Origin: Bacteroidota bacterium
GTDB lineage: Bacteria > Bacteroidota > Ignavibacteria > Kapaibacteriales > HRBIN21
Length of the DNA stretch: 57,171 nucleotides
Assembly: GCA_030550395.1 (NCBI GenBank)
Contig: JAUQPL010000013.1
Span: forward strand, 1 to 57,171
Direction of reading: 5' to 3'
Shown here piece after piece: positions 1-57,171 of the stretch. Made by a program: the position numbers and the translations under genes. The notes beneath the pieces were generated by a model. That model was given only the letters and a program-made list of their open reading frames with translations, did not search any database and was not told the DNA's origin. Position 1 is the first letter of the stretch, and every line of letters starts with the position of its first letter.

Positions 1-1
1 G

Positions 2-958
2 CTTTTGCGGCGAAGCCTGGAAGACCCTGATAGGTTCTACAGGTTCGATGGACGAAGGCACGGTGACCTGCTCCGACTCCTTCGCCGCGTGCTGGAGTGG
101 TGGACGATCCTGCCGGAAGAGGTGGAACGGCTGAAGGAACTGGAAGACGAGATTCGCCACTTTCAGCATATTACCGTGACTTTGGAGGACATCGATGAAC
201 TGCAAAGTAAGGCACTTCAGGTCAGAAATTACCAAGATCCCTCAGCGGAACAGCAAAAGCTTATTGAGCAACTGCAACGGAACGAAATCACGCCGGAACA
301 ATTCAAGGAAGCCTATGAGCACACCACCCGCATGGTTAGGGAAGAGCAATTTGAGTATGATGCCAAGCGAATAACAATTAAGCATATTGCCCAGCATTAT
401 TATTTGCCCGTTGTCTTGAGCGAAGACGAACGAGTGGATTACATCCGTCACATCATCAAAACGCCCAGTGAGGTCCGCTTCATCCAAGACTTGGAAGGCT
501 ATCTGAACTCTACCAACAGTAGGTTTCGGAAGTTTGACTGGTGGTTTTTCAGTAAACTGGATGAAAGCTTGGATGAGATTTACATCCCCTACTACGATCC
601 CAAGACCAACCGCATCGCTCGCTTCAAGCCGGACTTCATCTTCTGGCTCAAGAAGGGGAAACGTTACTACATTGTCTTTGTAGACCCCAAAGGGACAGAA
701 CATGTGGATTGGTTGCGGAAGGTGGAGGGGTATCGGGCTGTGTTTGAAGAAAATGGGAGACCGAAGGAGCTTCAGCACGACGAATTTCGAGTCACGGTGC
801 ATCTTTTTCTGCACACAGATGATATGAACAAGATCTCGCCAGCCGAGTATCAGAGATTTTGGTTTGACCAGATTGACGGCATGATTGAGCGTCTCCTGAT
901 GGCTGGATCGCCGTGCAGGTCATTGATTTTCGGGGGAACGAGGTGGTGCGGGTGCTGA
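2..958 (+). CDS. C-terminal part of a restriction helicase/nuclease (Res-like), cut by window edge
   Basis: The frame is open from the first base, so the start lies outside the window. Around 600-720 the product has a PD-(D/E)XK-like core: KPDFIFWL, then a strand ending in VFVDPKG, the pattern found at the C terminus of type III-like restriction subunits and related helicase-nucleases. The preceding part is helical and charged. The last 18 codons look unlike the rest. A different frame from 889 to 993 encodes a more protein-like tail (containing QVIDFRGNEVV) whose TGA overlaps the GTG of the next gene, so the natural C terminus may have been lost by a frameshift near 890. The role as restriction nuclease is inferred from the C-terminal motif and the neighbours. 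No helicase motifs are visible in this portion. Confidence 0.6.
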   Translation, partial: LLRRSLEDPDRFYRFDGRRHGDLLRLLRRVLEWWTILPEEVERLKELEDEIRHFQHITVTLEDIDELQSKALQVRNYQDPSAEQQKLIEQLQRNEITPEQFKEAYEHTTRMVREEQFEYDAKRITIKHIAQHYYLPVVLSEDERVDYIRHIIKTPSEVRFIQDLEGYLNSTNSRFRKFDWWFFSKLDESLDEIYIPYYDPKTNRIARFKPDFIFWLKKGKRYYIVFVDPKGTEHVDWLRKVEGYRAVFEENGRPKELQHDEFRVTVHLFLHTDDMNKISPAEYQRFWFDQIDGMIERLLMAGSPCRSLIFGGTRWCGC

Positions 959-989
959 AGCTTACCAACGAAAGATGCCTTAGAGCAGG

Positions 990-3209
990 GTGAGCGTTAT
1001 GATGATGCCTGAGAATCCTAATGTGCTGTCATCAGACAAACCTTTAACCGACCCCAAAGACGACCGACTGGGATATGCCACATTTGCAAGACATCTTGCA
1101 GAAAGCATTTGCAAGATGACCCCTCCTGAAGGATTGGTCATCGCCATTTACGGTCCCTGGGGGGCAGGCAAGACGACGCTATTGAACTTCGTGGTGCATT
1201 ACCTTCAGCAAAAGCCAAAAGATGAACAGCCAGTGATTGTGCACTTTAATCCCTGGTGGTTTTCTGGTCATGAAGATCTTACAAGGCGCTTCTTTGACCA
1301 GCTTCAAGCCGTCTTGAGCCAGTGGGGCATCATAGGAAAACAGTTAAAAAAGCGGATGGCGGATTTTGCCGAGATTGTCTCTGAGACTCCGTTGCCTCAT
1401 GCCTCAATTGGCAAGGTAGCTGCAAAGCTATTTGGTGCAAAGCAAAAGGATGTGGCTGAGTTAAAGGATTCCATTGTAAACACACTCAAAAAGCAGAAAA
1501 GGCGAATTCTGGTTATCATTGACGACATTGATAGGCTTACTGCTGAGGAGATCAGACAGCTCTTTCGCGTCATCAAAGCGGTCGCGGATTTCCCCAATGT
1601 GATTTATCTTCTCGCACTTGACAAAGAAGTGGCTATCAAAGCGGTTGAACAAATGCAAGACTTACCAGGCGAAGCCTACCTTGAAAAAGTCGTTCAAGTG
1701 CCCTTTGAACTGCCTCTTCCCGACAAGACCTCGCTCCGTAGACTACTTTTTGAAAAACTCGATGTGATCCTTGTTGACACTCCAAACGAACTCTTTGACC
1801 AAATCTATTGGGGCAATGTTTATTGGGACGGAATAGACCACTTCATTACCACACCTCGCGACATTGTTCGCTTGGTAAATACCATGAGCGTCACATATCC
1901 TGCAGTGAAAGGCGAAGTGAACCCCGTTGATTTCATAGCCATTGAGACGCTGCGAGTTTTTTGCCCAATGGTATATGACATAATTCGTAAAAATCCCGAA
2001 GCATTCACGGGATCTACCAATATAACAGGCTTGGATCGTCACAAGGTAGAAAACCTTAAGTCTTTTCACAACTCGTGGCTGGATCAGGTTCAAAAAGAAG
2101 ATAGAGAATCAGTCAAGGGGATACTAATGCGCATTTTCCCGAAGTTAGAAGCGGTTTGGGGCAATACCTACTATGGTGCGGATTGGGAATCTAAGTGGAG
2201 AAAGCAACTCCGTGCATGCAGCCTGGACATATTCCCCACCTACTTCCGCCTTGCGATCCCAGAAGGTGGCATATCTAATGCCGAGATGAAAGTTCTTCTT
2301 GCCTTAACATACAATGCGGAGGTATTCGGTGCAATACTCGTAGAACTTGCTGGTCAAAAACATCCCGATGGGACGACGAGAGTTCGAGCGTTTCTTGAAC
2401 GCTTTCAGGATTACACGGGAAAAGAGATCCCTTTGGAGCACATCCCCTCGGTTCTGCAGGCACTGTTTGATGTAGGCGACCAACTCTTGCGCCCTGAAGA
2501 TGAGCCACGCGGGATATTTGGCTTCGGTAATGCCGTCAGAATCGAGCGCATCATTCGGCGGCTTTTGCTTCGGCTTGACGAGCCAAGTCGGTTTGAGGTT
2601 TTAAGAAGGGCAATCTCAAATGGCAAGGCAATAGCAATAATCGTGAGAGAAGTGGTAACCCTCGGACAACAGCATGGCAAGTATGGAAGCGAGCAACCGA
2701 GGCCTGAAGAAGAAAAACTAATCACCGTAGAACATCTCGATGAGTTGGAAAAGATTGCTCTTGAGAAAGTGCGCGATGCTGCACAGCAAGGCGTCCTACT
2801 GCAAGCGCCGGATTTACGTTATATCCTCTATGCTTGGAGGAATTGGGCTGGTGAGGCGGAAGTCAGACAATGGGTTCAAAAAGTCATTAGCGACGATATA
2901 GGACTAGTCAACCTGTTAGAGAAGTTTCTCGGAAAGGATTTTATTCTCGGAATGTCTTTTTTTAGTCGCTCTCTGTCCGATAGGGTCGAAAGGATACGCT
3001 ACAGACTTGACCCACAATGGCTTGAGCCCTTCCTTGAGGCATCCCACCAAATCATTGACCGAGTCAGGAATCTTGCCGAAGACAGCAGATTAACAGAAAA
3101 CCAGAGAACTGCAATGAGGGTGTTTATTCGAGAATATGAGCTCAGGCAGCAAGGAAAGGATCCTAACAGCCCTTCGGCATGGGAGGTTGAATATGTCCCT
3201 TCTCGTTGA
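990..3209 (+). CDS. KAP-family P-loop ATPase
   Basis: The 739-residue product has a Walker A motif GPWGAGKT at about residues 55-62 and a Walker B stretch LVIIDDIDRL at about 174-183, followed by the conserved helix after Walker B, the layout of KAP P-loop NTPases. Unlike many KAP proteins, no clear transmembrane pair lies between the two motifs. The C-terminal 400 residues are alpha-helical with no recognised domain. The GTG at 990 overlaps a TGA in the preceding reading frame (GTGA), and an ATG at 999 is an alternative start with AGCAGGGTGAG upstream. KAP ATPases occur often in defence islands. Here the gene lies between two restriction helicase genes, so a defence role is inferred. The base composition is more AT-rich than the housekeeping genes to the right. 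Confidence 0.8.
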   Translation: MSVMMMPENPNVLSSDKPLTDPKDDRLGYATFARHLAESICKMTPPEGLVIAIYGPWGAGKTTLLNFVVHYLQQKPKDEQPVIVHFNPWWFSGHEDLTRRFFDQLQAVLSQWGIIGKQLKKRMADFAEIVSETPLPHASIGKVAAKLFGAKQKDVAELKDSIVNTLKKQKRRILVIIDDIDRLTAEEIRQLFRVIKAVADFPNVIYLLALDKEVAIKAVEQMQDLPGEAYLEKVVQVPFELPLPDKTSLRRLLFEKLDVILVDTPNELFDQIYWGNVYWDGIDHFITTPRDIVRLVNTMSVTYPAVKGEVNPVDFIAIETLRVFCPMVYDIIRKNPEAFTGSTNITGLDRHKVENLKSFHNSWLDQVQKEDRESVKGILMRIFPKLEAVWGNTYYGADWESKWRKQLRACSLDIFPTYFRLAIPEGGISNAEMKVLLALTYNAEVFGAILVELAGQKHPDGTTRVRAFLERFQDYTGKEIPLEHIPSVLQALFDVGDQLLRPEDEPRGIFGFGNAVRIERIIRRLLLRLDEPSRFEVLRRAISNGKAIAIIVREVVTLGQQHGKYGSEQPRPEEEKLITVEHLDELEKIALEKVRDAAQQGVLLQAPDLRYILYAWRNWAGEAEVRQWVQKVISDDIGLVNLLEKFLGKDFILGMSFFSRSLSDRVERIRYRLDPQWLEPFLEASHQIIDRVRNLAEDSRLTENQRTAMRVFIREYELRQQGKDPNSPSAWEVEYVPSR

Positions 3210-4291
3210 CAACCCCATCATCAATTCGCTCTTCGACGAACCCTCCCGCTACTGGGACTACAGAGAGGGACAGCCTGTGCTGGTCGAAGGCCGTCGCCCG
3301 GCGGGCTATTACCGGCGGGCTATTACCTGAAGGCGCGTACCCATGGGCCTCAGATGGCGCTGCTGGAGGAGGAGTTTGTCCCTCTGGAGCTGGTCCATAC
3401 CATCCGCGAACGGGTCAAAGCCTGGCGGGAGCGGGGTTATCCGGGCGTCACCCCATCACCCGACAACTCCTCAATCACTGGAACCATCCTGAACGGGAGC
3501 GCAAATTGTTCTTCTGTCAGCGCGAAGCCGCCGAAACGATCATTTGGCTGGTAGAAGCCTCACCGGCGGAGAAGCAAGGCATCGACATTCCCAAGGACAA
3601 TGGCTTGACCCGCTACGCCTGCAAGATGGCCACCGGCTCGGGCAAGACGGTCGTCATGGGCATGGTCATCGCCTGGCAGGTGCTGAACAAGCTCGCCTAT
3701 CCCCAGGATCGGCGCTTTTCCGACGCTGTCCTGATCGTTTGCCCCAACCTCACCATTTGCGAACGGCTCCAAGTCCTGCTCCCGTGGCACAAGCGCAACT
3801 ACTACGAAACTTTCGACCTTGTGCCACGCGGGATGATGGAACGCTTGCAACAAGGCAAATTTGAGATCACCAACTGGCATCTCTTTCAACCGAAAGACGA
3901 CAGCCGTTCACGCAGTGTCGTGCAGCGTGGGGCGGAGAGCGACACAGCTTTCTGCCGACGCGTGCTCAAAGAATTAGGCAATAAGCAAAATATCTTGGTC
4001 ATCAACGACGAGGCCCACCACGCCTATCGTCCGGCGCCTTTGCCCGATGAACTCCGCGAAAAACTTTCTTCCGAGGAAATTGCCGAGCGTGAGGAGGCGA
4101 CCGTTTGGGTGAGCGGACTGGACAGAATTCACACCGTTCGCGGAATCAACTTCTGTGTGGACTTCTCCGCCACCCCTTTCTACATCAAGGGTAGCGGCCA
4201 TCCCGAAGGCAAGCCATTCCCCTGGATCGTATCGGACTTTGGGCTGGTGGACGCAATTGAGGCCGGCATCGTCAAGATTCCCCTTGCTTGA
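3193..4291 (+). pseudogene. Restriction endonuclease helicase (type III-like), frameshifted and truncated
   Basis: The ATG at 3193 overlaps the KAP stop. Three consecutive frames together encode one N-terminal portion of a DEAD/DEAH restriction helicase resembling the BPTD_3080-type family: DNPIINSLFDEPSRYWDYRE at the start, ATGSGKTVVMGM (Walker A) near 3625, NDEAHHAY (DEAH box) near 4005, and VDFSATPFYIKGSG (motif III region) near 4155. The first frame is broken by an exact 14-bp tandem duplication at 3298-3325. Removing one copy restores GYYLKARTHGP. A second shift lies at the C run 3451-3454, where one extra C would restore GVTPITRQLL. The last frame then ends abruptly after IVKIPLA at 4291, so the second helicase domain and the nuclease are missing. 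The gene is clearly non-functional as written. Confidence 0.85.
3298..3325 (+). repeat. 14-bp perfect tandem duplication inside a restriction gene
   Basis: Two adjacent identical copies of ccggcgggctatta (3298-3311 and 3312-3325) lie inside the restriction helicase pseudogene, and the periodicity runs on for two more bases. Because 14 is not a multiple of three, the second copy shifts the frame and creates the stop at 3328-3330. The conserved protein sequence reads through if one copy is removed. Confidence 0.95.
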
Positions 4292-4648
4292 GAGCATGAA
4301 GGGTATAAGGAGAAAAAACAGCGGTGACAGTAGTAGCAAAATTGCCAGAGTTAGGGAAGACAAGTCACAAGGAGACAGCAGGTCTTGTTGGAGTAGCGTC
4401 TTTTAGCGATGAGAGTGGGAAAAGAAAAGGGGGTAGGGAGATAAAGGGCGGAAGGAAAGAATTGATTAGTCGCGGGAAGGCAAAGAAGGGGGCGATAGTA
4501 GCATGCATGAGGAAGATTGCGGTCATTTTAAATGCGATGATGAGGGACAAAGTTTTCAGGGTAAGTGAACATAGCCATGTTACCACCTCTCATATAGCCA
4601 GTTAAGACAGTTGCTCAAGAGAGGTTTGTCTTACGCAGCGAACCAGAA
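4292..4648. other. Gene-free stretch between restriction remnant and photolyase
   Basis: The plus strand is purine-rich and of low complexity around 4410-4500. Short open frames exist, but none has recognisable protein character or a convincing ribosome site. It probably marks the deletion scar where the 3' half of the restriction helicase was lost. Inverted repeats around 4580-4640 could terminate the photolyase transcript but have no clear T tract. Confidence 0.5.
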
Positions 4649-5980
4649 TCATCGCCCTTTGCGTTGTAAATGTCTCCGAACTCTCGCTTGGAATTCCTCT
4701 CGGGCAACTTCCAAATCAACCATTGGTGGCGGGTAGTCAGGGGCATGGTCGTGCAATTTCGTCAGGTCAAATAACGCTTCTGTTGGGACCGAACGCAGTT
4801 CGGGTAAGAACTTGCGGATGTATTCACCTTGAGGGTCAAACTTGCGTGCTTGCAAAATCGGGTTGAAGATGCGGAAATAAGGTGCAGCATCAGCACCGCA
4901 CCCCGCAACCCATTGCCAGTTGCCTACATTTTGCGCTAAATCGGCGTCAACGAGGTTGCGGTAAAAATATCGTTCGCCCCAACGCCAGTCAATTCTCAAA
5001 TGCTTGGTCAAAAAACTGGCAACGACCATGCGCGTGCGGTTTGGGATCCATCCTTCTTGCTTTAACTGCCTCATCGCGGCGTCAATGAGTGGGAAACCCG
5101 TCTGCCCATTACACCAACGCTCAAAATCACGCTCATCCTGACGCCATTCAAACCCGCGCCATTCTGCTTTCCACTCCTGTGCCGCCGTTTCCGGGAAATG
5201 GTGCAGCAAGTGATCGTAAAAGTCGTGCCACGCTAACTCTCTCACAAATGCCTCACTCACTTTCAAAGCATCACGACATAACCGCCGCAATGAGATTAAG
5301 CCACAGCGAATGTATGGACTCATTTGCGAACTGGAGTTTTCGGTCAAAAAGTTGCGAGTGTGTTCGTAGTTGGGCAAATAGTGTTGGACATAGTGCCTCC
5401 ACCGTTGTAAAACCTCTTCCTCGCTGACGCACCATTTTTGCGCTGCTTTACTTTGAACTTTTGGCAATGCCGTTTCCTCAAAAGCAACCCGTGGCGTGTT
5501 AAACCGGTTTGGCGTTGAATAACTTGTCAAACCCTCTCGCTGCAGCGATGGCAGAAAATGACGCTTGTAAAATTGCGTGAAAGTCGCGAAAGGGGTTTCT
5601 GGCATAGGTGTCAAGGTGCTGTCCCGCAAGATTTCATAGCGAACACCTATTCGGTCAAGAAGTCGCATTAACTTTTCGTCACGCTCCCCTGAATGGGGCT
5701 CATGGTCTTCGCAAAACCGCACGACATCGGGCTTAACGGTTGCGAAAAAGGCTTCTTGCTGTTCTGTTCGGATACAGTAAAGATGCCCGCCGAGAGAAGA
5801 AATTTTCTTGCGCAATTCGTTCAAGGCGGAGAAAAACAGAGCCTTAAGATTGTCGCCGTGCTCATGTTGGTTGAACTCATCAAGCACAAAAAGCGGAACA
5901 ATTTCATGCTCACATGCTCCTTGCCAAAGTGGATTATCTTCCAACCTTAACTCCCTTCGGACGATGGCTAGGATACGCAT
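4649..5980 (-). CDS. phrB: Deoxyribodipyrimidine photolyase (class I CPD type)
   Basis: The 443-residue protein repairs UV-induced pyrimidine dimers using light and reduced FAD. The N-terminal alpha/beta domain begins RILAIVRRELRLEDNP, the photolyase antenna-domain signature. The C-terminal FAD domain carries the family's most conserved run: TGFPLIDAAMRQL, then NRTRMVVASFLTKHL, then DWRWGERYF, and NVGNWQWVAG followed by PYFRIFNP. The length is typical. Upstream is a short gap and then the insertion-sequence remnant. The composition is AT-richer than the core genes, in line with the rest of the island. A cryptochrome-like protein without repair activity cannot be excluded, but the conserved core favours CPD photolyase. 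Confidence 0.93.
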   Translation of the reverse strand: MRILAIVRRELRLEDNPLWQGACEHEIVPLFVLDEFNQHEHGDNLKALFFSALNELRKKISSLGGHLYCIRTEQQEAFFATVKPDVVRFCEDHEPHSGERDEKLMRLLDRIGVRYEILRDSTLTPMPETPFATFTQFYKRHFLPSLQREGLTSYSTPNRFNTPRVAFEETALPKVQSKAAQKWCVSEEEVLQRWRHYVQHYLPNYEHTRNFLTENSSSQMSPYIRCGLISLRRLCRDALKVSEAFVRELAWHDFYDHLLHHFPETAAQEWKAEWRGFEWRQDERDFERWCNGQTGFPLIDAAMRQLKQEGWIPNRTRMVVASFLTKHLRIDWRWGERYFYRNLVDADLAQNVGNWQWVAGCGADAAPYFRIFNPILQARKFDPQGEYIRKFLPELRSVPTEALFDLTKLHDHAPDYPPPMVDLEVAREEFQARVRRHLQRKGR

Positions 5981-6193
5981 TCGCCTTCACCCCTTTGTAG
6001 GACATCGTGCCGAGGAGCAAAATGCCCCAAACTGATAATGCTATTCCGCATTTTCCTCTCCAACCGTTTCGCTCCTGCTGCTCTAATTGCAGCAATACCT
6101 GCAAAGCCAAGTGATTTGCCCTTTAAGTGTTTCACTCTTTAGGGAAAAGTCGCTATTGTTCCTAATCCCCTTCGCTCAAAACTACGCTACACT

Positions 6194-6355
6194 GATGACA
6201 GAACTGTTCTTTCAATCTTACCGAGACGAGGAGGACCGGAGTTGGAGTCTTTTGCCGAGAAAGTTACCACTGAGTATCGCCGACACTTTGTGGGCAAAGT
6301 TGAAGTAATTCCCAAATGCGCCATCAAATCCTATGACGATTTCGCCATTTACTGA
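6194..6355 (+). pseudogene. Malic enzyme N-terminal remnant
   Basis: One frame encodes GKVEVIPKC, then AIKSYDDFAIY and stops. This matches the N-terminal signature of NAD(P)-dependent malic enzymes, where KVEV.PK is followed by DFAI.YTPGVA. The homology stops at DFAIY, a few bases before the terminal repeat of the IS5-type element, and no continuation is visible beyond the element. No convincing start codon is seen in this frame upstream, so the fragment is cut at both ends. The 5' limit given is approximate. Confidence 0.55.
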
Positions 6356-6360
6356 CCAAT

Positions 6361-7027
6361 GGAGCTTTGTTGCACAAATGGAGGTGGAGGGTGATTGGGA
6401 GAATGTAGCGACATTACTTACATGCCCCGAAAGAAGCACTCCTATCGGTATGTGGTGAAGAACTACCGTACTTACAATGAAGCCTTAGTGCAGCGAGGCT
6501 CGCCGACGATGTGGATGCCAGCAGACTGGCTATCCCGATGGGAAGCGCCACAGGAGAGAAAGCGCGGAGCACCGTTCAGATATAGTGATGCGACAATCCT
6601 GATGATACAAACGCTGTGCACGGTTTTCAGGCTGCCGTATCGGGCTACGGAAGGCTTGATGCGGTCCATTTTGGAACTGATGAGAGTTTCCCGGCGCGTG
6701 CCGGACTATACGACGCCGTGTCGGCGAGGGCGACGGCTGCGGGTAGAGATACACGACACAGCTGAGCAAGGGAGGAGAGGGAGTGGAGGTGATTTTGCAT
6801 GGAACAGGGGATCAGGGTGGATGATTCCGGAGCATGGCGGGATCGCCGCTGTTGTGGAAGGACTCGGTCGGTTGGGAGTGCAACTCCAAAGGAAGGTAGT
6901 TTTCATCAGAGAACGAAATTTCCGGTTTGTTGGATCGGTTGGTAGTGGCTCAACATCGGGTGGAAAGGATTCGCTAATCATTGAACTTTGCTTTCCAACC
7001 ATTCCAATGTTTCGCGCCACCCAATAA
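6361..7027 (+). mobile_element. IS5-family insertion-sequence remnant
   Basis: The left end contains ggagctttgttgcacaaat (6361-6379), a terminal-repeat-like sequence resembling those of IS5/IS903-group elements, about 60 bases before the transposase ATG. Only the transposase N-terminal half is recognisable. No matching right terminal repeat (atttgtgcaac type) was found before 7120, so the element is truncated and cannot move by itself. The right boundary is arbitrary. Confidence 0.65.
6422..7027 (+). pseudogene. IS5-family transposase, truncated
   Basis: The product from the ATG at 6422 starts MPRKKHSYRYVVKNYR and continues through RYSDATILMIQTL, RATEGLMRSIL and VPDYTTPCRRGRRLRV, the N-terminal DUF4372/IS5-type helical region of many IS903-like transposases. 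After about residue 110 the similarity stops. The DDE catalytic region is absent and the remaining 90 codons look like random reading of degraded DNA. It is inactive. Confidence 0.75.
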
Positions 7028-7118
7028 CACCTTGACGATCTTGTTGTATGGATTTCAGAATGATTTGCTCTATCAACCATGGGTAGCCAGGTTGAAAAAT
7101 AACAAAGCCATTAGGCAA

Positions 7119-7762
7119 CTACTGCTGGAATTTTTCTGCCAACAAGCCAAATAACCGTGCCCGCTCTCTTGTTTCGTCAGTTCGGGCTTTCATTGCTCTT
7201 CGCTGCCATTCATCATAGCGTGTGATGGTATATGGCACCTCCAAAACAAGTTGTGTTTGCACCTTACGGCGAGCAAACCGGCCACCTTCTCGGGCTTCAG
7301 TTCGGTATGTCTCCTTCTTGACCTGAAGGGCAACTTTTACATTTCTCACTGTCACTAATGCATCAATACCTTGCATGTCCAATTCCGCTGATGCTTCTAA
7401 AGGAAGAGTGCAATATGCCAACCAAGAGTAGGAAAAATGGAACTGCGTGAGCACTGAAACAAGTGTTCGGTAGATGCGGGCTTTAAAGCCCAAGTAGACG
7501 AACTCATGCGAACAGCCCCAAAAATACTTGCGAATAAAAGCATCCAATGGTTCCACCACTTGTTGAAAAACTCTTCATAGTCTGGGAACTTTGCTGTTTC
7601 AGGTAGCCAATAACTGGCATAAATTGACGGCAGAGGATTTAAGTCCTTTGGTAAATCTTGTTCTACTGTTTTGATTGGCACTAATTCTTCACGGTAACGC
7701 TCCAGCGGTATGGAGCTCAGAAACGCTTCAAACCGTTCCAACCACTCCTTCATCGCGCTCAC
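7119..7762 (-). pseudogene. TaqI-like restriction endonuclease (TCGA), frameshifted
   Basis: Two overlapping minus-strand frames give one homologue of R.TaqI. The first half carries VPIKTVEQDLPKDLNPLP and WLPETAKFPDYEEFFNKWW. The second carries KYFWGCSHEFV, RTLVSVLTQFHF and the catalytic-type region DMQGIDALVTVRNVKVALQV. The frames join at 7553-7554. One extra C on the plus strand (G in the gene) would give KWWEPLDAFIRKYFWG and restore a 214-codon gene, so a 1-nt deletion or a sequencing error is present. The start is GTG at 7762 overlapping the methyltransferase stop (GTGA), or ATG at 7753. R.TaqI cuts T^CGA. The specificity here is inferred from similarity recalled from memory. Confidence 0.8.
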
Positions 7763-9033
7763 TCCTCAAACGGAAGTTTTAACACTTCATCATCGGGGGC
7801 AAAATCTATCGGTAGTGGGATTTGCTTGAGCATGGTCTTCGTAAGGTGTGGCACGAAGTCACGGTAGAGGGTATGGACATAGCTCTGCACGGGTTCGCTA
7901 TTAAGATAGCGAACGATGGCATGCAGGTCAAGCCTGCTAACTTTCGGGACAAGGTGAAATTCCTCCCGCCATGGGTAGCATCGTTCATCCAATGCGGCCA
8001 CAACTCGGGTGCCTTTTGTGTGACCGACGACGATATGGTGGAAGCCGTAGAAGGGCCGCAAAGTGGGTGCCGCTTCCCTTGGCATCCAAAATCCAGAATA
8101 GCAATGGTCATAGTCAATCCAACCCGGTTTCAAATTCCTCCCCGTCAGAACAGGGACGAAGCTTTCCTTAGGTTTGGTAGTTACTTGCGGATGGGAGCGA
8201 ATCTCGGGGCTACGAGCAGCGAAGTGGATATCAAATAATCGTTCAAGAGCAATTCCACTTCGCTCAAACGCCAATGTTTCAGGCGTTTCAAAGCGAATAA
8301 CCTCACCCCTCCATCCCGGCTTATTGACAACGAGCATTTTGCCATCGTAAAGGCTCAAACCTTTACCACCTTTTTCCAAAACCATTACAACACAAGAGAT
8401 ATTACGACGCGGAAACACTTTGCCCAAATAGTAAATCGACAAGCGACCGGTATTTGCTAAGAAAAGTCGTAACTTGACGAAGTCATCTAAAACCAACCAA
8501 CTAGCCGGCACTACGAAAACCAACTTACCATTCGGTTTAAGCAAGTTCACTGCGTGTTCGATGAACGCTCCGTAAATGTTAAACTTGCCGCGCCAAGTTC
8601 GGAATCGGCGTTTATAGAGGATTTTGCGTTCCTTGAGCGTGTGGATGGGGTAATGAGATTCATCTCCGATAATGCCGTAGGGTGGATTGCCAATGATGAT
8701 ATCAAAGCGTTCATTCGGGTGCCACAAAAGAAAGTCGTCCTCAATGACGGTTGCAAAGGGCACCCGGGCTAAAGCCCGGCGGACGGCTTCGGTGTCAATG
8801 TCTATGCCGACGAATTCGTGGTGGGAACCATAGCGTTCGGCAAAAGCTTCCAGAAATGGGCAATCTCCGCATGCGGGCTCCAAAACTCGGCAAACTCCCT
8901 TTGCCGGCGCTGCTAAAGCTACCATGGAGTTCACTAGTGCCTGTGGCGTCGGCACGGCACCCAAAGCTCTGTCTCCATTTCTGTTTGCTCCCACGCAAGA
9001 GACTCCGTCTCTTCCCATTACAGCTGGAACCAT
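7759..9033 (-). CDS. TaqI-like N6-adenine DNA methyltransferase
   Basis: The 424-residue protein follows M.TaqI closely: the SAM site VLEPACGDCPFLEAF, the catalytic motif NPPYG at about residue 115, then ESHYPIH, GKFNIYGAF and VVPASWLVL. The C-terminal target-recognition domain includes PVLTGRNLKPGW and HTKGTRVVAA. M.TaqI methylates adenine in TCGA, which protects DNA from its partner nuclease. The start ATG at 9033 touches the mlaE stop (TAGATG), and an ATG at 9018 is equally plausible. With the nuclease gene frameshifted downstream, it would act as a solitary methyltransferase. It lies in the same direction as mlaE and may share its transcript. Confidence 0.92.
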   Translation of the reverse strand: MVPAVMGRDGVSCVGANRNGDRALGAVPTPQALVNSMVALAAPAKGVCRVLEPACGDCPFLEAFAERYGSHHEFVGIDIDTEAVRRALARVPFATVIEDDFLLWHPNERFDIIIGNPPYGIIGDESHYPIHTLKERKILYKRRFRTWRGKFNIYGAFIEHAVNLLKPNGKLVFVVPASWLVLDDFVKLRLFLANTGRLSIYYLGKVFPRRNISCVVMVLEKGGKGLSLYDGKMLVVNKPGWRGEVIRFETPETLAFERSGIALERLFDIHFAARSPEIRSHPQVTTKPKESFVPVLTGRNLKPGWIDYDHCYSGFWMPREAAPTLRPFYGFHHIVVGHTKGTRVVAALDERCYPWREEFHLVPKVSRLDLHAIVRYLNSEPVQSYVHTLYRDFVPHLTKTMLKQIPLPIDFAPDDEVLKLPFEE

Positions 9034-12042
<3,009 letters not shown>

Positions 12043-13176
12043 ATGGGACGCCGCTTGACAGCCTCGGTGGATTGGCTCTTGTTGCTAACAGTCGTAGGGC
12101 TACTGCTCTTCAGTATTGCCCTAGTCTATAGCGCCAGCGCTCCGGTAGCCGCATCCAAATTCGGCTCTATCCACTATTTCTTCTGGCGCCAAGCCCTGCG
12201 CGTAGGATTGAGCATTGCTATGGTGCTCTTCGTCATGCATGTGGACTACCGTCTCTGGCAGCGCCTGGCAGGAGCTTTGCTCTGGATTGGGATTGCCCTG
12301 CTCTTCCTCACGCTGGTGCTCTCAGAACCGGTCAAAGGTGCTGCCCGATGGCTCCAACTGGGACCCATCCGCTTCCAGCCATCGGAGTTTGTCAAATTCG
12401 TTGTACCGCTCTTCATTGCTGCGCGGTGCTCTCACATAGACTTCCCGTGGAGCCTATCTGACCCAGCTGTCCGGCGAACCTTGCTTCTACTGCTGCTCTG
12501 CTGTGGACTAATTGCTGCCCAACCCAACGCCTCTGCGGCCGGACTACTGGCAATGGTAACACTGTTAACCTTGGCAGCTGCTGGCATGCCCATTCGGAGC
12601 CTTTTGCTCCTTACAGCTGTCGGCTTCACTGTCTTCGTAATCTATGCTCTGATGGCTCCATACCGCCTCCACCGCATTCTTACCTTCTGGAGCTCATGGC
12701 AAGGGGAAATACCGTATCAGGTGCGCCAGTCCCTCATTGCTTTCGGACATGGAGGATTGTTCGGCGTCGGACCAGGACAGAGCATGCAGCGGGAGTTCTT
12801 CTTACCGGAAGCATACAGCGACTTCATCTTCGCCATCATCGGCGAGGAGTACGGGCTTTTGGGCACGACGCTGGTTGTGCTGAGCTTTTTGATCATCGTG
12901 TGGCGCGGTCTAAGGATTGCCCGTCGTGCCCCTGAGCCCTCAGGCAGTATCATCGCCTTCGGAATTACCTGTGCCATAGGGCTCTATGCCCTGGTTCACA
13001 TGGGGGTGACAACGGGCATTGTGCCTGTCACGGGTGTACCTCTTCCCTTCCTCGGCTACGGCGGAAGTTCCGTTTTCTTCTCTGCCGCCGCAACAGGTAT
13101 CTTGCTTAACATCGGACGACAGAGCAATCACATCCCTGCTCCAGTCCCGACCCCCGTGCATCGCTCTCCCTTATAG
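12043..13176 (+). CDS. FtsW/RodA-family peptidoglycan polymerase
   Basis: The 377-residue polytopic membrane protein has the SEDS family hallmarks: LVYSASAPVA near the N terminus, GAARWLQLGPIRFQPSEFVK in the first third, IGEEYGLLGT in the second half, and PLPFLGYGGSS near the end. SEDS proteins polymerise glycan strands from lipid II at the septum (FtsW) or side wall (RodA). The ATG directly follows the ligA stop, so translation is probably coupled. The context does not decide between FtsW and RodA because no mra/mur genes adjoin it. The ending resembles FtsW slightly more. Confidence 0.9.
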   Translation: MGRRLTASVDWLLLLTVVGLLLFSIALVYSASAPVAASKFGSIHYFFWRQALRVGLSIAMVLFVMHVDYRLWQRLAGALLWIGIALLFLTLVLSEPVKGAARWLQLGPIRFQPSEFVKFVVPLFIAARCSHIDFPWSLSDPAVRRTLLLLLLCCGLIAAQPNASAAGLLAMVTLLTLAAAGMPIRSLLLLTAVGFTVFVIYALMAPYRLHRILTFWSSWQGEIPYQVRQSLIAFGHGGLFGVGPGQSMQREFFLPEAYSDFIFAIIGEEYGLLGTTLVVLSFLIIVWRGLRIARRAPEPSGSIIAFGITCAIGLYALVHMGVTTGIVPVTGVPLPFLGYGGSSVFFSAAATGILLNIGRQSNHIPAPVPTPVHRSPL

Positions 13177-13205
13177 CTCTCATAGCCCACACACGTTATA
13201 GCCCA

Positions 13206-13640
13206 ATGCGAAAGAGCATGCTCAAGGAAAGCGTTGCCGTGCTTATCCGCTCTCCAAGCCAGCCGGAGAAAGTCCTCTTGGTCCGCCGACCAGACACAGA
13301 CCCCGAGCTTCCCGGCCTTTGGGGGCTACCTGCTGCCAGCCTCCAGCCGGGAGAAGGGGACCTGGATGCTCTTGAACGGCTTGCGCACTCTAAACTGGGC
13401 ATAACTCTCCACTCAATCCGCCTCTGTTGCGAAGGTGAACAGCAGCGCCCGCAGTACCGACTGCGGATGCGACTCTATGAAGCCCTTCCCAATGGAGAGC
13501 CAGTGCTTCCGTCCCCGTCTTCACTTGCCGGGATAACTCTCTACGAAGCATGGCGCTGGGGAGAGCTTTCTGAACTCCGCGCCAGCGCATCAGCAGGTTC
13601 GTTGTGCTCTTTCTTAGCTCTTCAGTGGCATGCCGCCTAA
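13206..13640 (+). CDS. Nudix-fold protein with degenerate catalytic box
   Basis: The 144-residue protein opens with the Nudix beta-strand pattern (ESVAVLIRSP, VLLVRRPDTD, LPGLWGLPAASL). The diagnostic box GX5EX7REUXEEXGU is eroded. The position of REVxEETG reads RLAHSKLG, so the metal-binding glutamates are replaced. The fold is probably kept but pyrophosphatase activity is doubtful. A binding or regulatory role, or the Nudix-like substrate domain seen in MutY, are alternatives. An ATG at 13218 is another possible start. The stop overlaps the thiI start by 11 bases. Confidence 0.7.
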   Translation: MRKSMLKESVAVLIRSPSQPEKVLLVRRPDTDPELPGLWGLPAASLQPGEGDLDALERLAHSKLGITLHSIRLCCEGEQQRPQYRLRMRLYEALPNGEPVLPSPSSLAGITLYEAWRWGELSELRASASAGSLCSFLALQWHAA

Positions 13641-14910
13641 AGTGCAAACCGTACTGCTGGTCAATCTCTTCCACGAGATCGCGCTCAAAAGAAACAATCG
13701 GCGACGGTTCTTGCAGACAGCGCTGCAAAACATCCGTCGCAGTCTCAGCGACATGTCTGCTCGCTGCTTTTATGTCCCGCCAATGTCCGTCCGCATCCAC
13801 GCTCCTGCCGAACAACTTCCGACACTCCAGCAACGACTGCTGCAGGTTATCGGCATTGAATACATCAGCCCTGCGATATGGACAAAATCGTGGGAAGGGC
13901 TGCAAGCTGCAACCGATCTCCTCCTGGAGCAGCTTCCTCCGTTTTCCTCCTTCGCTGTTCGCTGTAAGCGGACGGAGAAGCGCTTTCCGATGTCCTCTGC
14001 CGACATTGAGCGTCGCTTAGGAGCATATATTCGAGAGCGCACAGGGGCGAGCGTAAACCTCCGCGCACCGGAACGCACGTTTTGGATTCGGCTCTTGCCA
14101 GACGGGTTCTACCTGGCTGCTGAACGCTTGACTGCCCCCGGTGGGCTTCCTGTTGGTATCAGCGGACGAGTACTGGCCCTACTCTCGGGTGGCATAGACT
14201 CTCCCGTGGCAGCCTGGCGCATGATGCTGCGTGGATGCCACGTGGATTTCCTCCACTTCCACAGCTTTCCCTTGGTCTCAACCCGCTCGCAGGAGAAAGC
14301 CCAAGCGCTGGTGCAGCTTTTGACGCGCTACCAATACCACTCCCGCTTATTCTTCGTCCCTTTAGCAGAATTCCAACAGCACGTTGTCGTGCGTGCTCCC
14401 GCCGCATACCGTGTGGTACTGTACCGACGCTTCATGTATCGCTTGGCTGAATGGGTAGCTCAACAGTACGGAGCCAAAGCTTTGGTCTCCGGCGACAGCC
14501 TGGGGCAGGTCAGTTCGCAAACGCTGGATAACCTTGCTACTACGAGCGCTGTGACAACCCTTCCCATCCTGCGTCCCCTCATCGGGATGTCCAAACAGGA
14601 AATTATTGCTCAGGCACGGTTACTGGGAACTTACGATATTTCCGTCCAACCCGACGAAGACTGTTGCAGTCTTTTCGTGGCTCGTCACTCTGCTACCCGC
14701 TCCGATCGCCAGACAGTGGAAGCTCTGGAAGCACAATTGCCCATGGAATCCCTTCTCCACCGTGCCCTAGAGCAGCTTAAGCTTGCGGAGTACCGTTTTC
14801 CATCTCCAGCCCCTACTCCGTCCTCCCAAACTGCTGCGCCATGGGGTGCCGGAGCCAGTCCCGAAACCACCACGCCGCATGATCCCGAGCCGAGAGAATC
14901 GGTTTCCTGA
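13630..14910 (+). CDS. thiI: tRNA 4-thiouridine synthase ThiI
   Basis: The 426-residue protein has an N-terminal ferredoxin-like/THUMP region and a PP-loop ATP pyrophosphatase motif SGGIDSPVA at about residue 186. The characteristic EDCCSLFVARH follows near residue 347. ThiI activates U8 of tRNA by adenylation and transfers sulfur from a persulfide carrier. No C-terminal rhodanese domain is present, so sulfur delivery differs from that in E. coli. The last roughly 35 residues are Pro/Ser/Thr-rich and lie over the 3' end of the convergent rfbC gene, so they are probably an unstructured extension. It is preceded by the Nudix-like gene with an 11-base overlap. Confidence 0.92.
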   Translation: MPPKVQTVLLVNLFHEIALKRNNRRRFLQTALQNIRRSLSDMSARCFYVPPMSVRIHAPAEQLPTLQQRLLQVIGIEYISPAIWTKSWEGLQAATDLLLEQLPPFSSFAVRCKRTEKRFPMSSADIERRLGAYIRERTGASVNLRAPERTFWIRLLPDGFYLAAERLTAPGGLPVGISGRVLALLSGGIDSPVAAWRMMLRGCHVDFLHFHSFPLVSTRSQEKAQALVQLLTRYQYHSRLFFVPLAEFQQHVVVRAPAAYRVVLYRRFMYRLAEWVAQQYGAKALVSGDSLGQVSSQTLDNLATTSAVTTLPILRPLIGMSKQEIIAQARLLGTYDISVQPDEDCCSLFVARHSATRSDRQTVEALEAQLPMESLLHRALEQLKLAEYRFPSPAPTPSSQTAAPWGAGASPETTTPHDPEPRESVS

Positions 14911-15391
14911 TGGGCCATGGGATCTGCAACTCGGGGTCATCCCACCGCACAGCAACCTCACCGTCTGGATGATACGGTGCCGTACACAAGTATTGCACTT
15001 CCACCGCATGGGTCAGGGCACAGAAGCCATTGGCAAAACCCGGAGGAATCCACAGCAAGAGTGGCTCACGGGCAGAGAGCTCCACGGAGAAGTGCTTCCC
15101 ACAACTGGGTGACCATGGACGGACGTCCACCTCAACGACAAAGGCGCGCCCACGCGTGACCCGTAACAGCTTCCCCATCGGTGGAGTATGCTGGAAGTGG
15201 AGCCCCCGAATAACCCCGCGCCGCGAACGTGAGTGATTCTCTTGCACGAATGGTCCGCCGATCCCCCAGCGTTGTAGTTCCTCCAGGCGAAATATCTCTG
15301 CAAACCACCCCCGCTCATCGCGGTAGCGCCGATAACGGAAGAGCTTCACAGCGCTATCAGCAAACACTGCCTGCACAAGCTCCCACATCAC
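14813..15391 (-). CDS. rfbC: dTDP-4-dehydrorhamnose 3,5-epimerase
   Basis: The 192-residue RmlC cupin epimerises dTDP-4-keto-6-deoxyglucose on the way to dTDP-rhamnose for surface polysaccharide. Visible hallmarks are FVQENHSRSRRGVIRGLHFQ, with the catalytic histidine in RGLHFQ, then VVEVDVRPWSPSCGKH and LLWIPPGFANGFCAL. No other rhamnose genes are nearby, so it is a single-gene unit. A TATTTTTG box lies about 23 bases upstream. Its last 98 bases overlap the thiI reading frame in the opposite direction. Typical family members end near the same point, so both frames may be genuine. Confidence 0.95.
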   Translation of the reverse strand: MMWELVQAVFADSAVKLFRYRRYRDERGWFAEIFRLEELQRWGIGGPFVQENHSRSRRGVIRGLHFQHTPPMGKLLRVTRGRAFVVEVDVRPWSPSCGKHFSVELSAREPLLLWIPPGFANGFCALTHAVEVQYLCTAPYHPDGEVAVRWDDPELQIPWPIRKPILSARDHAAWWFRDWLRHPMAQQFGRTE

Positions 15392-15413
15392 AACAACCCT
15401 GCCACACCAGGAA

Positions 15414-15421
15414 CAAAAATA
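15414..15421 (-). promoter_or_regulatory. Putative -7 box for rfbC
   Basis: The minus strand reads TATTTTTG, a full TAnnTTTG match, about 23 bases before the rfbC ATG. No clear -33 TTTG is seen at the expected distance. Confidence 0.45.
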
Positions 15422-15456
15422 GCAGGAATGCCCTCTGAGTCGTCTCTCTTCCTGTC

Positions 15457-16377
15457 ATGTCTGCCGCCGCATCGTCACCTCTTCTGGGCGTTCACATTAG
15501 CACAGCCGGTGGGCTTTTGAAGGCGGTCGAACGCGCTCATGCGCTCGGATGCACCGCCTTCCAACTATTTACCGCCAATGCCCGGCGATGGGACTTCAGC
15601 CCCATTACCGAAGACATCAGCGTAGCATTCCGCCAACTCCGCCAGGCACTGGGAATTCCCGTCGTCATCTCGCATGCCGCGTACTTGCTGAACCTTGCTT
15701 CATCTTATCGGGAGCTTCGTCGAAAAAGCCTCACAGCCTTAGAGGCAGAATCACATCGCTGCCATCAGTTGGGCATAGAGCTGCTGGTATTCCACCCGGG
15801 CAGTTGCCCAGCGGAGGAGCGCCATCAAGGACTCCGCCGCATTGCTGAAGCCGTCTCTACAGTCGCCCGCAACAGCGATAAAAGCCTCCTCTTTTGCGTA
15901 GAACTGACAGCCGGCCATGGAACAACCGTGGGGAGCTCCCTGGAGGAGATAGCCATAATCTTAGAGCGAAGCTCCTGCCCAGAGCGCCTTGGAGTCTGTG
16001 TGGACACCTGCCATGCTCTTGCTGCCGGGTACCGACTTGACACACCTGAAGGATATGCCGAGTTTTGGGAGCGCTTTGACCAATTGCTCGGCCTAGGATG
16101 CCTCCGTCTTCTTCACCTAAACGACAGTGCCTATCCCCCTGGTCACCGTCGGGATCGGCACGCCCACATTGGGCTTGGGCACTGCGGTCTTCCATGCTTT
16201 GCACGCCTCCTTCGCGATCCTCGCTGGACAGGGCTACCTTATATCCTGGAAACCCCGAAAGGGAAAGATGACTCCGCTGACAAGATCAACCTCTCCGTCG
16301 TCCGGCAGCTATCCTCCGGGAAGGAGCTTCCCCGCACGGAACTGCTTGCGCTCTGGCATCGACATGGCACGCTTTGA
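15457..16377 (+). CDS. nfo: Endonuclease IV (AP endonuclease)
   Basis: The 306-residue TIM-barrel zinc enzyme cleaves DNA 5' of abasic sites in base-excision repair. It shows LLGVHISTAGGL at the start, ELLVFHPGS (zinc histidine) near residue 113, CVELTAGHGTTVGSS in place of the usual E-x-x-AGQG motif, GVCVDTCHALAAGY, HLNDSAYPPGHRRDRHAHIG and the closing ILETPKGKDD. All zinc-ligand motifs appear intact and the length is close to family size. The following membrane-protein gene starts within its last codons. Confidence 0.95.
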   Translation: MSAAASSPLLGVHISTAGGLLKAVERAHALGCTAFQLFTANARRWDFSPITEDISVAFRQLRQALGIPVVISHAAYLLNLASSYRELRRKSLTALEAESHRCHQLGIELLVFHPGSCPAEERHQGLRRIAEAVSTVARNSDKSLLFCVELTAGHGTTVGSSLEEIAIILERSSCPERLGVCVDTCHALAAGYRLDTPEGYAEFWERFDQLLGLGCLRLLHLNDSAYPPGHRRDRHAHIGLGHCGLPCFARLLRDPRWTGLPYILETPKGKDDSADKINLSVVRQLSSGKELPRTELLALWHRHGTL

Positions 16378-16990
16378 ACATCACCTGACCCTTTCTGCCG
16401 CCCTCGGGGTAGGCTGCGGGATATTGGCCACCCACCAATTCCAGGCTCCCTGGCATGAGGCCGCGGCTGCAGCTCTGCTCTGTACAATCGGAGGTGTGGT
16501 TCCGGATATAGACCACCCACAGAGCCGATTTGCAGAGTTCGTCCTCAGTACGACCGCGCTCCTGACCGCCGTGCTGAGTCTGCGCCTTCTCCATCTGCCC
16601 TTGCAAAAGAGCGGTACCATCCTCTTCCTCATCGCCCTTTTCTGGGGAGCCCGCTGGGGGCTCCGGCTGCTCCTCCGCTCGGTAACGGTTCACCGTGGGA
16701 TGATCCATAGTCTGCCTGCCTGCGCCATCTGGGCAGCATTACTGTTCCTGGCTTTTGCCGATATCCCGACGCGAACTCGAGCACTCTTTGCCGGCGCCGC
16801 TGCCGTAGGGTTCCTCAGCCATTTGGTTTTGGATGAGCTTTTCTCCTTCGTTGACGCTTCCGGCCTCCGGCTTGCCCCGAAACATTCTCTCGGGTCTGCA
16901 CTCAAGCTCCGCTCAGACTCCCGACGAGCAACGTTGAGTGCTTACGGACTCCTGCTGCTTCTGCTCTGGCTCTGCTGGAAAAGCCTATAG
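16364..16990 (+). CDS. YdjM-like membrane-bound metal-dependent hydrolase
   Basis: The 208-residue protein has a start overlapping the nfo stop by 14 bases. It carries the PF04307-type pattern: HHLTLSAALGVG, GGVVPDIDHPQSR, VTVHRGMIHSL and FLSHLVLDELFS, which supply histidines and aspartates at the membrane surface between four to five hydrophobic segments. In E. coli the relative YdjM belongs to the SOS regulon, and the coupling to a repair nuclease here is compatible with that. The substrate is unknown. The open frame extends upstream within nfo, but ATG 16364 begins the conserved region. Confidence 0.8.
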   Translation: MARFEHHLTLSAALGVGCGILATHQFQAPWHEAAAAALLCTIGGVVPDIDHPQSRFAEFVLSTTALLTAVLSLRLLHLPLQKSGTILFLIALFWGARWGLRLLLRSVTVHRGMIHSLPACAIWAALLFLAFADIPTRTRALFAGAAAVGFLSHLVLDELFSFVDASGLRLAPKHSLGSALKLRSDSRRATLSAYGLLLLLLWLCWKSL

Positions 16991-17008
16991 CATTTGCCCC
17001 CTTGCTTG

Positions 17009-17081
17009 AGCCAACGGGGGGATTCGAACCCCCGACCTGCTCATTACGAGTGAGCTGCTCTACCAGCTGAGCTACGTTGGC
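17009..17081 (-). tRNA. tRNA-Thr (anticodon CGT)
   Basis: On the minus strand the acceptor arms GCCAACG and CGTTGGC pair fully. The D arm is GCTC/GAGC, and the anticodon stem GCTCA/TGAGC encloses the loop CTCGTAA, giving anticodon CGT. The T arm is GGGGG/CCCCC around TTCGAAT. The discriminator base is T and the 3' CCA is not encoded. It reads ACG codons. Confidence 0.96.
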
Positions 17082-17129
17082 AGTGGACGGACACAATTTT
17101 AAAAAGTTTGTCCCAAACGGCTGGCGGAA

Positions 17130-18275
17130 TCAGCCCAACCAATCTCCTACCAAAGTCGCCACATGTGCCCCTATCCGAGGGGCTAATGCTAATCCCATGC
17201 CATTACAGCCGAAGCCAATCACCAGGCGCTCCTCCACTGACTCTACTCGTGGGAGTCGGTCCGGACGCATTCCCATAATCCCGCACCACCGCTGTTCTAT
17301 CGGCACCCTCTGTCCTGGGAGCAACAGAGTCTGCAGCACCTCTTCCAGATGGCGCTGTAGCTCAGCATTAAGCGCAAAGTCACGCGTCTCTTCCTCCTGC
17401 AATGCCCGGTGTCGCCCTCCCCCCAGAAGGAGACGGGCCCCCACCCAACGGAAGTAATAGTAGCCCGCATGGAAGTGATACGTTCCCTCCGGAAATGGAC
17501 GCTGGGAGAGGGGAGCTGTCAGCAAAACTTGTGCTCGCGCAGGACGGATATCCACGTTCTGAACCAAATCCGGAATCCATGCGTTGGTGCAAACAGCCAC
17601 AACGTGCGCGCGCACCGTCAATCTCCGCATCCCCACCCCTTCCCAGCACGTCACCGAAACCCCAGTTGATGTAGGCTCCACCGCTTCAACCAAGGTCCCA
17701 CTCCAGAATAGAGCCCCCGCCCGGAGTACGTGCTGCTGGAGCGAGAGGATCCCCTTTCCCGTGTTGAAAGCCCCGTCATACGGATTGACAATCACACTCT
17801 TCAAGTCCGGCACCTTTAGCCCCCATTGGCGAATGAGTTCAGGCCTATCCTGAAAGACCTCCTTAGCAAAGACCTCCCGTAGCAATTCATTCCACCGATC
17901 AACCGCCGCACGGACATGCTCATCACCGGCAAAGATCCACTCATACCCGCCGACCGGCTCATATCCCAAGGCAGTGTCCCCAAACTCCTGACGCCACTGC
18001 TGGATCCCCAGCCATCGCTCCACCATGAGGGCAGCAACCCGCTCATCGCCAACCTGCTGGGCATGCACGAGCGATTCCCCAACAGTGCCAATGGTTGCAA
18101 AACCAGCATTCCGAGTACTGGCTCCCAAGGGCAACGTTGCCCGTTCAATCAGCAACACGCGCCGATTGGGATAGCGGCGACAACACTCCAGCGCGCACCA
18201 CAGTCCCACGATACCCCCACCGACAATGACAATATCGGCCCGGAGGAGCTCCTGCTGTTCCCACAGGCTAATCAT
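17130..18275 (-). CDS. FAD-dependent amino-acid-oxidase-type oxidoreductase
   Basis: The 381-residue DAO-superfamily protein has the N-terminal dinucleotide fold ADIVIVGGGIVGLWCAL with a following acidic strand end (LLIER) and the family motif GASTRNAGFAT. A C-terminal flavin-contact region GFGCNGMGLALAP completes the fold. Such enzymes oxidise amino or secondary amine groups (glycine oxidase, D-amino-acid dehydrogenase and similar). The substrate cannot be told from sequence. The ATG follows the ruvB stop directly (TAAATG), so the two are co-transcribed although no functional link is evident. Confidence 0.85.
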   Translation of the reverse strand: MISLWEQQELLRADIVIVGGGIVGLWCALECCRRYPNRRVLLIERATLPLGASTRNAGFATIGTVGESLVHAQQVGDERVAALMVERWLGIQQWRQEFGDTALGYEPVGGYEWIFAGDEHVRAAVDRWNELLREVFAKEVFQDRPELIRQWGLKVPDLKSVIVNPYDGAFNTGKGILSLQQHVLRAGALFWSGTLVEAVEPTSTGVSVTCWEGVGMRRLTVRAHVVAVCTNAWIPDLVQNVDIRPARAQVLLTAPLSQRPFPEGTYHFHAGYYYFRWVGARLLLGGGRHRALQEEETRDFALNAELQRHLEEVLQTLLLPGQRVPIEQRWCGIMGMRPDRLPRVESVEERLVIGFGCNGMGLALAPRIGAHVATLVGDWLG

Positions 18276-19298
18276 TTACTCCAATAGCCGTGGTTGCACT
18301 CCGGAAAGATACTTCTTCAAATGCCGATAGGCAAGCTCCGTGGCTTCCCGACCACGCGGGGTCCGCCGGAGGAAACCCTGTTGAATGAGGAAAGGCTCAT
18401 ATACCTCCTCAATTGTGTCCGGCTCCTCCCCTACGGCTACAGCTAAGGTATTAAGCCCCACGGGCCCTCCACCGAACTTCTCTATCACCGTCAGCAGGAT
18501 GCGCTTATCCATCTCATCCAATCCAAACTCATCCACCTCCAACGCTTCCAAGGCTAAGCCAGCAATTTCTGCCGTAATAACACCATTGCCCTTCACCTGA
18601 GCAAAATCTCTCGTACGCCGCAGTAAGCGATTTGCTATCCGTGGCGTACCACGAGCACGCCGAGCAATCTCCCACGCACCTTCCTCTTCAATGGGAATCC
18701 TCAAAATCCGCGCCGAACGCCGAACAATAGCACAAAGCTCCTCCGGAGTGTAATAGTCCAAGCGGATAGCAATTCCAAATCGTGAGCGCAATGGGGCACT
18801 CAAAAGTCCCTGCCGAGTCGTGGCCCCCACCAACGTAAACCGGGGCAAGCGAAGCTGGACCGATCGCGCCGCAGGTCCGCTGTCAATAATGATATCCAGC
18901 CGGAAATCCTCCATCGCCGCATAGAGGTATTCCTCCACCGTTGCCGACAGACGGTGGATCTCATCAATGAGCACAACTGTCCCCTCCGGAATCGTCGTTA
19001 GCAGCCCCGCTAAATCCCCTGGACGCTCTAAAATCGGACCAGCAACGGAGCGGAACCCCACATTCATTTCCCGGGCAATAATGGAAGCAAGTGTCGTCTT
19101 CCCTAACCCTGGCGGCCCCGTTAGCAGAACGTGTTCCAATGCCTCCCCACGCTGCCGAGCAGCGGCCACGAACACTCGCAAATTCTCTACCACCGTCCGC
19201 TGCCCAATGAAATCTGAAAAACTCTGTGGGCGTAGCTGCACATCGTGCTCATCTTCCGGCAATCGCTCCGGCTGCAGTAGACGGCGTCGCTCTGGCAT
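18276..19298 (-). CDS. ruvB: Holliday junction branch-migration ATPase RuvB
   Basis: The roughly 340-residue AAA+ motor pumps DNA through the RuvA tetramer during recombination. It shows [12 protein letters not shown], Walker [24 protein letters not shown], the DEIHRL Walker B, the sensor region [15 protein letters not shown] and the C-terminal winged helix ([26 protein letters not shown]). The start at 19298 (PERRR) was chosen over 19355 because it gives normal length and because a TATTTTCG promoter-like box lies within the longer version. It heads a two-gene unit with the FAD oxidoreductase. Confidence 0.96.
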
Positions 19299-19804
19299 GG
19301 GCTTGCTCAGGGGAAAGGAACCGCTGCGAAAATAGGACTTCTCCTGCCTCTGCACACACTACTCCTGACACCACAAGGAATACACACCCTATACCTCCCT
19401 TGCCAGCTTCAGACCCGCAGTGGAGGAACAAGGGGGATTCGGCAACGGTATAGAGAGTACGATGTGTTGAGGCACCAGTACAGGCTGCTCGACCTCTTGC
19501 GCGCGTGCGGGGGAAATGTTAGATTTACAGTACGGGTACAAGGTTTTCGCCCCCCTCCCTTTCCCGAAGGAACCTGAAGGAAAAGGAAGGCGGGCAGTAA
19601 GGAATAAAGGGTATGGTCACCCCACAAAGACCATGCTATGCTATCGGCAGCTCTAAACATCAGGGGGATGTCCGCTTTGGGTAGGTCACGTCCACGTCCA
19701 CCGCCTCTATCAGGCCTTTATCGGCTCAAGCGACAAGCACCTCTTTACCCGCCCAAGAGGTGGTCCCGTAGTTGATGAATTTAGGTGTATGTTCCACTTT
19801 GCAC
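19299..19804. other. Intergenic region between ruvB and secreted protein gene
   Basis: No open frame here has protein character. A TATTTTCG box on the minus strand (19327-19334) is a one-mismatch TAnnTTTG and a likely ruvB promoter. The rest carries short G/C runs (around 19430 and 19550) without clear repeats or hairpins. The promoter of the rightward secreted-protein gene must lie near its end but is not obvious. Confidence 0.5.
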
Positions 19805-19810
19805 AGGAGG
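19805..19810 (+). promoter_or_regulatory. Perfect Shine-Dalgarno deciding the start at 19817
   Basis: AGGAGG stands six bases before ATG 19817. It fixes the start of the secreted protein there, not at the upstream in-frame ATG at 19772, and the signal peptide begins at the same codon. Confidence 0.8.
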
Positions 19811-19816
19811 TTATCA

Positions 19817-22030
19817 ATGAAGCCAAATCAATTGCTGCAGCTATTCAGCCTCGTGCTAGCAGCTGCCACTTTCCTCTCGCTCCCAGTATATGCGCAGCAG
19901 CAGGAATGTCTAACGTTTGACAACGCAGGAATCAACTACTGTGCCCAGTGGGAGACTAATGTAGCCTCTTGCCAGTGGGTTCAAAATCCACCGAACCACC
20001 CCTCGTCAGCAATGCTGTTTAGAGACGAATCTGGAGGCCCTTCACTGGCATGGAGTAGGCCGGACCTCCTGCCATTTTTTAGAGGAAACTAGCTGCAGAA
20101 AGCCCAGGTAGGATGCCTCTGCTTTGACTGGATGATTGATCTCCAGTGGCCAGGCAATCCCCCTCCAACCTTTAAGGCCCCCAAAATCGGAATTTGGAAA
20201 GGAGGGTCAACTCCACTGCAGGCCACGATCAGAGCAGAGCTTATAGCATTACCAAACGCACCGAATATGCAAGAGGACGTATGGTACCGCATCTGCCTCC
20301 CCGTTGATCCCTGCCGTAATGGGAAGCTTCCAAGCGATGGACGTTTCACATGGCGAATAGTAGCTTTACCACCGACCATGGACACTTGTACCGCATGGAA
20401 TACACTGATCACGGCGGTGGACGGTATTTATCTCGTAACAGACTACCACAGCTCCCCGAGTGAGCTAGTATACTTCGACAACTTCTGCTTCCGATGCGAT
20501 CTCTCTTATCCTGACATATGCCGCCGTGTGTTTAGTGCAGAACGATATCTTGACTCTAGTTGCTGTACATTCGGATGGTACTTCCAGCCGAATAGCGAGT
20601 TGCCTTTACAGGAGCTGACTTACTTTATCGACGGCGGACAGGTTGACACCCTGTATGCAATTGGCGGCTGTGCATACACCACAACACCTTCGAATGTACA
20701 CGGCAGCATCAGCGGGAAGTTCATCTTTAATCCGCCGTGCACACAGCCTTTCCAACTGCAGGGGGAGATAAATCCAACAACAGCGAGCGGAAAGGTAAAG
20801 GTAATTATTTGTGCCCGTATACTGCTGCCCTCCGGGGGTAACGAAGCTTCGACGTGCTGCGACACCTTTGAGCTCAAATGCCCGCGTGCACCCATTACCA
20901 AGTGTGACTCCCTCCACGTGGCGCCCTTCATCTGGTCAGGACTCAACCTCTCGGGGCGGACGTTTACGATATTCAATCAAAAGCAGCCATCCTCGCCCAT
21001 TAAAGGAGTGTTCATCCAGCTTGTGCCGGATCCGTTCCCGAACGATCCAAACTCCAAATGGAATGGTGGTGGCTTACAGGTCGACGGTGGTTCTCGCTCG
21101 TGGGGTGTGGCAAACAGCGGCACCCCGTACTATAGCCGGATTGCTATGCACTGCCCCGGGGAGACGTCGGCTCCACAAGGTCCAGCCGCGAATACGACGG
21201 TAAAGTTCAACCTGGGTGTGGACTACACCCTCAACTGGAAGGGGACAGTGCTCCTGACCGTCGTCCACTGCGATGGGGATACCTGCCGCCTCTCCTACGA
21301 ATGGTGCGCACTGACGAACTGGAGGCTGTGCGGGCGCCGTTTTCCTTGGCTTCCTGTTATCTCCCCTGTTGCAATACGCGAGCGTCTCGTTGGTGGGCGT
21401 GTAGGAGTTCAGGACAGTTCCGGCGTAATTGGGTCTATCGCCGTACGGTTGGATTCGGCAATGCTGCGGCGAGTTAGACTTGTCAGTTGCGGAGCCAGCG
21501 GAGTCAGGGACGGGGACGTCGTTGCCGGGGAGGTTCGCCAACTTCACGATGCGGCTGCACTGATTCTGCTGCCCGACTTACCCGAACCTGAAGAACGGGC
21601 TCCTATAAGCTACACTCTGACCCCCATCTTTGAGTGCGAGCGCTGCGATGCAGTGGACTATCACATTGAGCTCTACGACCGCGAGGGGAACCCGATTGAA
21701 ACTAGCCGTCAACGGGCAAGCACGCAGGTGACCAGCGTGGAGAGCCAAGGCACTGAAGGCAGCAGAAGTCAGGGTGAGCTCCTAATCGTGCCGAATCCAT
21801 CAGAGGAGACCGCAACGCTGCGCTTTGCTACATCGCTACCGGGGCCCGTCGCGCTGGAAGTTGTAGATGCGCTCGGGAAGGTAGTCCTCCAGTGGAGCGA
21901 CTACCTAGAGACGGCCGGGATGCAATCGATTGGGATGAGCACCCGCCAGCTGCCCAGCGGATACTATCACCTTCGGCTCCGTCTGCCTGATCAGAGGGTT
22001 CTGACAGCTGCACTAACTGTGGTGCGGTAA
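19817..22030 (+). pseudogene. Secreted T9SS-sorted protein interrupted by one amber codon
   Basis: From ATG 19817 a signal peptide (LLQLFSLVLAAATFLSLP to AYAQ-like site VYAQQ) leads into cysteine-bearing sequence beginning CLTFDNAGINYC. The frame is stopped by TAG at 20090-20092 and then continues open in the same frame to 22030, about 738 codons in all. Conserved-looking sequence lies on both sides (FFRGN before, QVGCLCFDWMIDL after). The middle is rich in Cys and Trp with no recognised domain. The last roughly 80 residues (LLIVPNPSEETATLRF to GYYHLRL) form a T9SS type A sorting domain, so the intact protein would be exported to the cell surface. A terminator follows. Either it is a fresh pseudogene or the TAG is a sequencing error or is suppressed. 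Confidence 0.75.
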
Positions 22031-22050
22031 GTGGCCACACACCCCCCAGA

Positions 22051-22088
22051 CCCCGGCTGCCCCACACAGGGCAGCCGGGGTGCTTTTT
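22051..22088 (+). terminator. Rho-independent terminator
   Basis: A perfect 12-bp GC-rich stem has arms 22051-22062 and 22069-22080 (CCCCGGCTGCCC against GGGCAGCCGGGG), a six-base CACACA loop and a TGCTTTTT tail. It lies 20 bases after the stop of the secreted protein gene. Confidence 0.93.
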
Positions 22089-22195
22089 GTCTTGCTCGGT
22101 TACAGCTTGTCGCGGCAAGAGAAAGAACCCAATACTTCCCATCTACAACGAGAAATCCCCGGGTCGCGTAAAGATCGCCTGGCGCCCATAGGAGG

Positions 22196-23542
22196 CTACA
22201 GGCCTAATAAGAGCTCAGCCACGGTAAAGTAAATGAGCAGTCCCGTCACATCAATGAAAGTGGTCAGGGCGGGTCCCGAAATCAACGCCGGATCTATCCC
22301 GATCCGCCTTGCTCCAATCGGGAAGAGAGAGGCCACAAGGTTTGACCAGATAACAATGAAGAACATGCTTGTCCCTACTACCAAAGCCACTTCTGGACCT
22401 CCACGCCAGAAGAAGCCTCGGAGCCATACCACAAACGCTAACACAACTCCCAATAGGGCACCGACAGATAGCTCCTTCAGGAAGACCCGAAGCCAGTCCG
22501 CGGGTCCTATTTCCCGCAGAGCAAGCGCTCGGATGATGAGCGTAGAGGACTGCGTTGCCACATTACCACCAGTACCAATGATCATGGGGATGAAGAAGCT
22601 GAGAGCAATGATACGGTGGAGCGCCCATTCGTATGCTGCTATGACCGTTGAGGTCAAGAAATCGGAGACCAGCAATAGGATTAGCCAACCGATCCGACGC
22701 CGCCACAAGCGGAAGGCTGGGGCTTCACGATAGGAAATCTCAATCGGCGTGACAGCACTGATTTTTTGGAAATCTTCCGTTATCTCCTGCTCGGAGACAT
22801 CCATTACATCATCAAACGTCACAATTCCCAGCAGTACACCGTCAGAGTCCACCACTGGAAGAACCGGGAGATCGTACTTCTGCATTACGTGCACGGCTGT
22901 CTCACGGTCGTCAAAGGCGGACAAGCTGACAACAGCATAGTTCATCAAATCAGCGATGACCGTGCTTTCCTCCGCTAATACCAACGTTCGTAAGGGAATC
23001 TCCCCGAGCAAATGTCCATCATCATCGGTCACATAAAGATGGTGGAGGGTTTCACTGTCTCGTCCATAACGGCGGATATACTGGAGTGCGTCCCGGACGG
23101 TCCAGTAAGGGCGGAGAGCAACGAACTCAGGGGTCATCAACCGTCCGACACTCTGCTCCGGGAAGCCCAGAAGGAAGCTGGCTTCACGGAAATCGTCCGG
23201 GTCCAGCAACGCCAAAAGCTTACGGGTCACCGCAGCCGGCAGCTCCTCTAAAAGGGCTGTGCGATCATCGGGGCTAAGACGCCGCAACAGCTCGCGGTTT
23301 TCCTGATCTGTCAGCTCCTGTACCAGTGCATCCTGCTGCGACGCCTCCAAATGTGAGAACACCTCTGCGGCTAACCACCGCGGCAGTGCTCGGAAGAGAA
23401 GAACCCGCTCTTGCTTGTCTACATGCAGCAACAGATCGGCAATTTCAGGCGCAGACCAATCTGCCAGAGCTTCCCGCAATTCACTCCAGCGATGCTGCTC
23501 TAACAGCTCCTGAATCTCCGGTTTGAGCAGTTCCTTGAGCAT
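22196..23542 (-). CDS. mgtE: Magnesium transporter MgtE
   Basis: The roughly 448-residue protein has the MgtE order: a helical N domain (ELLEQHRWSELREAL, PDDRTALLEELP) and a tandem CBS pair starting near VGRLMTPEFVAL and including VVDSDGVLLGIVTFDDVMDV. Five membrane helices follow and contain FFIPMIIGTGGNVATQS and the last motif PALTTFIDVTGLLIYF, which lines the ion pore. It imports Mg2+ and the cytosolic domains close the channel when Mg2+ is high. ATG 23542 begins the conserved region; the frame is open 12 codons upstream. The leader of more than 150 bases shows no recognisable M-box. Confidence 0.95.
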   Translation of the reverse strand: MLKELLKPEIQELLEQHRWSELREALADWSAPEIADLLLHVDKQERVLLFRALPRWLAAEVFSHLEASQQDALVQELTDQENRELLRRLSPDDRTALLEELPAAVTRKLLALLDPDDFREASFLLGFPEQSVGRLMTPEFVALRPYWTVRDALQYIRRYGRDSETLHHLYVTDDDGHLLGEIPLRTLVLAEESTVIADLMNYAVVSLSAFDDRETAVHVMQKYDLPVLPVVDSDGVLLGIVTFDDVMDVSEQEITEDFQKISAVTPIEISYREAPAFRLWRRRIGWLILLLVSDFLTSTVIAAYEWALHRIIALSFFIPMIIGTGGNVATQSSTLIIRALALREIGPADWLRVFLKELSVGALLGVVLAFVVWLRGFFWRGGPEVALVVGTSMFFIVIWSNLVASLFPIGARRIGIDPALISGPALTTFIDVTGLLIYFTVAELLLGL

Positions 23543-23731
23543 AACGTCCCCGGTACCATGGCATGACATCCTCCACACTCTCGGCCGATATGGCCCGATG
23601 AGCTCTTTTGGCTCTGCACAGCCCTAGTGTTGCTCATTCCTTCGCCAATTTGAGCTTTCTGCTGCTGTCCTTCCTACGCTTGTCCACGCGCAGCACCTCA
23701 CCAGAACTCCATCCCAGCTGCACAAAGCGTG

Positions 23732-23784
23732 CAAAATTACACCGCCTCCTTACCGCCTTCTGACAGCAGCCGATTGTGTAATTT
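23732..23784. promoter_or_regulatory. Inverted repeat in the mgtE / ECF sigma divergent region
   Basis: AAATTACAC (23734-23742) and its exact complement GTGTAATTT (23776-23784) are separated by 33 bases. The left arm contains, on the minus strand, TAATTTTG (23739-23732), a TAnnTTTG match that could drive mgtE. The element sits about 45-90 bases ahead of the ECF sigma gene and could be an operator or paired promoter boxes. Function is inferred. Confidence 0.4.
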
Positions 23785-23825
23785 GAGCCGTAACTATCCC
23801 TCGCCTGCTGGGTTATTTAGGCGCC

Positions 23826-24413
23826 ATGGCGCTGAATTTGTCTCCTCACTCGGACGAAGAGCTCTTCAACCTCCTGCGGTCTCCGAAACGAGAGCTGGCA
23901 GAGGCAGCCTTTCGGGAACTCTACGCCCGCCACGCGCAACGGCTCTACGGATATTGCTCTCGCATCTTGGGCAGCCGCTATGACGCACAGGATGTCTTGC
24001 AAGAGACCTTCATCCGTTTCTGGCAAAGCGCACAACAGGAGCGGGTCATGACTAACGTACCTGCCTTCCTGCTTCGCATTGCACGGAACCTGTGTTTTAA
24101 CTTCAAACGCAATAACCACCAAGCACAAGAGTTCGACGAAGAACTCCACGGCTCTACCGCGTCTCCCGTGGAGCAGGTCGAACGAGCAGAGCTCTCCACT
24201 CTCTTACAACGCGCAATCACCCAGCTCCCCGCAGAGTACCGTGAAGCCCTGGTGCTTCGCGAGCAGGTGGGATTGACCTACGCCGAAATCGCTGAGCTCC
24301 TTGGGATTACAGAAACAGCGGCGAAGGTACGAGTCTTCCGTGCGAAAGAAAAACTGCGCCAGTTGCTGGCGCCTTACATACATGAGCTTCGTCCAACGAA
24401 TCCACAACAGTGA
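23826..24413 (+). CDS. ECF-type RNA polymerase sigma factor
   Basis: The 195-residue sigma-70-family protein contains only regions 2 and 4. Region 2 shows LYARHAQRLYGYCSRIL, DAQDVLQETFIRFW and the following aromatic/arginine-rich helix. Region 4 shows LPAEYREALVLREQVGLTYA with EIAELLGI and AAKVRVFRAKEKLR. Such factors direct transcription for envelope and stress functions and are held by a partner anti-sigma protein. The gene directly downstream, four bases away, fits that partner. Autoregulation through the upstream region is likely but not shown. Confidence 0.93.
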   Translation: MALNLSPHSDEELFNLLRSPKRELAEAAFRELYARHAQRLYGYCSRILGSRYDAQDVLQETFIRFWQSAQQERVMTNVPAFLLRIARNLCFNFKRNNHQAQEFDEELHGSTASPVEQVERAELSTLLQRAITQLPAEYREALVLREQVGLTYAEIAELLGITETAAKVRVFRAKEKLRQLLAPYIHELRPTNPQQ

Positions 24414-24417
24414 AGGA

Positions 24418-25491
24418 ATGCCTGTGATGGAACGCGAGATTCTGCAAATCCACCAACTTCTTGACGGGGAGCTTCCTATAGAGCAAGAGGAAGCCCTTTT
24501 CTTGAAGCTAGCGGCAGACGAGGAGCTTCGGGCAGCCTTCCGCCAACACCTTCTCCTGAACCGCCTCCTCCAAGCTCCTCCTCCACCCGTTCCCGCTCAT
24601 ATCCAGGAGCTTGTTCTCCAGCAGATAGAAAGACTCCGGCAACCATTCCTCCAGCGCCATCCCTGGTTCCTTGCAATGCTCTCCGCTATTGGCGGAGCTG
24701 GTCTTGCTACCGCCCTACTCCTTCTTCTCTCAAGCCCCCCGAATATGCCGGACTCGGCTTACCTTCCTCTCCCCCCATCCCCGCTGGAGGTAACATTGAA
24801 CCTTCCTGCTCCATCCAACCGAATACCCCTTGCAAACACTTCCTCTCCCGACCAGCTTGTGCTCCCTTCCCCGGAACCGAACACGCCATTTTCAGAAACA
24901 TCTCCGCCCCTCCTGTCTGCAGCTGAACCAAAGACACTACCCCTCTTACCACGGAAGCCGTCAGAAGAGCTGCCGGCTCCTGGAGCACAACTTTCTTCCT
25001 CTCTGCCCGGGCATGATCATCCGAATCTCCTGCTATCTCTCCGCTCGCTGGGAATCTGGGAGCTCTCTTTGCCGGAAGTAAACTTGCCGAGCCGACCATC
25101 GGTAGGGATTCGCAACCTCGCCCTCGGGTTCTTCACCCATCTTGCTCCACACCACGCAATAGGAGCGGAAGTAGGAAGCGAAGCTTTTCCACAGGTCTTC
25201 TCTACCCGTATAGGAACACTCTACCGACAGCGCCCCACCCTCCTCTGGCTCGGGGCAAGTTACCGGTGGTCTGCAGACCTACCATCCATCTCCCCCGAAG
25301 TTCGGGCAACTCTTGGGGCAACAATCGTCGGCCCTATCGGGCGACTCTGGCTTGGAGCCTCTGTACCTCTTGGTCCAACTGCCTCTGCCACCTTTGGCGT
25401 AGAGGGGAGCTTATTGGGATATCGTGTGGACGGCGCTTGGTTCGTCACGCGAAAGTTGGGGATTAGCTATGGCATTACGCTGGCTCGGTAA
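24418..25491 (+). CDS. Anti-sigma-type protein fused to a predicted outer-membrane barrel
   Basis: The roughly 358-residue product starts four bases after the sigma gene. Residues 1-65 are a charged helical segment (LQIHQLLDGELP, EEALFLKLAADEELRAAF) like the cytoplasmic sigma-binding part of anti-sigma factors. One membrane helix follows near residues 85-105 (LATALLLLL). A long Pro/Ser/Leu-rich linker runs to about residue 215. The last 140 residues alternate polar and aromatic/Gly positions (RNLALGFFTHL, TLLWLGASYRW, ISYGITLAR end), typical of an outer-membrane beta-barrel. The layout implies a protein spanning both membranes, as described for the Dma proteins of Bacteroides. It has no zinc-binding anti-sigma motif. 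The barrel assignment is by eye. Confidence 0.65.
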   Translation: MPVMEREILQIHQLLDGELPIEQEEALFLKLAADEELRAAFRQHLLLNRLLQAPPPPVPAHIQELVLQQIERLRQPFLQRHPWFLAMLSAIGGAGLATALLLLLSSPPNMPDSAYLPLPPSPLEVTLNLPAPSNRIPLANTSSPDQLVLPSPEPNTPFSETSPPLLSAAEPKTLPLLPRKPSEELPAPGAQLSSSLPGHDHPNLLLSLRSLGIWELSLPEVNLPSRPSVGIRNLALGFFTHLAPHHAIGAEVGSEAFPQVFSTRIGTLYRQRPTLLWLGASYRWSADLPSISPEVRATLGATIVGPIGRLWLGASVPLGPTASATFGVEGSLLGYRVDGAWFVTRKLGISYGITLAR

Positions 25492-26089
25492 GCTCTTTGT
25501 CAGTATGGGACTTCTCCTACTGAGCTCCTGTGTCTCACCGGTGGAGCTTCCCACTGAACGGGAAGTCCTACCACCAACATCCAATGGTTCCATCCCTCTC
25601 GTGCTGCAAGAAGTCCTTGAAGCAAGCTCTGTCCTCACATACTCCTCCGGCGACTCGCTTGTATGGCAGCAGTACGCCGTAGAGGTGACCAAAGCAACCC
25701 TAGACACTTCTGGTGGCATTGAGAGCCTCCGCCTCTCTTTCCGAATCTACGTCGTGCATCCCCCCGCTCAATCCCCGGTGTGGGTTGATCGTGTGGAACT
25801 TCTGGTAGGAGGACTCCGGAGAGGCGTGCGCGTGGAGGATTGGACTGTTGTGCGCTCTTTCCGGCTCCTCTTCTGGGAAGCGAATCAGAACGTTCAGGTA
25901 CAGCGTGTTTGGGAGTGGCTCCCTGGAGACCCTCCCTTGACGGACGTTCGTCTTCAATTCCAGCTCGTCCAGGATGCTTCCCCCGCCGCCCGATGGGTGC
26001 TGAGCTTCGGTCTTTCCTTCGTTGGCCCAGACTCCCCGAATAGACCTCTGCTCCTCTTACGCTGCGCCTTCCGATTAGCTCCAGCATGA
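25469..26089 (+). CDS. Putative lipoprotein in the ECF sigma operon
   Basis: From ATG 25469 the roughly 206-residue product begins with a short basic stretch, a hydrophobic helix and a lipobox-like LLSSC, so it is probably a lipoprotein. The mature part has alternating beta-type sequence (LRLSFRIYVVHPP, VRLQFQLVQD) and no recognised domain. Its start lies inside the 3' end of the anti-sigma gene (23-base overlap), so the three genes form one operon. It may report envelope state to the barrel or be a target of the regulon. That is inference. Confidence 0.6.
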   Translation: MALRWLGKLFVSMGLLLLSSCVSPVELPTEREVLPPTSNGSIPLVLQEVLEASSVLTYSSGDSLVWQQYAVEVTKATLDTSGGIESLRLSFRIYVVHPPAQSPVWVDRVELLVGGLRRGVRVEDWTVVRSFRLLFWEANQNVQVQRVWEWLPGDPPLTDVRLQFQLVQDASPAARWVLSFGLSFVGPDSPNRPLLLLRCAFRLAPA

Positions 26090-26104
26090 AAGCGGGCAAA
26101 AGTG

Positions 26105-26112
26105 TATTTTTG
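26105..26112 (+). promoter_or_regulatory. -7 box of tRNA-Val
   Basis: TATTTTTG, a full TAnnTTTG match, ends 14 bases before the mature tRNA 5' end, at the distance expected for a tRNA promoter. No TTTG is seen at -33. Confidence 0.55.
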
Positions 26113-26126
26113 CGATAGCCTTGCGT

Positions 26127-26201
26127 GGTCGCTTAGCTCAGGTGGTCCAGAGCGTCCGTTTCACACGCGGAAGGTCGGTGGTTCGAATCCACCAGCGACC
26201 A
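26127..26201 (+). tRNA. tRNA-Val (anticodon CAC)
   Basis: Acceptor arms GGTCGCT and AGCGACC pair fully. The D arm is GCTC/GAGC, the anticodon stem TCCGT/GCGGA holds the loop TTCACAC (anticodon CAC), and the T arm GGTGG/CCACC encloses TTCGAAT. The discriminator base is A and CCA is not encoded. Confidence 0.96.
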
Positions 26202-26288
26202 CACCAGAGCGATGGGAGCATACCCCCCAAGAGAATTTCGCCGCCGATCCCCCTTTCTCTTGCCCCCACTCCCATCGCTCTTGGTGTG
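26200..26288 (+). promoter_or_regulatory. Two-tier hairpin between tRNA-Val and trpS
   Basis: Outer arms 26200-26218 and 26269-26288 pair over 19 bp with one bulged T. Inside them, CAAGAGAA (26228-26235) pairs with TTCTCTTG (26255-26262). The left arm starts at the tRNA discriminator. A further 6-bp hairpin (ACCTGC/GCAGGT) follows near 26320-26340. No U tract follows, so this is not a standard terminator. It may be a tRNA 3' processing signal or a structured trpS leader. Confidence 0.6.
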
Positions 26289-26366
26289 CGCAATAGGCTT
26301 CCGGAATCATTCGTCCCCGTGACCTGCTGCTTGAGGCAGGTTTCTCCAGAGTAAGGTCAGAGCGTC

Positions 26367-27416
26367 ATGACACAACGCCCGGTCATCCTCAGCGGTATAC
26401 AGCCTTCGGGACGCTTAACCATCGGACACTACACGGGAGCTCTCCGCAATTGGGTTGCACTCCAGCAGTCCCACCAATGTTACTTCATGGTCGCCGATCT
26501 CCACGCCATCACTGTGCGTCAGGACCCTGCGGAGTTGCGACAGCGCACGCTGGAGACTGTAGCCCTGTTCCTTGCGTGCGGTATAGACCCGACACAGAGT
26601 GTGCTCTTCGTTCAGTCCCATGTGCCTGAGCACACCCAGCTGGCATGGGTGCTATCCTGCTGGACGAGCATGGGAGAATGTAGTCGCATGACCCAGTTTA
26701 AGGAAAAATCCGCTCAACACCGACACCTTGTCAACGTCGGGCTTTTCGCCTACCCTATCCTTATGGCCGCCGACATCTTACTGTACCAGGCAGACCTGGT
26801 CCCTGTTGGCGCTGATCAAAAGCAACACTTGGAGCTGACCCGTAATCTGGCCGAGCGCTTCAACCATCACTACGGTCCTACCTTCCGAGTTCCGGAGCCC
26901 TATATCCCACCGGTGGGAGCAAAAATCATGAGCCTGCAGGACCCGACAAAAAAAATGTCTAAGTCCGATCCCAACGAAAACGCCATCTTATTCCTTACCG
27001 ATCCCCCCGACGCCATCCGCCGGAAAATCCGGCGGGCTATCACGGACTCCGGACGGGAAGTCCGTTACGATGAGCAACAGCGCCCCGGTTTGAGTAACCT
27101 CATGGTCCTCTACCATATTGCCACGGGCAAGAGCATCCCCGAGATTGAACGTGAATTTGAAGGAGCAGGATATGCCGACCTCAAAGCGGCACTCACCGAA
27201 GCCCTCATTGAGTTCTTGCGCCCCATCCGTGAAGAATACGAACGGCTCCAGAACGCAACGGACTATTTGATGAGCATCCTCGCCCAAGGAGCGGAAAAGG
27301 CCCGCACACGGGCGCACCAAACCCTTCAACTGGTTTACGAACGGATTGGCCTCCTTCTAGCACCATGGGAATCGGTTAGTACCCCAACCGCAAACACGCA
27401 CCATGCCGATCTATGA
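26367..27416 (+). CDS. trpS: Tryptophanyl-tRNA synthetase
   Basis: The 349-residue class I synthetase charges tRNA-Trp. The HIGH-type motif appears as TIGH in SGIQPSGRLTIGHYTGAL and the KMSKS loop as KKMSKSDP near residue 198. DLHAITVRQDP, the tryptophan-pocket region CSRMTQFKEKS and PVGADQKQHLELTR are typical of TrpRS. The length is standard. The last 14 bases overlap the fmdB-like gene. The structured leader may influence its expression. Confidence 0.96.
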   Translation: MTQRPVILSGIQPSGRLTIGHYTGALRNWVALQQSHQCYFMVADLHAITVRQDPAELRQRTLETVALFLACGIDPTQSVLFVQSHVPEHTQLAWVLSCWTSMGECSRMTQFKEKSAQHRHLVNVGLFAYPILMAADILLYQADLVPVGADQKQHLELTRNLAERFNHHYGPTFRVPEPYIPPVGAKIMSLQDPTKKMSKSDPNENAILFLTDPPDAIRRKIRRAITDSGREVRYDEQQRPGLSNLMVLYHIATGKSIPEIEREFEGAGYADLKAALTEALIEFLRPIREEYERLQNATDYLMSILAQGAEKARTRAHQTLQLVYERIGLLLAPWESVSTPTANTHHADL

Positions 27417-27675
27417 GTACCAATGCAAGACGTGCGGGAAACGCTTTGAATTCCTTCAATCCATCACCCAGCCTCCACTGCAGACTTGCCCTGTAGACGT
27501 TTGCGATCAACCTGTCAAGGGACAAGGGCAGGTCCAACGCCTACTGAGTCGCAACGTAGGTTTTATTTTCACGGGTAGCGGCTTCTACATTACAGACTAC
27601 GTGCGAAAGAACTCTGCAACGGAAAAGACCCAAACTTCTCCTGAAAGCAGCTCTTCTCAGGACTCCAGTACATGA
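27403..27675 (+). CDS. FmdB-type zinc-ribbon protein
   Basis: The 90-residue protein starts MPIYEYQCKTCGKRFE, the FmdB/CxxC_CxxC_SSSS signature, with a second cysteine pair in CPVDVCDQ. It ends with SGFYITDY followed by a Ser/Thr/Gln-rich tail. The ribbon is predicted to bind one zinc ion. The family is widespread and mostly uncharacterised, sometimes listed as regulatory. It overlaps trpS by 14 bases and rsmG by 4 (ATGA). Confidence 0.85.
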   Translation: MPIYEYQCKTCGKRFEFLQSITQPPLQTCPVDVCDQPVKGQGQVQRLLSRNVGFIFTGSGFYITDYVRKNSATEKTQTSPESSSSQDSST

Positions 27676-28397
27676 CCCGTACGACGGCTCCCACTAAGGG
27701 CGGGAGCGAAACGCACTCCGGAAAGGCGATGGACCTGGCCCGTTTGTGGACCATCTGTGCCGCAAACGGGATTGTGTTAGAACCTCATCAACTCAAAGCA
27801 CTGGAGCGCTACGCCCGGGAGCTTACGTATTGGAATCAGCGGGTCAACCTTGTGTCACGGAAGGACATAGAGTACCTCTACGAACGGCATCTCCTTCACG
27901 CACTGGCAGCCCTGAAATATGTTTCAATTCCTCAGAAGGCTCGGTGCGTGGACATCGGGACAGGAGGAGGATTACCGGGCATTCCCTTGGCAATTGCCCG
28001 TCCGGATATCCACATGCTCTTGGTGGAAGCGGTTGCCAAAAAAGCGCGTTTGGTTGCCCTGTTCGCCGCTCACACCGGTCTTGCCCATCTCCAAGTCAAA
28101 CGGGCACGGATAGAAGAGCTCTCCGCAGACCCGACATATCAGCACGCTTTTGATTTCGCCTTCGCCCGAGCAGTCGCCCCGTTAGTGACTCTACTGCAAT
28201 GGTCTCAGCCCTTGCTCAAACCTTCCGGAGCCTTAGTCGCCTACAAGGGGGGAGATATAGAGGAGGAACTCCGCACCGCTTACGCCGCTTTTCCCCAACT
28301 GAACGTCACAATCCACACCATTCAGCTCCACGGTGCACCATGGTTTGAACAGAATCACAAACGAATCCTCGTCTGCCGTCTGTCAAGCAGCGCATAA
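27672..28397 (+). CDS. rsmG: 16S rRNA (guanine-527-N7)-methyltransferase
   Basis: The 241-residue SAM methyltransferase modifies G527 in the 530 loop of 16S rRNA. The N-terminal helix is followed by ELTYWNQRVNLVSRKD, then the SAM motif VDIGTGGGLPGIPLAIARP, and VEAVAKKARLV and DFAFARAVAP, all characteristic. The first about 16 codons are not family sequence, and ATG 27729 is a possible start. The ATG at 27672 overlaps the preceding stop as ATGA. Confidence 0.93.
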   Translation: MTRTTAPTKGGSETHSGKAMDLARLWTICAANGIVLEPHQLKALERYARELTYWNQRVNLVSRKDIEYLYERHLLHALAALKYVSIPQKARCVDIGTGGGLPGIPLAIARPDIHMLLVEAVAKKARLVALFAAHTGLAHLQVKRARIEELSADPTYQHAFDFAFARAVAPLVTLLQWSQPLLKPSGALVAYKGGDIEEELRTAYAAFPQLNVTIHTIQLHGAPWFEQNHKRILVCRLSSSA

Positions 28398-28400
28398 GCC

Positions 28401-30767
28401 ATGTGGCTCCTTGCTTTCTTTGGGTGCATAATTTCGGTATGGGCACAGTCTGGACTCGTCTACCAAGGGCAGACCTACGTTTATGCCCGCATCGCCGGAG
28501 ACTCCCGTCCACTTCTGCCTTCCCTCTGGGACGCCGGCGCTGACGACCACGCGCTCCGGCGAACTCCCTACGGCGTGGAGACAATTCTGCCTCGCTGGGG
28601 GGTAGACTCCCTCCAATCCTGGGGCTTTACCGTCGAGGTCCTCATCCCGGATATGGAACTTTTCTATGCAGAACGTCTCCGTCTGAGTTCTGAGCCACCC
28701 CGGATGCCCAGCGATCCTCGGAATTTCCGCTACGGAAGCATGAACGGCTTTTACCGGCTGGAGGAAATTTTCCGAGAATTTGCTCGCATGCAAGAATTTT
28801 TCCCCCAAGCTGTTGCCGGTCCTGATACATTGGGCTTCTCTGTTGAAGGGCGCCCCATCCTTGGATATCGCTTCTCCCTGACACATCGCCCTGATGCTGC
28901 TCCAGCGGTGCTGTATACAGCGTTGCACCATGCGCGCGAGCCCGGCAGTGTGACGGTATTAGTATACTTCCTCTGGTGGCTCCTCGAACGGGCAGCTGCC
29001 GGCGATCCTGAAGCTCTCTTCCTGCTGCAGAATCGGCTCCTCTATGTTGTCCCTGTACTCAACCCTGATGGTTACACCTTCAACGAAGAACAGCGTCCAA
29101 ACGGTGGGGGAATGTGGCGTAAAAATCGCCGTCCCAACCCTGACGGGAGCTTCGGCGTGGATCTCAACCGCAACTACGGCCCGCTTTCCTTCTGGGACGC
29201 CCCAAACGCAGGCTCCTCACAAAACCCCCGATCCGAGGTATATCGGGGACCAGCGCCTTTCTCTGAGCCAGAACTCCAAGCCATCCGGACACTCCTGCAG
29301 CGCTATCCCTTCCGGATTGCCCTCAACTACCATACGTACAGCAACCTGCTCATCTACCCTTTCGCCGCACTGGAGAGGGAATCCCCCGACTCTCTCCTCT
29401 ACCGTCTCTTCGCCGCAGAAGCAACCCGATGGAACCTGTACTCCACCGGCCGTGACATCCAGACTGTGGGTTACTCGGCGCGGGGAGTCTCCGATGATTG
29501 GATGTACGACACCAGCGACGGTGGGAAACCGAAGGTGCTGGCAATGACCCCCGAGGTCGGCACAATCCTGGATGGCTTCTGGCCCCCGATGGAGCGTCTC
29601 CTGGCGCAAGCACGGGAAACTCTCTGGTTAAATCTCCAAGCCGCTTGGAGCGCCGGAGCAAATGTCCGCCCTCTCTTCTTCACCGCTTCCTGGCACCCAA
29701 CTCCCCTACTCTGGCTCCAATGTTGCAATATTGGAACAGCCCCCTCTGAATCCACGACACTCTCCCTTCGCCTGCTCCGCCCGGGACTCCAACCAGCATC
29801 AGACTCCACTATTGCTCTCCCTCCACTTCTGCCCGCAGAGTGCCGACGATTGTCGTGGGAATATGCTCCCCTCCCTACGTGGGTCAATGGGGATAGCCTC
29901 ATCGTGGAAATCCTTGCTGTGCAGGATGGCGTCCCACGACGCGATACCATTGCTCTCCCGTGGGGACAGCCGACAGTGCTTCCTCTGTTCACCTCTGCCG
30001 AAATGGCTCATCTGTGGGAACTCAACGGTTGGGCATCCGCATACGACTCCACCCTCATGACGTGGACACTGAAAAGCCCACTTGCGGAAACCTACCCAGA
30101 CTCAGCTTCCCTCTATGCAACGCTTCGCACCCCTATCTCCATTCCCTCTAACAGCCGAGCCTTGCTGGAACTTTGGGCACGCTGGAGCATAGAAGCCAAC
30201 TATGATGTTGCCACTGTGGAAATCTCCACCGACGGGGGTACATCGTGGCAATGGCTTAAATCGGAACGAATGAAACGAGGGCTTGGTCTGAGGGGAAGTC
30301 GCCAAGAAGAAAATTCGTGGGGCTGGGATGGGCACTTCCCCTTATGGTTCCCCCAGCGGTTTGACCTGACTCCCTTCGCTGGACGGAAGGTGCTGCTCCG
30401 TTTTGGGCTGCTCAGCGACCCCGCCATCGGCTTCCACGGGGTTTCCGTCGCACAGGTGCGACTCCTCATCTTTGAAAGGGCTGCCTCCAGTGTCTCTGAA
30501 AAGCTCCCTGACACCTCACCGCGCCTCTTCCCACAACCTGCCCGACGGGGGAATGCCCTCTATGTCCAGCTGCCGGAGTCCGTAGATGGTTCTATCGCGG
30601 CATCCTTGTTCTCCTCCGTGGGAAGTCAAATCACAACGTGCACCCTTCCAGTAGCCGGGGGTATGGGAACTCTATTACTGCCAGCTCAACTCAGCCCTGG
30701 TCTATACTTCCTCCACTTCCAGTGGGGAGCTCAGAGATACTGCCTTCCTTGTCCTGTGCTTCCATAG
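28401..30767 (+). CDS. Secreted M14 zinc carboxypeptidase with T9SS tail
   Basis: The 788-residue protein has a signal peptide (residues 1-15, cleavage after VWAQ). The M14 domain is at about 105-415, with zinc ligands in HHARE (H177, E180) and H311 in ALNYHTYSN, substrate residues in DLNRNYG and the catalytic glutamate in TPEVG (about E385). Residues 420-690 hold beta-rich domains, one of them jelly-roll or MAM-like with TSWQWLKSERM. The C-terminal roughly 80 residues (LFPQPARRGNALYVQL to GLYFLHFQW) are a T9SS sorting domain. It removes C-terminal residues from extracellular peptides. It starts three bases after rsmG, an odd partner, so co-transcription may be incidental. Confidence 0.9.
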   Translation: MWLLAFFGCIISVWAQSGLVYQGQTYVYARIAGDSRPLLPSLWDAGADDHALRRTPYGVETILPRWGVDSLQSWGFTVEVLIPDMELFYAERLRLSSEPPRMPSDPRNFRYGSMNGFYRLEEIFREFARMQEFFPQAVAGPDTLGFSVEGRPILGYRFSLTHRPDAAPAVLYTALHHAREPGSVTVLVYFLWWLLERAAAGDPEALFLLQNRLLYVVPVLNPDGYTFNEEQRPNGGGMWRKNRRPNPDGSFGVDLNRNYGPLSFWDAPNAGSSQNPRSEVYRGPAPFSEPELQAIRTLLQRYPFRIALNYHTYSNLLIYPFAALERESPDSLLYRLFAAEATRWNLYSTGRDIQTVGYSARGVSDDWMYDTSDGGKPKVLAMTPEVGTILDGFWPPMERLLAQARETLWLNLQAAWSAGANVRPLFFTASWHPTPLLWLQCCNIGTAPSESTTLSLRLLRPGLQPASDSTIALPPLLPAECRRLSWEYAPLPTWVNGDSLIVEILAVQDGVPRRDTIALPWGQPTVLPLFTSAEMAHLWELNGWASAYDSTLMTWTLKSPLAETYPDSASLYATLRTPISIPSNSRALLELWARWSIEANYDVATVEISTDGGTSWQWLKSERMKRGLGLRGSRQEENSWGWDGHFPLWFPQRFDLTPFAGRKVLLRFGLLSDPAIGFHGVSVAQVRLLIFERAASSVSEKLPDTSPRLFPQPARRGNALYVQLPESVDGSIAASLFSSVGSQITTCTLPVAGGMGTLLLPAQLSPGLYFLHFQWGAQRYCLPCPVLP

Positions 30768-30780
30768 GCCTTGCCGTGCC

Positions 30781-31515
30781 AGCAATACGGACAATCCGGA
30801 CCATCCCGCTGATTTCTTTCTCCGAATCCAGCACTGTACCCGAGCGCCAATAACGTTGCATCGCCGGAAGCCCAGAACCGGAGCTGGAAACAGCGAACCT
30901 GTCTCCCCTGAACCCTTACTAACCGTGAACGCCACTGCCCAACCGATCGGAGAGAAAGGGAATCAAACACATCGTCGGCACCGAAGAGAGTATGTGCCTT
31001 TCGGCGCAGGTTCTGTTCCAAATTTCGCCAGAACTCTGGGCTCTCTGGAGAAAGAAAGCGCCGATGGCGCTTCCCATTCCGCAATTCAACGGTAGAAACC
31101 ACAATCGGGGATATTGTTCGCAGAAGTACCAGATGCGAGAACGCAGGCCCCTCTTCCACCGCAATAGTCTCCACGGTAAGTAATGCCGCCCCCAGCCAAC
31201 GTCATGGTTCCCGAAGGAAAAGCCGTCACAACAGCTTCCGTTGGCGCCTTGGGAGGGGAAGGCAATCTACCGGCGAATTGGAGGCTCGAACAATGACCCG
31301 CCCACCACAGGCTGTGAACGCTTCGGAAAGAGCCATGATGCCGTCAATAGCCGATACTGATGCCCCTTGTAGGAAAACCCTTCGCCGTGGAGAAGCTCCG
31401 ACAAGCTGGAGCGAACTTGCAAAATCGCTTCCATGAGCATCCCATAAAGCTGGTCTGGGTAGTTCCAGGCTACTACTACAGCAGTCGGAGCCGTGAACTC
31501 CACACGCAGCCACAT
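30781..31515 (-). pseudogene. cas6: cas6 CRISPR RNA endonuclease, multiply frameshifted
   Basis: Minus-strand frames add up to a Cas6-like protein. The start is LRVEFTAPTAVVVAWNYPDQ, then LYGMLMEAIL, LLHGEGFSYKGHQYRLLTAS, which is the first ferredoxin-like domain. A stop follows at about 31268. A second frame gives APTEAVVTAFPSGTMTLAG, and a third gives TVETIAVEEGPAF, LRTISPIVVST, RHRRFLSPESPEF, NLRRKAHTLFG and the glycine-rich end GYSAGFGERN. The frame shifts again there, where SGMVRIV would complete the usual GxGxxNSxGMG-type tail. At least three lesions are present (near 31268, at the G run near 31190, and near 30810). No CRISPR array or other cas gene is nearby. It lies 27 bases downstream of ridA. 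Confidence 0.75.
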
Positions 31516-31542
31516 ACCATCTCCCGGAGCAAAGAGAGCACT

Positions 31543-31935
31543 CTATGCCTCTCCTGACGGGAGCACAGCTATTGCCTCTATTTCAACCAAAGCGTCCCGA
31601 GGGAGCCCGGAAACCTCTACCGTTGTCCGTGCCGGAGGCTGTGCGCCGAAAAATTCTGCGTAGACCTCATTCATTGCTGCGAAATCCTGCAGCGAGCGGA
31701 GAAAGACCGTGGTCTTGACAACATGCTGCAGATCTGCCCCAACACTGTTAAGAATCGCCCGCAGGTTCTCTAGTGCTTGACGTGTTTGCGTACGGACATC
31801 CGCGCCTGCAAGCACCCCTTCTGGGGTCAACCCAATTTGCCCAGAGATAAAGAGCAATTTCCCCGAAACGAGCACTCCTTGCACGTATGGACCGATAGGC
31901 ACCGGAGCATAGGGGGTGGAGATAACCTCACGCAT
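31543..31935 (-). CDS. ridA: RidA-family reactive intermediate deaminase
   Basis: The 130-residue trimeric enzyme hydrolyses enamine/imine intermediates released by PLP enzymes. The sequence shows ISTPYAPVPIGPYVQGV, LLFISGQIGLTPEG, VKTTVFLRSLQDF, the conserved arginine in PPARTTVEVSGLP and EIEAIAVLP. It overlaps the ROK gene start-to-stop by 8 bases. The operon also holds gcvPA, a PLP-enzyme subunit, which fits a metabolite-repair role. Confidence 0.95.
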   Translation of the reverse strand: MREVISTPYAPVPIGPYVQGVLVSGKLLFISGQIGLTPEGVLAGADVRTQTRQALENLRAILNSVGADLQHVVKTTVFLRSLQDFAAMNEVYAEFFGAQPPARTTVEVSGLPRDALVEIEAIAVLPSGEA

Positions 31936-32893
31936 TGATGTTTCCTCCCTGTAGACCTTTCTCCTCAGCTAACAGAGCAGCACCGATCACGCCAGACCAG
32001 GTTCCGAAGCGAGCAACCCGAAGTTGAATCCGTTCCGCAAGAGGCGGCAGGGCACGCTGCTGCACTGTTGCCTGCACAGTGGAAAAAAAGCCAGGGAAGG
32101 CTTCTACAATTCCACCACCGACAACGGCCACTTCTACATCCAGGAGGGCAATTGCGGAAACGATACCTAATCCCAACACCCATGCTGCCCAAGTGACGCA
32201 CTCTCGGGCAGCTTCGTCCCCAGCAGCATAAGCTTGCGCCAGGGACTCCATAGTGACCGGCCGTGAAGCCAACTCCGAAGCAGGGTAGCGCCGGACAACA
32301 GACTGCGCGCACCGCAGAAGCGCGGCCTGCCCAACATATTCCTCTAACACGCCGATTCGGAAGGCGGGAATGCCCGTCTGCCCTGTTGCTGTAATGTCAA
32401 CGATCATATGCCCGATTTCCCCCGCCCCGCCATAGACCCCCCGCCAAAGCTGTCCATTCAAAATCAATGCCCCTCCAACCCCTGTTCCTACCGTCACGTA
32501 CAGGCAACTGAGAACATCCTGCGCCGCTCCCAGGCGATACTCTGCCCACGCAGCCACATTGGCATCATTGTCCACAATGACCGGATATGAGAAGCGCTCC
32601 TGCAACCACGCTTGAAGGGGAAGTTGCTGCAAAGAAGGTAGATTGGGCGAATGCACCAATACGCCCTCCGACGTAACAAAACCAGCAATGCCCACCCCTA
32701 TCCCCGTCACAGCAGCTCCTTGGACAGACTCATGAATTGCCCGCTGAAGCCACTCCAAGAACTCCCCTGCTGTCGCTGTGTGAGGCGTTGCTACAATCTG
32801 CCGCCAGAGTAGCTCTGGCTCTCCCCCCGCTCGTACCAGCCCGAACTTCGTTCGTGTGGCTCCAATGTCAATGCCCAAGGTCATGGATGTCAC
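31928..32893 (-). CDS. ROK-family sugar kinase
   Basis: The 321-residue protein has the ROK fold with the phosphate-1 loop LGIDIGATRTKFGLV, DNDANVAAWAEY near the catalytic aspartate, TVGTGVGGALI and GEIGHMIVD. It probably phosphorylates glucose or a related hexose. The zinc-binding CXCGXXGC motif of many ROK proteins is absent: after GEIGHMIVD comes ITATGQTGIPA. This places it with the zinc-less glucokinase-like members or makes activity less certain. The gene overlaps the FtsB-like gene by 26 bases. Confidence 0.85.
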   Translation of the reverse strand: MTSMTLGIDIGATRTKFGLVRAGGEPELLWRQIVATPHTATAGEFLEWLQRAIHESVQGAAVTGIGVGIAGFVTSEGVLVHSPNLPSLQQLPLQAWLQERFSYPVIVDNDANVAAWAEYRLGAAQDVLSCLYVTVGTGVGGALILNGQLWRGVYGGAGEIGHMIVDITATGQTGIPAFRIGVLEEYVGQAALLRCAQSVVRRYPASELASRPVTMESLAQAYAAGDEAARECVTWAAWVLGLGIVSAIALLDVEVAVVGGGIVEAFPGFFSTVQATVQQRALPPLAERIQLRVARFGTWSGVIGAALLAEEKGLQGGNINA

Positions 32894-33203
32894 TCGGGAT
32901 CACATAGACCGTCTCACCCGGGCGCGCCATCCCATATTGCTCTCGGGCAAGACGCTCGACCTCCCGTTGGTCATGGAGCAACTGGTCGATCCGGTGCTGC
33001 AGGGAATCTGCCTGTTGGACCAAGTGCTCATACCGCTGCCGGAGCTCCCTGTACTGCTGCTCCACACGCCAACGGGTCAAAAGCCCATACCGGGATAGAA
33101 GAGCAAAGGAAAACACACCAGCTCCAACCGCAATAATTGTCCATACCCACGAGCGACGAAGTGCCCGCCGCTGAGCATAAGCTGACCCCGAAGTTCGGCT
33201 CAT
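32868..33203 (-). CDS. FtsB/DivIC-type septum protein
   Basis: The 111-residue bitopic protein has a short basic N terminus, one membrane helix (WTIIAVGAGVFSFALL), a coiled coil (VEQQYRELRQRYEHLVQQAD to HDQREVERLAREQYGMARPG) and the family's closing ARPGETVYVI. It is predicted to form the FtsL/FtsB/FtsQ-type divisome bridge. It overlaps gcvPA by 4 bases and the ROK kinase by 26. Confidence 0.85.
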   Translation of the reverse strand: MSRTSGSAYAQRRALRRSWVWTIIAVGAGVFSFALLSRYGLLTRWRVEQQYRELRQRYEHLVQQADSLQHRIDQLLHDQREVERLAREQYGMARPGETVYVIPSDIHDLGH

Positions 33204-34564
33204 CCCACCTGCGAATGCGAAAACTCTGTTAAGAAGGCAACGAAGGCATCTATGTGCTCTCGGGAATGCTTCTCCGTTACGGCGATCAGCAAACCTGGCA
33301 ATTCCGCTCCCAATTGATGGGTAGGAACCCCTGCCAAGAACCCACGCCGGATTCCTGCCGCAACAATCTTTTCAGCGGGGACAGGAGTCCGCACAAGGAA
33401 CTCTCGGAAAAAGGGCTTCCGGATTGCCAGCTCAAATCCAGGCAGGGCAGCAATGCGCTCTGCTAAGTAATGAGCACGATGGAAGCACTGCAGTGCCAAT
33501 TCCCGCAGCCCCTCTTTGCCCAGCCATGCCATGTAAACGGTTGCCGCCAACATCATCAGACCCTGGTTCGTGCAGATGTTTGAGGTCGCCCGTTCCCGTT
33601 TAATCTGCTGCTCCCGTGTCTGCAGCGTGAGCACAAAGCCGCGTCTGCCTTCCGCATCCTCCGTAACAGCCGAAAGGCGTCCCGGGAGGAAGCGGATGTA
33701 CTGCTTACGGGTGGCGAAAAACCCTACATACGGTCCACCGAAACTCAGAGGAATTCCCAACGACTGTCCTTCGCCGACAACAAGATCTGCACCGTAGGAC
33801 CCCGGAGCTTCCAGGATACCCAAGCTGATAGGGTCCGCCACAACAACGAACAAAGCTCCGTGCCGATGGGCATATTCGCCAACCTCAGTAGCCGCCTCCT
33901 CCAGCGTCCCATAAAAGTTCGGCTGTTGGAGGACAACAGCTGCCACGTCCTCCCCGATTTCTTCTGCCAGCCTGTCTATGTCCGCCGTACCGTCAGCAGC
34001 AGCAAGCTCCTGGAACTGCAGTCCTCGTCCCGCTCCAATTGTCCGCGCCACTTGCCGATAGCGAGGATGGAGTGTTCCCGCCACAAGAATCCGACGCCGC
34101 TGGGTAACTGCATGCGCGAATAGACATGCCTCTGCTACCGCGCTGGCACCATCGTAGAGGGAGGCATTGGCAACCTCCATCCCAGTAAGCCGGCAAATCA
34201 TCGTCTGGAACTCATAAATGCTCTGCAGTGTCCCTTGAGCTACCTCCGCCTGATATGGCGTATACGCCGTCTGAAACTCCGAGCGGTTGATAATCCACTC
34301 TACCACCGCCGGCACGTAGTGGTCATATGCTCCAGCTCCCATAAAGCACAGATGCGTGTGCGCCCCGGAAGTTTGCGCTGCTAAGCAACGGAGATACTCA
34401 TAGAGTTCGCCTTCCGACAATGCCGGGGGCAGATCCAGGGGCTGTCGCAACCGCAAAGGTTCTGGAATTGCCCTCAGAAGCTCTTCTTCTTCCTGAACCC
34501 CAATGCTGACGAGCATCTGCTGCCGCTCCTCTTCGGTCAGGGGAAGGAAGGGATGCGAGCGCAT
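33200..34564 (-). CDS. gcvPA: Glycine dehydrogenase (decarboxylating) subunit 1
   Basis: The 454-residue protein is the N-terminal half of split glycine decarboxylase P protein. It shows FMGAGAYDHYVPAVV, TAYTPYQAEVAQGTLQ, ANASLYDGASAVAEA, VLQQPNFYG and GEGQSLGIPLSFGGPYVG. The PLP lysine lies in subunit 2 (gcvPB), which is not in this window, nor are gcvH and gcvT. It catalyses glycine decarboxylation in the cleavage system. It heads the leftward gcvPA/ftsB-like/ROK/ridA unit, in which successive genes overlap. Confidence 0.96.
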   Translation of the reverse strand: MRSHPFLPLTEEERQQMLVSIGVQEEEELLRAIPEPLRLRQPLDLPPALSEGELYEYLRCLAAQTSGAHTHLCFMGAGAYDHYVPAVVEWIINRSEFQTAYTPYQAEVAQGTLQSIYEFQTMICRLTGMEVANASLYDGASAVAEACLFAHAVTQRRRILVAGTLHPRYRQVARTIGAGRGLQFQELAAADGTADIDRLAEEIGEDVAAVVLQQPNFYGTLEEAATEVGEYAHRHGALFVVVADPISLGILEAPGSYGADLVVGEGQSLGIPLSFGGPYVGFFATRKQYIRFLPGRLSAVTEDAEGRRGFVLTLQTREQQIKRERATSNICTNQGLMMLAATVYMAWLGKEGLRELALQCFHRAHYLAERIAALPGFELAIRKPFFREFLVRTPVPAEKIVAAGIRRGFLAGVPTHQLGAELPGLLIAVTEKHSREHIDAFVAFLTEFSHSQVG

Positions 34565-34876
34565 CGGAAGGAAGTCCTACCTTGGAAGACCTTTGTACGT
34601 CCTGCAAAATTACGCCCCTTCGGGAACCCACTTACGAGTTCTGTTTACAATGAGGGCAGCAGAACCGCTGCTTAGCTACTCCATCCGGAGATTCCGTGCC
34701 AACGGTGCTGTAGATCACGCTCCCGGTAGTAAAAGCCGACGCTTTCTGTCCCCCTCTTGAAACTCCAGTCTCTGCAGCGTGATTCTGTCCCTTCCCAGGA
34801 AGGCTTCCCCAAGCGCTTAGCGTCTTTACGGGTTTTTCGTAAGTTCGCGTACCTACGCACACTTACGCCTGCCGCT
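34565..34876. promoter_or_regulatory. Divergent promoter region gcvPA / transketolase
   Basis: The minus strand reads TAATTTTG at 34612-34605, a TAnnTTTG match about 40 bases before the gcvPA ATG. For the rightward transketolase no clear -7 box is seen. Repeats related to TTACG occur near 34840-34870. No riboswitch or gene was recognised; a glycine riboswitch in particular is not evident. Confidence 0.45.
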
Positions 34877-35800
34877 ATGAAAGCAGAAAACCTGCGCATT
34901 GTCTTCAGCCCCACCGTCTACGAGAACCGGCGTCGCCATCCGGAGGAGTTTGTAGAGATTGCCCGGGAAATCCGACGGGATATCATCAAAATGTTGGTGC
35001 TGGCAGGCTCCGGGCATAGCGGGGGTCCTCTGGGAACTGCCGATATCCACGCTGTCCTTTTCTTTGGAGGGTACCTGCGTTATCGCCCTAAGGACCCGTG
35101 GTGGTCCGGGCGTGACCGGTACGTTCTCAGTGCCGGACACCTCTGCCCGGTACTCTACTCCACACTGGCGCGAGCGGGCTTCTTTCCGATTGAAGAGCTG
35201 CGGACTCTCCGCAAATACGGAAGCCGACTCCAAGGACATCCCGGCCGGGACATGGGGCTCCCCGGTATAGAGACTTCCACCGCCTCCTTAGGACAGGGGA
35301 TTTCCATCGCTGTGGGAATGGCTCTGAGCGATAAGTGGCTGGATAAAAACGACCGCCGGGTCTTTGCCCTCACAGGAGACGGCGAACTCCAAGAAGGCTC
35401 CGTCTGGGAAGCCGCTATGGCTGCCGCCCACTACAGACTAGACAACCTCTGCTGGATCGTGGACAACAACGACTGCCAAATTGATGGGCGAGTCCACGAC
35501 GTCATGAGCATTTATCCGCTGGATAAGAAATTTGAAGCCTTCGGCTTCACAGTGCTCCACTGCGATGGGCATAACTACGCCGAGCTTATGGCTTGCTTTG
35601 ACCAATTTCTGGAGAACCATCGTCGTGGGATTGGCAAACCGACCGCCATCATTGCCCACACCAAGATGGGGCGAGGAGTTTCCTTCATGGAGGATGACTA
35701 CCGCTGGCATGGCAAACCCCCGACGCCGGAACAAGCCCTGCGGGCACTCCAGGAGTTGGAAGACCCCTACATCGCCGTTGTAGAGACAACGGAAACTTGA
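34877..35800 (+). CDS. Transketolase, N-terminal (TPP-binding) subunit
   Basis: The roughly 307-residue protein holds the thiamine pyrophosphate domain: MLVLAGSGHSGGPLGTADI at the start, GHPGRDMGLPGIETSTASLG, and the TPP motif running from GDGELQEGSVWEAA to VDNNDCQIDG. The complete catalytic unit needs the C-terminal subunit encoded at 36421. Split transketolases are common in some bacteria and archaea, where the halves are adjacent; here a lipoprotein gene intervenes. It transfers two-carbon units in the pentose phosphate pathway. ATG 34877 starts the conserved part. A 40-codon upstream extension is open but unlikely. Confidence 0.92.
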   Translation: MKAENLRIVFSPTVYENRRRHPEEFVEIAREIRRDIIKMLVLAGSGHSGGPLGTADIHAVLFFGGYLRYRPKDPWWSGRDRYVLSAGHLCPVLYSTLARAGFFPIEELRTLRKYGSRLQGHPGRDMGLPGIETSTASLGQGISIAVGMALSDKWLDKNDRRVFALTGDGELQEGSVWEAAMAAAHYRLDNLCWIVDNNDCQIDGRVHDVMSIYPLDKKFEAFGFTVLHCDGHNYAELMACFDQFLENHRRGIGKPTAIIAHTKMGRGVSFMEDDYRWHGKPPTPEQALRALQELEDPYIAVVETTET

Positions 35801-35808
35801 AGCTTACA

Positions 35809-36414
35809 ATGCGATGGATAGGGTTCGCCGTTACCGCCGTGCTACTGTGCCACTGTTCCCGCCCAACAACAGAACCGCCCTCCCAAGCTCCTCCTAGTAC
35901 GCACCGTTCCCCTTCCCCAAGCTCTCCTGACCCTTCGCCAAAGCAGGCATCTCTTTCCCCAGAGGAGCTCATCTCTCTGCTTCCTGATCCCATGACCTTC
36001 CCCGAGCTGCGGGAAGCTCTCCCGCCGTCAATGGGACGACAAGTTTTCCCCGATGGAAGCCTCATCCTCCGGGCTTCCCGAGAGCTCCGCTTCCGGAACG
36101 GTGGCTACCTCTGGGTTAGCGTGAGCGACTATACCAATGCCTCCGCTCGATTGCAAGCGGAGCAACAGTTGATCCAATCACCAGGGAAAGACTACGAAAG
36201 CCAGCAACTAGAGTTCATCCACTTGCCCGACGGTCTGGGGTACGTCCTCTGGGACCCCATCAGCCGCAACGGACGCTTCCGTGCAATTGTTGCCAATCGC
36301 TTCCTCCTTCAGGCAGAAGGTGGCGATATGCCGACCCGCATCCCCTGGGTTCGTATCGCCGAATTCTTCCCTCTGGACCGCTACCGCCGGGAATCCGTTG
36401 TCCAACCAAACTGA
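35809..36414 (+). CDS. Putative lipoprotein between transketolase halves
   Basis: The roughly 201-residue product from ATG 35809 begins RWIGFAVTAVLLCHC, a short signal with two cysteines at the expected lipidation site although the lipobox is not canonical. A Pro/Ser-rich linker (residues 25-50) follows, then a compact domain (SMGRQVFPDGSLILRASREL, GYLWVSVSDYTNASARL, DGLGYVLWDPIS) that I do not recognise. It starts eight bases after the first transketolase gene and ends six before the second, so it is in the operon. Its composition matches its neighbours. Confidence 0.65.
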   Translation: MRWIGFAVTAVLLCHCSRPTTEPPSQAPPSTHRSPSPSSPDPSPKQASLSPEELISLLPDPMTFPELREALPPSMGRQVFPDGSLILRASRELRFRNGGYLWVSVSDYTNASARLQAEQQLIQSPGKDYESQQLEFIHLPDGLGYVLWDPISRNGRFRAIVANRFLLQAEGGDMPTRIPWVRIAEFFPLDRYRRESVVQPN

Positions 36415-36420
36415 GCAGCT

Positions 36421-37425
36421 ATGCCAGAGTTTCAGCTCTTGGGACACAGACCAACCCGCCAAGGTTTCGGAGAGGGGCTTGTCGTCCTGGGCGAACGCTA
36501 TGACAATGTCGTCGTGCTCGGTGGCGATATTACCGAGTCCGTGATGACCTCCTTCTTCCGGGACCGATTCCCTGACCGCTTTTTCTCCATTGGAGTTGCC
36601 GAGCAGAATGCAACAACCATTGCTGTAGGATTGGCTCTCTCCGGCAAGATTCCCTTCTTTGCCAGCTACGGAACTTTCTGCGCCTTCCGTAACGCTGACC
36701 AGTTGCGGATTTCGGTCTGCTACAACAACGTCAACGTTAAGATCGGGGGTGGTCATGCCGGCATCAGCGTCGGTCCTGATGGAGCAACCCACCAAGCGTT
36801 GGAAGATATTGCTATCATCCGTTCGTTGCCCAACATGACGCTGGTTGTACCCTGTGACTATATGGAGACCAAGAAAGCCACCATCGCCATCGGCGAGATC
36901 TGGGGACCGGCGTACGTCCGCTTCGGGCGCGCAAACGTACCTTGGTTCACCACGGAAGAGACTCCCTTCCGATTAGGACGGGCAGAGGTATTTCGAGATG
37001 GCTCTGACGTAGCCATTATTGCCTGCGGGGCGATGGTATGGCAAGCCTTGTTGGCAGCCGATATGCTCGCCAAGCGCGGAATCCGGGCTCGCGTCATCAA
37101 CAACCACACGATTAAGCCTATGGACATAGAAACCATCGTGACGGCTGCCCGAGAGTGCGGTGCTGTGGTCACGGCAGAGGAACACCAAATCCACGGCGGC
37201 ATGGGGAGCGCCGTGGCAGAGGTTCTAGCAAAGAACTGCCCCGTGCCTATTGAGCTCGTTGGAGTCCGTGACACGTTCGGTGGCAGTGGCGACCCTGAAG
37301 AGCTGATGGAGAAGTTTGGGCTGACGTGGAAAGAGATCTACACCGCGGCTCTCATTGCCATGGAACGACGCGACAAGGGCAGCGCAGGAGTTCGCCGGGT
37401 CACTGACCCCTATCGGACACACTAG
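36421..37425 (+). CDS. Transketolase, C-terminal (pyrimidine-binding) subunit
   Basis: The 334-residue protein holds the pyrimidine-binding and C-terminal domains: GDITESVMTSFF, then FFSIGVAEQNATTIAVGLAL with the catalytic glutamate in the AEQN context, FASYGTFCAFRNADQLRIS, GGGHAGISVGPDGATHQALED, and the C domain VTAEEHQIHGGMGSAVAE. It pairs with the N-terminal subunit at 34877. The short form of the 1-deoxyxylulose or pyruvate dehydrogenase families is less likely given the transketolase-type motifs. Confidence 0.92.
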   Translation: MPEFQLLGHRPTRQGFGEGLVVLGERYDNVVVLGGDITESVMTSFFRDRFPDRFFSIGVAEQNATTIAVGLALSGKIPFFASYGTFCAFRNADQLRISVCYNNVNVKIGGGHAGISVGPDGATHQALEDIAIIRSLPNMTLVVPCDYMETKKATIAIGEIWGPAYVRFGRANVPWFTTEETPFRLGRAEVFRDGSDVAIIACGAMVWQALLAADMLAKRGIRARVINNHTIKPMDIETIVTAARECGAVVTAEEHQIHGGMGSAVAEVLAKNCPVPIELVGVRDTFGGSGDPEELMEKFGLTWKEIYTAALIAMERRDKGSAGVRRVTDPYRTH

Positions 37426-37440
37426 GTGAGAGCTGTATGT

Positions 37441-39129
37441 ATGGAGCTCCCCGTGTTGTACAACCTGCTTTTCCTCCTAGGATTAGCGTTCGTGCTGACG
37501 GCTCTTTCCGATCAACTCGGTATACCCCACACTCTCACCCTTGCTGTCGGTGGATTAATCGTTGGACCAGCAGGGATAGGGCTTGTATCCTCTTCCGACA
37601 GTGTAAAACTACTGGCAGACATCGGTCTTATCCTCTTGTTGTTTACCGTTGGCTTAGAATTCTCTTTCCGCCGTCTTTTTTATCTCCGCTGGATCGCTCT
37701 CTGGGGCGGTTCCCTCCAGATGGGACTTTCAACACTGATAGGTTGTGCCATATGGTTTCTGTGGAAGCAAAGCTCATTTATTGAGGCTCTCGCTATAGGA
37801 CTCCTATGCTCTATGAGCAGCACTGCTATAGGACTTGGTCTTCTGGTCAAAGGGGGTGAAATAGAAGCTCCCCACGGACGGCTTGCCTTTAGCATTCTGC
37901 TGGCACAGGATATAGCTCTTCCCCTGGTTTTAGTTCTCATCCGTCTTCTTGGTTTTCTCAGCAGCCAAAAGTCTCCTTCGGTATCATCCCTGCTATTTGA
38001 AGTAGCTCTCATCATCGGCGCGGGGGTTTTACTCTTTCTCTTGCTGCGCCTCCTTATCCACACCCTTGTTCGGCTTCTTCGATTAACAACTTCTCGTGAG
38101 GCGTTTGTTCTCCTAGGGCTGACGGTGGGTATTGGTGCTGCTCTGCTAAGTGACTCCTGGAATCTTTCCCCGGCCTTAGGAGCCTTCCTGGCAGGGATTC
38201 TCTTCTCCGACTTTCAGGAACGATACCGCCTTGCCAGCGTGGTAGAGCCCTTTCGGGATGCCTTCGGAAGTGTATTTTTTTTCTCCGTCGGACTTCTCAT
38301 AGGAACCCTGCCGCCTCTGGGCTGGCTTATCGCTCTTTCGATGGTGCTGTTTGGCGCAAAGCTTATCGCCACCATGCTTCCAGCCCGCCTTCTTGGATAT
38401 GCCCTGCGTCCGGCATTGCTTAGTGCAATCCTCCTTGCTTCCTTAGGGGAATTCACGCTGGTAGGCCTCCATGTTGGGTCAGAACTAGAGCTTTTTAGTT
38501 CAGAAACTCAGGAGCTTCTCCGCGGAGCTTTCATTGGAAGTGTTCTCCTGACAGGATTGCTCTACCAAGGATTCCGGCGGAGGATTCCTCAGAGACCCCC
38601 TTCGGATTCCCCCCTATCAGAAGTCCCCACCGAGCATGTCCTCATTATTGGCTATGGCGTAACCGGTGCCACCGTGCACGCTGTCATAAAGGATGCCTCT
38701 TTTCCCTACGCCATCTTGGAGCTGAATCCCTTCACCGTTACTAGACTCCAGGCTGCTGGCGAACCTGCTTTCCTAGGGGACTGCACGGATGAGAAAAGTC
38801 TCCGCCGCGCCGGCGCCGACCGTGCTCGAGCAATTGTGGTAGCAATCTCCGATACACTCCTGCTCCTCCAAGCCGTAGGACTCCTCCGGAGCTTGAATCC
38901 TACGGCCTTTATCGCTGTCCGAACCCGATACGTTGCCCATGTGGAGCCTCTTTACACCGCCGGTGCTTCTCTTGTCGTTGCGGAAGAGTTGGAGGCATCG
39001 CTGTACCTTCTGAAATCTTTGCTCCGTCATTTAGACATACCCGTGCAAAACATCACCGCCCTCAGCGAACGCTTCCGCGCTCAGCACTACGCTCTCTTCC
39101 GACAGCAACTGGATAAGCTGGAGACATGA
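37441..39129 (+). CDS. CPA2-type monovalent cation:proton antiporter with TrkA-N domain
   Basis: The roughly 562-residue protein has 12 or so membrane helices, including VGGLIVGPAGIGL, LLLFTVGLEFSFRRL, SSTAIGLGLL, DSWNLSPALGAFLAGILFSD and FFFSVGLLIG, the KefB/CPA2 pattern. From about residue 395 a cytoplasmic Rossmann TrkA-N domain follows (HVLIIGYGVTGATV, LGDCTDEKSLRRAGADRARAIVV). It exports K+ or Na+ in exchange for protons and is gated by nucleotide binding. A GTG at 37426, right after the transketolase stop, is an alternative start. It overlaps the CCA-adding enzyme by 4 bases (ATGA). Confidence 0.88.
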   Translation: MELPVLYNLLFLLGLAFVLTALSDQLGIPHTLTLAVGGLIVGPAGIGLVSSSDSVKLLADIGLILLLFTVGLEFSFRRLFYLRWIALWGGSLQMGLSTLIGCAIWFLWKQSSFIEALAIGLLCSMSSTAIGLGLLVKGGEIEAPHGRLAFSILLAQDIALPLVLVLIRLLGFLSSQKSPSVSSLLFEVALIIGAGVLLFLLLRLLIHTLVRLLRLTTSREAFVLLGLTVGIGAALLSDSWNLSPALGAFLAGILFSDFQERYRLASVVEPFRDAFGSVFFFSVGLLIGTLPPLGWLIALSMVLFGAKLIATMLPARLLGYALRPALLSAILLASLGEFTLVGLHVGSELELFSSETQELLRGAFIGSVLLTGLLYQGFRRRIPQRPPSDSPLSEVPTEHVLIIGYGVTGATVHAVIKDASFPYAILELNPFTVTRLQAAGEPAFLGDCTDEKSLRRAGADRARAIVVAISDTLLLLQAVGLLRSLNPTAFIAVRTRYVAHVEPLYTAGASLVVAEELEASLYLLKSLLRHLDIPVQNITALSERFRAQHYALFRQQLDKLET

Positions 39130-40649
39130 CAGCCATGTTACCAGAAGATGTCCGTTCACATTTGGACAATGCACCGAGAATAGAAATTTCCGAGCCTTTC
39201 CTACGTCGCCTTGGCAAGCTTGCCGATCAGCAAGGGGTAGGGCTCTTCGTCGTCGGGGGATTCGTGCGGGACTTTTTTCTGGGCACAACTCGGAAGGACA
39301 TAGACTTCACCGTTGTCGGGGATGCCATAGCCTTTGCCCGATTTCTCGCTCGCCATTTCCGTTCAAAGGCGGTCGTCTACGAACGCTTCCACACAGCCCT
39401 TGTGCCTATTGGTGAGTATCGCTGTGAGTTTGTCGGCACACGACAGGAAACTTACAAACCGGAGTCGCGCAAACCTATCGTTCACGAAGGGAGCCTCTGG
39501 GATGACCTACGGCGTCGCGACTTTACCATCAATGCAATGGCGATTGCACTCAATGAGCCATATTGGGGTGCCTTGATTGACCTCTTCGGCGGTCTGCGGG
39601 ACCTCCATGCACGGCTTATCCGCACTCCACAGGACCCCGCTATTACCTTTGACGAGGACCCACTGCGGATGCTCCGGGCTGCCCGATTCGCCGCCCTATT
39701 GGAGGCAACCTTGGCAGAGGATGCACGGCAAGCAATGGTGCAACGAGCATCGCGCATCCAAATCGTTTCCCAGGAGCGCATCACTGAGGAGCTGCTGAAG
39801 CTGCTCTCCACCCCACGGCCGAGCCGCGGATTCCTCTTGCTGTACGAAACAGGGCTCCTGCAGTATATCCTCCCGGAACTGCACCATCTTGCAGGAGTTG
39901 AACTGCTGCAAGTCGGAAATCAGTCGTACGGACATAAGGATGTTCTCCGCCACACCCTCCAAGTGGTGGACAACATTGCCCAGCATAGCTCCAACGTATG
40001 GCTCCGCCTGGCAGCCCTTCTGCATGACATTGGGAAGCTGAAAACAAAGCGCTTGGTAGAAGGGGTGGGCTGGACATTCCATGGACACGAAGAAGTCGGT
40101 GCCCGCATGGTAGAGCGCATTTTCCGACGCCTCCGGCTCCCGCAACAGCACCTCCCCTATGTCCAAACGCTGGTGCGGCTCCATCAGCGTCCCCAAGCAC
40201 TGGTAGATGAAGGAGTTACCGACTCCGCCATCCGCCGTCTCATCGTCCAAGCAGGGGATGCCCTCGCAGACCTCCTTGCCCTGTGCCGAGCCGATATCAC
40301 CACGCGCAACCCCGTTCTGGCCCGCCGGTACATGAGCAACTACGACGCCTTAGAGCGCCGGATTCAGGAAGTTCAAGAGCGAGACCGCCTTCGGGCTTTC
40401 CAGTCCCCTGTCCGGGGTGAAGAGATCATGGCAATCTGCAACCTACCACCTTCCCCTGCCGTAGGATACATCAAGAAGCAGCTGGAAGAAGCTATCCTAG
40501 ATGGAATCCTACCGAACGAATACGAAGCCGTCAAGGCATACCTTCTTGAAAACCGAGAACGCCTCCTTGCAGAAGCCCTGGCATACCAGGAAGAGCATTT
40601 CCGACGTAAGCGTCCGTCCCAGCCAAATCCGACATCGCCAGCCCAATGA
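39126..40649 (+). CDS. cca: CCA-adding tRNA nucleotidyltransferase with HD domain
   Basis: The 507-residue class II nucleotidyltransferase has VVGGFVRDFFLGTTRKDIDF with the two catalytic aspartates, LRRRDFTINAMAIAL, DPLRMLRAARFAA for template-like base selection, and an HD phosphohydrolase domain (LAALLHDIGKLKT, HGHEEVGARM). It adds or repairs 3'-CCA on tRNAs. Both tRNA genes in this window lack encoded CCA, so the activity is needed. A poly(A) polymerase role is an alternative for this family. It is coupled by ATGA overlaps to the antiporter and to the propeller lipoprotein. Confidence 0.92.
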   Translation: MTAMLPEDVRSHLDNAPRIEISEPFLRRLGKLADQQGVGLFVVGGFVRDFFLGTTRKDIDFTVVGDAIAFARFLARHFRSKAVVYERFHTALVPIGEYRCEFVGTRQETYKPESRKPIVHEGSLWDDLRRRDFTINAMAIALNEPYWGALIDLFGGLRDLHARLIRTPQDPAITFDEDPLRMLRAARFAALLEATLAEDARQAMVQRASRIQIVSQERITEELLKLLSTPRPSRGFLLLYETGLLQYILPELHHLAGVELLQVGNQSYGHKDVLRHTLQVVDNIAQHSSNVWLRLAALLHDIGKLKTKRLVEGVGWTFHGHEEVGARMVERIFRRLRLPQQHLPYVQTLVRLHQRPQALVDEGVTDSAIRRLIVQAGDALADLLALCRADITTRNPVLARRYMSNYDALERRIQEVQERDRLRAFQSPVRGEEIMAICNLPPSPAVGYIKKQLEEAILDGILPNEYEAVKAYLLENRERLLAEALAYQEEHFRRKRPSQPNPTSPAQ

Positions 40650-41869
40650 GTCGCTCCCTGCTTTCCCTATGGCTCGGACTCACCCTCTGGGGTTGCCAAT
40701 CCGAGCGATGGAACCTCCCTACAACGCTTGGAGGAACTCCCTCCCGCACTCACAACTACGCCTCCACGGCGGCGGAACCTCCTCAGCTTCTCTTCCTCCA
40801 GGAGCTCCACCATACCGACACCAGCGGCTGTATTCAACCTCCCCTTCCTCTCTCATCTCGGCTGACGCTTCTGACGACGGCCAATGGTTCTCTCTTGGCA
40901 GTGTCAGCAACGGGAATCCAATGGTCGTTCCGCTTCCCGGACGGTGTCACTGCTGGTGCAGCTCTGGCTGCCGACACAACTTCCGTATACGTCCTCGGTA
41001 CGAACGGGATGCTCTACTCTTTCTCCTTCAGCGGGCAGCTCCGATGGCAGAAGCCAATTCTGGACCCCCTCTTGACCAACGACAGTCCTTATATCCACTT
41101 GCTCCCCTTCACCGACGGAGTGCTGGTCGGAGATGCCTCCGGCCGCCTGCTCCGCCTGTCCTCCAACGCTTCTGTACTCTGGGAGCATCACCGAAGGACC
41201 CAGCTTGACCGATACCCCGTCGCAGATGCCCAAGGCAACATCATCCTCGGGGCAAAAGGGCAGGGAGATTTCGCCGACGACACTATCGTTTTCTTAGAAC
41301 CGAATGGACGTCAACGATGGGCTCGGGCACTGTCCCAAACCCGCCTCAGTTGCCCTATTATCGTTGGCGACCGTCTCATCGTCGCCGCCGGTCTGCGCTT
41401 TTCCCAGCCCCACGAGCCTATTCCGTTTCTCCACGCCCTTTCAGAGACAGGCACCATTCTCTGGTCCCGCACGCTCCCCACCTCTCCCCGATGGCTCTCC
41501 TTGGACGACTCCAATAACGTGTATGTGGTCATCTCTAGCCCCGGCGTGGGAGAGCCCATCAGCGGTATTCTCTGCCATAGTCCCCAAGGCCATCAGCGCT
41601 GGCAGATATACTTGCGGGCTACAGTAGTCTCGCCCTTGCTTCTTTTCCGCACAGCGGGCATTCTCTTTGCTCTTCAAAAGAATGGGGCTCTCGGGGCCTA
41701 TATGCTCTCGCTCCAGGACGGCAGTCTCCGAGGATTCTTTTCCTTGGAGGAAGCTCCCCCCCTTCTTTTCCAGCCTGCCGTGACTCCCGATGGGAGCTTA
41801 CTGCTGGGATGGAGCTCCCGACTTGGTCTACTTCGCTTAGGAGAACATCCCTGGCAATGGCTCTTTTAG
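40646..41869 (+). CDS. PQQ-like beta-propeller lipoprotein
   Basis: The 407-residue protein starts with a lipoprotein signal ending LTLWGCQS. Repeated blades follow, each with a Gly/Ala turn and a Trp-bearing strand (SATGIQWSFRFP, SFSGQLRWQKPI, SNASVLWEHH, NGRQRWARAL, ETGTILWSRTL, QGHQRWQIYL), about seven in all. This is the PQQ-type propeller seen in BamB and related envelope scaffolds. No PQQ-binding residues can be assigned. Its final codons overlap the convergent DJ-1 gene by 4 bases. Confidence 0.8.
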   Translation: MSRSLLSLWLGLTLWGCQSERWNLPTTLGGTPSRTHNYASTAAEPPQLLFLQELHHTDTSGCIQPPLPLSSRLTLLTTANGSLLAVSATGIQWSFRFPDGVTAGAALAADTTSVYVLGTNGMLYSFSFSGQLRWQKPILDPLLTNDSPYIHLLPFTDGVLVGDASGRLLRLSSNASVLWEHHRRTQLDRYPVADAQGNIILGAKGQGDFADDTIVFLEPNGRQRWARALSQTRLSCPIIVGDRLIVAAGLRFSQPHEPIPFLHALSETGTILWSRTLPTSPRWLSLDDSNNVYVVISSPGVGEPISGILCHSPQGHQRWQIYLRATVVSPLLLFRTAGILFALQKNGALGAYMLSLQDGSLRGFFSLEEAPPLLFQPAVTPDGSLLLGWSSRLGLLRLGEHPWQWLF

Positions 41870-42450
41870 CTCAACACAATTTGCCGAGCTACCTCCATTG
41901 CTGCCTCCTCACCCCGCAGGAGACGAACCAGCTCCAGAGCAAATGCTACGGCTGTCCCTGCCCCACGGCTGGTCACAACTCTTCCTGCCACAACCACTGG
42001 CTCCGTGCGATAGAGATAGGCCGAAAGCTGGGATGCTACGCTCGGGTGGCTCGTCAACGGAGTATCGGGATCGACCAGCCGGTGTTGCGCCAAGATGGTT
42101 GGAGCCGCACAGATGGCAGCAATGTAGCCATCCCGTCGTTTCTGCGCCCAGAGCAATCGCCGAAGATGTTCGTTTCGGGAAAGTGCCTCTGTTCCTCGCG
42201 TCCCTCCAGGTAACACAATGGCGGAGAAGGTTTCTTCTTCGGAAATTTCCTCCAGCAGCATATCAGGAACAATGCGGACACCTCGGGAGCATACCACCAT
42301 GGGACTCTCCCCCGCTACGATGACAGAAATCCCAGCTCGCCGGAGCAGGTCAACGACAGTAATAGCTTCCATTTCCTCCGTACCGTTGGCGACAGGGACC
42401 AGTACCGGGGCTTCCATCACCTCCACTTGCGCTTTTATGGGACCATCCAC
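41866..42450 (-). CDS. DJ-1/PfpI-family protein
   Basis: The roughly 194-residue protein has the DJ-1 flavodoxin-like fold: VLVPVANGTEEMEAITVVDLL with the conserved acidic residue, IVLPGGTRGTEAL and the nucleophile elbow AAICAAPTIL with a cysteine at about residue 115. Members act as glyoxalase III/deglycase-type enzymes or redox chaperones, and DJ-1 itself is in the YajL/ThiJ branch. An in-frame ATG at 42417 (EAPVLVPV) starts exactly at the conserved domain and may be the true start. It lies nine bases downstream of pyk, so the two are probably co-transcribed. Confidence 0.9.
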   Translation of the reverse strand: MDGPIKAQVEVMEAPVLVPVANGTEEMEAITVVDLLRRAGISVIVAGESPMVVCSRGVRIVPDMLLEEISEEETFSAIVLPGGTRGTEALSRNEHLRRLLWAQKRRDGYIAAICAAPTILAQHRLVDPDTPLTSHPSVASQLSAYLYRTEPVVVAGRVVTSRGAGTAVAFALELVRLLRGEEAAMEVARQIVLS

Positions 42451-42459
42451 AAGGAGGGC

Positions 42460-43935
42460 TCAAATGACCTCTATGGACAACATATTCGTGCGCGAGCGTG
42501 CTACCAACGGACGCCCAATCGTAATGACAACGCGCTCGCCCGGCAGGAAGTACCTCTTTCGCCGTAGCAGGAGCTTAACTTCCTCAATTGTTTCATCTGT
42601 CGACCCGACCCGTTCCAGCAGTATCCCCATTGTCCCCCATAGAAGACTCACATTTCGGGCAACCATGGGGCTTTGAGTCACGGCCAAGATAGGGGTCGGT
42701 GGCCTCCGCTTGGAAATGAGGCGAACAGTTTCTCCCGAGAGAGTAAGCGAGACAATACCCTGAACTTGACGCTCCGCAGCGATGGCCGCAGCCGCTGCTG
42801 CGATTGCATCCGTCACAATCCGCTCCGGTGTGGCAGCTTCCCCCACCAGCGAACGCACAACCTCCGGGTGCACCGTCAGCGCCTGCTCAGCCTCTTGACA
42901 AATAGAGCGCATGTACATGACCGCCTCCACCGGATACGCACCCACCGATGTCTCCGCACTCAACATGACGACGTCTGTGCCATCCAGAACAGCGTTGGCC
43001 ACGTCGCTGGCTTCCGCTCGCGTGGGCATGGGGTTTTGTACCATACTTTCCAGCATCTGCGTTGCCGTGATGACCAGCTTCGCCTTGCTGTTCGCAAGGT
43101 TGATCAAGCGCTTCTGCACCAATGGAACCTGGACAGCTGGGATTTCCACTCCAAGGTCCCCGCGAGCAATCATAATGCCGTCAGCTACGGCAATGATCTG
43201 CTCAACATTTGCAAGCGCCTCGGGCTTTTCAATCTTGGCGATAACCCAGGCATTGCTCCCCTCTTTCCGTAAGAGCTCTCGCACAGCGATGACGTCTTCA
43301 GCAGAGCGCACGAAGGAGACGGCAACGTAATCGCATCCGTGTTGGGAAGCAAATAGGATTCCGGCTCGGTCCCGCTCTGTCAAGCTTGGAAGTGAAATCC
43401 GAATACCGGGGACGTTGATACCTTTGCGGGATTGAAGCACTCCACCGACAACCACTACCGCCTCAACGGCTGTCCCAACTTTTCCGGTCACTTGAAGCCG
43501 CATCTTACCATCGTCCAGCAGCACAGCATTTCCAGGCCGCAAATCCTGAGCAATGGTCGGATACTCCACCGGGATGATGAGCTGCCTGCCCGGAAGAGCT
43601 TCTTCCACTTTCTGGTGGGCAACGTCTGTGAGGAGGACCCTCTCACCCGCACGCAGTTCAATTGCTCCACCGGGCAGAGAGCCTACGCGCAGCTTTGGAC
43701 CAGGGAGGTCCACAACAATCGGGACGAACCGTCCAACTCGTTGCTCGGCTTCCCGGATCCACTGGACGTAGGCAGCATGGGTCTCCTCAGATCCATGGGA
43801 AAAGTTGATCCGAAAGGCATCCGCTCCAGCTACCAGAAGCTGATAGATTTTGTCCGTCGAGGCAACAGAGGGACCAACCGTGCACAGAATTTTCGTCCGG
43901 TGGTAGCTGACGCGCGCTCTCGCCCGGGTCGCCAT
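42460..43935 (-). CDS. pyk: Pyruvate kinase
   Basis: The 491-residue enzyme converts phosphoenolpyruvate and ADP to pyruvate and ATP. Present are RTKILCTVGPSV, AFRINFSHGS, VDLPGPKLRVG, the B domain, VIAKIEKPEALANV with the catalytic lysine, IMIARGDLGVEIP, the TATQMLESM loop and EASDVANAVLDGTDVVMLSAET. The C-terminal regulatory domain is complete. A TATTTTTG box on its strand at 44142-44135 would give a leader of about 190 bases. Confidence 0.97.
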   Translation of the reverse strand: MATRARARVSYHRTKILCTVGPSVASTDKIYQLLVAGADAFRINFSHGSEETHAAYVQWIREAEQRVGRFVPIVVDLPGPKLRVGSLPGGAIELRAGERVLLTDVAHQKVEEALPGRQLIIPVEYPTIAQDLRPGNAVLLDDGKMRLQVTGKVGTAVEAVVVVGGVLQSRKGINVPGIRISLPSLTERDRAGILFASQHGCDYVAVSFVRSAEDVIAVRELLRKEGSNAWVIAKIEKPEALANVEQIIAVADGIMIARGDLGVEIPAVQVPLVQKRLINLANSKAKLVITATQMLESMVQNPMPTRAEASDVANAVLDGTDVVMLSAETSVGAYPVEAVMYMRSICQEAEQALTVHPEVVRSLVGEAATPERIVTDAIAAAAAAIAAERQVQGIVSLTLSGETVRLISKRRPPTPILAVTQSPMVARNVSLLWGTMGILLERVGSTDETIEEVKLLLRRKRYFLPGERVVITIGRPLVARSRTNMLSIEVI

Positions 43936-44238
43936 CAGAACATGCCGCTTTCAACACCCCACACTACCACAGGTGGAATACCCTACGGCCTGACCTCCAC
44001 CTCTAGACTGCATATCGCCGTAAACCCTCATCGAAACCTCACCCTTCGGCGGCTACCCACTACCTTTTCTCCGTCCCCCATGGGCACTGCCCTCTCAACG
44101 GAGGAGCTCCACTGAAGAACCCTGCAAGCAATGGCAAAAATACGGACTTCCGCCACAGGCACCCGGAAGGGCGCCTTTGTAAACTTTGAGCACTTTTCGG
44201 TATTTTTGAGCCTTCATTGCACAGGCTTCTCCCTCCCC
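43936..44238. promoter_or_regulatory. Divergent promoters for pyk and serS
   Basis: Rightward: TTTG (44176-44179), 21 bases, then TATTTTTG (44201-44208), 30 bases before the serS ATG. Leftward: TATTTTTG on the minus strand at 44142-44135. Both -7 boxes match TAnnTTTG fully. Nothing else is recognisable in the roughly 300 bases, and the serS frame is open upstream of 44239 only by chance. Confidence 0.55.
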
Positions 44239-45504
44239 ATGCTCGACCTTCGGTACATCCGTGAGAATCCTGCCGTTGTAGAGGAACAGTTACGCCGTCG
44301 CGGGAACCATACCTCTCTTGACGAGATCCTGCGCTTAGACGCGCAGCGCCGTCAACTCATCCGCTCTATTGACGCCATCCAACACGAGCGGAAGGCCATC
44401 CAAGCAGAAGTTGCTTCGGCAAAGGAGCGTGGAGATGTCCCGGAGAAAGCTCTCAGCTACCTCCGGACGCTTGCTGACCGACTTCGCTCCCTGGAGGATG
44501 AACTCCGGGAGGTAGAAACTCGGCTACGCCTCCAGCTGCTTTCCCTCCCGAACCTTCCCCATCCTACGGTTCCTGATGGCACTACCGCCGACGAAAACCG
44601 TGAAGTCCGCCGATGGGGAGAGCCTCAGCAAAAGGAGTTTCGCAAAGATCACTTGGAAATTGCAAGGGAGCTACATCTTCTCGACTTCCAGCGGGCAGCG
44701 AAGGTAAGCGGAAGCGGATTTGTCTTCTACACCGGTAAGGGTGCCCAGCTTGAGCGCGCTCTTATCAACTTCATGTTGGACTTCCACGTCCGCCATCACG
44801 GCTATCGCGAGCTCTTCCCTCCCTTCCTCGTGCTCCCATCGGCAATGGAGGGAACTGGACAGCTACCGAAGCTGCGGGATGACATGTACTACGTGGAGCG
44901 TGATGAGCTTTTTCTCATCCCGACGGCCGAAGTCCCGCTGACGAACTACTTTGCAGACGAGATCCTTCCTGCGGAGAGCCTCCCTATAAAGCTCTGTGGG
45001 TACTCTGCCTGCTTCCGCCGGGAAGCCGGCAGTTACGGACGGGAAACACGCGGGCTGGTACGTCTCCATCAGTTCAACAAGGTGGAACTGGTTAAGTTCT
45101 GCCGTCCCGAGGATTCGTACGAAGAGCTGGAAGCGCTCGTTGCAGAAGTTGAAGCAGTGCTCCAGGCCCTGGGAGTCGTCTACCGTGTTGTCCTGCTGTG
45201 CGCTGGCGACATGGGATTTGCCAGTGCAAAAACGTATGACTTGGAAGTCTGGTCGCCCTGCCAGCAGCGGTGGTTGGAAGTCTCCAGTTGCTCTAACTTC
45301 GAGGCGTTCCAAGCTCGGCGGGCTAACATCCGCTATCGTCCTAAGGCTGGAGCAAAACCAGAGTTCATCCATACGCTTAACGGGAGCGGTTTAGCCACCC
45401 CACGGTTGATGGTTGCCCTGCTGGAGCAGTTTCAGACACCGGAGGGAACTGTCGTTGTTCCAGAGGCACTGCGCCCTTACTGTGGCTTTGATATCATTGC
45501 ATGA
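44239..45504 (+). CDS. serS: Seryl-tRNA synthetase
   Basis: The 421-residue class II synthetase starts LDLRYIRENPAVVEEQLRRR. The N-terminal tRNA-binding coiled coil (residues 25-105) follows, then motif 2 (CFRREAGSYGRETRGLVRLH), EVSSCSNFEAFQARR and motif 3 (HTLNGSGLATPRLMVALLE). It charges tRNA-Ser. ATG 44239 was chosen because it starts the family sequence and lies just behind a TTTG/TATTTTTG promoter. It is the last gene before the putative replication origin. Confidence 0.97.
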   Translation: MLDLRYIRENPAVVEEQLRRRGNHTSLDEILRLDAQRRQLIRSIDAIQHERKAIQAEVASAKERGDVPEKALSYLRTLADRLRSLEDELREVETRLRLQLLSLPNLPHPTVPDGTTADENREVRRWGEPQQKEFRKDHLEIARELHLLDFQRAAKVSGSGFVFYTGKGAQLERALINFMLDFHVRHHGYRELFPPFLVLPSAMEGTGQLPKLRDDMYYVERDELFLIPTAEVPLTNYFADEILPAESLPIKLCGYSACFRREAGSYGRETRGLVRLHQFNKVELVKFCRPEDSYEELEALVAEVEAVLQALGVVYRVVLLCAGDMGFASAKTYDLEVWSPCQQRWLEVSSCSNFEAFQARRANIRYRPKAGAKPEFIHTLNGSGLATPRLMVALLEQFQTPEGTVVVPEALRPYCGFDIIA

Positions 45505-45515
45505 AGGCAAAACCC

Positions 45516-45760
45516 TGTGGAAAGCTCTGGGTGGAGATAGTGAGGGGTGTGGAAATGTGGAAAGACCAGTTGCTGCTGGCGCTGTTTTCCTACGGCCATA
45601 CGGTGCTGTGGTGCTGTGGATAACTGGGTGCGGGCTGTGGAAGGCGTGTGGAAAGTTTTCCAAAAGGAGGAGTGCAAGGGGGGGGTGTGTGGAAACCGTG
45701 GGAGATTATCCACAAACGTGTGGAAAAGTGCTGTGCACAGTGTGGAAGTCTGTGGGGATA
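45516..45760. other. oriC: Candidate chromosomal replication origin (DnaA-box cluster)
   Basis: The gene-free gap has two perfect DnaA boxes, TGTGGATAA (45615-45623) and TTATCCACA (45706-45714), in opposite orientation. Near-matches TGTGGAAAx lie at 45516, 45548, 45556, 45647, 45688 and 45719, TGTGGAAGx at 45636 and 45741, TGTGGGGAT at 45751, and the palindrome CTGTGCACAG at 45731-45740. The plus strand changes from C-rich on the left to G-rich on the right of this gap whichever strand is coding, as expected at an origin. No dnaA gene is in the window, and a strongly AT-rich unwinding element is not obvious. Short open frames across the region are not genes. Confidence 0.78.
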
Positions 45761-45810
45761 CCAGCTTGGAACTGGGGGCTGTGCTTCTCCGGGAGTGGTG
45801 GTGCGGTGAG

Positions 45811-46419
45811 ATGATATCTGTCCTTGGGTGCTGGGCGGTGGGGATAGCGTGGGCTGTGATAGTTGTGGGGTGTAGTATCTGGCGTATGCCGGAGTTCAAA
45901 GAACTCACCAAGCAGGGAGGTTCTCCGGTTCCAGAGCTTCAGCTTTCGGTGGAGCCTGTACGTTCGGCTCTGGGAGATGTATTGCTTTTCGTTCCCAAAG
46001 GGTGGTTCTTGCCAGACTTAGGGGATCGGATGCCGGCTGGGATGGTTGCCGTGGCAGTCAATCCGGACTACACCCTTGCTCTGACGCTTACCCTCCTTCG
46101 GAGAGCTTCGCGCGACAGTGCGGGGCGGTACGACCTTTTGGAAGTAACCCGGCAAAGCTTCGAGCGGCATCAGGCTCGCACGGCGGGAGCAGTTCGCTTG
46201 GCGAGCGACTTCACGCTTATGCAGCTGGGAATGAAGACGTTCGGTGTCTACCGATTCGTTCGGGAGCAGCGTCATGTCTGGGTGGCAGTTTTTGTCTCCT
46301 CCATAGGCACGGTATATGAGGTGGCGGTGGTTCCTCTCTCGGTGCGTCCTATTGACCCGCCGCCGGAGGATGAGTGCGAGCGCATATTCAAAGGAGTCCT
46401 TCGGGCAATACAGTTTTGA
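45811..46419 (+). CDS. Putative lipoprotein next to the origin
   Basis: From ATG 45811 the 202-residue product has a hydrophobic signal ending VIVVGCS, a plausible lipobox, then a domain of alternating strands (VLLFVPKGWFLPDLGDRM, VAVAVNPDYTLALTLTLL, FTLMQLGMKTFGVYRFV, VWVAVFVSSIGTVYEVAVVP). I do not recognise the family. The longer frame from 45547 runs through the DnaA-box region and is rejected. It lies six bases ahead of the next gene, which suggests an operon leading into the flagellar genes. Confidence 0.65.
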   Translation: MISVLGCWAVGIAWAVIVVGCSIWRMPEFKELTKQGGSPVPELQLSVEPVRSALGDVLLFVPKGWFLPDLGDRMPAGMVAVAVNPDYTLALTLTLLRRASRDSAGRYDLLEVTRQSFERHQARTAGAVRLASDFTLMQLGMKTFGVYRFVREQRHVWVAVFVSSIGTVYEVAVVPLSVRPIDPPPEDECERIFKGVLRAIQF

Positions 46420-46425
46420 GTAATC

Positions 46426-46875
46426 ATGAGGCTCTCCCCGGATACGGAAGCTGTCGTGGAGTACCTGCAGGTCTACTCAGGCAACACTCTGCGCAAGGCG
46501 AACGATGTCGGTCTCATCTTGGAGGTAGCCGCCCAACGGAATGTTCCCGATCTGGCGAACGACATTATTTTCACCGGAAGCACTCTCTGGCGCGTCTACC
46601 GGCTTTGGAAGCGGCTTTCACCTTCGGCGGAGGGCTATCAGGGGGTTGTGGACACCTTTTCCGAGAGCATTACGACGATGCGGCAGCTGTTGTCCCGGCT
46701 TCTTGAGGAGGCTTCGGAGGAAGTCCAGCAGCGTTTCCAGGAAACATACCTTCGGCTTGCAGAGGGAGCTGTACGCAACTTGGTAGATTTAGCCCATGAC
46801 CTATCGTGGCTGAGGCAGCTCCAGAACGAGATGCGCCGCGGGGGTCGAGGAAGCGCAGGAGAAGAGCAAGGCTAA
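46426..46875 (+). CDS. Conserved-looking helical protein, function unknown
   Basis: The 149-residue product is almost wholly alpha-helical with long amphipathic segments (EAVVEYLQVYSGN, DIIFTGSTLWRVYRLWKRL, SITTMRQLLSRLLEEASEEV) and a Gly/Arg-rich end. There is no signal peptide, membrane helix or recognised motif. It sits between a lipoprotein and the hook genes on the same strand. It could be a small flagellar accessory protein or chaperone, but nothing in the sequence shows this. Confidence 0.55.
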   Translation: MRLSPDTEAVVEYLQVYSGNTLRKANDVGLILEVAAQRNVPDLANDIIFTGSTLWRVYRLWKRLSPSAEGYQGVVDTFSESITTMRQLLSRLLEEASEEVQQRFQETYLRLAEGAVRNLVDLAHDLSWLRQLQNEMRRGGRGSAGEEQG

Positions 46876-46897
46876 GCTGCTTCAGTTTCTCCACGGA

Positions 46898-48010
46898 GTG
46901 CCGATATACCTGTCTGCCAGGACGCAAGCTGTGTGTAGGATGCACATTGGCTCAGAAATCCCGGAGGTGGAAGGCGGGAAGGGCTGGAAGGGGTTCCCTG
47001 GTTCAGAGAGACGGGGACGCTCACTGTCAGTAGGAGCAAGTGATCCCTTCGCTCAAGCCTTAGCATACTGCCTGTCCTGTGGTTTTTCACCGCATGTTCA
47101 GCTCTTGGAGAATACCGGTGAAGGTACCCCGGGAGGGGATCAAGGGTCCTTAGGAGAAGTGGAATCTAGGACCGAACGAGTCCGATGGAGGCTTCCTTCG
47201 CCTCCTCTGGTCCTAGGAGGGACGATGGGGAAGGAGGATACCTGCGGACAGGAGACGGCCTTCGGCGTGCTGTTGATTCCTGTTGCGGATGGGCAGCGGA
47301 TAGGACAGAACCTGCCTGCTGGGATATCCGTGGCTAAGGGGAAATCGTTCGGAGAGACGGGATCCAGCGATACAGGATGGCCTTCCCTGTTGCCGGTGTC
47401 CCTATGGGAAGGGCACCAAGGTGAGAAGCCGCAAGGGGGGACTTCCCCTGCTGCCATTTTGGGGAAAGAGATGGCGGTAGAGGTCCCAGATCCTACAGCC
47501 CGGGAAAGCTCCCTGGGAGTGACGGATAACCAATTCTCCATAGGGCCTGGGACATTGACTGGATGGCATCCCGAGGGATTGAGGTCCACCCAGCGGGTGC
47601 AGGAAGGGGTAGAGGTGCAGCAACTTCGGATACTGTTCGTGCAAGCAATGGAACAGGCTCTCCGAGCGCGTGGAGAACTGCCGACGGTGGCTTATGCGCG
47701 GGTAGAAGTCCCAGCGTGGGGATGGATCGGGCTAACCATTGCTATCAACGGCGGGCAGGTGTCCATCCGAGTGGAGAGCCAATCTTCCGAGGTCGGGCAC
47801 CAATTAGTGGCGGCGGCTGAAGAACTGCAGCGGATGTTGAGTGAGCGGCATCTTCGGCTCACCGAGTTTTCTGTTCGGACATCGGAGGCGATGACCTCTG
47901 GCGGCTCTTGGCAAATGTGGCGGCAAGCCGATAGAAGAGCTTACCGTGAGCGGAAGTGCTTCGTCAGCTCCTTCCGTTGGTATCGGACGCATCCATTGGC
48001 GGTGGTGTAA
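46898..48010 (+). CDS. FliK-like flagellar hook-length control protein
   Basis: The roughly 370-residue product has a long low-complexity, Gly/Pro/Glu-rich N-terminal two thirds. The compact C-terminal domain (about residues 265-335: ARVEVPAWGWIGLTIAI, GGQVSIRVESQS, then LQRMLSERHLRLTEFSV) has the strand-helix pattern of the FliK/Flg_hook C-terminal domain, which switches export from hook to filament. The position directly before flgD and flgE supports this. The start is GTG 46898 or ATG 46940. Assignment rests on domain pattern plus context. Confidence 0.6.
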   Translation: MPIYLSARTQAVCRMHIGSEIPEVEGGKGWKGFPGSERRGRSLSVGASDPFAQALAYCLSCGFSPHVQLLENTGEGTPGGDQGSLGEVESRTERVRWRLPSPPLVLGGTMGKEDTCGQETAFGVLLIPVADGQRIGQNLPAGISVAKGKSFGETGSSDTGWPSLLPVSLWEGHQGEKPQGGTSPAAILGKEMAVEVPDPTARESSLGVTDNQFSIGPGTLTGWHPEGLRSTQRVQEGVEVQQLRILFVQAMEQALRARGELPTVAYARVEVPAWGWIGLTIAINGGQVSIRVESQSSEVGHQLVAAAEELQRMLSERHLRLTEFSVRTSEAMTSGGSWQMWRQADRRAYRERKCFVSSFRWYRTHPLAVV

Positions 48011-48028
48011 GTATCCATCGGGGATGCA

Positions 48029-48721
48029 ATGTCAGGGACAGTTGGAGCGCTCTCGGCATTGACAGCCCACGCTTTGGGGTATCAGCCCGGTGCAAAGGGG
48101 AGCGCCTCCGCGCCGGAGCGAGAGTATTTCCTGCGGCTCCTCGTTGCTCAGTTGCGAACTCAGAATCCTCTCCGCCCATATGAGGGGCAGGAATTTGCCG
48201 TGCAGTTGGCCATCTTCTCCCAAGTGGAACAGCTTGTAGCCATGCGGCAGTTGCTGGAGGTACAGCTTGGTCAGTTCTCAGGGCTCATGGAGACCATGGG
48301 AAATGCCTCTGCTCCCGCCTTGGTCGGGACGTTTGCCCGGGCGGAGAGCTCTATGGTATGGCTTCCCGCAGACGGAGGTGTACAGTTCGGCTATGAGCTC
48401 CCGGAGGCAGCGGAGGAGGTGCGGGTTGAGATCCTTACACCGGCGGGCGAGACCGTCCGTGTGTTAGAGTTCCACCAAGTGCGAGCAGGGGTCCACACTG
48501 TAGAGTGGGACGGGCGGACGGCATCCGGTGAGCGATTGCCAGCAGGGCGATACGCTGTGCGGATTATCGCTAAGGATGGGGCGCAGCAGAGTAGAGAGGT
48601 CATCCCCTTTGTTGAGGGAATCGTTGAAGCTGTGCGCTTTACGGAAGGCGGAGCCTTTGTAATTATCAACGGAGTTGAGGTTCCGCTGGTTGCTGTTCGG
48701 GAAATACGCAAGCGTCCGTAA
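48029..48721 (+). CDS. flgD: Flagellar hook-capping protein FlgD
   Basis: The 230-residue protein has the FlgD N-terminal signature FLRLLVAQLRTQNPLRP, followed by EFAVQLAIFSQVEQL. The C-terminal half (YELPEAAEEVRVEILTPAGE, GVHTVEWDGRTASGERLPAG) is the FlgD Ig-like/FLG-D domain. It caps the growing hook and guides FlgE subunits. The fliK-like gene precedes it and flgE follows after 24 bases. Confidence 0.92.
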   Translation: MSGTVGALSALTAHALGYQPGAKGSASAPEREYFLRLLVAQLRTQNPLRPYEGQEFAVQLAIFSQVEQLVAMRQLLEVQLGQFSGLMETMGNASAPALVGTFARAESSMVWLPADGGVQFGYELPEAAEEVRVEILTPAGETVRVLEFHQVRAGVHTVEWDGRTASGERLPAGRYAVRIIAKDGAQQSREVIPFVEGIVEAVRFTEGGAFVIINGVEVPLVAVREIRKRP

Positions 48722-48745
48722 GTCTCAGTAGTCGGAGGGAAAGTT

Positions 48746-50062
48746 ATGGCGTTGGCACGGTCTCTGAGCACAGCGCAGAGCTCTCTTCGGGCACATCAGC
48801 AGAGGCTTGATCTGATTGCTGCCAATGTAGCCAACGTTAACACTATCGGTTACAAGGCAAGCCGGGCGCGCTTTGCTGAATACTTCGCTCAACGTCTCGG
48901 TCTTGGAACAATGCCGCTTGGAGTCAGCGGAGGAATGGACCCGCTCCAGGTTGGCTTGGGAGTGCGTTTGGCGGCGGTGGTGACGGATATGTCCCAGGGG
49001 GCGTTAACAGTGACGGAGAGACCCTTGGATGTAGCTCTCCGGGGAGAGGGATTTTTCGTATTACAGCTCAATGGGCAGCAGCGTTATACCCGTGCGGGCT
49101 CCTTCACCGTAGACGCTCAAGGGAGGATAGTGGATACGGCAACGGGGGCACTCGTGCAGGGATACAACCTCCTCTTGGATCCGAGTGGACGTCCGATTCG
49201 GGATAGCTCCGGAAACTTCTTACTTTCCCGTCGCATAGAAGCGCTTCGTATCCCACCGGAATTGCGCTCGCCAGCGCACCAAACAGAGCGCGTACGGTTA
49301 GCGGGAAACTTAAGCGCGGAAATGGGTGATGGCGAAAGCATCGCCACGAGTATCCTAGTCTACGATGCGCGCGGCGCTACCCATGTATTGCGGCTAGAAT
49401 TTCGGAAGACAAGCACGCCGAATGAGTATGAGCTCAGTATGACCATTGATGGGCAGACCGTTGCCCTGCCAGCGGGCACTTCTACCGTGCAGTTCGGCAG
49501 TGATGGGGTCCTGGAATCTCCGCTCTCGCTCACGATTCCTGCTTCGGAACTTAATACGGCTCTGGGGGGGAGCTCACCGGTGTTTGACCCCTCCAAGTCG
49601 CTCACAATTGAGTTGGCACCCTCGGACAACCGATTAGCAGGAATTACCCACATGGCCGGACAGAGTGCGGTGACCGCTGTGGAACAGGATGGATATGGAG
49701 CCGGGGAGCTTGTTGGACTTCGCGTGGATGCAACGGGGAAGCTGGTCGGCATCTTCAGCAACGGGCGGACGGAAGTAGTAGCACAGCTGGTGATCGCGAA
49801 GTTCCCCAACCCCGGTGGGCTCTTACGAGAAGGGGATTCTCTCTTTGCCACTTCGCCTAACAGCGGCGCTCCAATCCTGGGAACAGCCGGTGAGATATTC
49901 CCCAGTACGCAGATTATCGCGGGAGCCCTGGAGGAAGCGAACGTAGACTTAAGCACAGAGTTTACAGAGCTTATCACAACGCAGCGCGGGTTTGAGGCTG
50001 CCGCGCGTATCGTGTCGGTGAGCGACCAGATATTAGCGGAGCTAACGGCGCTGAAGCGCTAA
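48746..50062 (+). CDS. flgE: Flagellar hook protein FlgE
   Basis: The 438-residue protein starts ALARSLSTAQSSLRAHQQRL and has the rod/hook motif IAANVANVNTIGYKASRARF, then the flagellar domain (LDVALRGEGFFVLQ, YTRAGSFTVDAQGRIVD, QGYNLLLDPSGRP). The C-terminal helix VDLSTEFTELITTQRGFEAA resembles FlgE/FlgG ends. The length and the large middle domain favour FlgE over FlgG. A GGAGGG ribosome site is seven bases before ATG 48746. It ends two bases from the convergent T9SS gene. Confidence 0.93.
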   Translation: MALARSLSTAQSSLRAHQQRLDLIAANVANVNTIGYKASRARFAEYFAQRLGLGTMPLGVSGGMDPLQVGLGVRLAAVVTDMSQGALTVTERPLDVALRGEGFFVLQLNGQQRYTRAGSFTVDAQGRIVDTATGALVQGYNLLLDPSGRPIRDSSGNFLLSRRIEALRIPPELRSPAHQTERVRLAGNLSAEMGDGESIATSILVYDARGATHVLRLEFRKTSTPNEYELSMTIDGQTVALPAGTSTVQFGSDGVLESPLSLTIPASELNTALGGSSPVFDPSKSLTIELAPSDNRLAGITHMAGQSAVTAVEQDGYGAGELVGLRVDATGKLVGIFSNGRTEVVAQLVIAKFPNPGGLLREGDSLFATSPNSGAPILGTAGEIFPSTQIIAGALEEANVDLSTEFTELITTQRGFEAAARIVSVSDQILAELTALKR

Positions 50063-50063
50063 G

Positions 50064-51377
50064 TTATGGCTGAAGGGGACCCTGCAGGGTAGCGGCTCCG
50101 ACGGTAATGAGGGCATCGTAGCCTCCTTGGTCGGGGAAGCGGTAGTATACGAATGCCCAGAAGGAAATACGGCTCCCGGTGGTATTGCCTTCCCATTCCT
50201 CAAAGGAGAGCGACTCCATGGTGCCGGTGTCTGCGTTGAGGTGCCCGGTGGCGTACAGGTAATTATGGCGCCCACGGCGCACGAGCTGCCGTAGGCGGTA
50301 GAGACGTTCCTCTGGATCATAGGTCAGGCGCCACTCTGGCGAGGCTTTCCAATTGTTGAAGGAGCCGACAGCGAAGACATCCTCCGCAAGCGGAGGTGCT
50401 CCTTCAGGGTCCAGAATGAATTCGACAGGGACGTAGTCTTGGAGGTACGGAGGGAGGAAAGCTGTTCGAGCGGCGCCATCATCGGCCCATTCAGAAAAGC
50501 TCCCGTTGCGTCGCAGGTCTGCCAGTGGGAAGCGGATAGGCGAGGGGGCATTCGGGGGAAAAAGCGCGGGATTGCTGAGATCGAGTACACGGTATTCGTT
50601 CTGTGCTGGAAGTCGCTCGGCTCGGAAGATTTTTATCCCCGGAAGCATGCCGGAGATGCTCTTCCCATACGGTTGCCGGTAAAGGCGCTCTGCTGCAACC
50701 CCTAAGGAAGGCTCGTGGGAGACGATATAGGGCTCAAACCAACGGTGATTGCGGTAGAACACCACCGTCTGAACCCGCTCATCGATGGCAAGAGTAGGAG
50801 GGAGCTGTACCCATGCTTCCACCGTTACAGCGGCGGGGCTTATACCAGGCTTAGAGGCGTAAAGGTCGCTGTAGACCACGACGCGACAGCTTCCTTCAGG
50901 GCGTACGGCGAAAAACCGTGCTTCTGCCAGGAGATGTTCCGGGTTGGCAAGCTCATACAACTGTAGCTTCCAGTTGCCGGCATAAGCGATGGTAACCTGG
51001 GGATTAGGAATCCGCAGTCGCCCTCGGTAGGTGTAGTAGCGGGAATTGACGGTTGCTGGCTCCCAGGAGAACAGCGTTGTTCGGGTTAATCCGACAGTGA
51101 GGAACACATTGTGGCTCTCGCTCCAATCGGGGCGGCAATGAATAAAGCGGGCTTCCAGAGCAGGGGGAACAGAGGCGTCGACTTCTACCTCTAACGTCAC
51201 AAATGGATAGCCGAGCACAGGGACAGGGGTGACCGCTTCCGGGTTGAGGAGGAGGATAGGAGGGGCGGTCTCATCTTCAGCACCGTAGAGCCGGATGTTC
51301 CGGATGAACCACGGACGTTGCTCTGCCACAGCGGTAATGCAACACCATAAGAGAAGTGCGGCGACATACGGATTCAT
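50064..51377 (-). CDS. Type IX secretion system plug-like protein (DUF5103)
   Basis: The 437-residue protein has a signal peptide and the DUF5103 layout: an N-terminal beta domain (IRNIRLYGAEDETAPPILLL, RFIHCRPDWSESHNVFL, YTYRGRLRIPNPQVTIAYAG) and the C-terminal block HNYLYATGHLNADTGT, FEEWEGNTTGS and FVYYRFPDQGGYDALI. This family includes the Plug protein that closes the SprA translocon of the T9SS. It agrees with the T9SS-sorted proteins in this window. It is last in a leftward three-gene unit and overlaps the barrel gene by 4 bases. Confidence 0.75.
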   Translation of the reverse strand: MNPYVAALLLWCCITAVAEQRPWFIRNIRLYGAEDETAPPILLLNPEAVTPVPVLGYPFVTLEVEVDASVPPALEARFIHCRPDWSESHNVFLTVGLTRTTLFSWEPATVNSRYYTYRGRLRIPNPQVTIAYAGNWKLQLYELANPEHLLAEARFFAVRPEGSCRVVVYSDLYASKPGISPAAVTVEAWVQLPPTLAIDERVQTVVFYRNHRWFEPYIVSHEPSLGVAAERLYRQPYGKSISGMLPGIKIFRAERLPAQNEYRVLDLSNPALFPPNAPSPIRFPLADLRRNGSFSEWADDGAARTAFLPPYLQDYVPVEFILDPEGAPPLAEDVFAVGSFNNWKASPEWRLTYDPEERLYRLRQLVRRGRHNYLYATGHLNADTGTMESLSFEEWEGNTTGSRISFWAFVYYRFPDQGGYDALITVGAATLQGPLQP

Positions 51378-52192
51378 GGACTTTTCCCGGGCTGAAGGGG
51401 AGAGGGCATCTCAAGCGGGGCGTAGACAAGGCTTAAGGTGAAAGCGATTCTATGTGCTCGCCATGGAACGCCGGAGGCAAGGCGGGTTAGCCCTATCCAA
51501 CCCATCACAGATGGCTGGAGGGCGATATACTGACGTGCTACGATCGGCAGGAGGTATCGCATGCCCAACCCAATAGCGAAGGACACCGGGGCTCCATTCG
51601 GGATGTTTCCCGAGCGCTCATTGCGTGTCCGTGTGCCTGTATCGGAAAAGTATCCGTAGGCCGGTTCCACAAGGCGCTCCCGTTGGGAAAACGAAAACCC
51701 CAAAACCCATCCCGTCTGAAGACCGAAGCGGAATTGCCACTGGGGCAATGTTGCAATCGGTGTATATCCGAACAGGACCTGAGTTTCCAGAGTGCTTCGG
51801 GTAATGGAGAGCTCATGCTCGAAGGTGCCTGGCGCAGACTCTCCGGTTAGAGTGGTTACAACTGTGCGCTCCTGCTGCAGGAAGGTAACGCTCTGTCGGT
51901 GATAGCTTGCTTCCAAAAGGAGGCGTAGGCGCGAAGCAAGGGGGAACCCGTCGTATGTTACACTCACTCCCCACCCTGTGCCTATGGCTCCTTCAAAGCC
52001 GGGACAGCAGTTCGGAATGGTGGGCGAGACAGTCCGGAAATTTGCCGTGTGGGCTTCAATGTTCATGCCCACACCGGCGCCGACGCTATACTGCGGCTTC
52101 GCACTCGGTGGGAGCACGCTGCAGAGCAGCCCCATGAAGAAGTATGCCCACACCATCAGTCGTCTCCCGCTATGGAACGTGCTGGAAGACAA
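51374..52192 (-). CDS. Outer-membrane beta-barrel protein
   Basis: The roughly 272-residue product has a signal peptide best seen from an internal ATG at 52159 (VWAYFFMGLLCSVLPPSA). Alternating strands with aromatic girdles follow (YSVGAGVGMNIEAHT, LRLLLEASYHR, QWQFRFGLQTGWVLGFSF, FAIGLGMRYLLPIVA) and an end (IAFTLSLVYAPL) typical of PorT/OmpA-like barrels. No specific family is recognised. It lies between the large secreted repeat protein and the T9SS plug-like gene and overlaps both, so it may belong to the secretion or surface-attachment apparatus. Confidence 0.7.
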   Translation of the reverse strand: MSSSTFHSGRRLMVWAYFFMGLLCSVLPPSAKPQYSVGAGVGMNIEAHTANFRTVSPTIPNCCPGFEGAIGTGWGVSVTYDGFPLASRLRLLLEASYHRQSVTFLQQERTVVTTLTGESAPGTFEHELSITRSTLETQVLFGYTPIATLPQWQFRFGLQTGWVLGFSFSQRERLVEPAYGYFSDTGTRTRNERSGNIPNGAPVSFAIGLGMRYLLPIVARQYIALQPSVMGWIGLTRLASGVPWRAHRIAFTLSLVYAPLEMPSPLQPGKSP

Positions 52193-55100
52193 TAGCGAGC
52201 CGCTGCGAGGGGGTCTGCAACACCAGCAGGTATGTCCCGGCTGGAAGCTCCTTTAGCGTCAGCGCTTCTTCGTATACCCCTGGGGAGACTACCCGTTCAA
52301 CCAAGCGGAGTAGCTCTTGTCCGTAGAGATTCCATAAAGACACCCGCACCAGGCCTGTCTCCGCCGTACCATACCGCAGAGTTGCGGATGTAGGCGCTGG
52401 ATTGGGCAGGAGAGTAAGGAGCGCTGTCGCAGCTGTGGGGACGAACAGACGGTCACCCCCTTCACGGCAGATGTCCACCCGGAAGGTGTCCGTGACGATC
52501 TCTGTCGGTGGGGAAGTTCCATCCCAGCTCAGCTGCTCCAGAATCAAGGGCGTACGGTCCCGGTCGCCGAGCATTACGCGGAAGCGCAAAGTTGTCAGGG
52601 AAACCTCGCCCGGAGGTAAGCCCGTCGTGGAAAAGCTCAAGGGAATGATCCTCCAGCCCTGGGAAAGAGTCCCGACAGGGGTTGGAGGCAGAGGTTCCAA
52701 TAACTGTGCCCAGTACCGAAGGTGGAGTCGTAGACCCGTTGCAGCTATCCCCGTTGAGGGAATCCGCAGGAGGAGTGGCAGTTCGACGAGGGCCCCGGGT
52801 TGAGCTTGTCCACCACGGAGACGAATCCCAACGATCTCCGCCGGGTGGGTGCGCACGTAGTCGTAGGGGTCAGATTCGGTTGAGCAACCGTCGTGGGTAA
52901 CCCGCACACGGTAGCGTCCGCTTTGGGGCGGAACGAATCGCTGACCCGTTGCCCCGGCAATGGGAGCGCCAGTGCTGTCCAACCACTGGTTCCCAGTCGC
53001 AGAGCTGGAAACCAAAGTATCCCCCTCTTGGGTGATAGTGGGCTTTGGAGGACGAGGCAGAACGGTCACAAGGAGGCTGTCGGAGCGAGTTCGTCCACAC
53101 CGATTAGAGGCAACGACCCAGTACGTACCAGCCGTGGAAACAACAACCGTGGAGCGGTCACGGGCAAACAGGGTATCATTCCGATACCATTCGTACTGCA
53201 CATCCGGCTGGGGAGCGACCGAAAAGCGTACGGAGTCCCCTTCACATAACGGGAGCGAACCCTCAACGCGAATCCGTGGTGCCTCCGGTGGGGCGGTGAT
53301 GGTGACGGTTACAGAGTCCGACACAGCTTCTCCACATGGGCTGGATAGCCGTACCCAGTACGTTCCCGGCAAACGAACGGTGACAGTGGAGGTATCTGCC
53401 CCGATGGGGGCTCCGTTCCGGTACCACGTGTACCGAGCACCAGCAACAGCTTCAACCCAGAGCAGGAGAGTATCCCCTTCGCAAAGTTCGGGGGTTCCAG
53501 CCACCTGTATCTTGGGGGGTGAGAGTGTGTCGAGAGTGCGGATAACGGCGCTGTCGAGCGAACGAGCCCGCCCGCATGGAGTAATGACCTCTACGGTGTA
53601 CGTCCCCGCTTGTCGGACGACGTAGCGCGGGGAGGTTGTGTCCACCAATTGTCCATCCCGATACCAGTGGTAGCGAGCATGGGGTTGCTCGGGAATGGTC
53701 AGCACTGTGCTATCGCCGGAGCAGAGCACGACCCCGCCTTCTATGCTTAGACGAGGTGGATAGGGGCGTGGAAGGACTTCAATCAAGACGCTATCCGACC
53801 GTGCACGACCGCAGGTGTTTATGACCTCAACACTGTACCATCCAGGGGTCCGCACCGTATATGCCCACGCTTGCGCATTGCGCAGTATGAGCAGGCCGTT
53901 GCGGTACCAGAGATATTCCTGTACGGTCGGTTGCTGCTGGGTCTGGAGGCGAGCGCTGTCCCCTTGGCAGAAGAGGCGGCTCCCAATGATATCCAGGGTG
54001 GGCTTCTGGAGCGGCTCGTCCACGAGAATCCGGACGGTATCGCGTGCCCATGCTATCCCGCATTGGTTTTCAACCGCCAGGGTGTACGCTCCCGCTTGGT
54101 GGACCACGATGGCCGGACTGTTTGTCCCAATCGGCTGTCCGTCGTGGTACCAGTGGTACGTGACATCGGGCTGGGGCTGAGTAGACAGTGTGACACTGTC
54201 TCCGCGGCAGAAGCGAAGAGGTCCTGAGGCGGTGATGGATGGTCTGGTAGGGGGAGCGCCAGCGGTGAGAATCACCTCCTTCTGCGCCGTTGCCGTACCA
54301 CATGGAGTCTGCACCTCAACGGTATAACGCCCCGGCTGTCGGACAACCAGGGTAGGAGCATTGACGCCGCTGATGGCAATATTGTTCCGACGCCATCGGT
54401 AGGTTGCCATTTCCTCCGGCTCTATCTGGAGAATGGCGCTATCCCCGGGACAGAGGAGGGTGTCGGGAGTTACGGTAATAACGGGAGGTTTCGGGGGACG
54501 GAGGATTGTCAGTGTGTCGGTTGCTTCTCCGACAGTGACAGGACTGGAGCCAATGATCCGAATCCGATAGCGCCTACCGGCAGGAATTGTATCGGGAATT
54601 CGGGCAACAATCCGTCCGGAAGTTTGACCGGCAAGCTCTCCGATAAGGGTGGACCTGGCGAAATCGCCGGAGGAATCGGACAGAACGGCCGTGAAGCTGT
54701 TGTCGCTGAAGAAGGAGCCGGTAACGGTAAACTCTATCGTCACCGTGTCGCCAGCGCAGAGCGGGCTTCGGAGGGCTCGGCACCGGATTGTCTCCCGTTC
54801 GAATCGGGTCAGTACAGCATCGGAGGAACCCTGGAGCTGCCCTTGGAAGGCACTGCGTATGGGGTAATCCCCACTCGTTGTGGAGCCGCATGCGTAGAAG
54901 CTGATACCGGTGTCTGCGGCAACGCTGTAGAAGACTTCGTATCCGCTCCCTCCGAAGGGTGTGGACCATTGGAGGGTGCCGACGTAGTGCAGTAGCACAA
55001 GAAAGGCATCGCCGCTGCCCATATACGGTTGCAAGGAGAACCAGCGCGGAAAGTTTGAGCTGTAAGTGTAGCCACAGGCAAGAACCCAGCGGTAGGCGGT

Positions 55101-56855
55101 GACGGCAACCCCACGAATCTCATCCATTCCGCTTCCGCCATAGAAGGTTCCCCACAGAAGGCGCCCAGCGCTGTCCAGGTACGTTAGGAAGGCATCCAAA
55201 GCGGCCGAGCGCCGAGGCTGGATGGCATTGAGCAGGGGGATTGTGTCGCTTAGCGAAGCTCCTCCGAAGACAACGGCGTTCTGATATCCCACGGCAACGG
55301 CGTTGGCAACATCCTGCCGATTCCCACCGTAGTAGGTCGCCCAGAGAAGCCCTCCAGTTCCGCTGAGCTTGAGGACAAAGGCATCGGAGAGTCCTCCAGC
55401 AAAATTGGGCTGAAGGGCGTTTTGTACGGGGAAGTTGGCACTAGAGGTTATCCCGACACCGATGACGGCACCCGTGCTATCGGCGCAGATTCCCCGCAGA
55501 TCGTCTTCGCCAGAGCCACCGTAGTATGTTGCCCAAGTTCGTTGACCGTTGGCGGTGAACTTCAGGAGGAAAACGTCTAACGTCCCTCCGGCATGAGAAC
55601 TTTGGACAGCGTTGGCAATGGGGAAATCCCTACTACTGGTGGAACCGCCGACGAACAGGGCATTTCCGGAGGAGGTGTAGGCAGTGCTGTAAGCAATTTC
55701 TGCCCCCGTGCCGCCGTAGTACGTCGCCCATTGGCGTTGCCCATTAGCATTGAGCCGCACAAGGAAGGCATCCGATGGACCTGCAAGTGAGCTTTGGAAA
55801 GCATTCTGCGTTGGGAAGTTCGGGCTGCTCGTAGTACCAACGATGACGCTATTGCCGTTGGCATCACAAGCAATTCCGTAGGCTACCTCCACGCTGTCGC
55901 CCCCGTAGTACGTTGCCCACAGGGGCTGCCCTGCAGAGGAAAACTTCACGATAACGGCGTCAGAAGCAACCGTCGTTGCCAACGTTGATTGGAGGGCATT
56001 GCGGACGGGGAAATTCGGACTTATACTCCAGCCAGCTGCGTAGGCATTTCCTTGGCGGTCTGTTGCCACGGATAGGAACTCCTCAGCGAGGCTACCGCCG
56101 TAATACGTCGCCCACATAACTCCTGGGTCAAAGAGCAGAGGGACACCGGGGATGGCATCAGGCACGGTGAAGGAAAGGGTATCTCCCCTCAGCCGGTAGG
56201 CACCCGATAGAATACGCCCCTGTTGGACAACCACAGGGGGTAATTCCCGGAGCTCCCCTGCCGAGGTTATCACACGGAGAGAGCCATCGTTTTCTTGGAA
56301 AAGCCGCTCTGCACCGACATAGCGGAAGCGGACACCGGCCAATGCCTCTGCTCGGTGAGCGATGAGATCATACTTGAATCCATCCGTTCCGGACCACGTC
56401 AGCCGCAAGTCAACCTCTGGGAAAACACCTTGGAGTATGAGGGAACGGTATGCCTGGATGCTGGAAAAGGTGCCGTGGGGATAGTAATAGATGCGCCGGA
56501 AGTGGCTCGGTTCTTGGGGCTTCCAGTGGAAGAACCTGTTTGCGCCGATCCACTCTATGTCCACTCGCCGAAGGAGTAGGCGAAGGCGGTGGGGCCCTGT
56601 GCGGGAGAGAAAATCGCTACGGTCGTAATCCGCTCCGCCCTGAGGGTGCAGCTCCGGCAGGGACTGCACGAATACATAGCTGAGCCCCGAAGGGCGCACG
56701 AAGAGCAGAAAGTTCGGCGTTTCAGCAACAAAGAGGACCTCGGGACATGGGGTGCCGTGGGTGTCTCGAAGCTGACCGATGTTTTGCCAGAAACCCGCTG
56801 CCGTGCAGAGAACAGCTGTCCATGTAAAAACCCCTATTACCCGCGTAACGAGCAT
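52170..56855 (-). CDS. Giant secreted protein: SBBP propeller, Ig-like repeats, T9SS tail
   Basis: The roughly 1561-residue product starts with a signal peptide (VTRVIGVFTWTAVLCTAAG). Residues up to about 265 form a beta domain. Seven SBBP-type repeats of about 55-65 residues follow, each opening with WATYYGG or a variant. Next come seven Ig/PKD-like repeats of about 80 residues; the first six share C.GDS near the start, a central W.RNG-type turn and a closing CG, probably a disulfide pair, and the seventh lacks C.GDS. The C terminus (LLTLLPNPAPTSATLRYG to GTYLLVLQ) is a T9SS sorting domain. It is probably a cell-surface adhesin or binding protein. ATG 56855 is favoured by the signal peptide and by a TATGTTTG box upstream. 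Confidence 0.88.
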   Translation of the reverse strand: MLVTRVIGVFTWTAVLCTAAGFWQNIGQLRDTHGTPCPEVLFVAETPNFLLFVRPSGLSYVFVQSLPELHPQGGADYDRSDFLSRTGPHRLRLLLRRVDIEWIGANRFFHWKPQEPSHFRRIYYYPHGTFSSIQAYRSLILQGVFPEVDLRLTWSGTDGFKYDLIAHRAEALAGVRFRYVGAERLFQENDGSLRVITSAGELRELPPVVVQQGRILSGAYRLRGDTLSFTVPDAIPGVPLLFDPGVMWATYYGGSLAEEFLSVATDRQGNAYAAGWSISPNFPVRNALQSTLATTVASDAVIVKFSSAGQPLWATYYGGDSVEVAYGIACDANGNSVIVGTTSSPNFPTQNAFQSSLAGPSDAFLVRLNANGQRQWATYYGGTGAEIAYSTAYTSSGNALFVGGSTSSRDFPIANAVQSSHAGGTLDVFLLKFTANGQRTWATYYGGSGEDDLRGICADSTGAVIGVGITSSANFPVQNALQPNFAGGLSDAFVLKLSGTGGLLWATYYGGNRQDVANAVAVGYQNAVVFGGASLSDTIPLLNAIQPRRSAALDAFLTYLDSAGRLLWGTFYGGSGMDEIRGVAVTAYRWVLACGYTYSSNFPRWFSLQPYMGSGDAFLVLLHYVGTLQWSTPFGGSGYEVFYSVAADTGISFYACGSTTSGDYPIRSAFQGQLQGSSDAVLTRFERETIRCRALRSPLCAGDTVTIEFTVTGSFFSDNSFTAVLSDSSGDFARSTLIGELAGQTSGRIVARIPDTIPAGRRYRIRIIGSSPVTVGEATDTLTILRPPKPPVITVTPDTLLCPGDSAILQIEPEEMATYRWRRNNIAISGVNAPTLVVRQPGRYTVEVQTPCGTATAQKEVILTAGAPPTRPSITASGPLRFCRGDSVTLSTQPQPDVTYHWYHDGQPIGTNSPAIVVHQAGAYTLAVENQCGIAWARDTVRILVDEPLQKPTLDIIGSRLFCQGDSARLQTQQQPTVQEYLWYRNGLLILRNAQAWAYTVRTPGWYSVEVINTCGRARSDSVLIEVLPRPYPPRLSIEGGVVLCSGDSTVLTIPEQPHARYHWYRDGQLVDTTSPRYVVRQAGTYTVEVITPCGRARSLDSAVIRTLDTLSPPKIQVAGTPELCEGDTLLLWVEAVAGARYTWYRNGAPIGADTSTVTVRLPGTYWVRLSSPCGEAVSDSVTVTITAPPEAPRIRVEGSLPLCEGDSVRFSVAPQPDVQYEWYRNDTLFARDRSTVVVSTAGTYWVVASNRCGRTRSDSLLVTVLPRPPKPTITQEGDTLVSSSATGNQWLDSTGAPIAGATGQRFVPPQSGRYRVRVTHDGCSTESDPYDYVRTHPAEIVGIRLRGGQAQPGALVELPLLLRIPSTGIAATGLRLHLRYWAQLLEPLPPTPVGTLSQGWRIIPLSFSTTGLPPGEVSLTTLRFRVMLGDRDRTPLILEQLSWDGTSPPTEIVTDTFRVDICREGGDRLFVPTAATALLTLLPNPAPTSATLRYGTAETGLVRVSLWNLYGQELLRLVERVVSPGVYEEALTLKELPAGTYLLVLQTPSQRLAIVFQHVP

Positions 56856-56865
56856 GGCGGAGCAG

Positions 56866-57084
56866 CTACGTGACTGGGCGTTTGAGACAAACATAGCCAT
56901 TTCCCTGTAAAAAGCCCCCACAAAGACGGGCGAACTTGCTTGGGTAGCAGAGAACTTCCCGTTCCATTCCGGGCGTGCGCAAAATCTTTTCGGAGTTCCA
57001 GCTTCCCCAATTTGGCTGGAAGGGGAACGAGACGGTGCCGCGCATTCGCTCGAAGGCTCCCAAGTGCGCTGAAGGTGTGCTCAT
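56866..57084 (-). CDS. Small hypothetical protein after hsdS
   Basis: The 72-residue frame starts at an ATG overlapping the hsdS stop by one base (TAATG) and ends 11 bases before the giant secreted protein. The sequence (GTVSFPFQPNWGSWNSEKIL, FARLCGGFLQGNGYVCLKRP) has no family I recognise. Coupling to hsdS is the only evidence that it is real. It could instead be the degraded start of a lost gene. Confidence 0.35.
   Translation of the reverse strand: MSTPSAHLGAFERMRGTVSFPFQPNWGSWNSEKILRTPGMEREVLCYPSKFARLCGGFLQGNGYVCLKRPVT
56888..56895 (-). promoter_or_regulatory. Putative -7 box of the giant secreted protein gene
   Basis: The minus strand reads TATGTTTG, a full TAnnTTTG match, about 32 bases before ATG 56855. 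It lies inside the small hypothetical frame, which weakens either one or the other call. Confidence 0.4.
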
Positions 57085-57171
57085 TACAACTCCCCCCGGA
57101 AGGCCTTCTCCAGTATCGCTTGCTCCAGCCGCTTGAGCTCCGCTTGGGTGGCGGCCTGCTCCTCCTTGAGG
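57084..57171 (-). CDS. hsdS: C-terminal end of type I specificity subunit HsdS (partial)
   Basis: The last 28 codons before the window edge encode LKEEQAATQAELKRLEQAIL followed by EKAFRGEL and stop. This is the typical closing helix of HsdS specificity subunits (L..EQ..t..EL..L..sIL.kAF.GEL), which pairs the two target-recognition domains in type I restriction-modification complexes. The rest lies outside the window. Confidence 0.8.
   Translation of the reverse strand, partial: LKEEQAATQAELKRLEQAILEKAFRGEL

Follow-up and report, generated by a model that had tools for sequence, protein, structure and literature searches.

A predicted chromosomal replication origin between serS and the flagellar hook genes of a Kapabacteria-related genome

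The window analyzed in this study is an entire contig (C12, 57,171 bases) of a draft genome of 1.94 Mb that is assembled in 15 contigs and is 99.3% complete. Five genomes of the same genus (G001–G005) were used for comparison, and the families referred to below are labeled f1–f10. In the window, the seryl-tRNA synthetase gene serS, whose closest named relatives include Candidatus Kapaibacterium (56–60% identity), is followed by a gap that contains approximately 125 G, 47 C, 65 A and 70 T, and then by a short gene and three flagellar genes. The features of the locus are as follows; offsets are counted from the first base of the tandem pair.

44131–45504, plus strand: serS, seryl-tRNA synthetase (PF00587 and PF02403)
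45470–45547, no strand: putative unwinding region, comprising the 3’-end of serS and the spacer that precedes the tandem pair (no more than 0.57 AT in any 30 bp; position matches the DnaA-trio stretch of f2)
45505–45810, no strand: predicted oriC, the non-coding gap from serS to the next gene (unique box cluster, skew sign change, box positions kept in five congeners)
45516–45523, plus strand: near-box TGTGGAAA upstream of the tandem pair (comparable site in G001 only)
45548–45563, plus strand: left module, overlapping tandem DnaA-box pair TGTGGAAATGTGGAAA with an 8-bp period (in 5/5 congeners)
45615–45623, minus strand: perfect DnaA box TTATCCACA, offset +67 (66 in G003 and G005)
45636–45643, plus strand: near-box TGTGGAAG, offset +88
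45647–45654, plus strand: near-box TGTGGAAA, offset +99 (not conserved)
45688–45695, plus strand: near-box TGTGGAAA, offset +140 (138–140 in 4/5 congeners)
45706–45714, plus strand: perfect inverted DnaA box TTATCCACA, offset +158 (155–158 in all six genomes)
45719–45726, plus strand: near-box TGTGGAAA, offset +171 (168–171 in 4/5 congeners)
45741–45748, plus strand: near-box TGTGGAAG, offset +193 (190–192 in G003, G001 and G005)
45811–46419, plus strand: next gene, short protein with a signal-like N-terminus (no Pfam match; conserved in 5/5 congeners)
46898–50062, plus strand: flagellar hook genes fliK, flgD and flgE (order kept across the genus)

A mechanically called open reading frame at 45547–46419 (GTG start) was considered as the N-terminus of the next protein and rejected, since every frame contains stops in all five congeners; the gene likely starts at the ATG at 45811. 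An earlier note, made from the sequence of this window, described the downstream genes as a lipoprotein/flagellar operon. The flagellar part of this description agrees with the presence of fliK, flgD and flgE, and the term “lipoprotein” goes no further than the signal-like N-terminus of the short protein.

The same note reported two perfect DnaA boxes in opposite orientation and a cluster of near-boxes within 245 non-coding bases (45516–45760). Both were found again. Exact copies of TGTGGAAA start at 45516, 45548, 45556, 45647, 45688 and 45719, and those of TGTGGAAG at 45636 and 45741; the stops in the congener frames agree with the non-coding status of the stretch, and TGTGG occurs in it 11 times. 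The degenerate motif TGTGGAWA has eight sites in this single 245-base stretch of the gap. Neither 60 simulated versions of the whole window (order-2 Markov) nor 20,000 shuffled versions of the gap ever had more than two. Genome-wide there are eight copies of TTATCCACA and 94 of TGTGGAAA, and counting both over the 1.94 Mb revealed no second box cluster. A second copy of the tandem-pair motif, on contig C11, is without neighboring boxes. The third TTATCCACA of the window (38054–38062) lies inside a sodium/hydrogen exchanger gene and is likewise isolated.

The box cluster is present after serS in 5/5 congeners, that is, in all other genomes of the genus that were compared, so that the loss of the boxes in close relatives, named in the earlier note as an argument against an origin, is not observed. 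When the gaps are aligned, the sequence between the boxes has diverged and the boxes keep their positions within 1–4 bp. Offsets 0 and 8 occur in all genomes, and 66–67, 87–88, 138–140 and 168–171 are recurrent. The inverted box has one mismatch in some genomes, and the last box of the right array lies at offset 190–193 or 202–203 across the genus. A near-box at +87 or +88 is found in 4/5 congeners, and several other families have one at +86 to +88. The tandem pair of the congeners is located 29–43 nt past the serS stop, its version in G005 being TGTGGAAATGTGGAGA. Spacing that is held while the remaining sequence drifts points to a protein assembly that reads the spacing, and the nearly constant separation of the tandem pair and the inverted box suggests that the two modules touch each other. 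The gene order pyk–serS–gap–fliK–flgD–flgE is common to the congeners (the G005 contig begins inside serS); in G001, G002 and G004 the next shared gene is about 0.5 kb further from the boxes.

Across the gap, GC skew in 2-kb windows passes from about −0.11 to about +0.17. Third-position skew at 8.5–45.5 kb is −0.192 in plus-strand genes and −0.232 in minus-strand genes, and at 45.8–57.2 kb it is +0.205 and +0.217, respectively. Since the sign changes in the same way in both gene orientations, gene direction is not the cause of the change, as had been proposed from base counts of individual 60-base lines; these counts were correct except for the number of G in 28801–28860, which is 15 rather than 14. 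The cumulative minimum within the contig had been expected at about 45.6 kb and was found at 44,840. This is inside serS, 0.7–0.9 kb to the left of the boxes, and we count the displacement against the origin reading.

Because the assembly is in 15 pieces, congeners with long contigs were used as a wider test of skew. Three of the five were sampled in stretches on contigs of 215–590 kb, and all three change sign at the locus. In G004 (590 kb) the values are −0.03/−0.08 on the left and +0.04/+0.11 on the right, with every right-hand sample positive; in G002 (301 kb) they pass from −0.03/−0.08 to +0.06/+0.12 about the serS gap; G001 (215 kb) shows the same change at the serS gap, the last sample excepted.

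These data bear on the possibility that the boxes serve serS or the flagellar genes as a regulatory or termination element and that the skew change is a local accident, e.g. an inversion boundary. Some of the repeats are indeed G-rich and direct, and the adjoining operon is conserved. However, a local accident does not fit the change of third-position skew in both gene orientations, nor its recurrence in all tested large congener contigs over at least 100 kb, and a role in the regulation of the adjoining genes does not fit the occurrence of the same box layout beside unrelated genes in other families (see below). We regard this explanation as extremely improbable.

The genome encodes DnaA: dnaA was found on contig C5 (20161–21534; TIGR00362, 486.7 bits) and dnaN on contig C3. 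Neither gene is on contig C12, in line with the earlier observation that they do not adjoin the gap, and dnaA is apart from dnaN in 9/9 genomes tested. The gap could also be the origin of a secondary replicon or plasmid, given that the window is a separate 57-kb contig of a draft assembly. However, the contig carries core genes (serS, pyruvate kinase, NAD-dependent DNA ligase and flagellar genes), and in the congeners the locus sits on contigs of up to 590 kb, in three of them together with dnaN. The chance of a secondary replicon is therefore negligible in our estimate.

The tandem pair also occurs outside the genus. In f6 (G010) it is located 58 nt after serS, has the sequence TGTGGATATGTGGATAA and is accompanied by five further boxes on both strands. 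In f2, four genomes have two abutting boxes, or a degenerate form of such a pair, after serS, and the fifth (G015) has a single TGTGGATA and a degenerate second box. Skew is weak in f2 and f6, and at the f2 loci no sign change in the expected direction was seen at serS, which we also count against the origin reading. The motif TGTGGAWATGTGGAWA was found in 29 of 123 genomes, and the reversed pattern in one among the matches listed. In many of these places a gene on the same strand ends 15–100 bp before the pair, and the approximately 170–370 bp after the pair contain no same-strand gene and often have more boxes, commonly at +86 to +88.

The gene beside the pair differs: it is RmlD-like in f4, alaS in f3 and thiamine pyrophosphokinase in two genera of f9 (one member of each was identified by Pfam, the others by resemblance). 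The distance from the pair (in G008, from the single box) to the local skew minimum is at most 0.6 kb in three f4 genomes, 1.7 kb in four f9 genomes and 2.8 kb in three f3 genomes; for G061 and G109 it is 2–7 kb. For G008, a complete f4 genome without an exact pair, skew sampling indicated a minimum somewhere in the 110–220 kb interval. The gene found next after the pair in sister genomes was located afterwards at 126.7 kb, TGTGGAAAAGTGGAAAA was found at 126,310, and the local skew minimum is at 126,165, so that the placement of this putative origin site, predicted from the comparison, was confirmed at the sequence level. A box pair at 387.9 kb of the same genome was rejected as the origin since it is away from the skew minimum, and the site at 126.3 kb was favored.

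Clusters of TTATCCACA were considered as origins in three further genomes: no skew sign change was seen at those of G015 (2319 kb) and G029 (contig C8), and skew gave no clear answer for those of G010 (contigs C1 and C5). Not every one of the 29 genomes carries the TGTGGAWATGTGGAWA motif at an origin. In G041 (f2) there are 17 copies of TGTGGAAATGTGGAAA in one genome (contigs C17–C86, locus L205). The one copy that was examined lies within TGTGAGAATGTGGAAATGTGGAAATGTGAGAA, where other boxes are few, so it may be a dispersed repeat rather than an origin.

An AT-rich DNA unwinding element is common at oriC, although it is not obligatory as a visible feature. By composition, AT content in the gap stays at or below 60% in every 30-bp stretch. 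The definition of the basal unwinding system (BUS) asks for three or more NAN triplets, on the correct strand, no further than 16 bp from a DnaA box (PMC8287927); the strand and direction of the DnaA-trio were taken from PMC8235120. With spacers of 2–6 tried, the longest trio run 5’ of the tandem pair in the genome under study is 1, which is the chance level, and as far as tested this genome does not match the BUS sequence definition. The lack of an AT-rich stretch and of a trio above chance are both counted against the origin reading.

Within the genus the longest run equals 3 in G003 and in G005, and the genus-wide trio sum is above that of shuffles (p = 0.011). In f2, runs of 6, 7 and 11 central-A triplets are found immediately 5’ of the pair in three genomes. 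These loci (L128, L136 and L137 in G029, G034 and G006, respectively) lie 100–210 nt past the serS stop and have an abutting or near-abutting pair; they are predicted to be origins with weak local skew. In a BUS, a co-oriented tandem pair adjoins the unwinding site; the pair itself is present and conserved in the genus. Since no AT-rich stretch is found here and the trio is at the chance level, the adjoining unwinding site was placed, provisionally, 5’ of the pair by analogy with the relatives.

The locus resembles the BUS-type oriC of Bacillus subtilis (PMC6669920, PMC8287927) in that its tandem DnaA boxes point the same way, the spacer is short and G-rich, and further boxes lie about 70–200 bp away at near-fixed spacing; the long trio runs of the f2 relatives are also in the expected place and direction. 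Unlike in B. subtilis, the boxes of the serS gap overlap with an 8-bp period instead of being separated, the trios are barely recognizable in this genome, and dnaA and dnaN do not adjoin. In oriC2 of Helicobacter pylori (PMC8235120) there is similarly a box pair, a GC-rich spacer and a trio beyond the spacer, with the strand and direction seen in the f2 relatives, whereas the H. pylori oriC is split around dnaA and its box consensus differs. Synechococcus lividus PCC 6715 (DoriC 10.0, PMC6323995) has a cluster of TTTTCCACA-type boxes far from dnaA and dnaN, but it is a cyanobacterium and its oriC location is unrelated.

Dense, mostly co-oriented near-boxes without a clear AT-rich unwinding element could also make up a DnaA-titration or DnaA-regulating site (datA- or DARS-like) near the origin instead of the origin itself. 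However, the gap coincides with the skew minimum in the genus, as does the tandem-pair module in other families. Moreover, it is the sole box cluster in the genome, so that the true origin would need to be box-free. We consider such a site very unlikely.

Overall, 45505–45810 is predicted, with a probability of about 0.95, to be the chromosomal oriC of this Kapabacteria-related genome, as the earlier note had suggested. Core features of an oriC are found together here: an intergenic DnaA-box cluster, a skew minimum (local in the window, over 215–590 kb in congeners), an encoded DnaA and conservation in 5/5 congeners. The reading is based on the uniqueness of the cluster, the strand-independent skew change, the conserved geometry and the recurrence of the module at skew minima of relatives.

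The following steps of initiation are proposed. DnaA would bind the left module (45548–45563) and the right array (+67 to +193) around the inverted box at 45706. Because the distance between the two modules hardly varies, looping would probably bring them together into one nucleoprotein complex; helically phased looping has been described in the B. subtilis oriC (PMC6669920) and is presumed here. DnaA filaments would grow from the pair along the strand on its 5’ side, and the duplex would open at the 3’-end of serS. Helicase loading would take place at this opening, from which two forks would move apart, and this may account for the skew change.

The element belongs to a known kind, to which its location after serS and its overlapping pair add new details. 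Unusual besides are the lack of an obvious AT-rich or DnaA-trio element here and the difference of gene neighbors between families. We lean slightly towards an origin cassette shared across the taxonomic order, about 250 bp long and arranged as gene 3’-end, trio or G-rich spacer, overlapping tandem DnaA boxes, and boxes at approximately +87 and beyond. It would keep its internal geometry and change its neighbors by family (serS, RmlD-like, alaS, thiamine pyrophosphokinase), usually lying just 3’ of a same-strand gene, and the recognizable AT-rich or trio element would have been lost in this GC-rich genus. The changing neighbors of an otherwise constant cassette are the most interesting extension. 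A comparison of the families may show how an origin keeps its internal geometry in different surroundings.

In a literature search confined to open-licence papers, no published origin in Kapabacteria was found. The locus provides a well-supported candidate origin for a lineage whose oriC is separate from dnaA and dnaN, themselves separate from each other, so that gene-context methods would miss it. The motif TGTGGAWATGTGGAWA may serve as a simple search motif for origins across the order and help to orient draft genomes. The locus also raises the question of whether a visible AT-rich element is required for the opening of an origin by DnaA.

Two other parts of the window are of separate interest. 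At 1–8500 GC content is lower (about 0.47–0.54 vs 0.57 elsewhere) and there is no clear skew; the segment encodes a KAP NTPase, a ResIII helicase-like protein, a DNA photolyase and an Eco57I/TaqI-type methylase, and looks like an acquired or defence-related one. Next to the flagellar hook genes, 50064–51377 encodes a T9SS plug-like protein, and at 20132–22030 there is a C-terminal sorting-domain match slightly below the Pfam cut-off, which together point to type 9 secretion and flagella in one genome.
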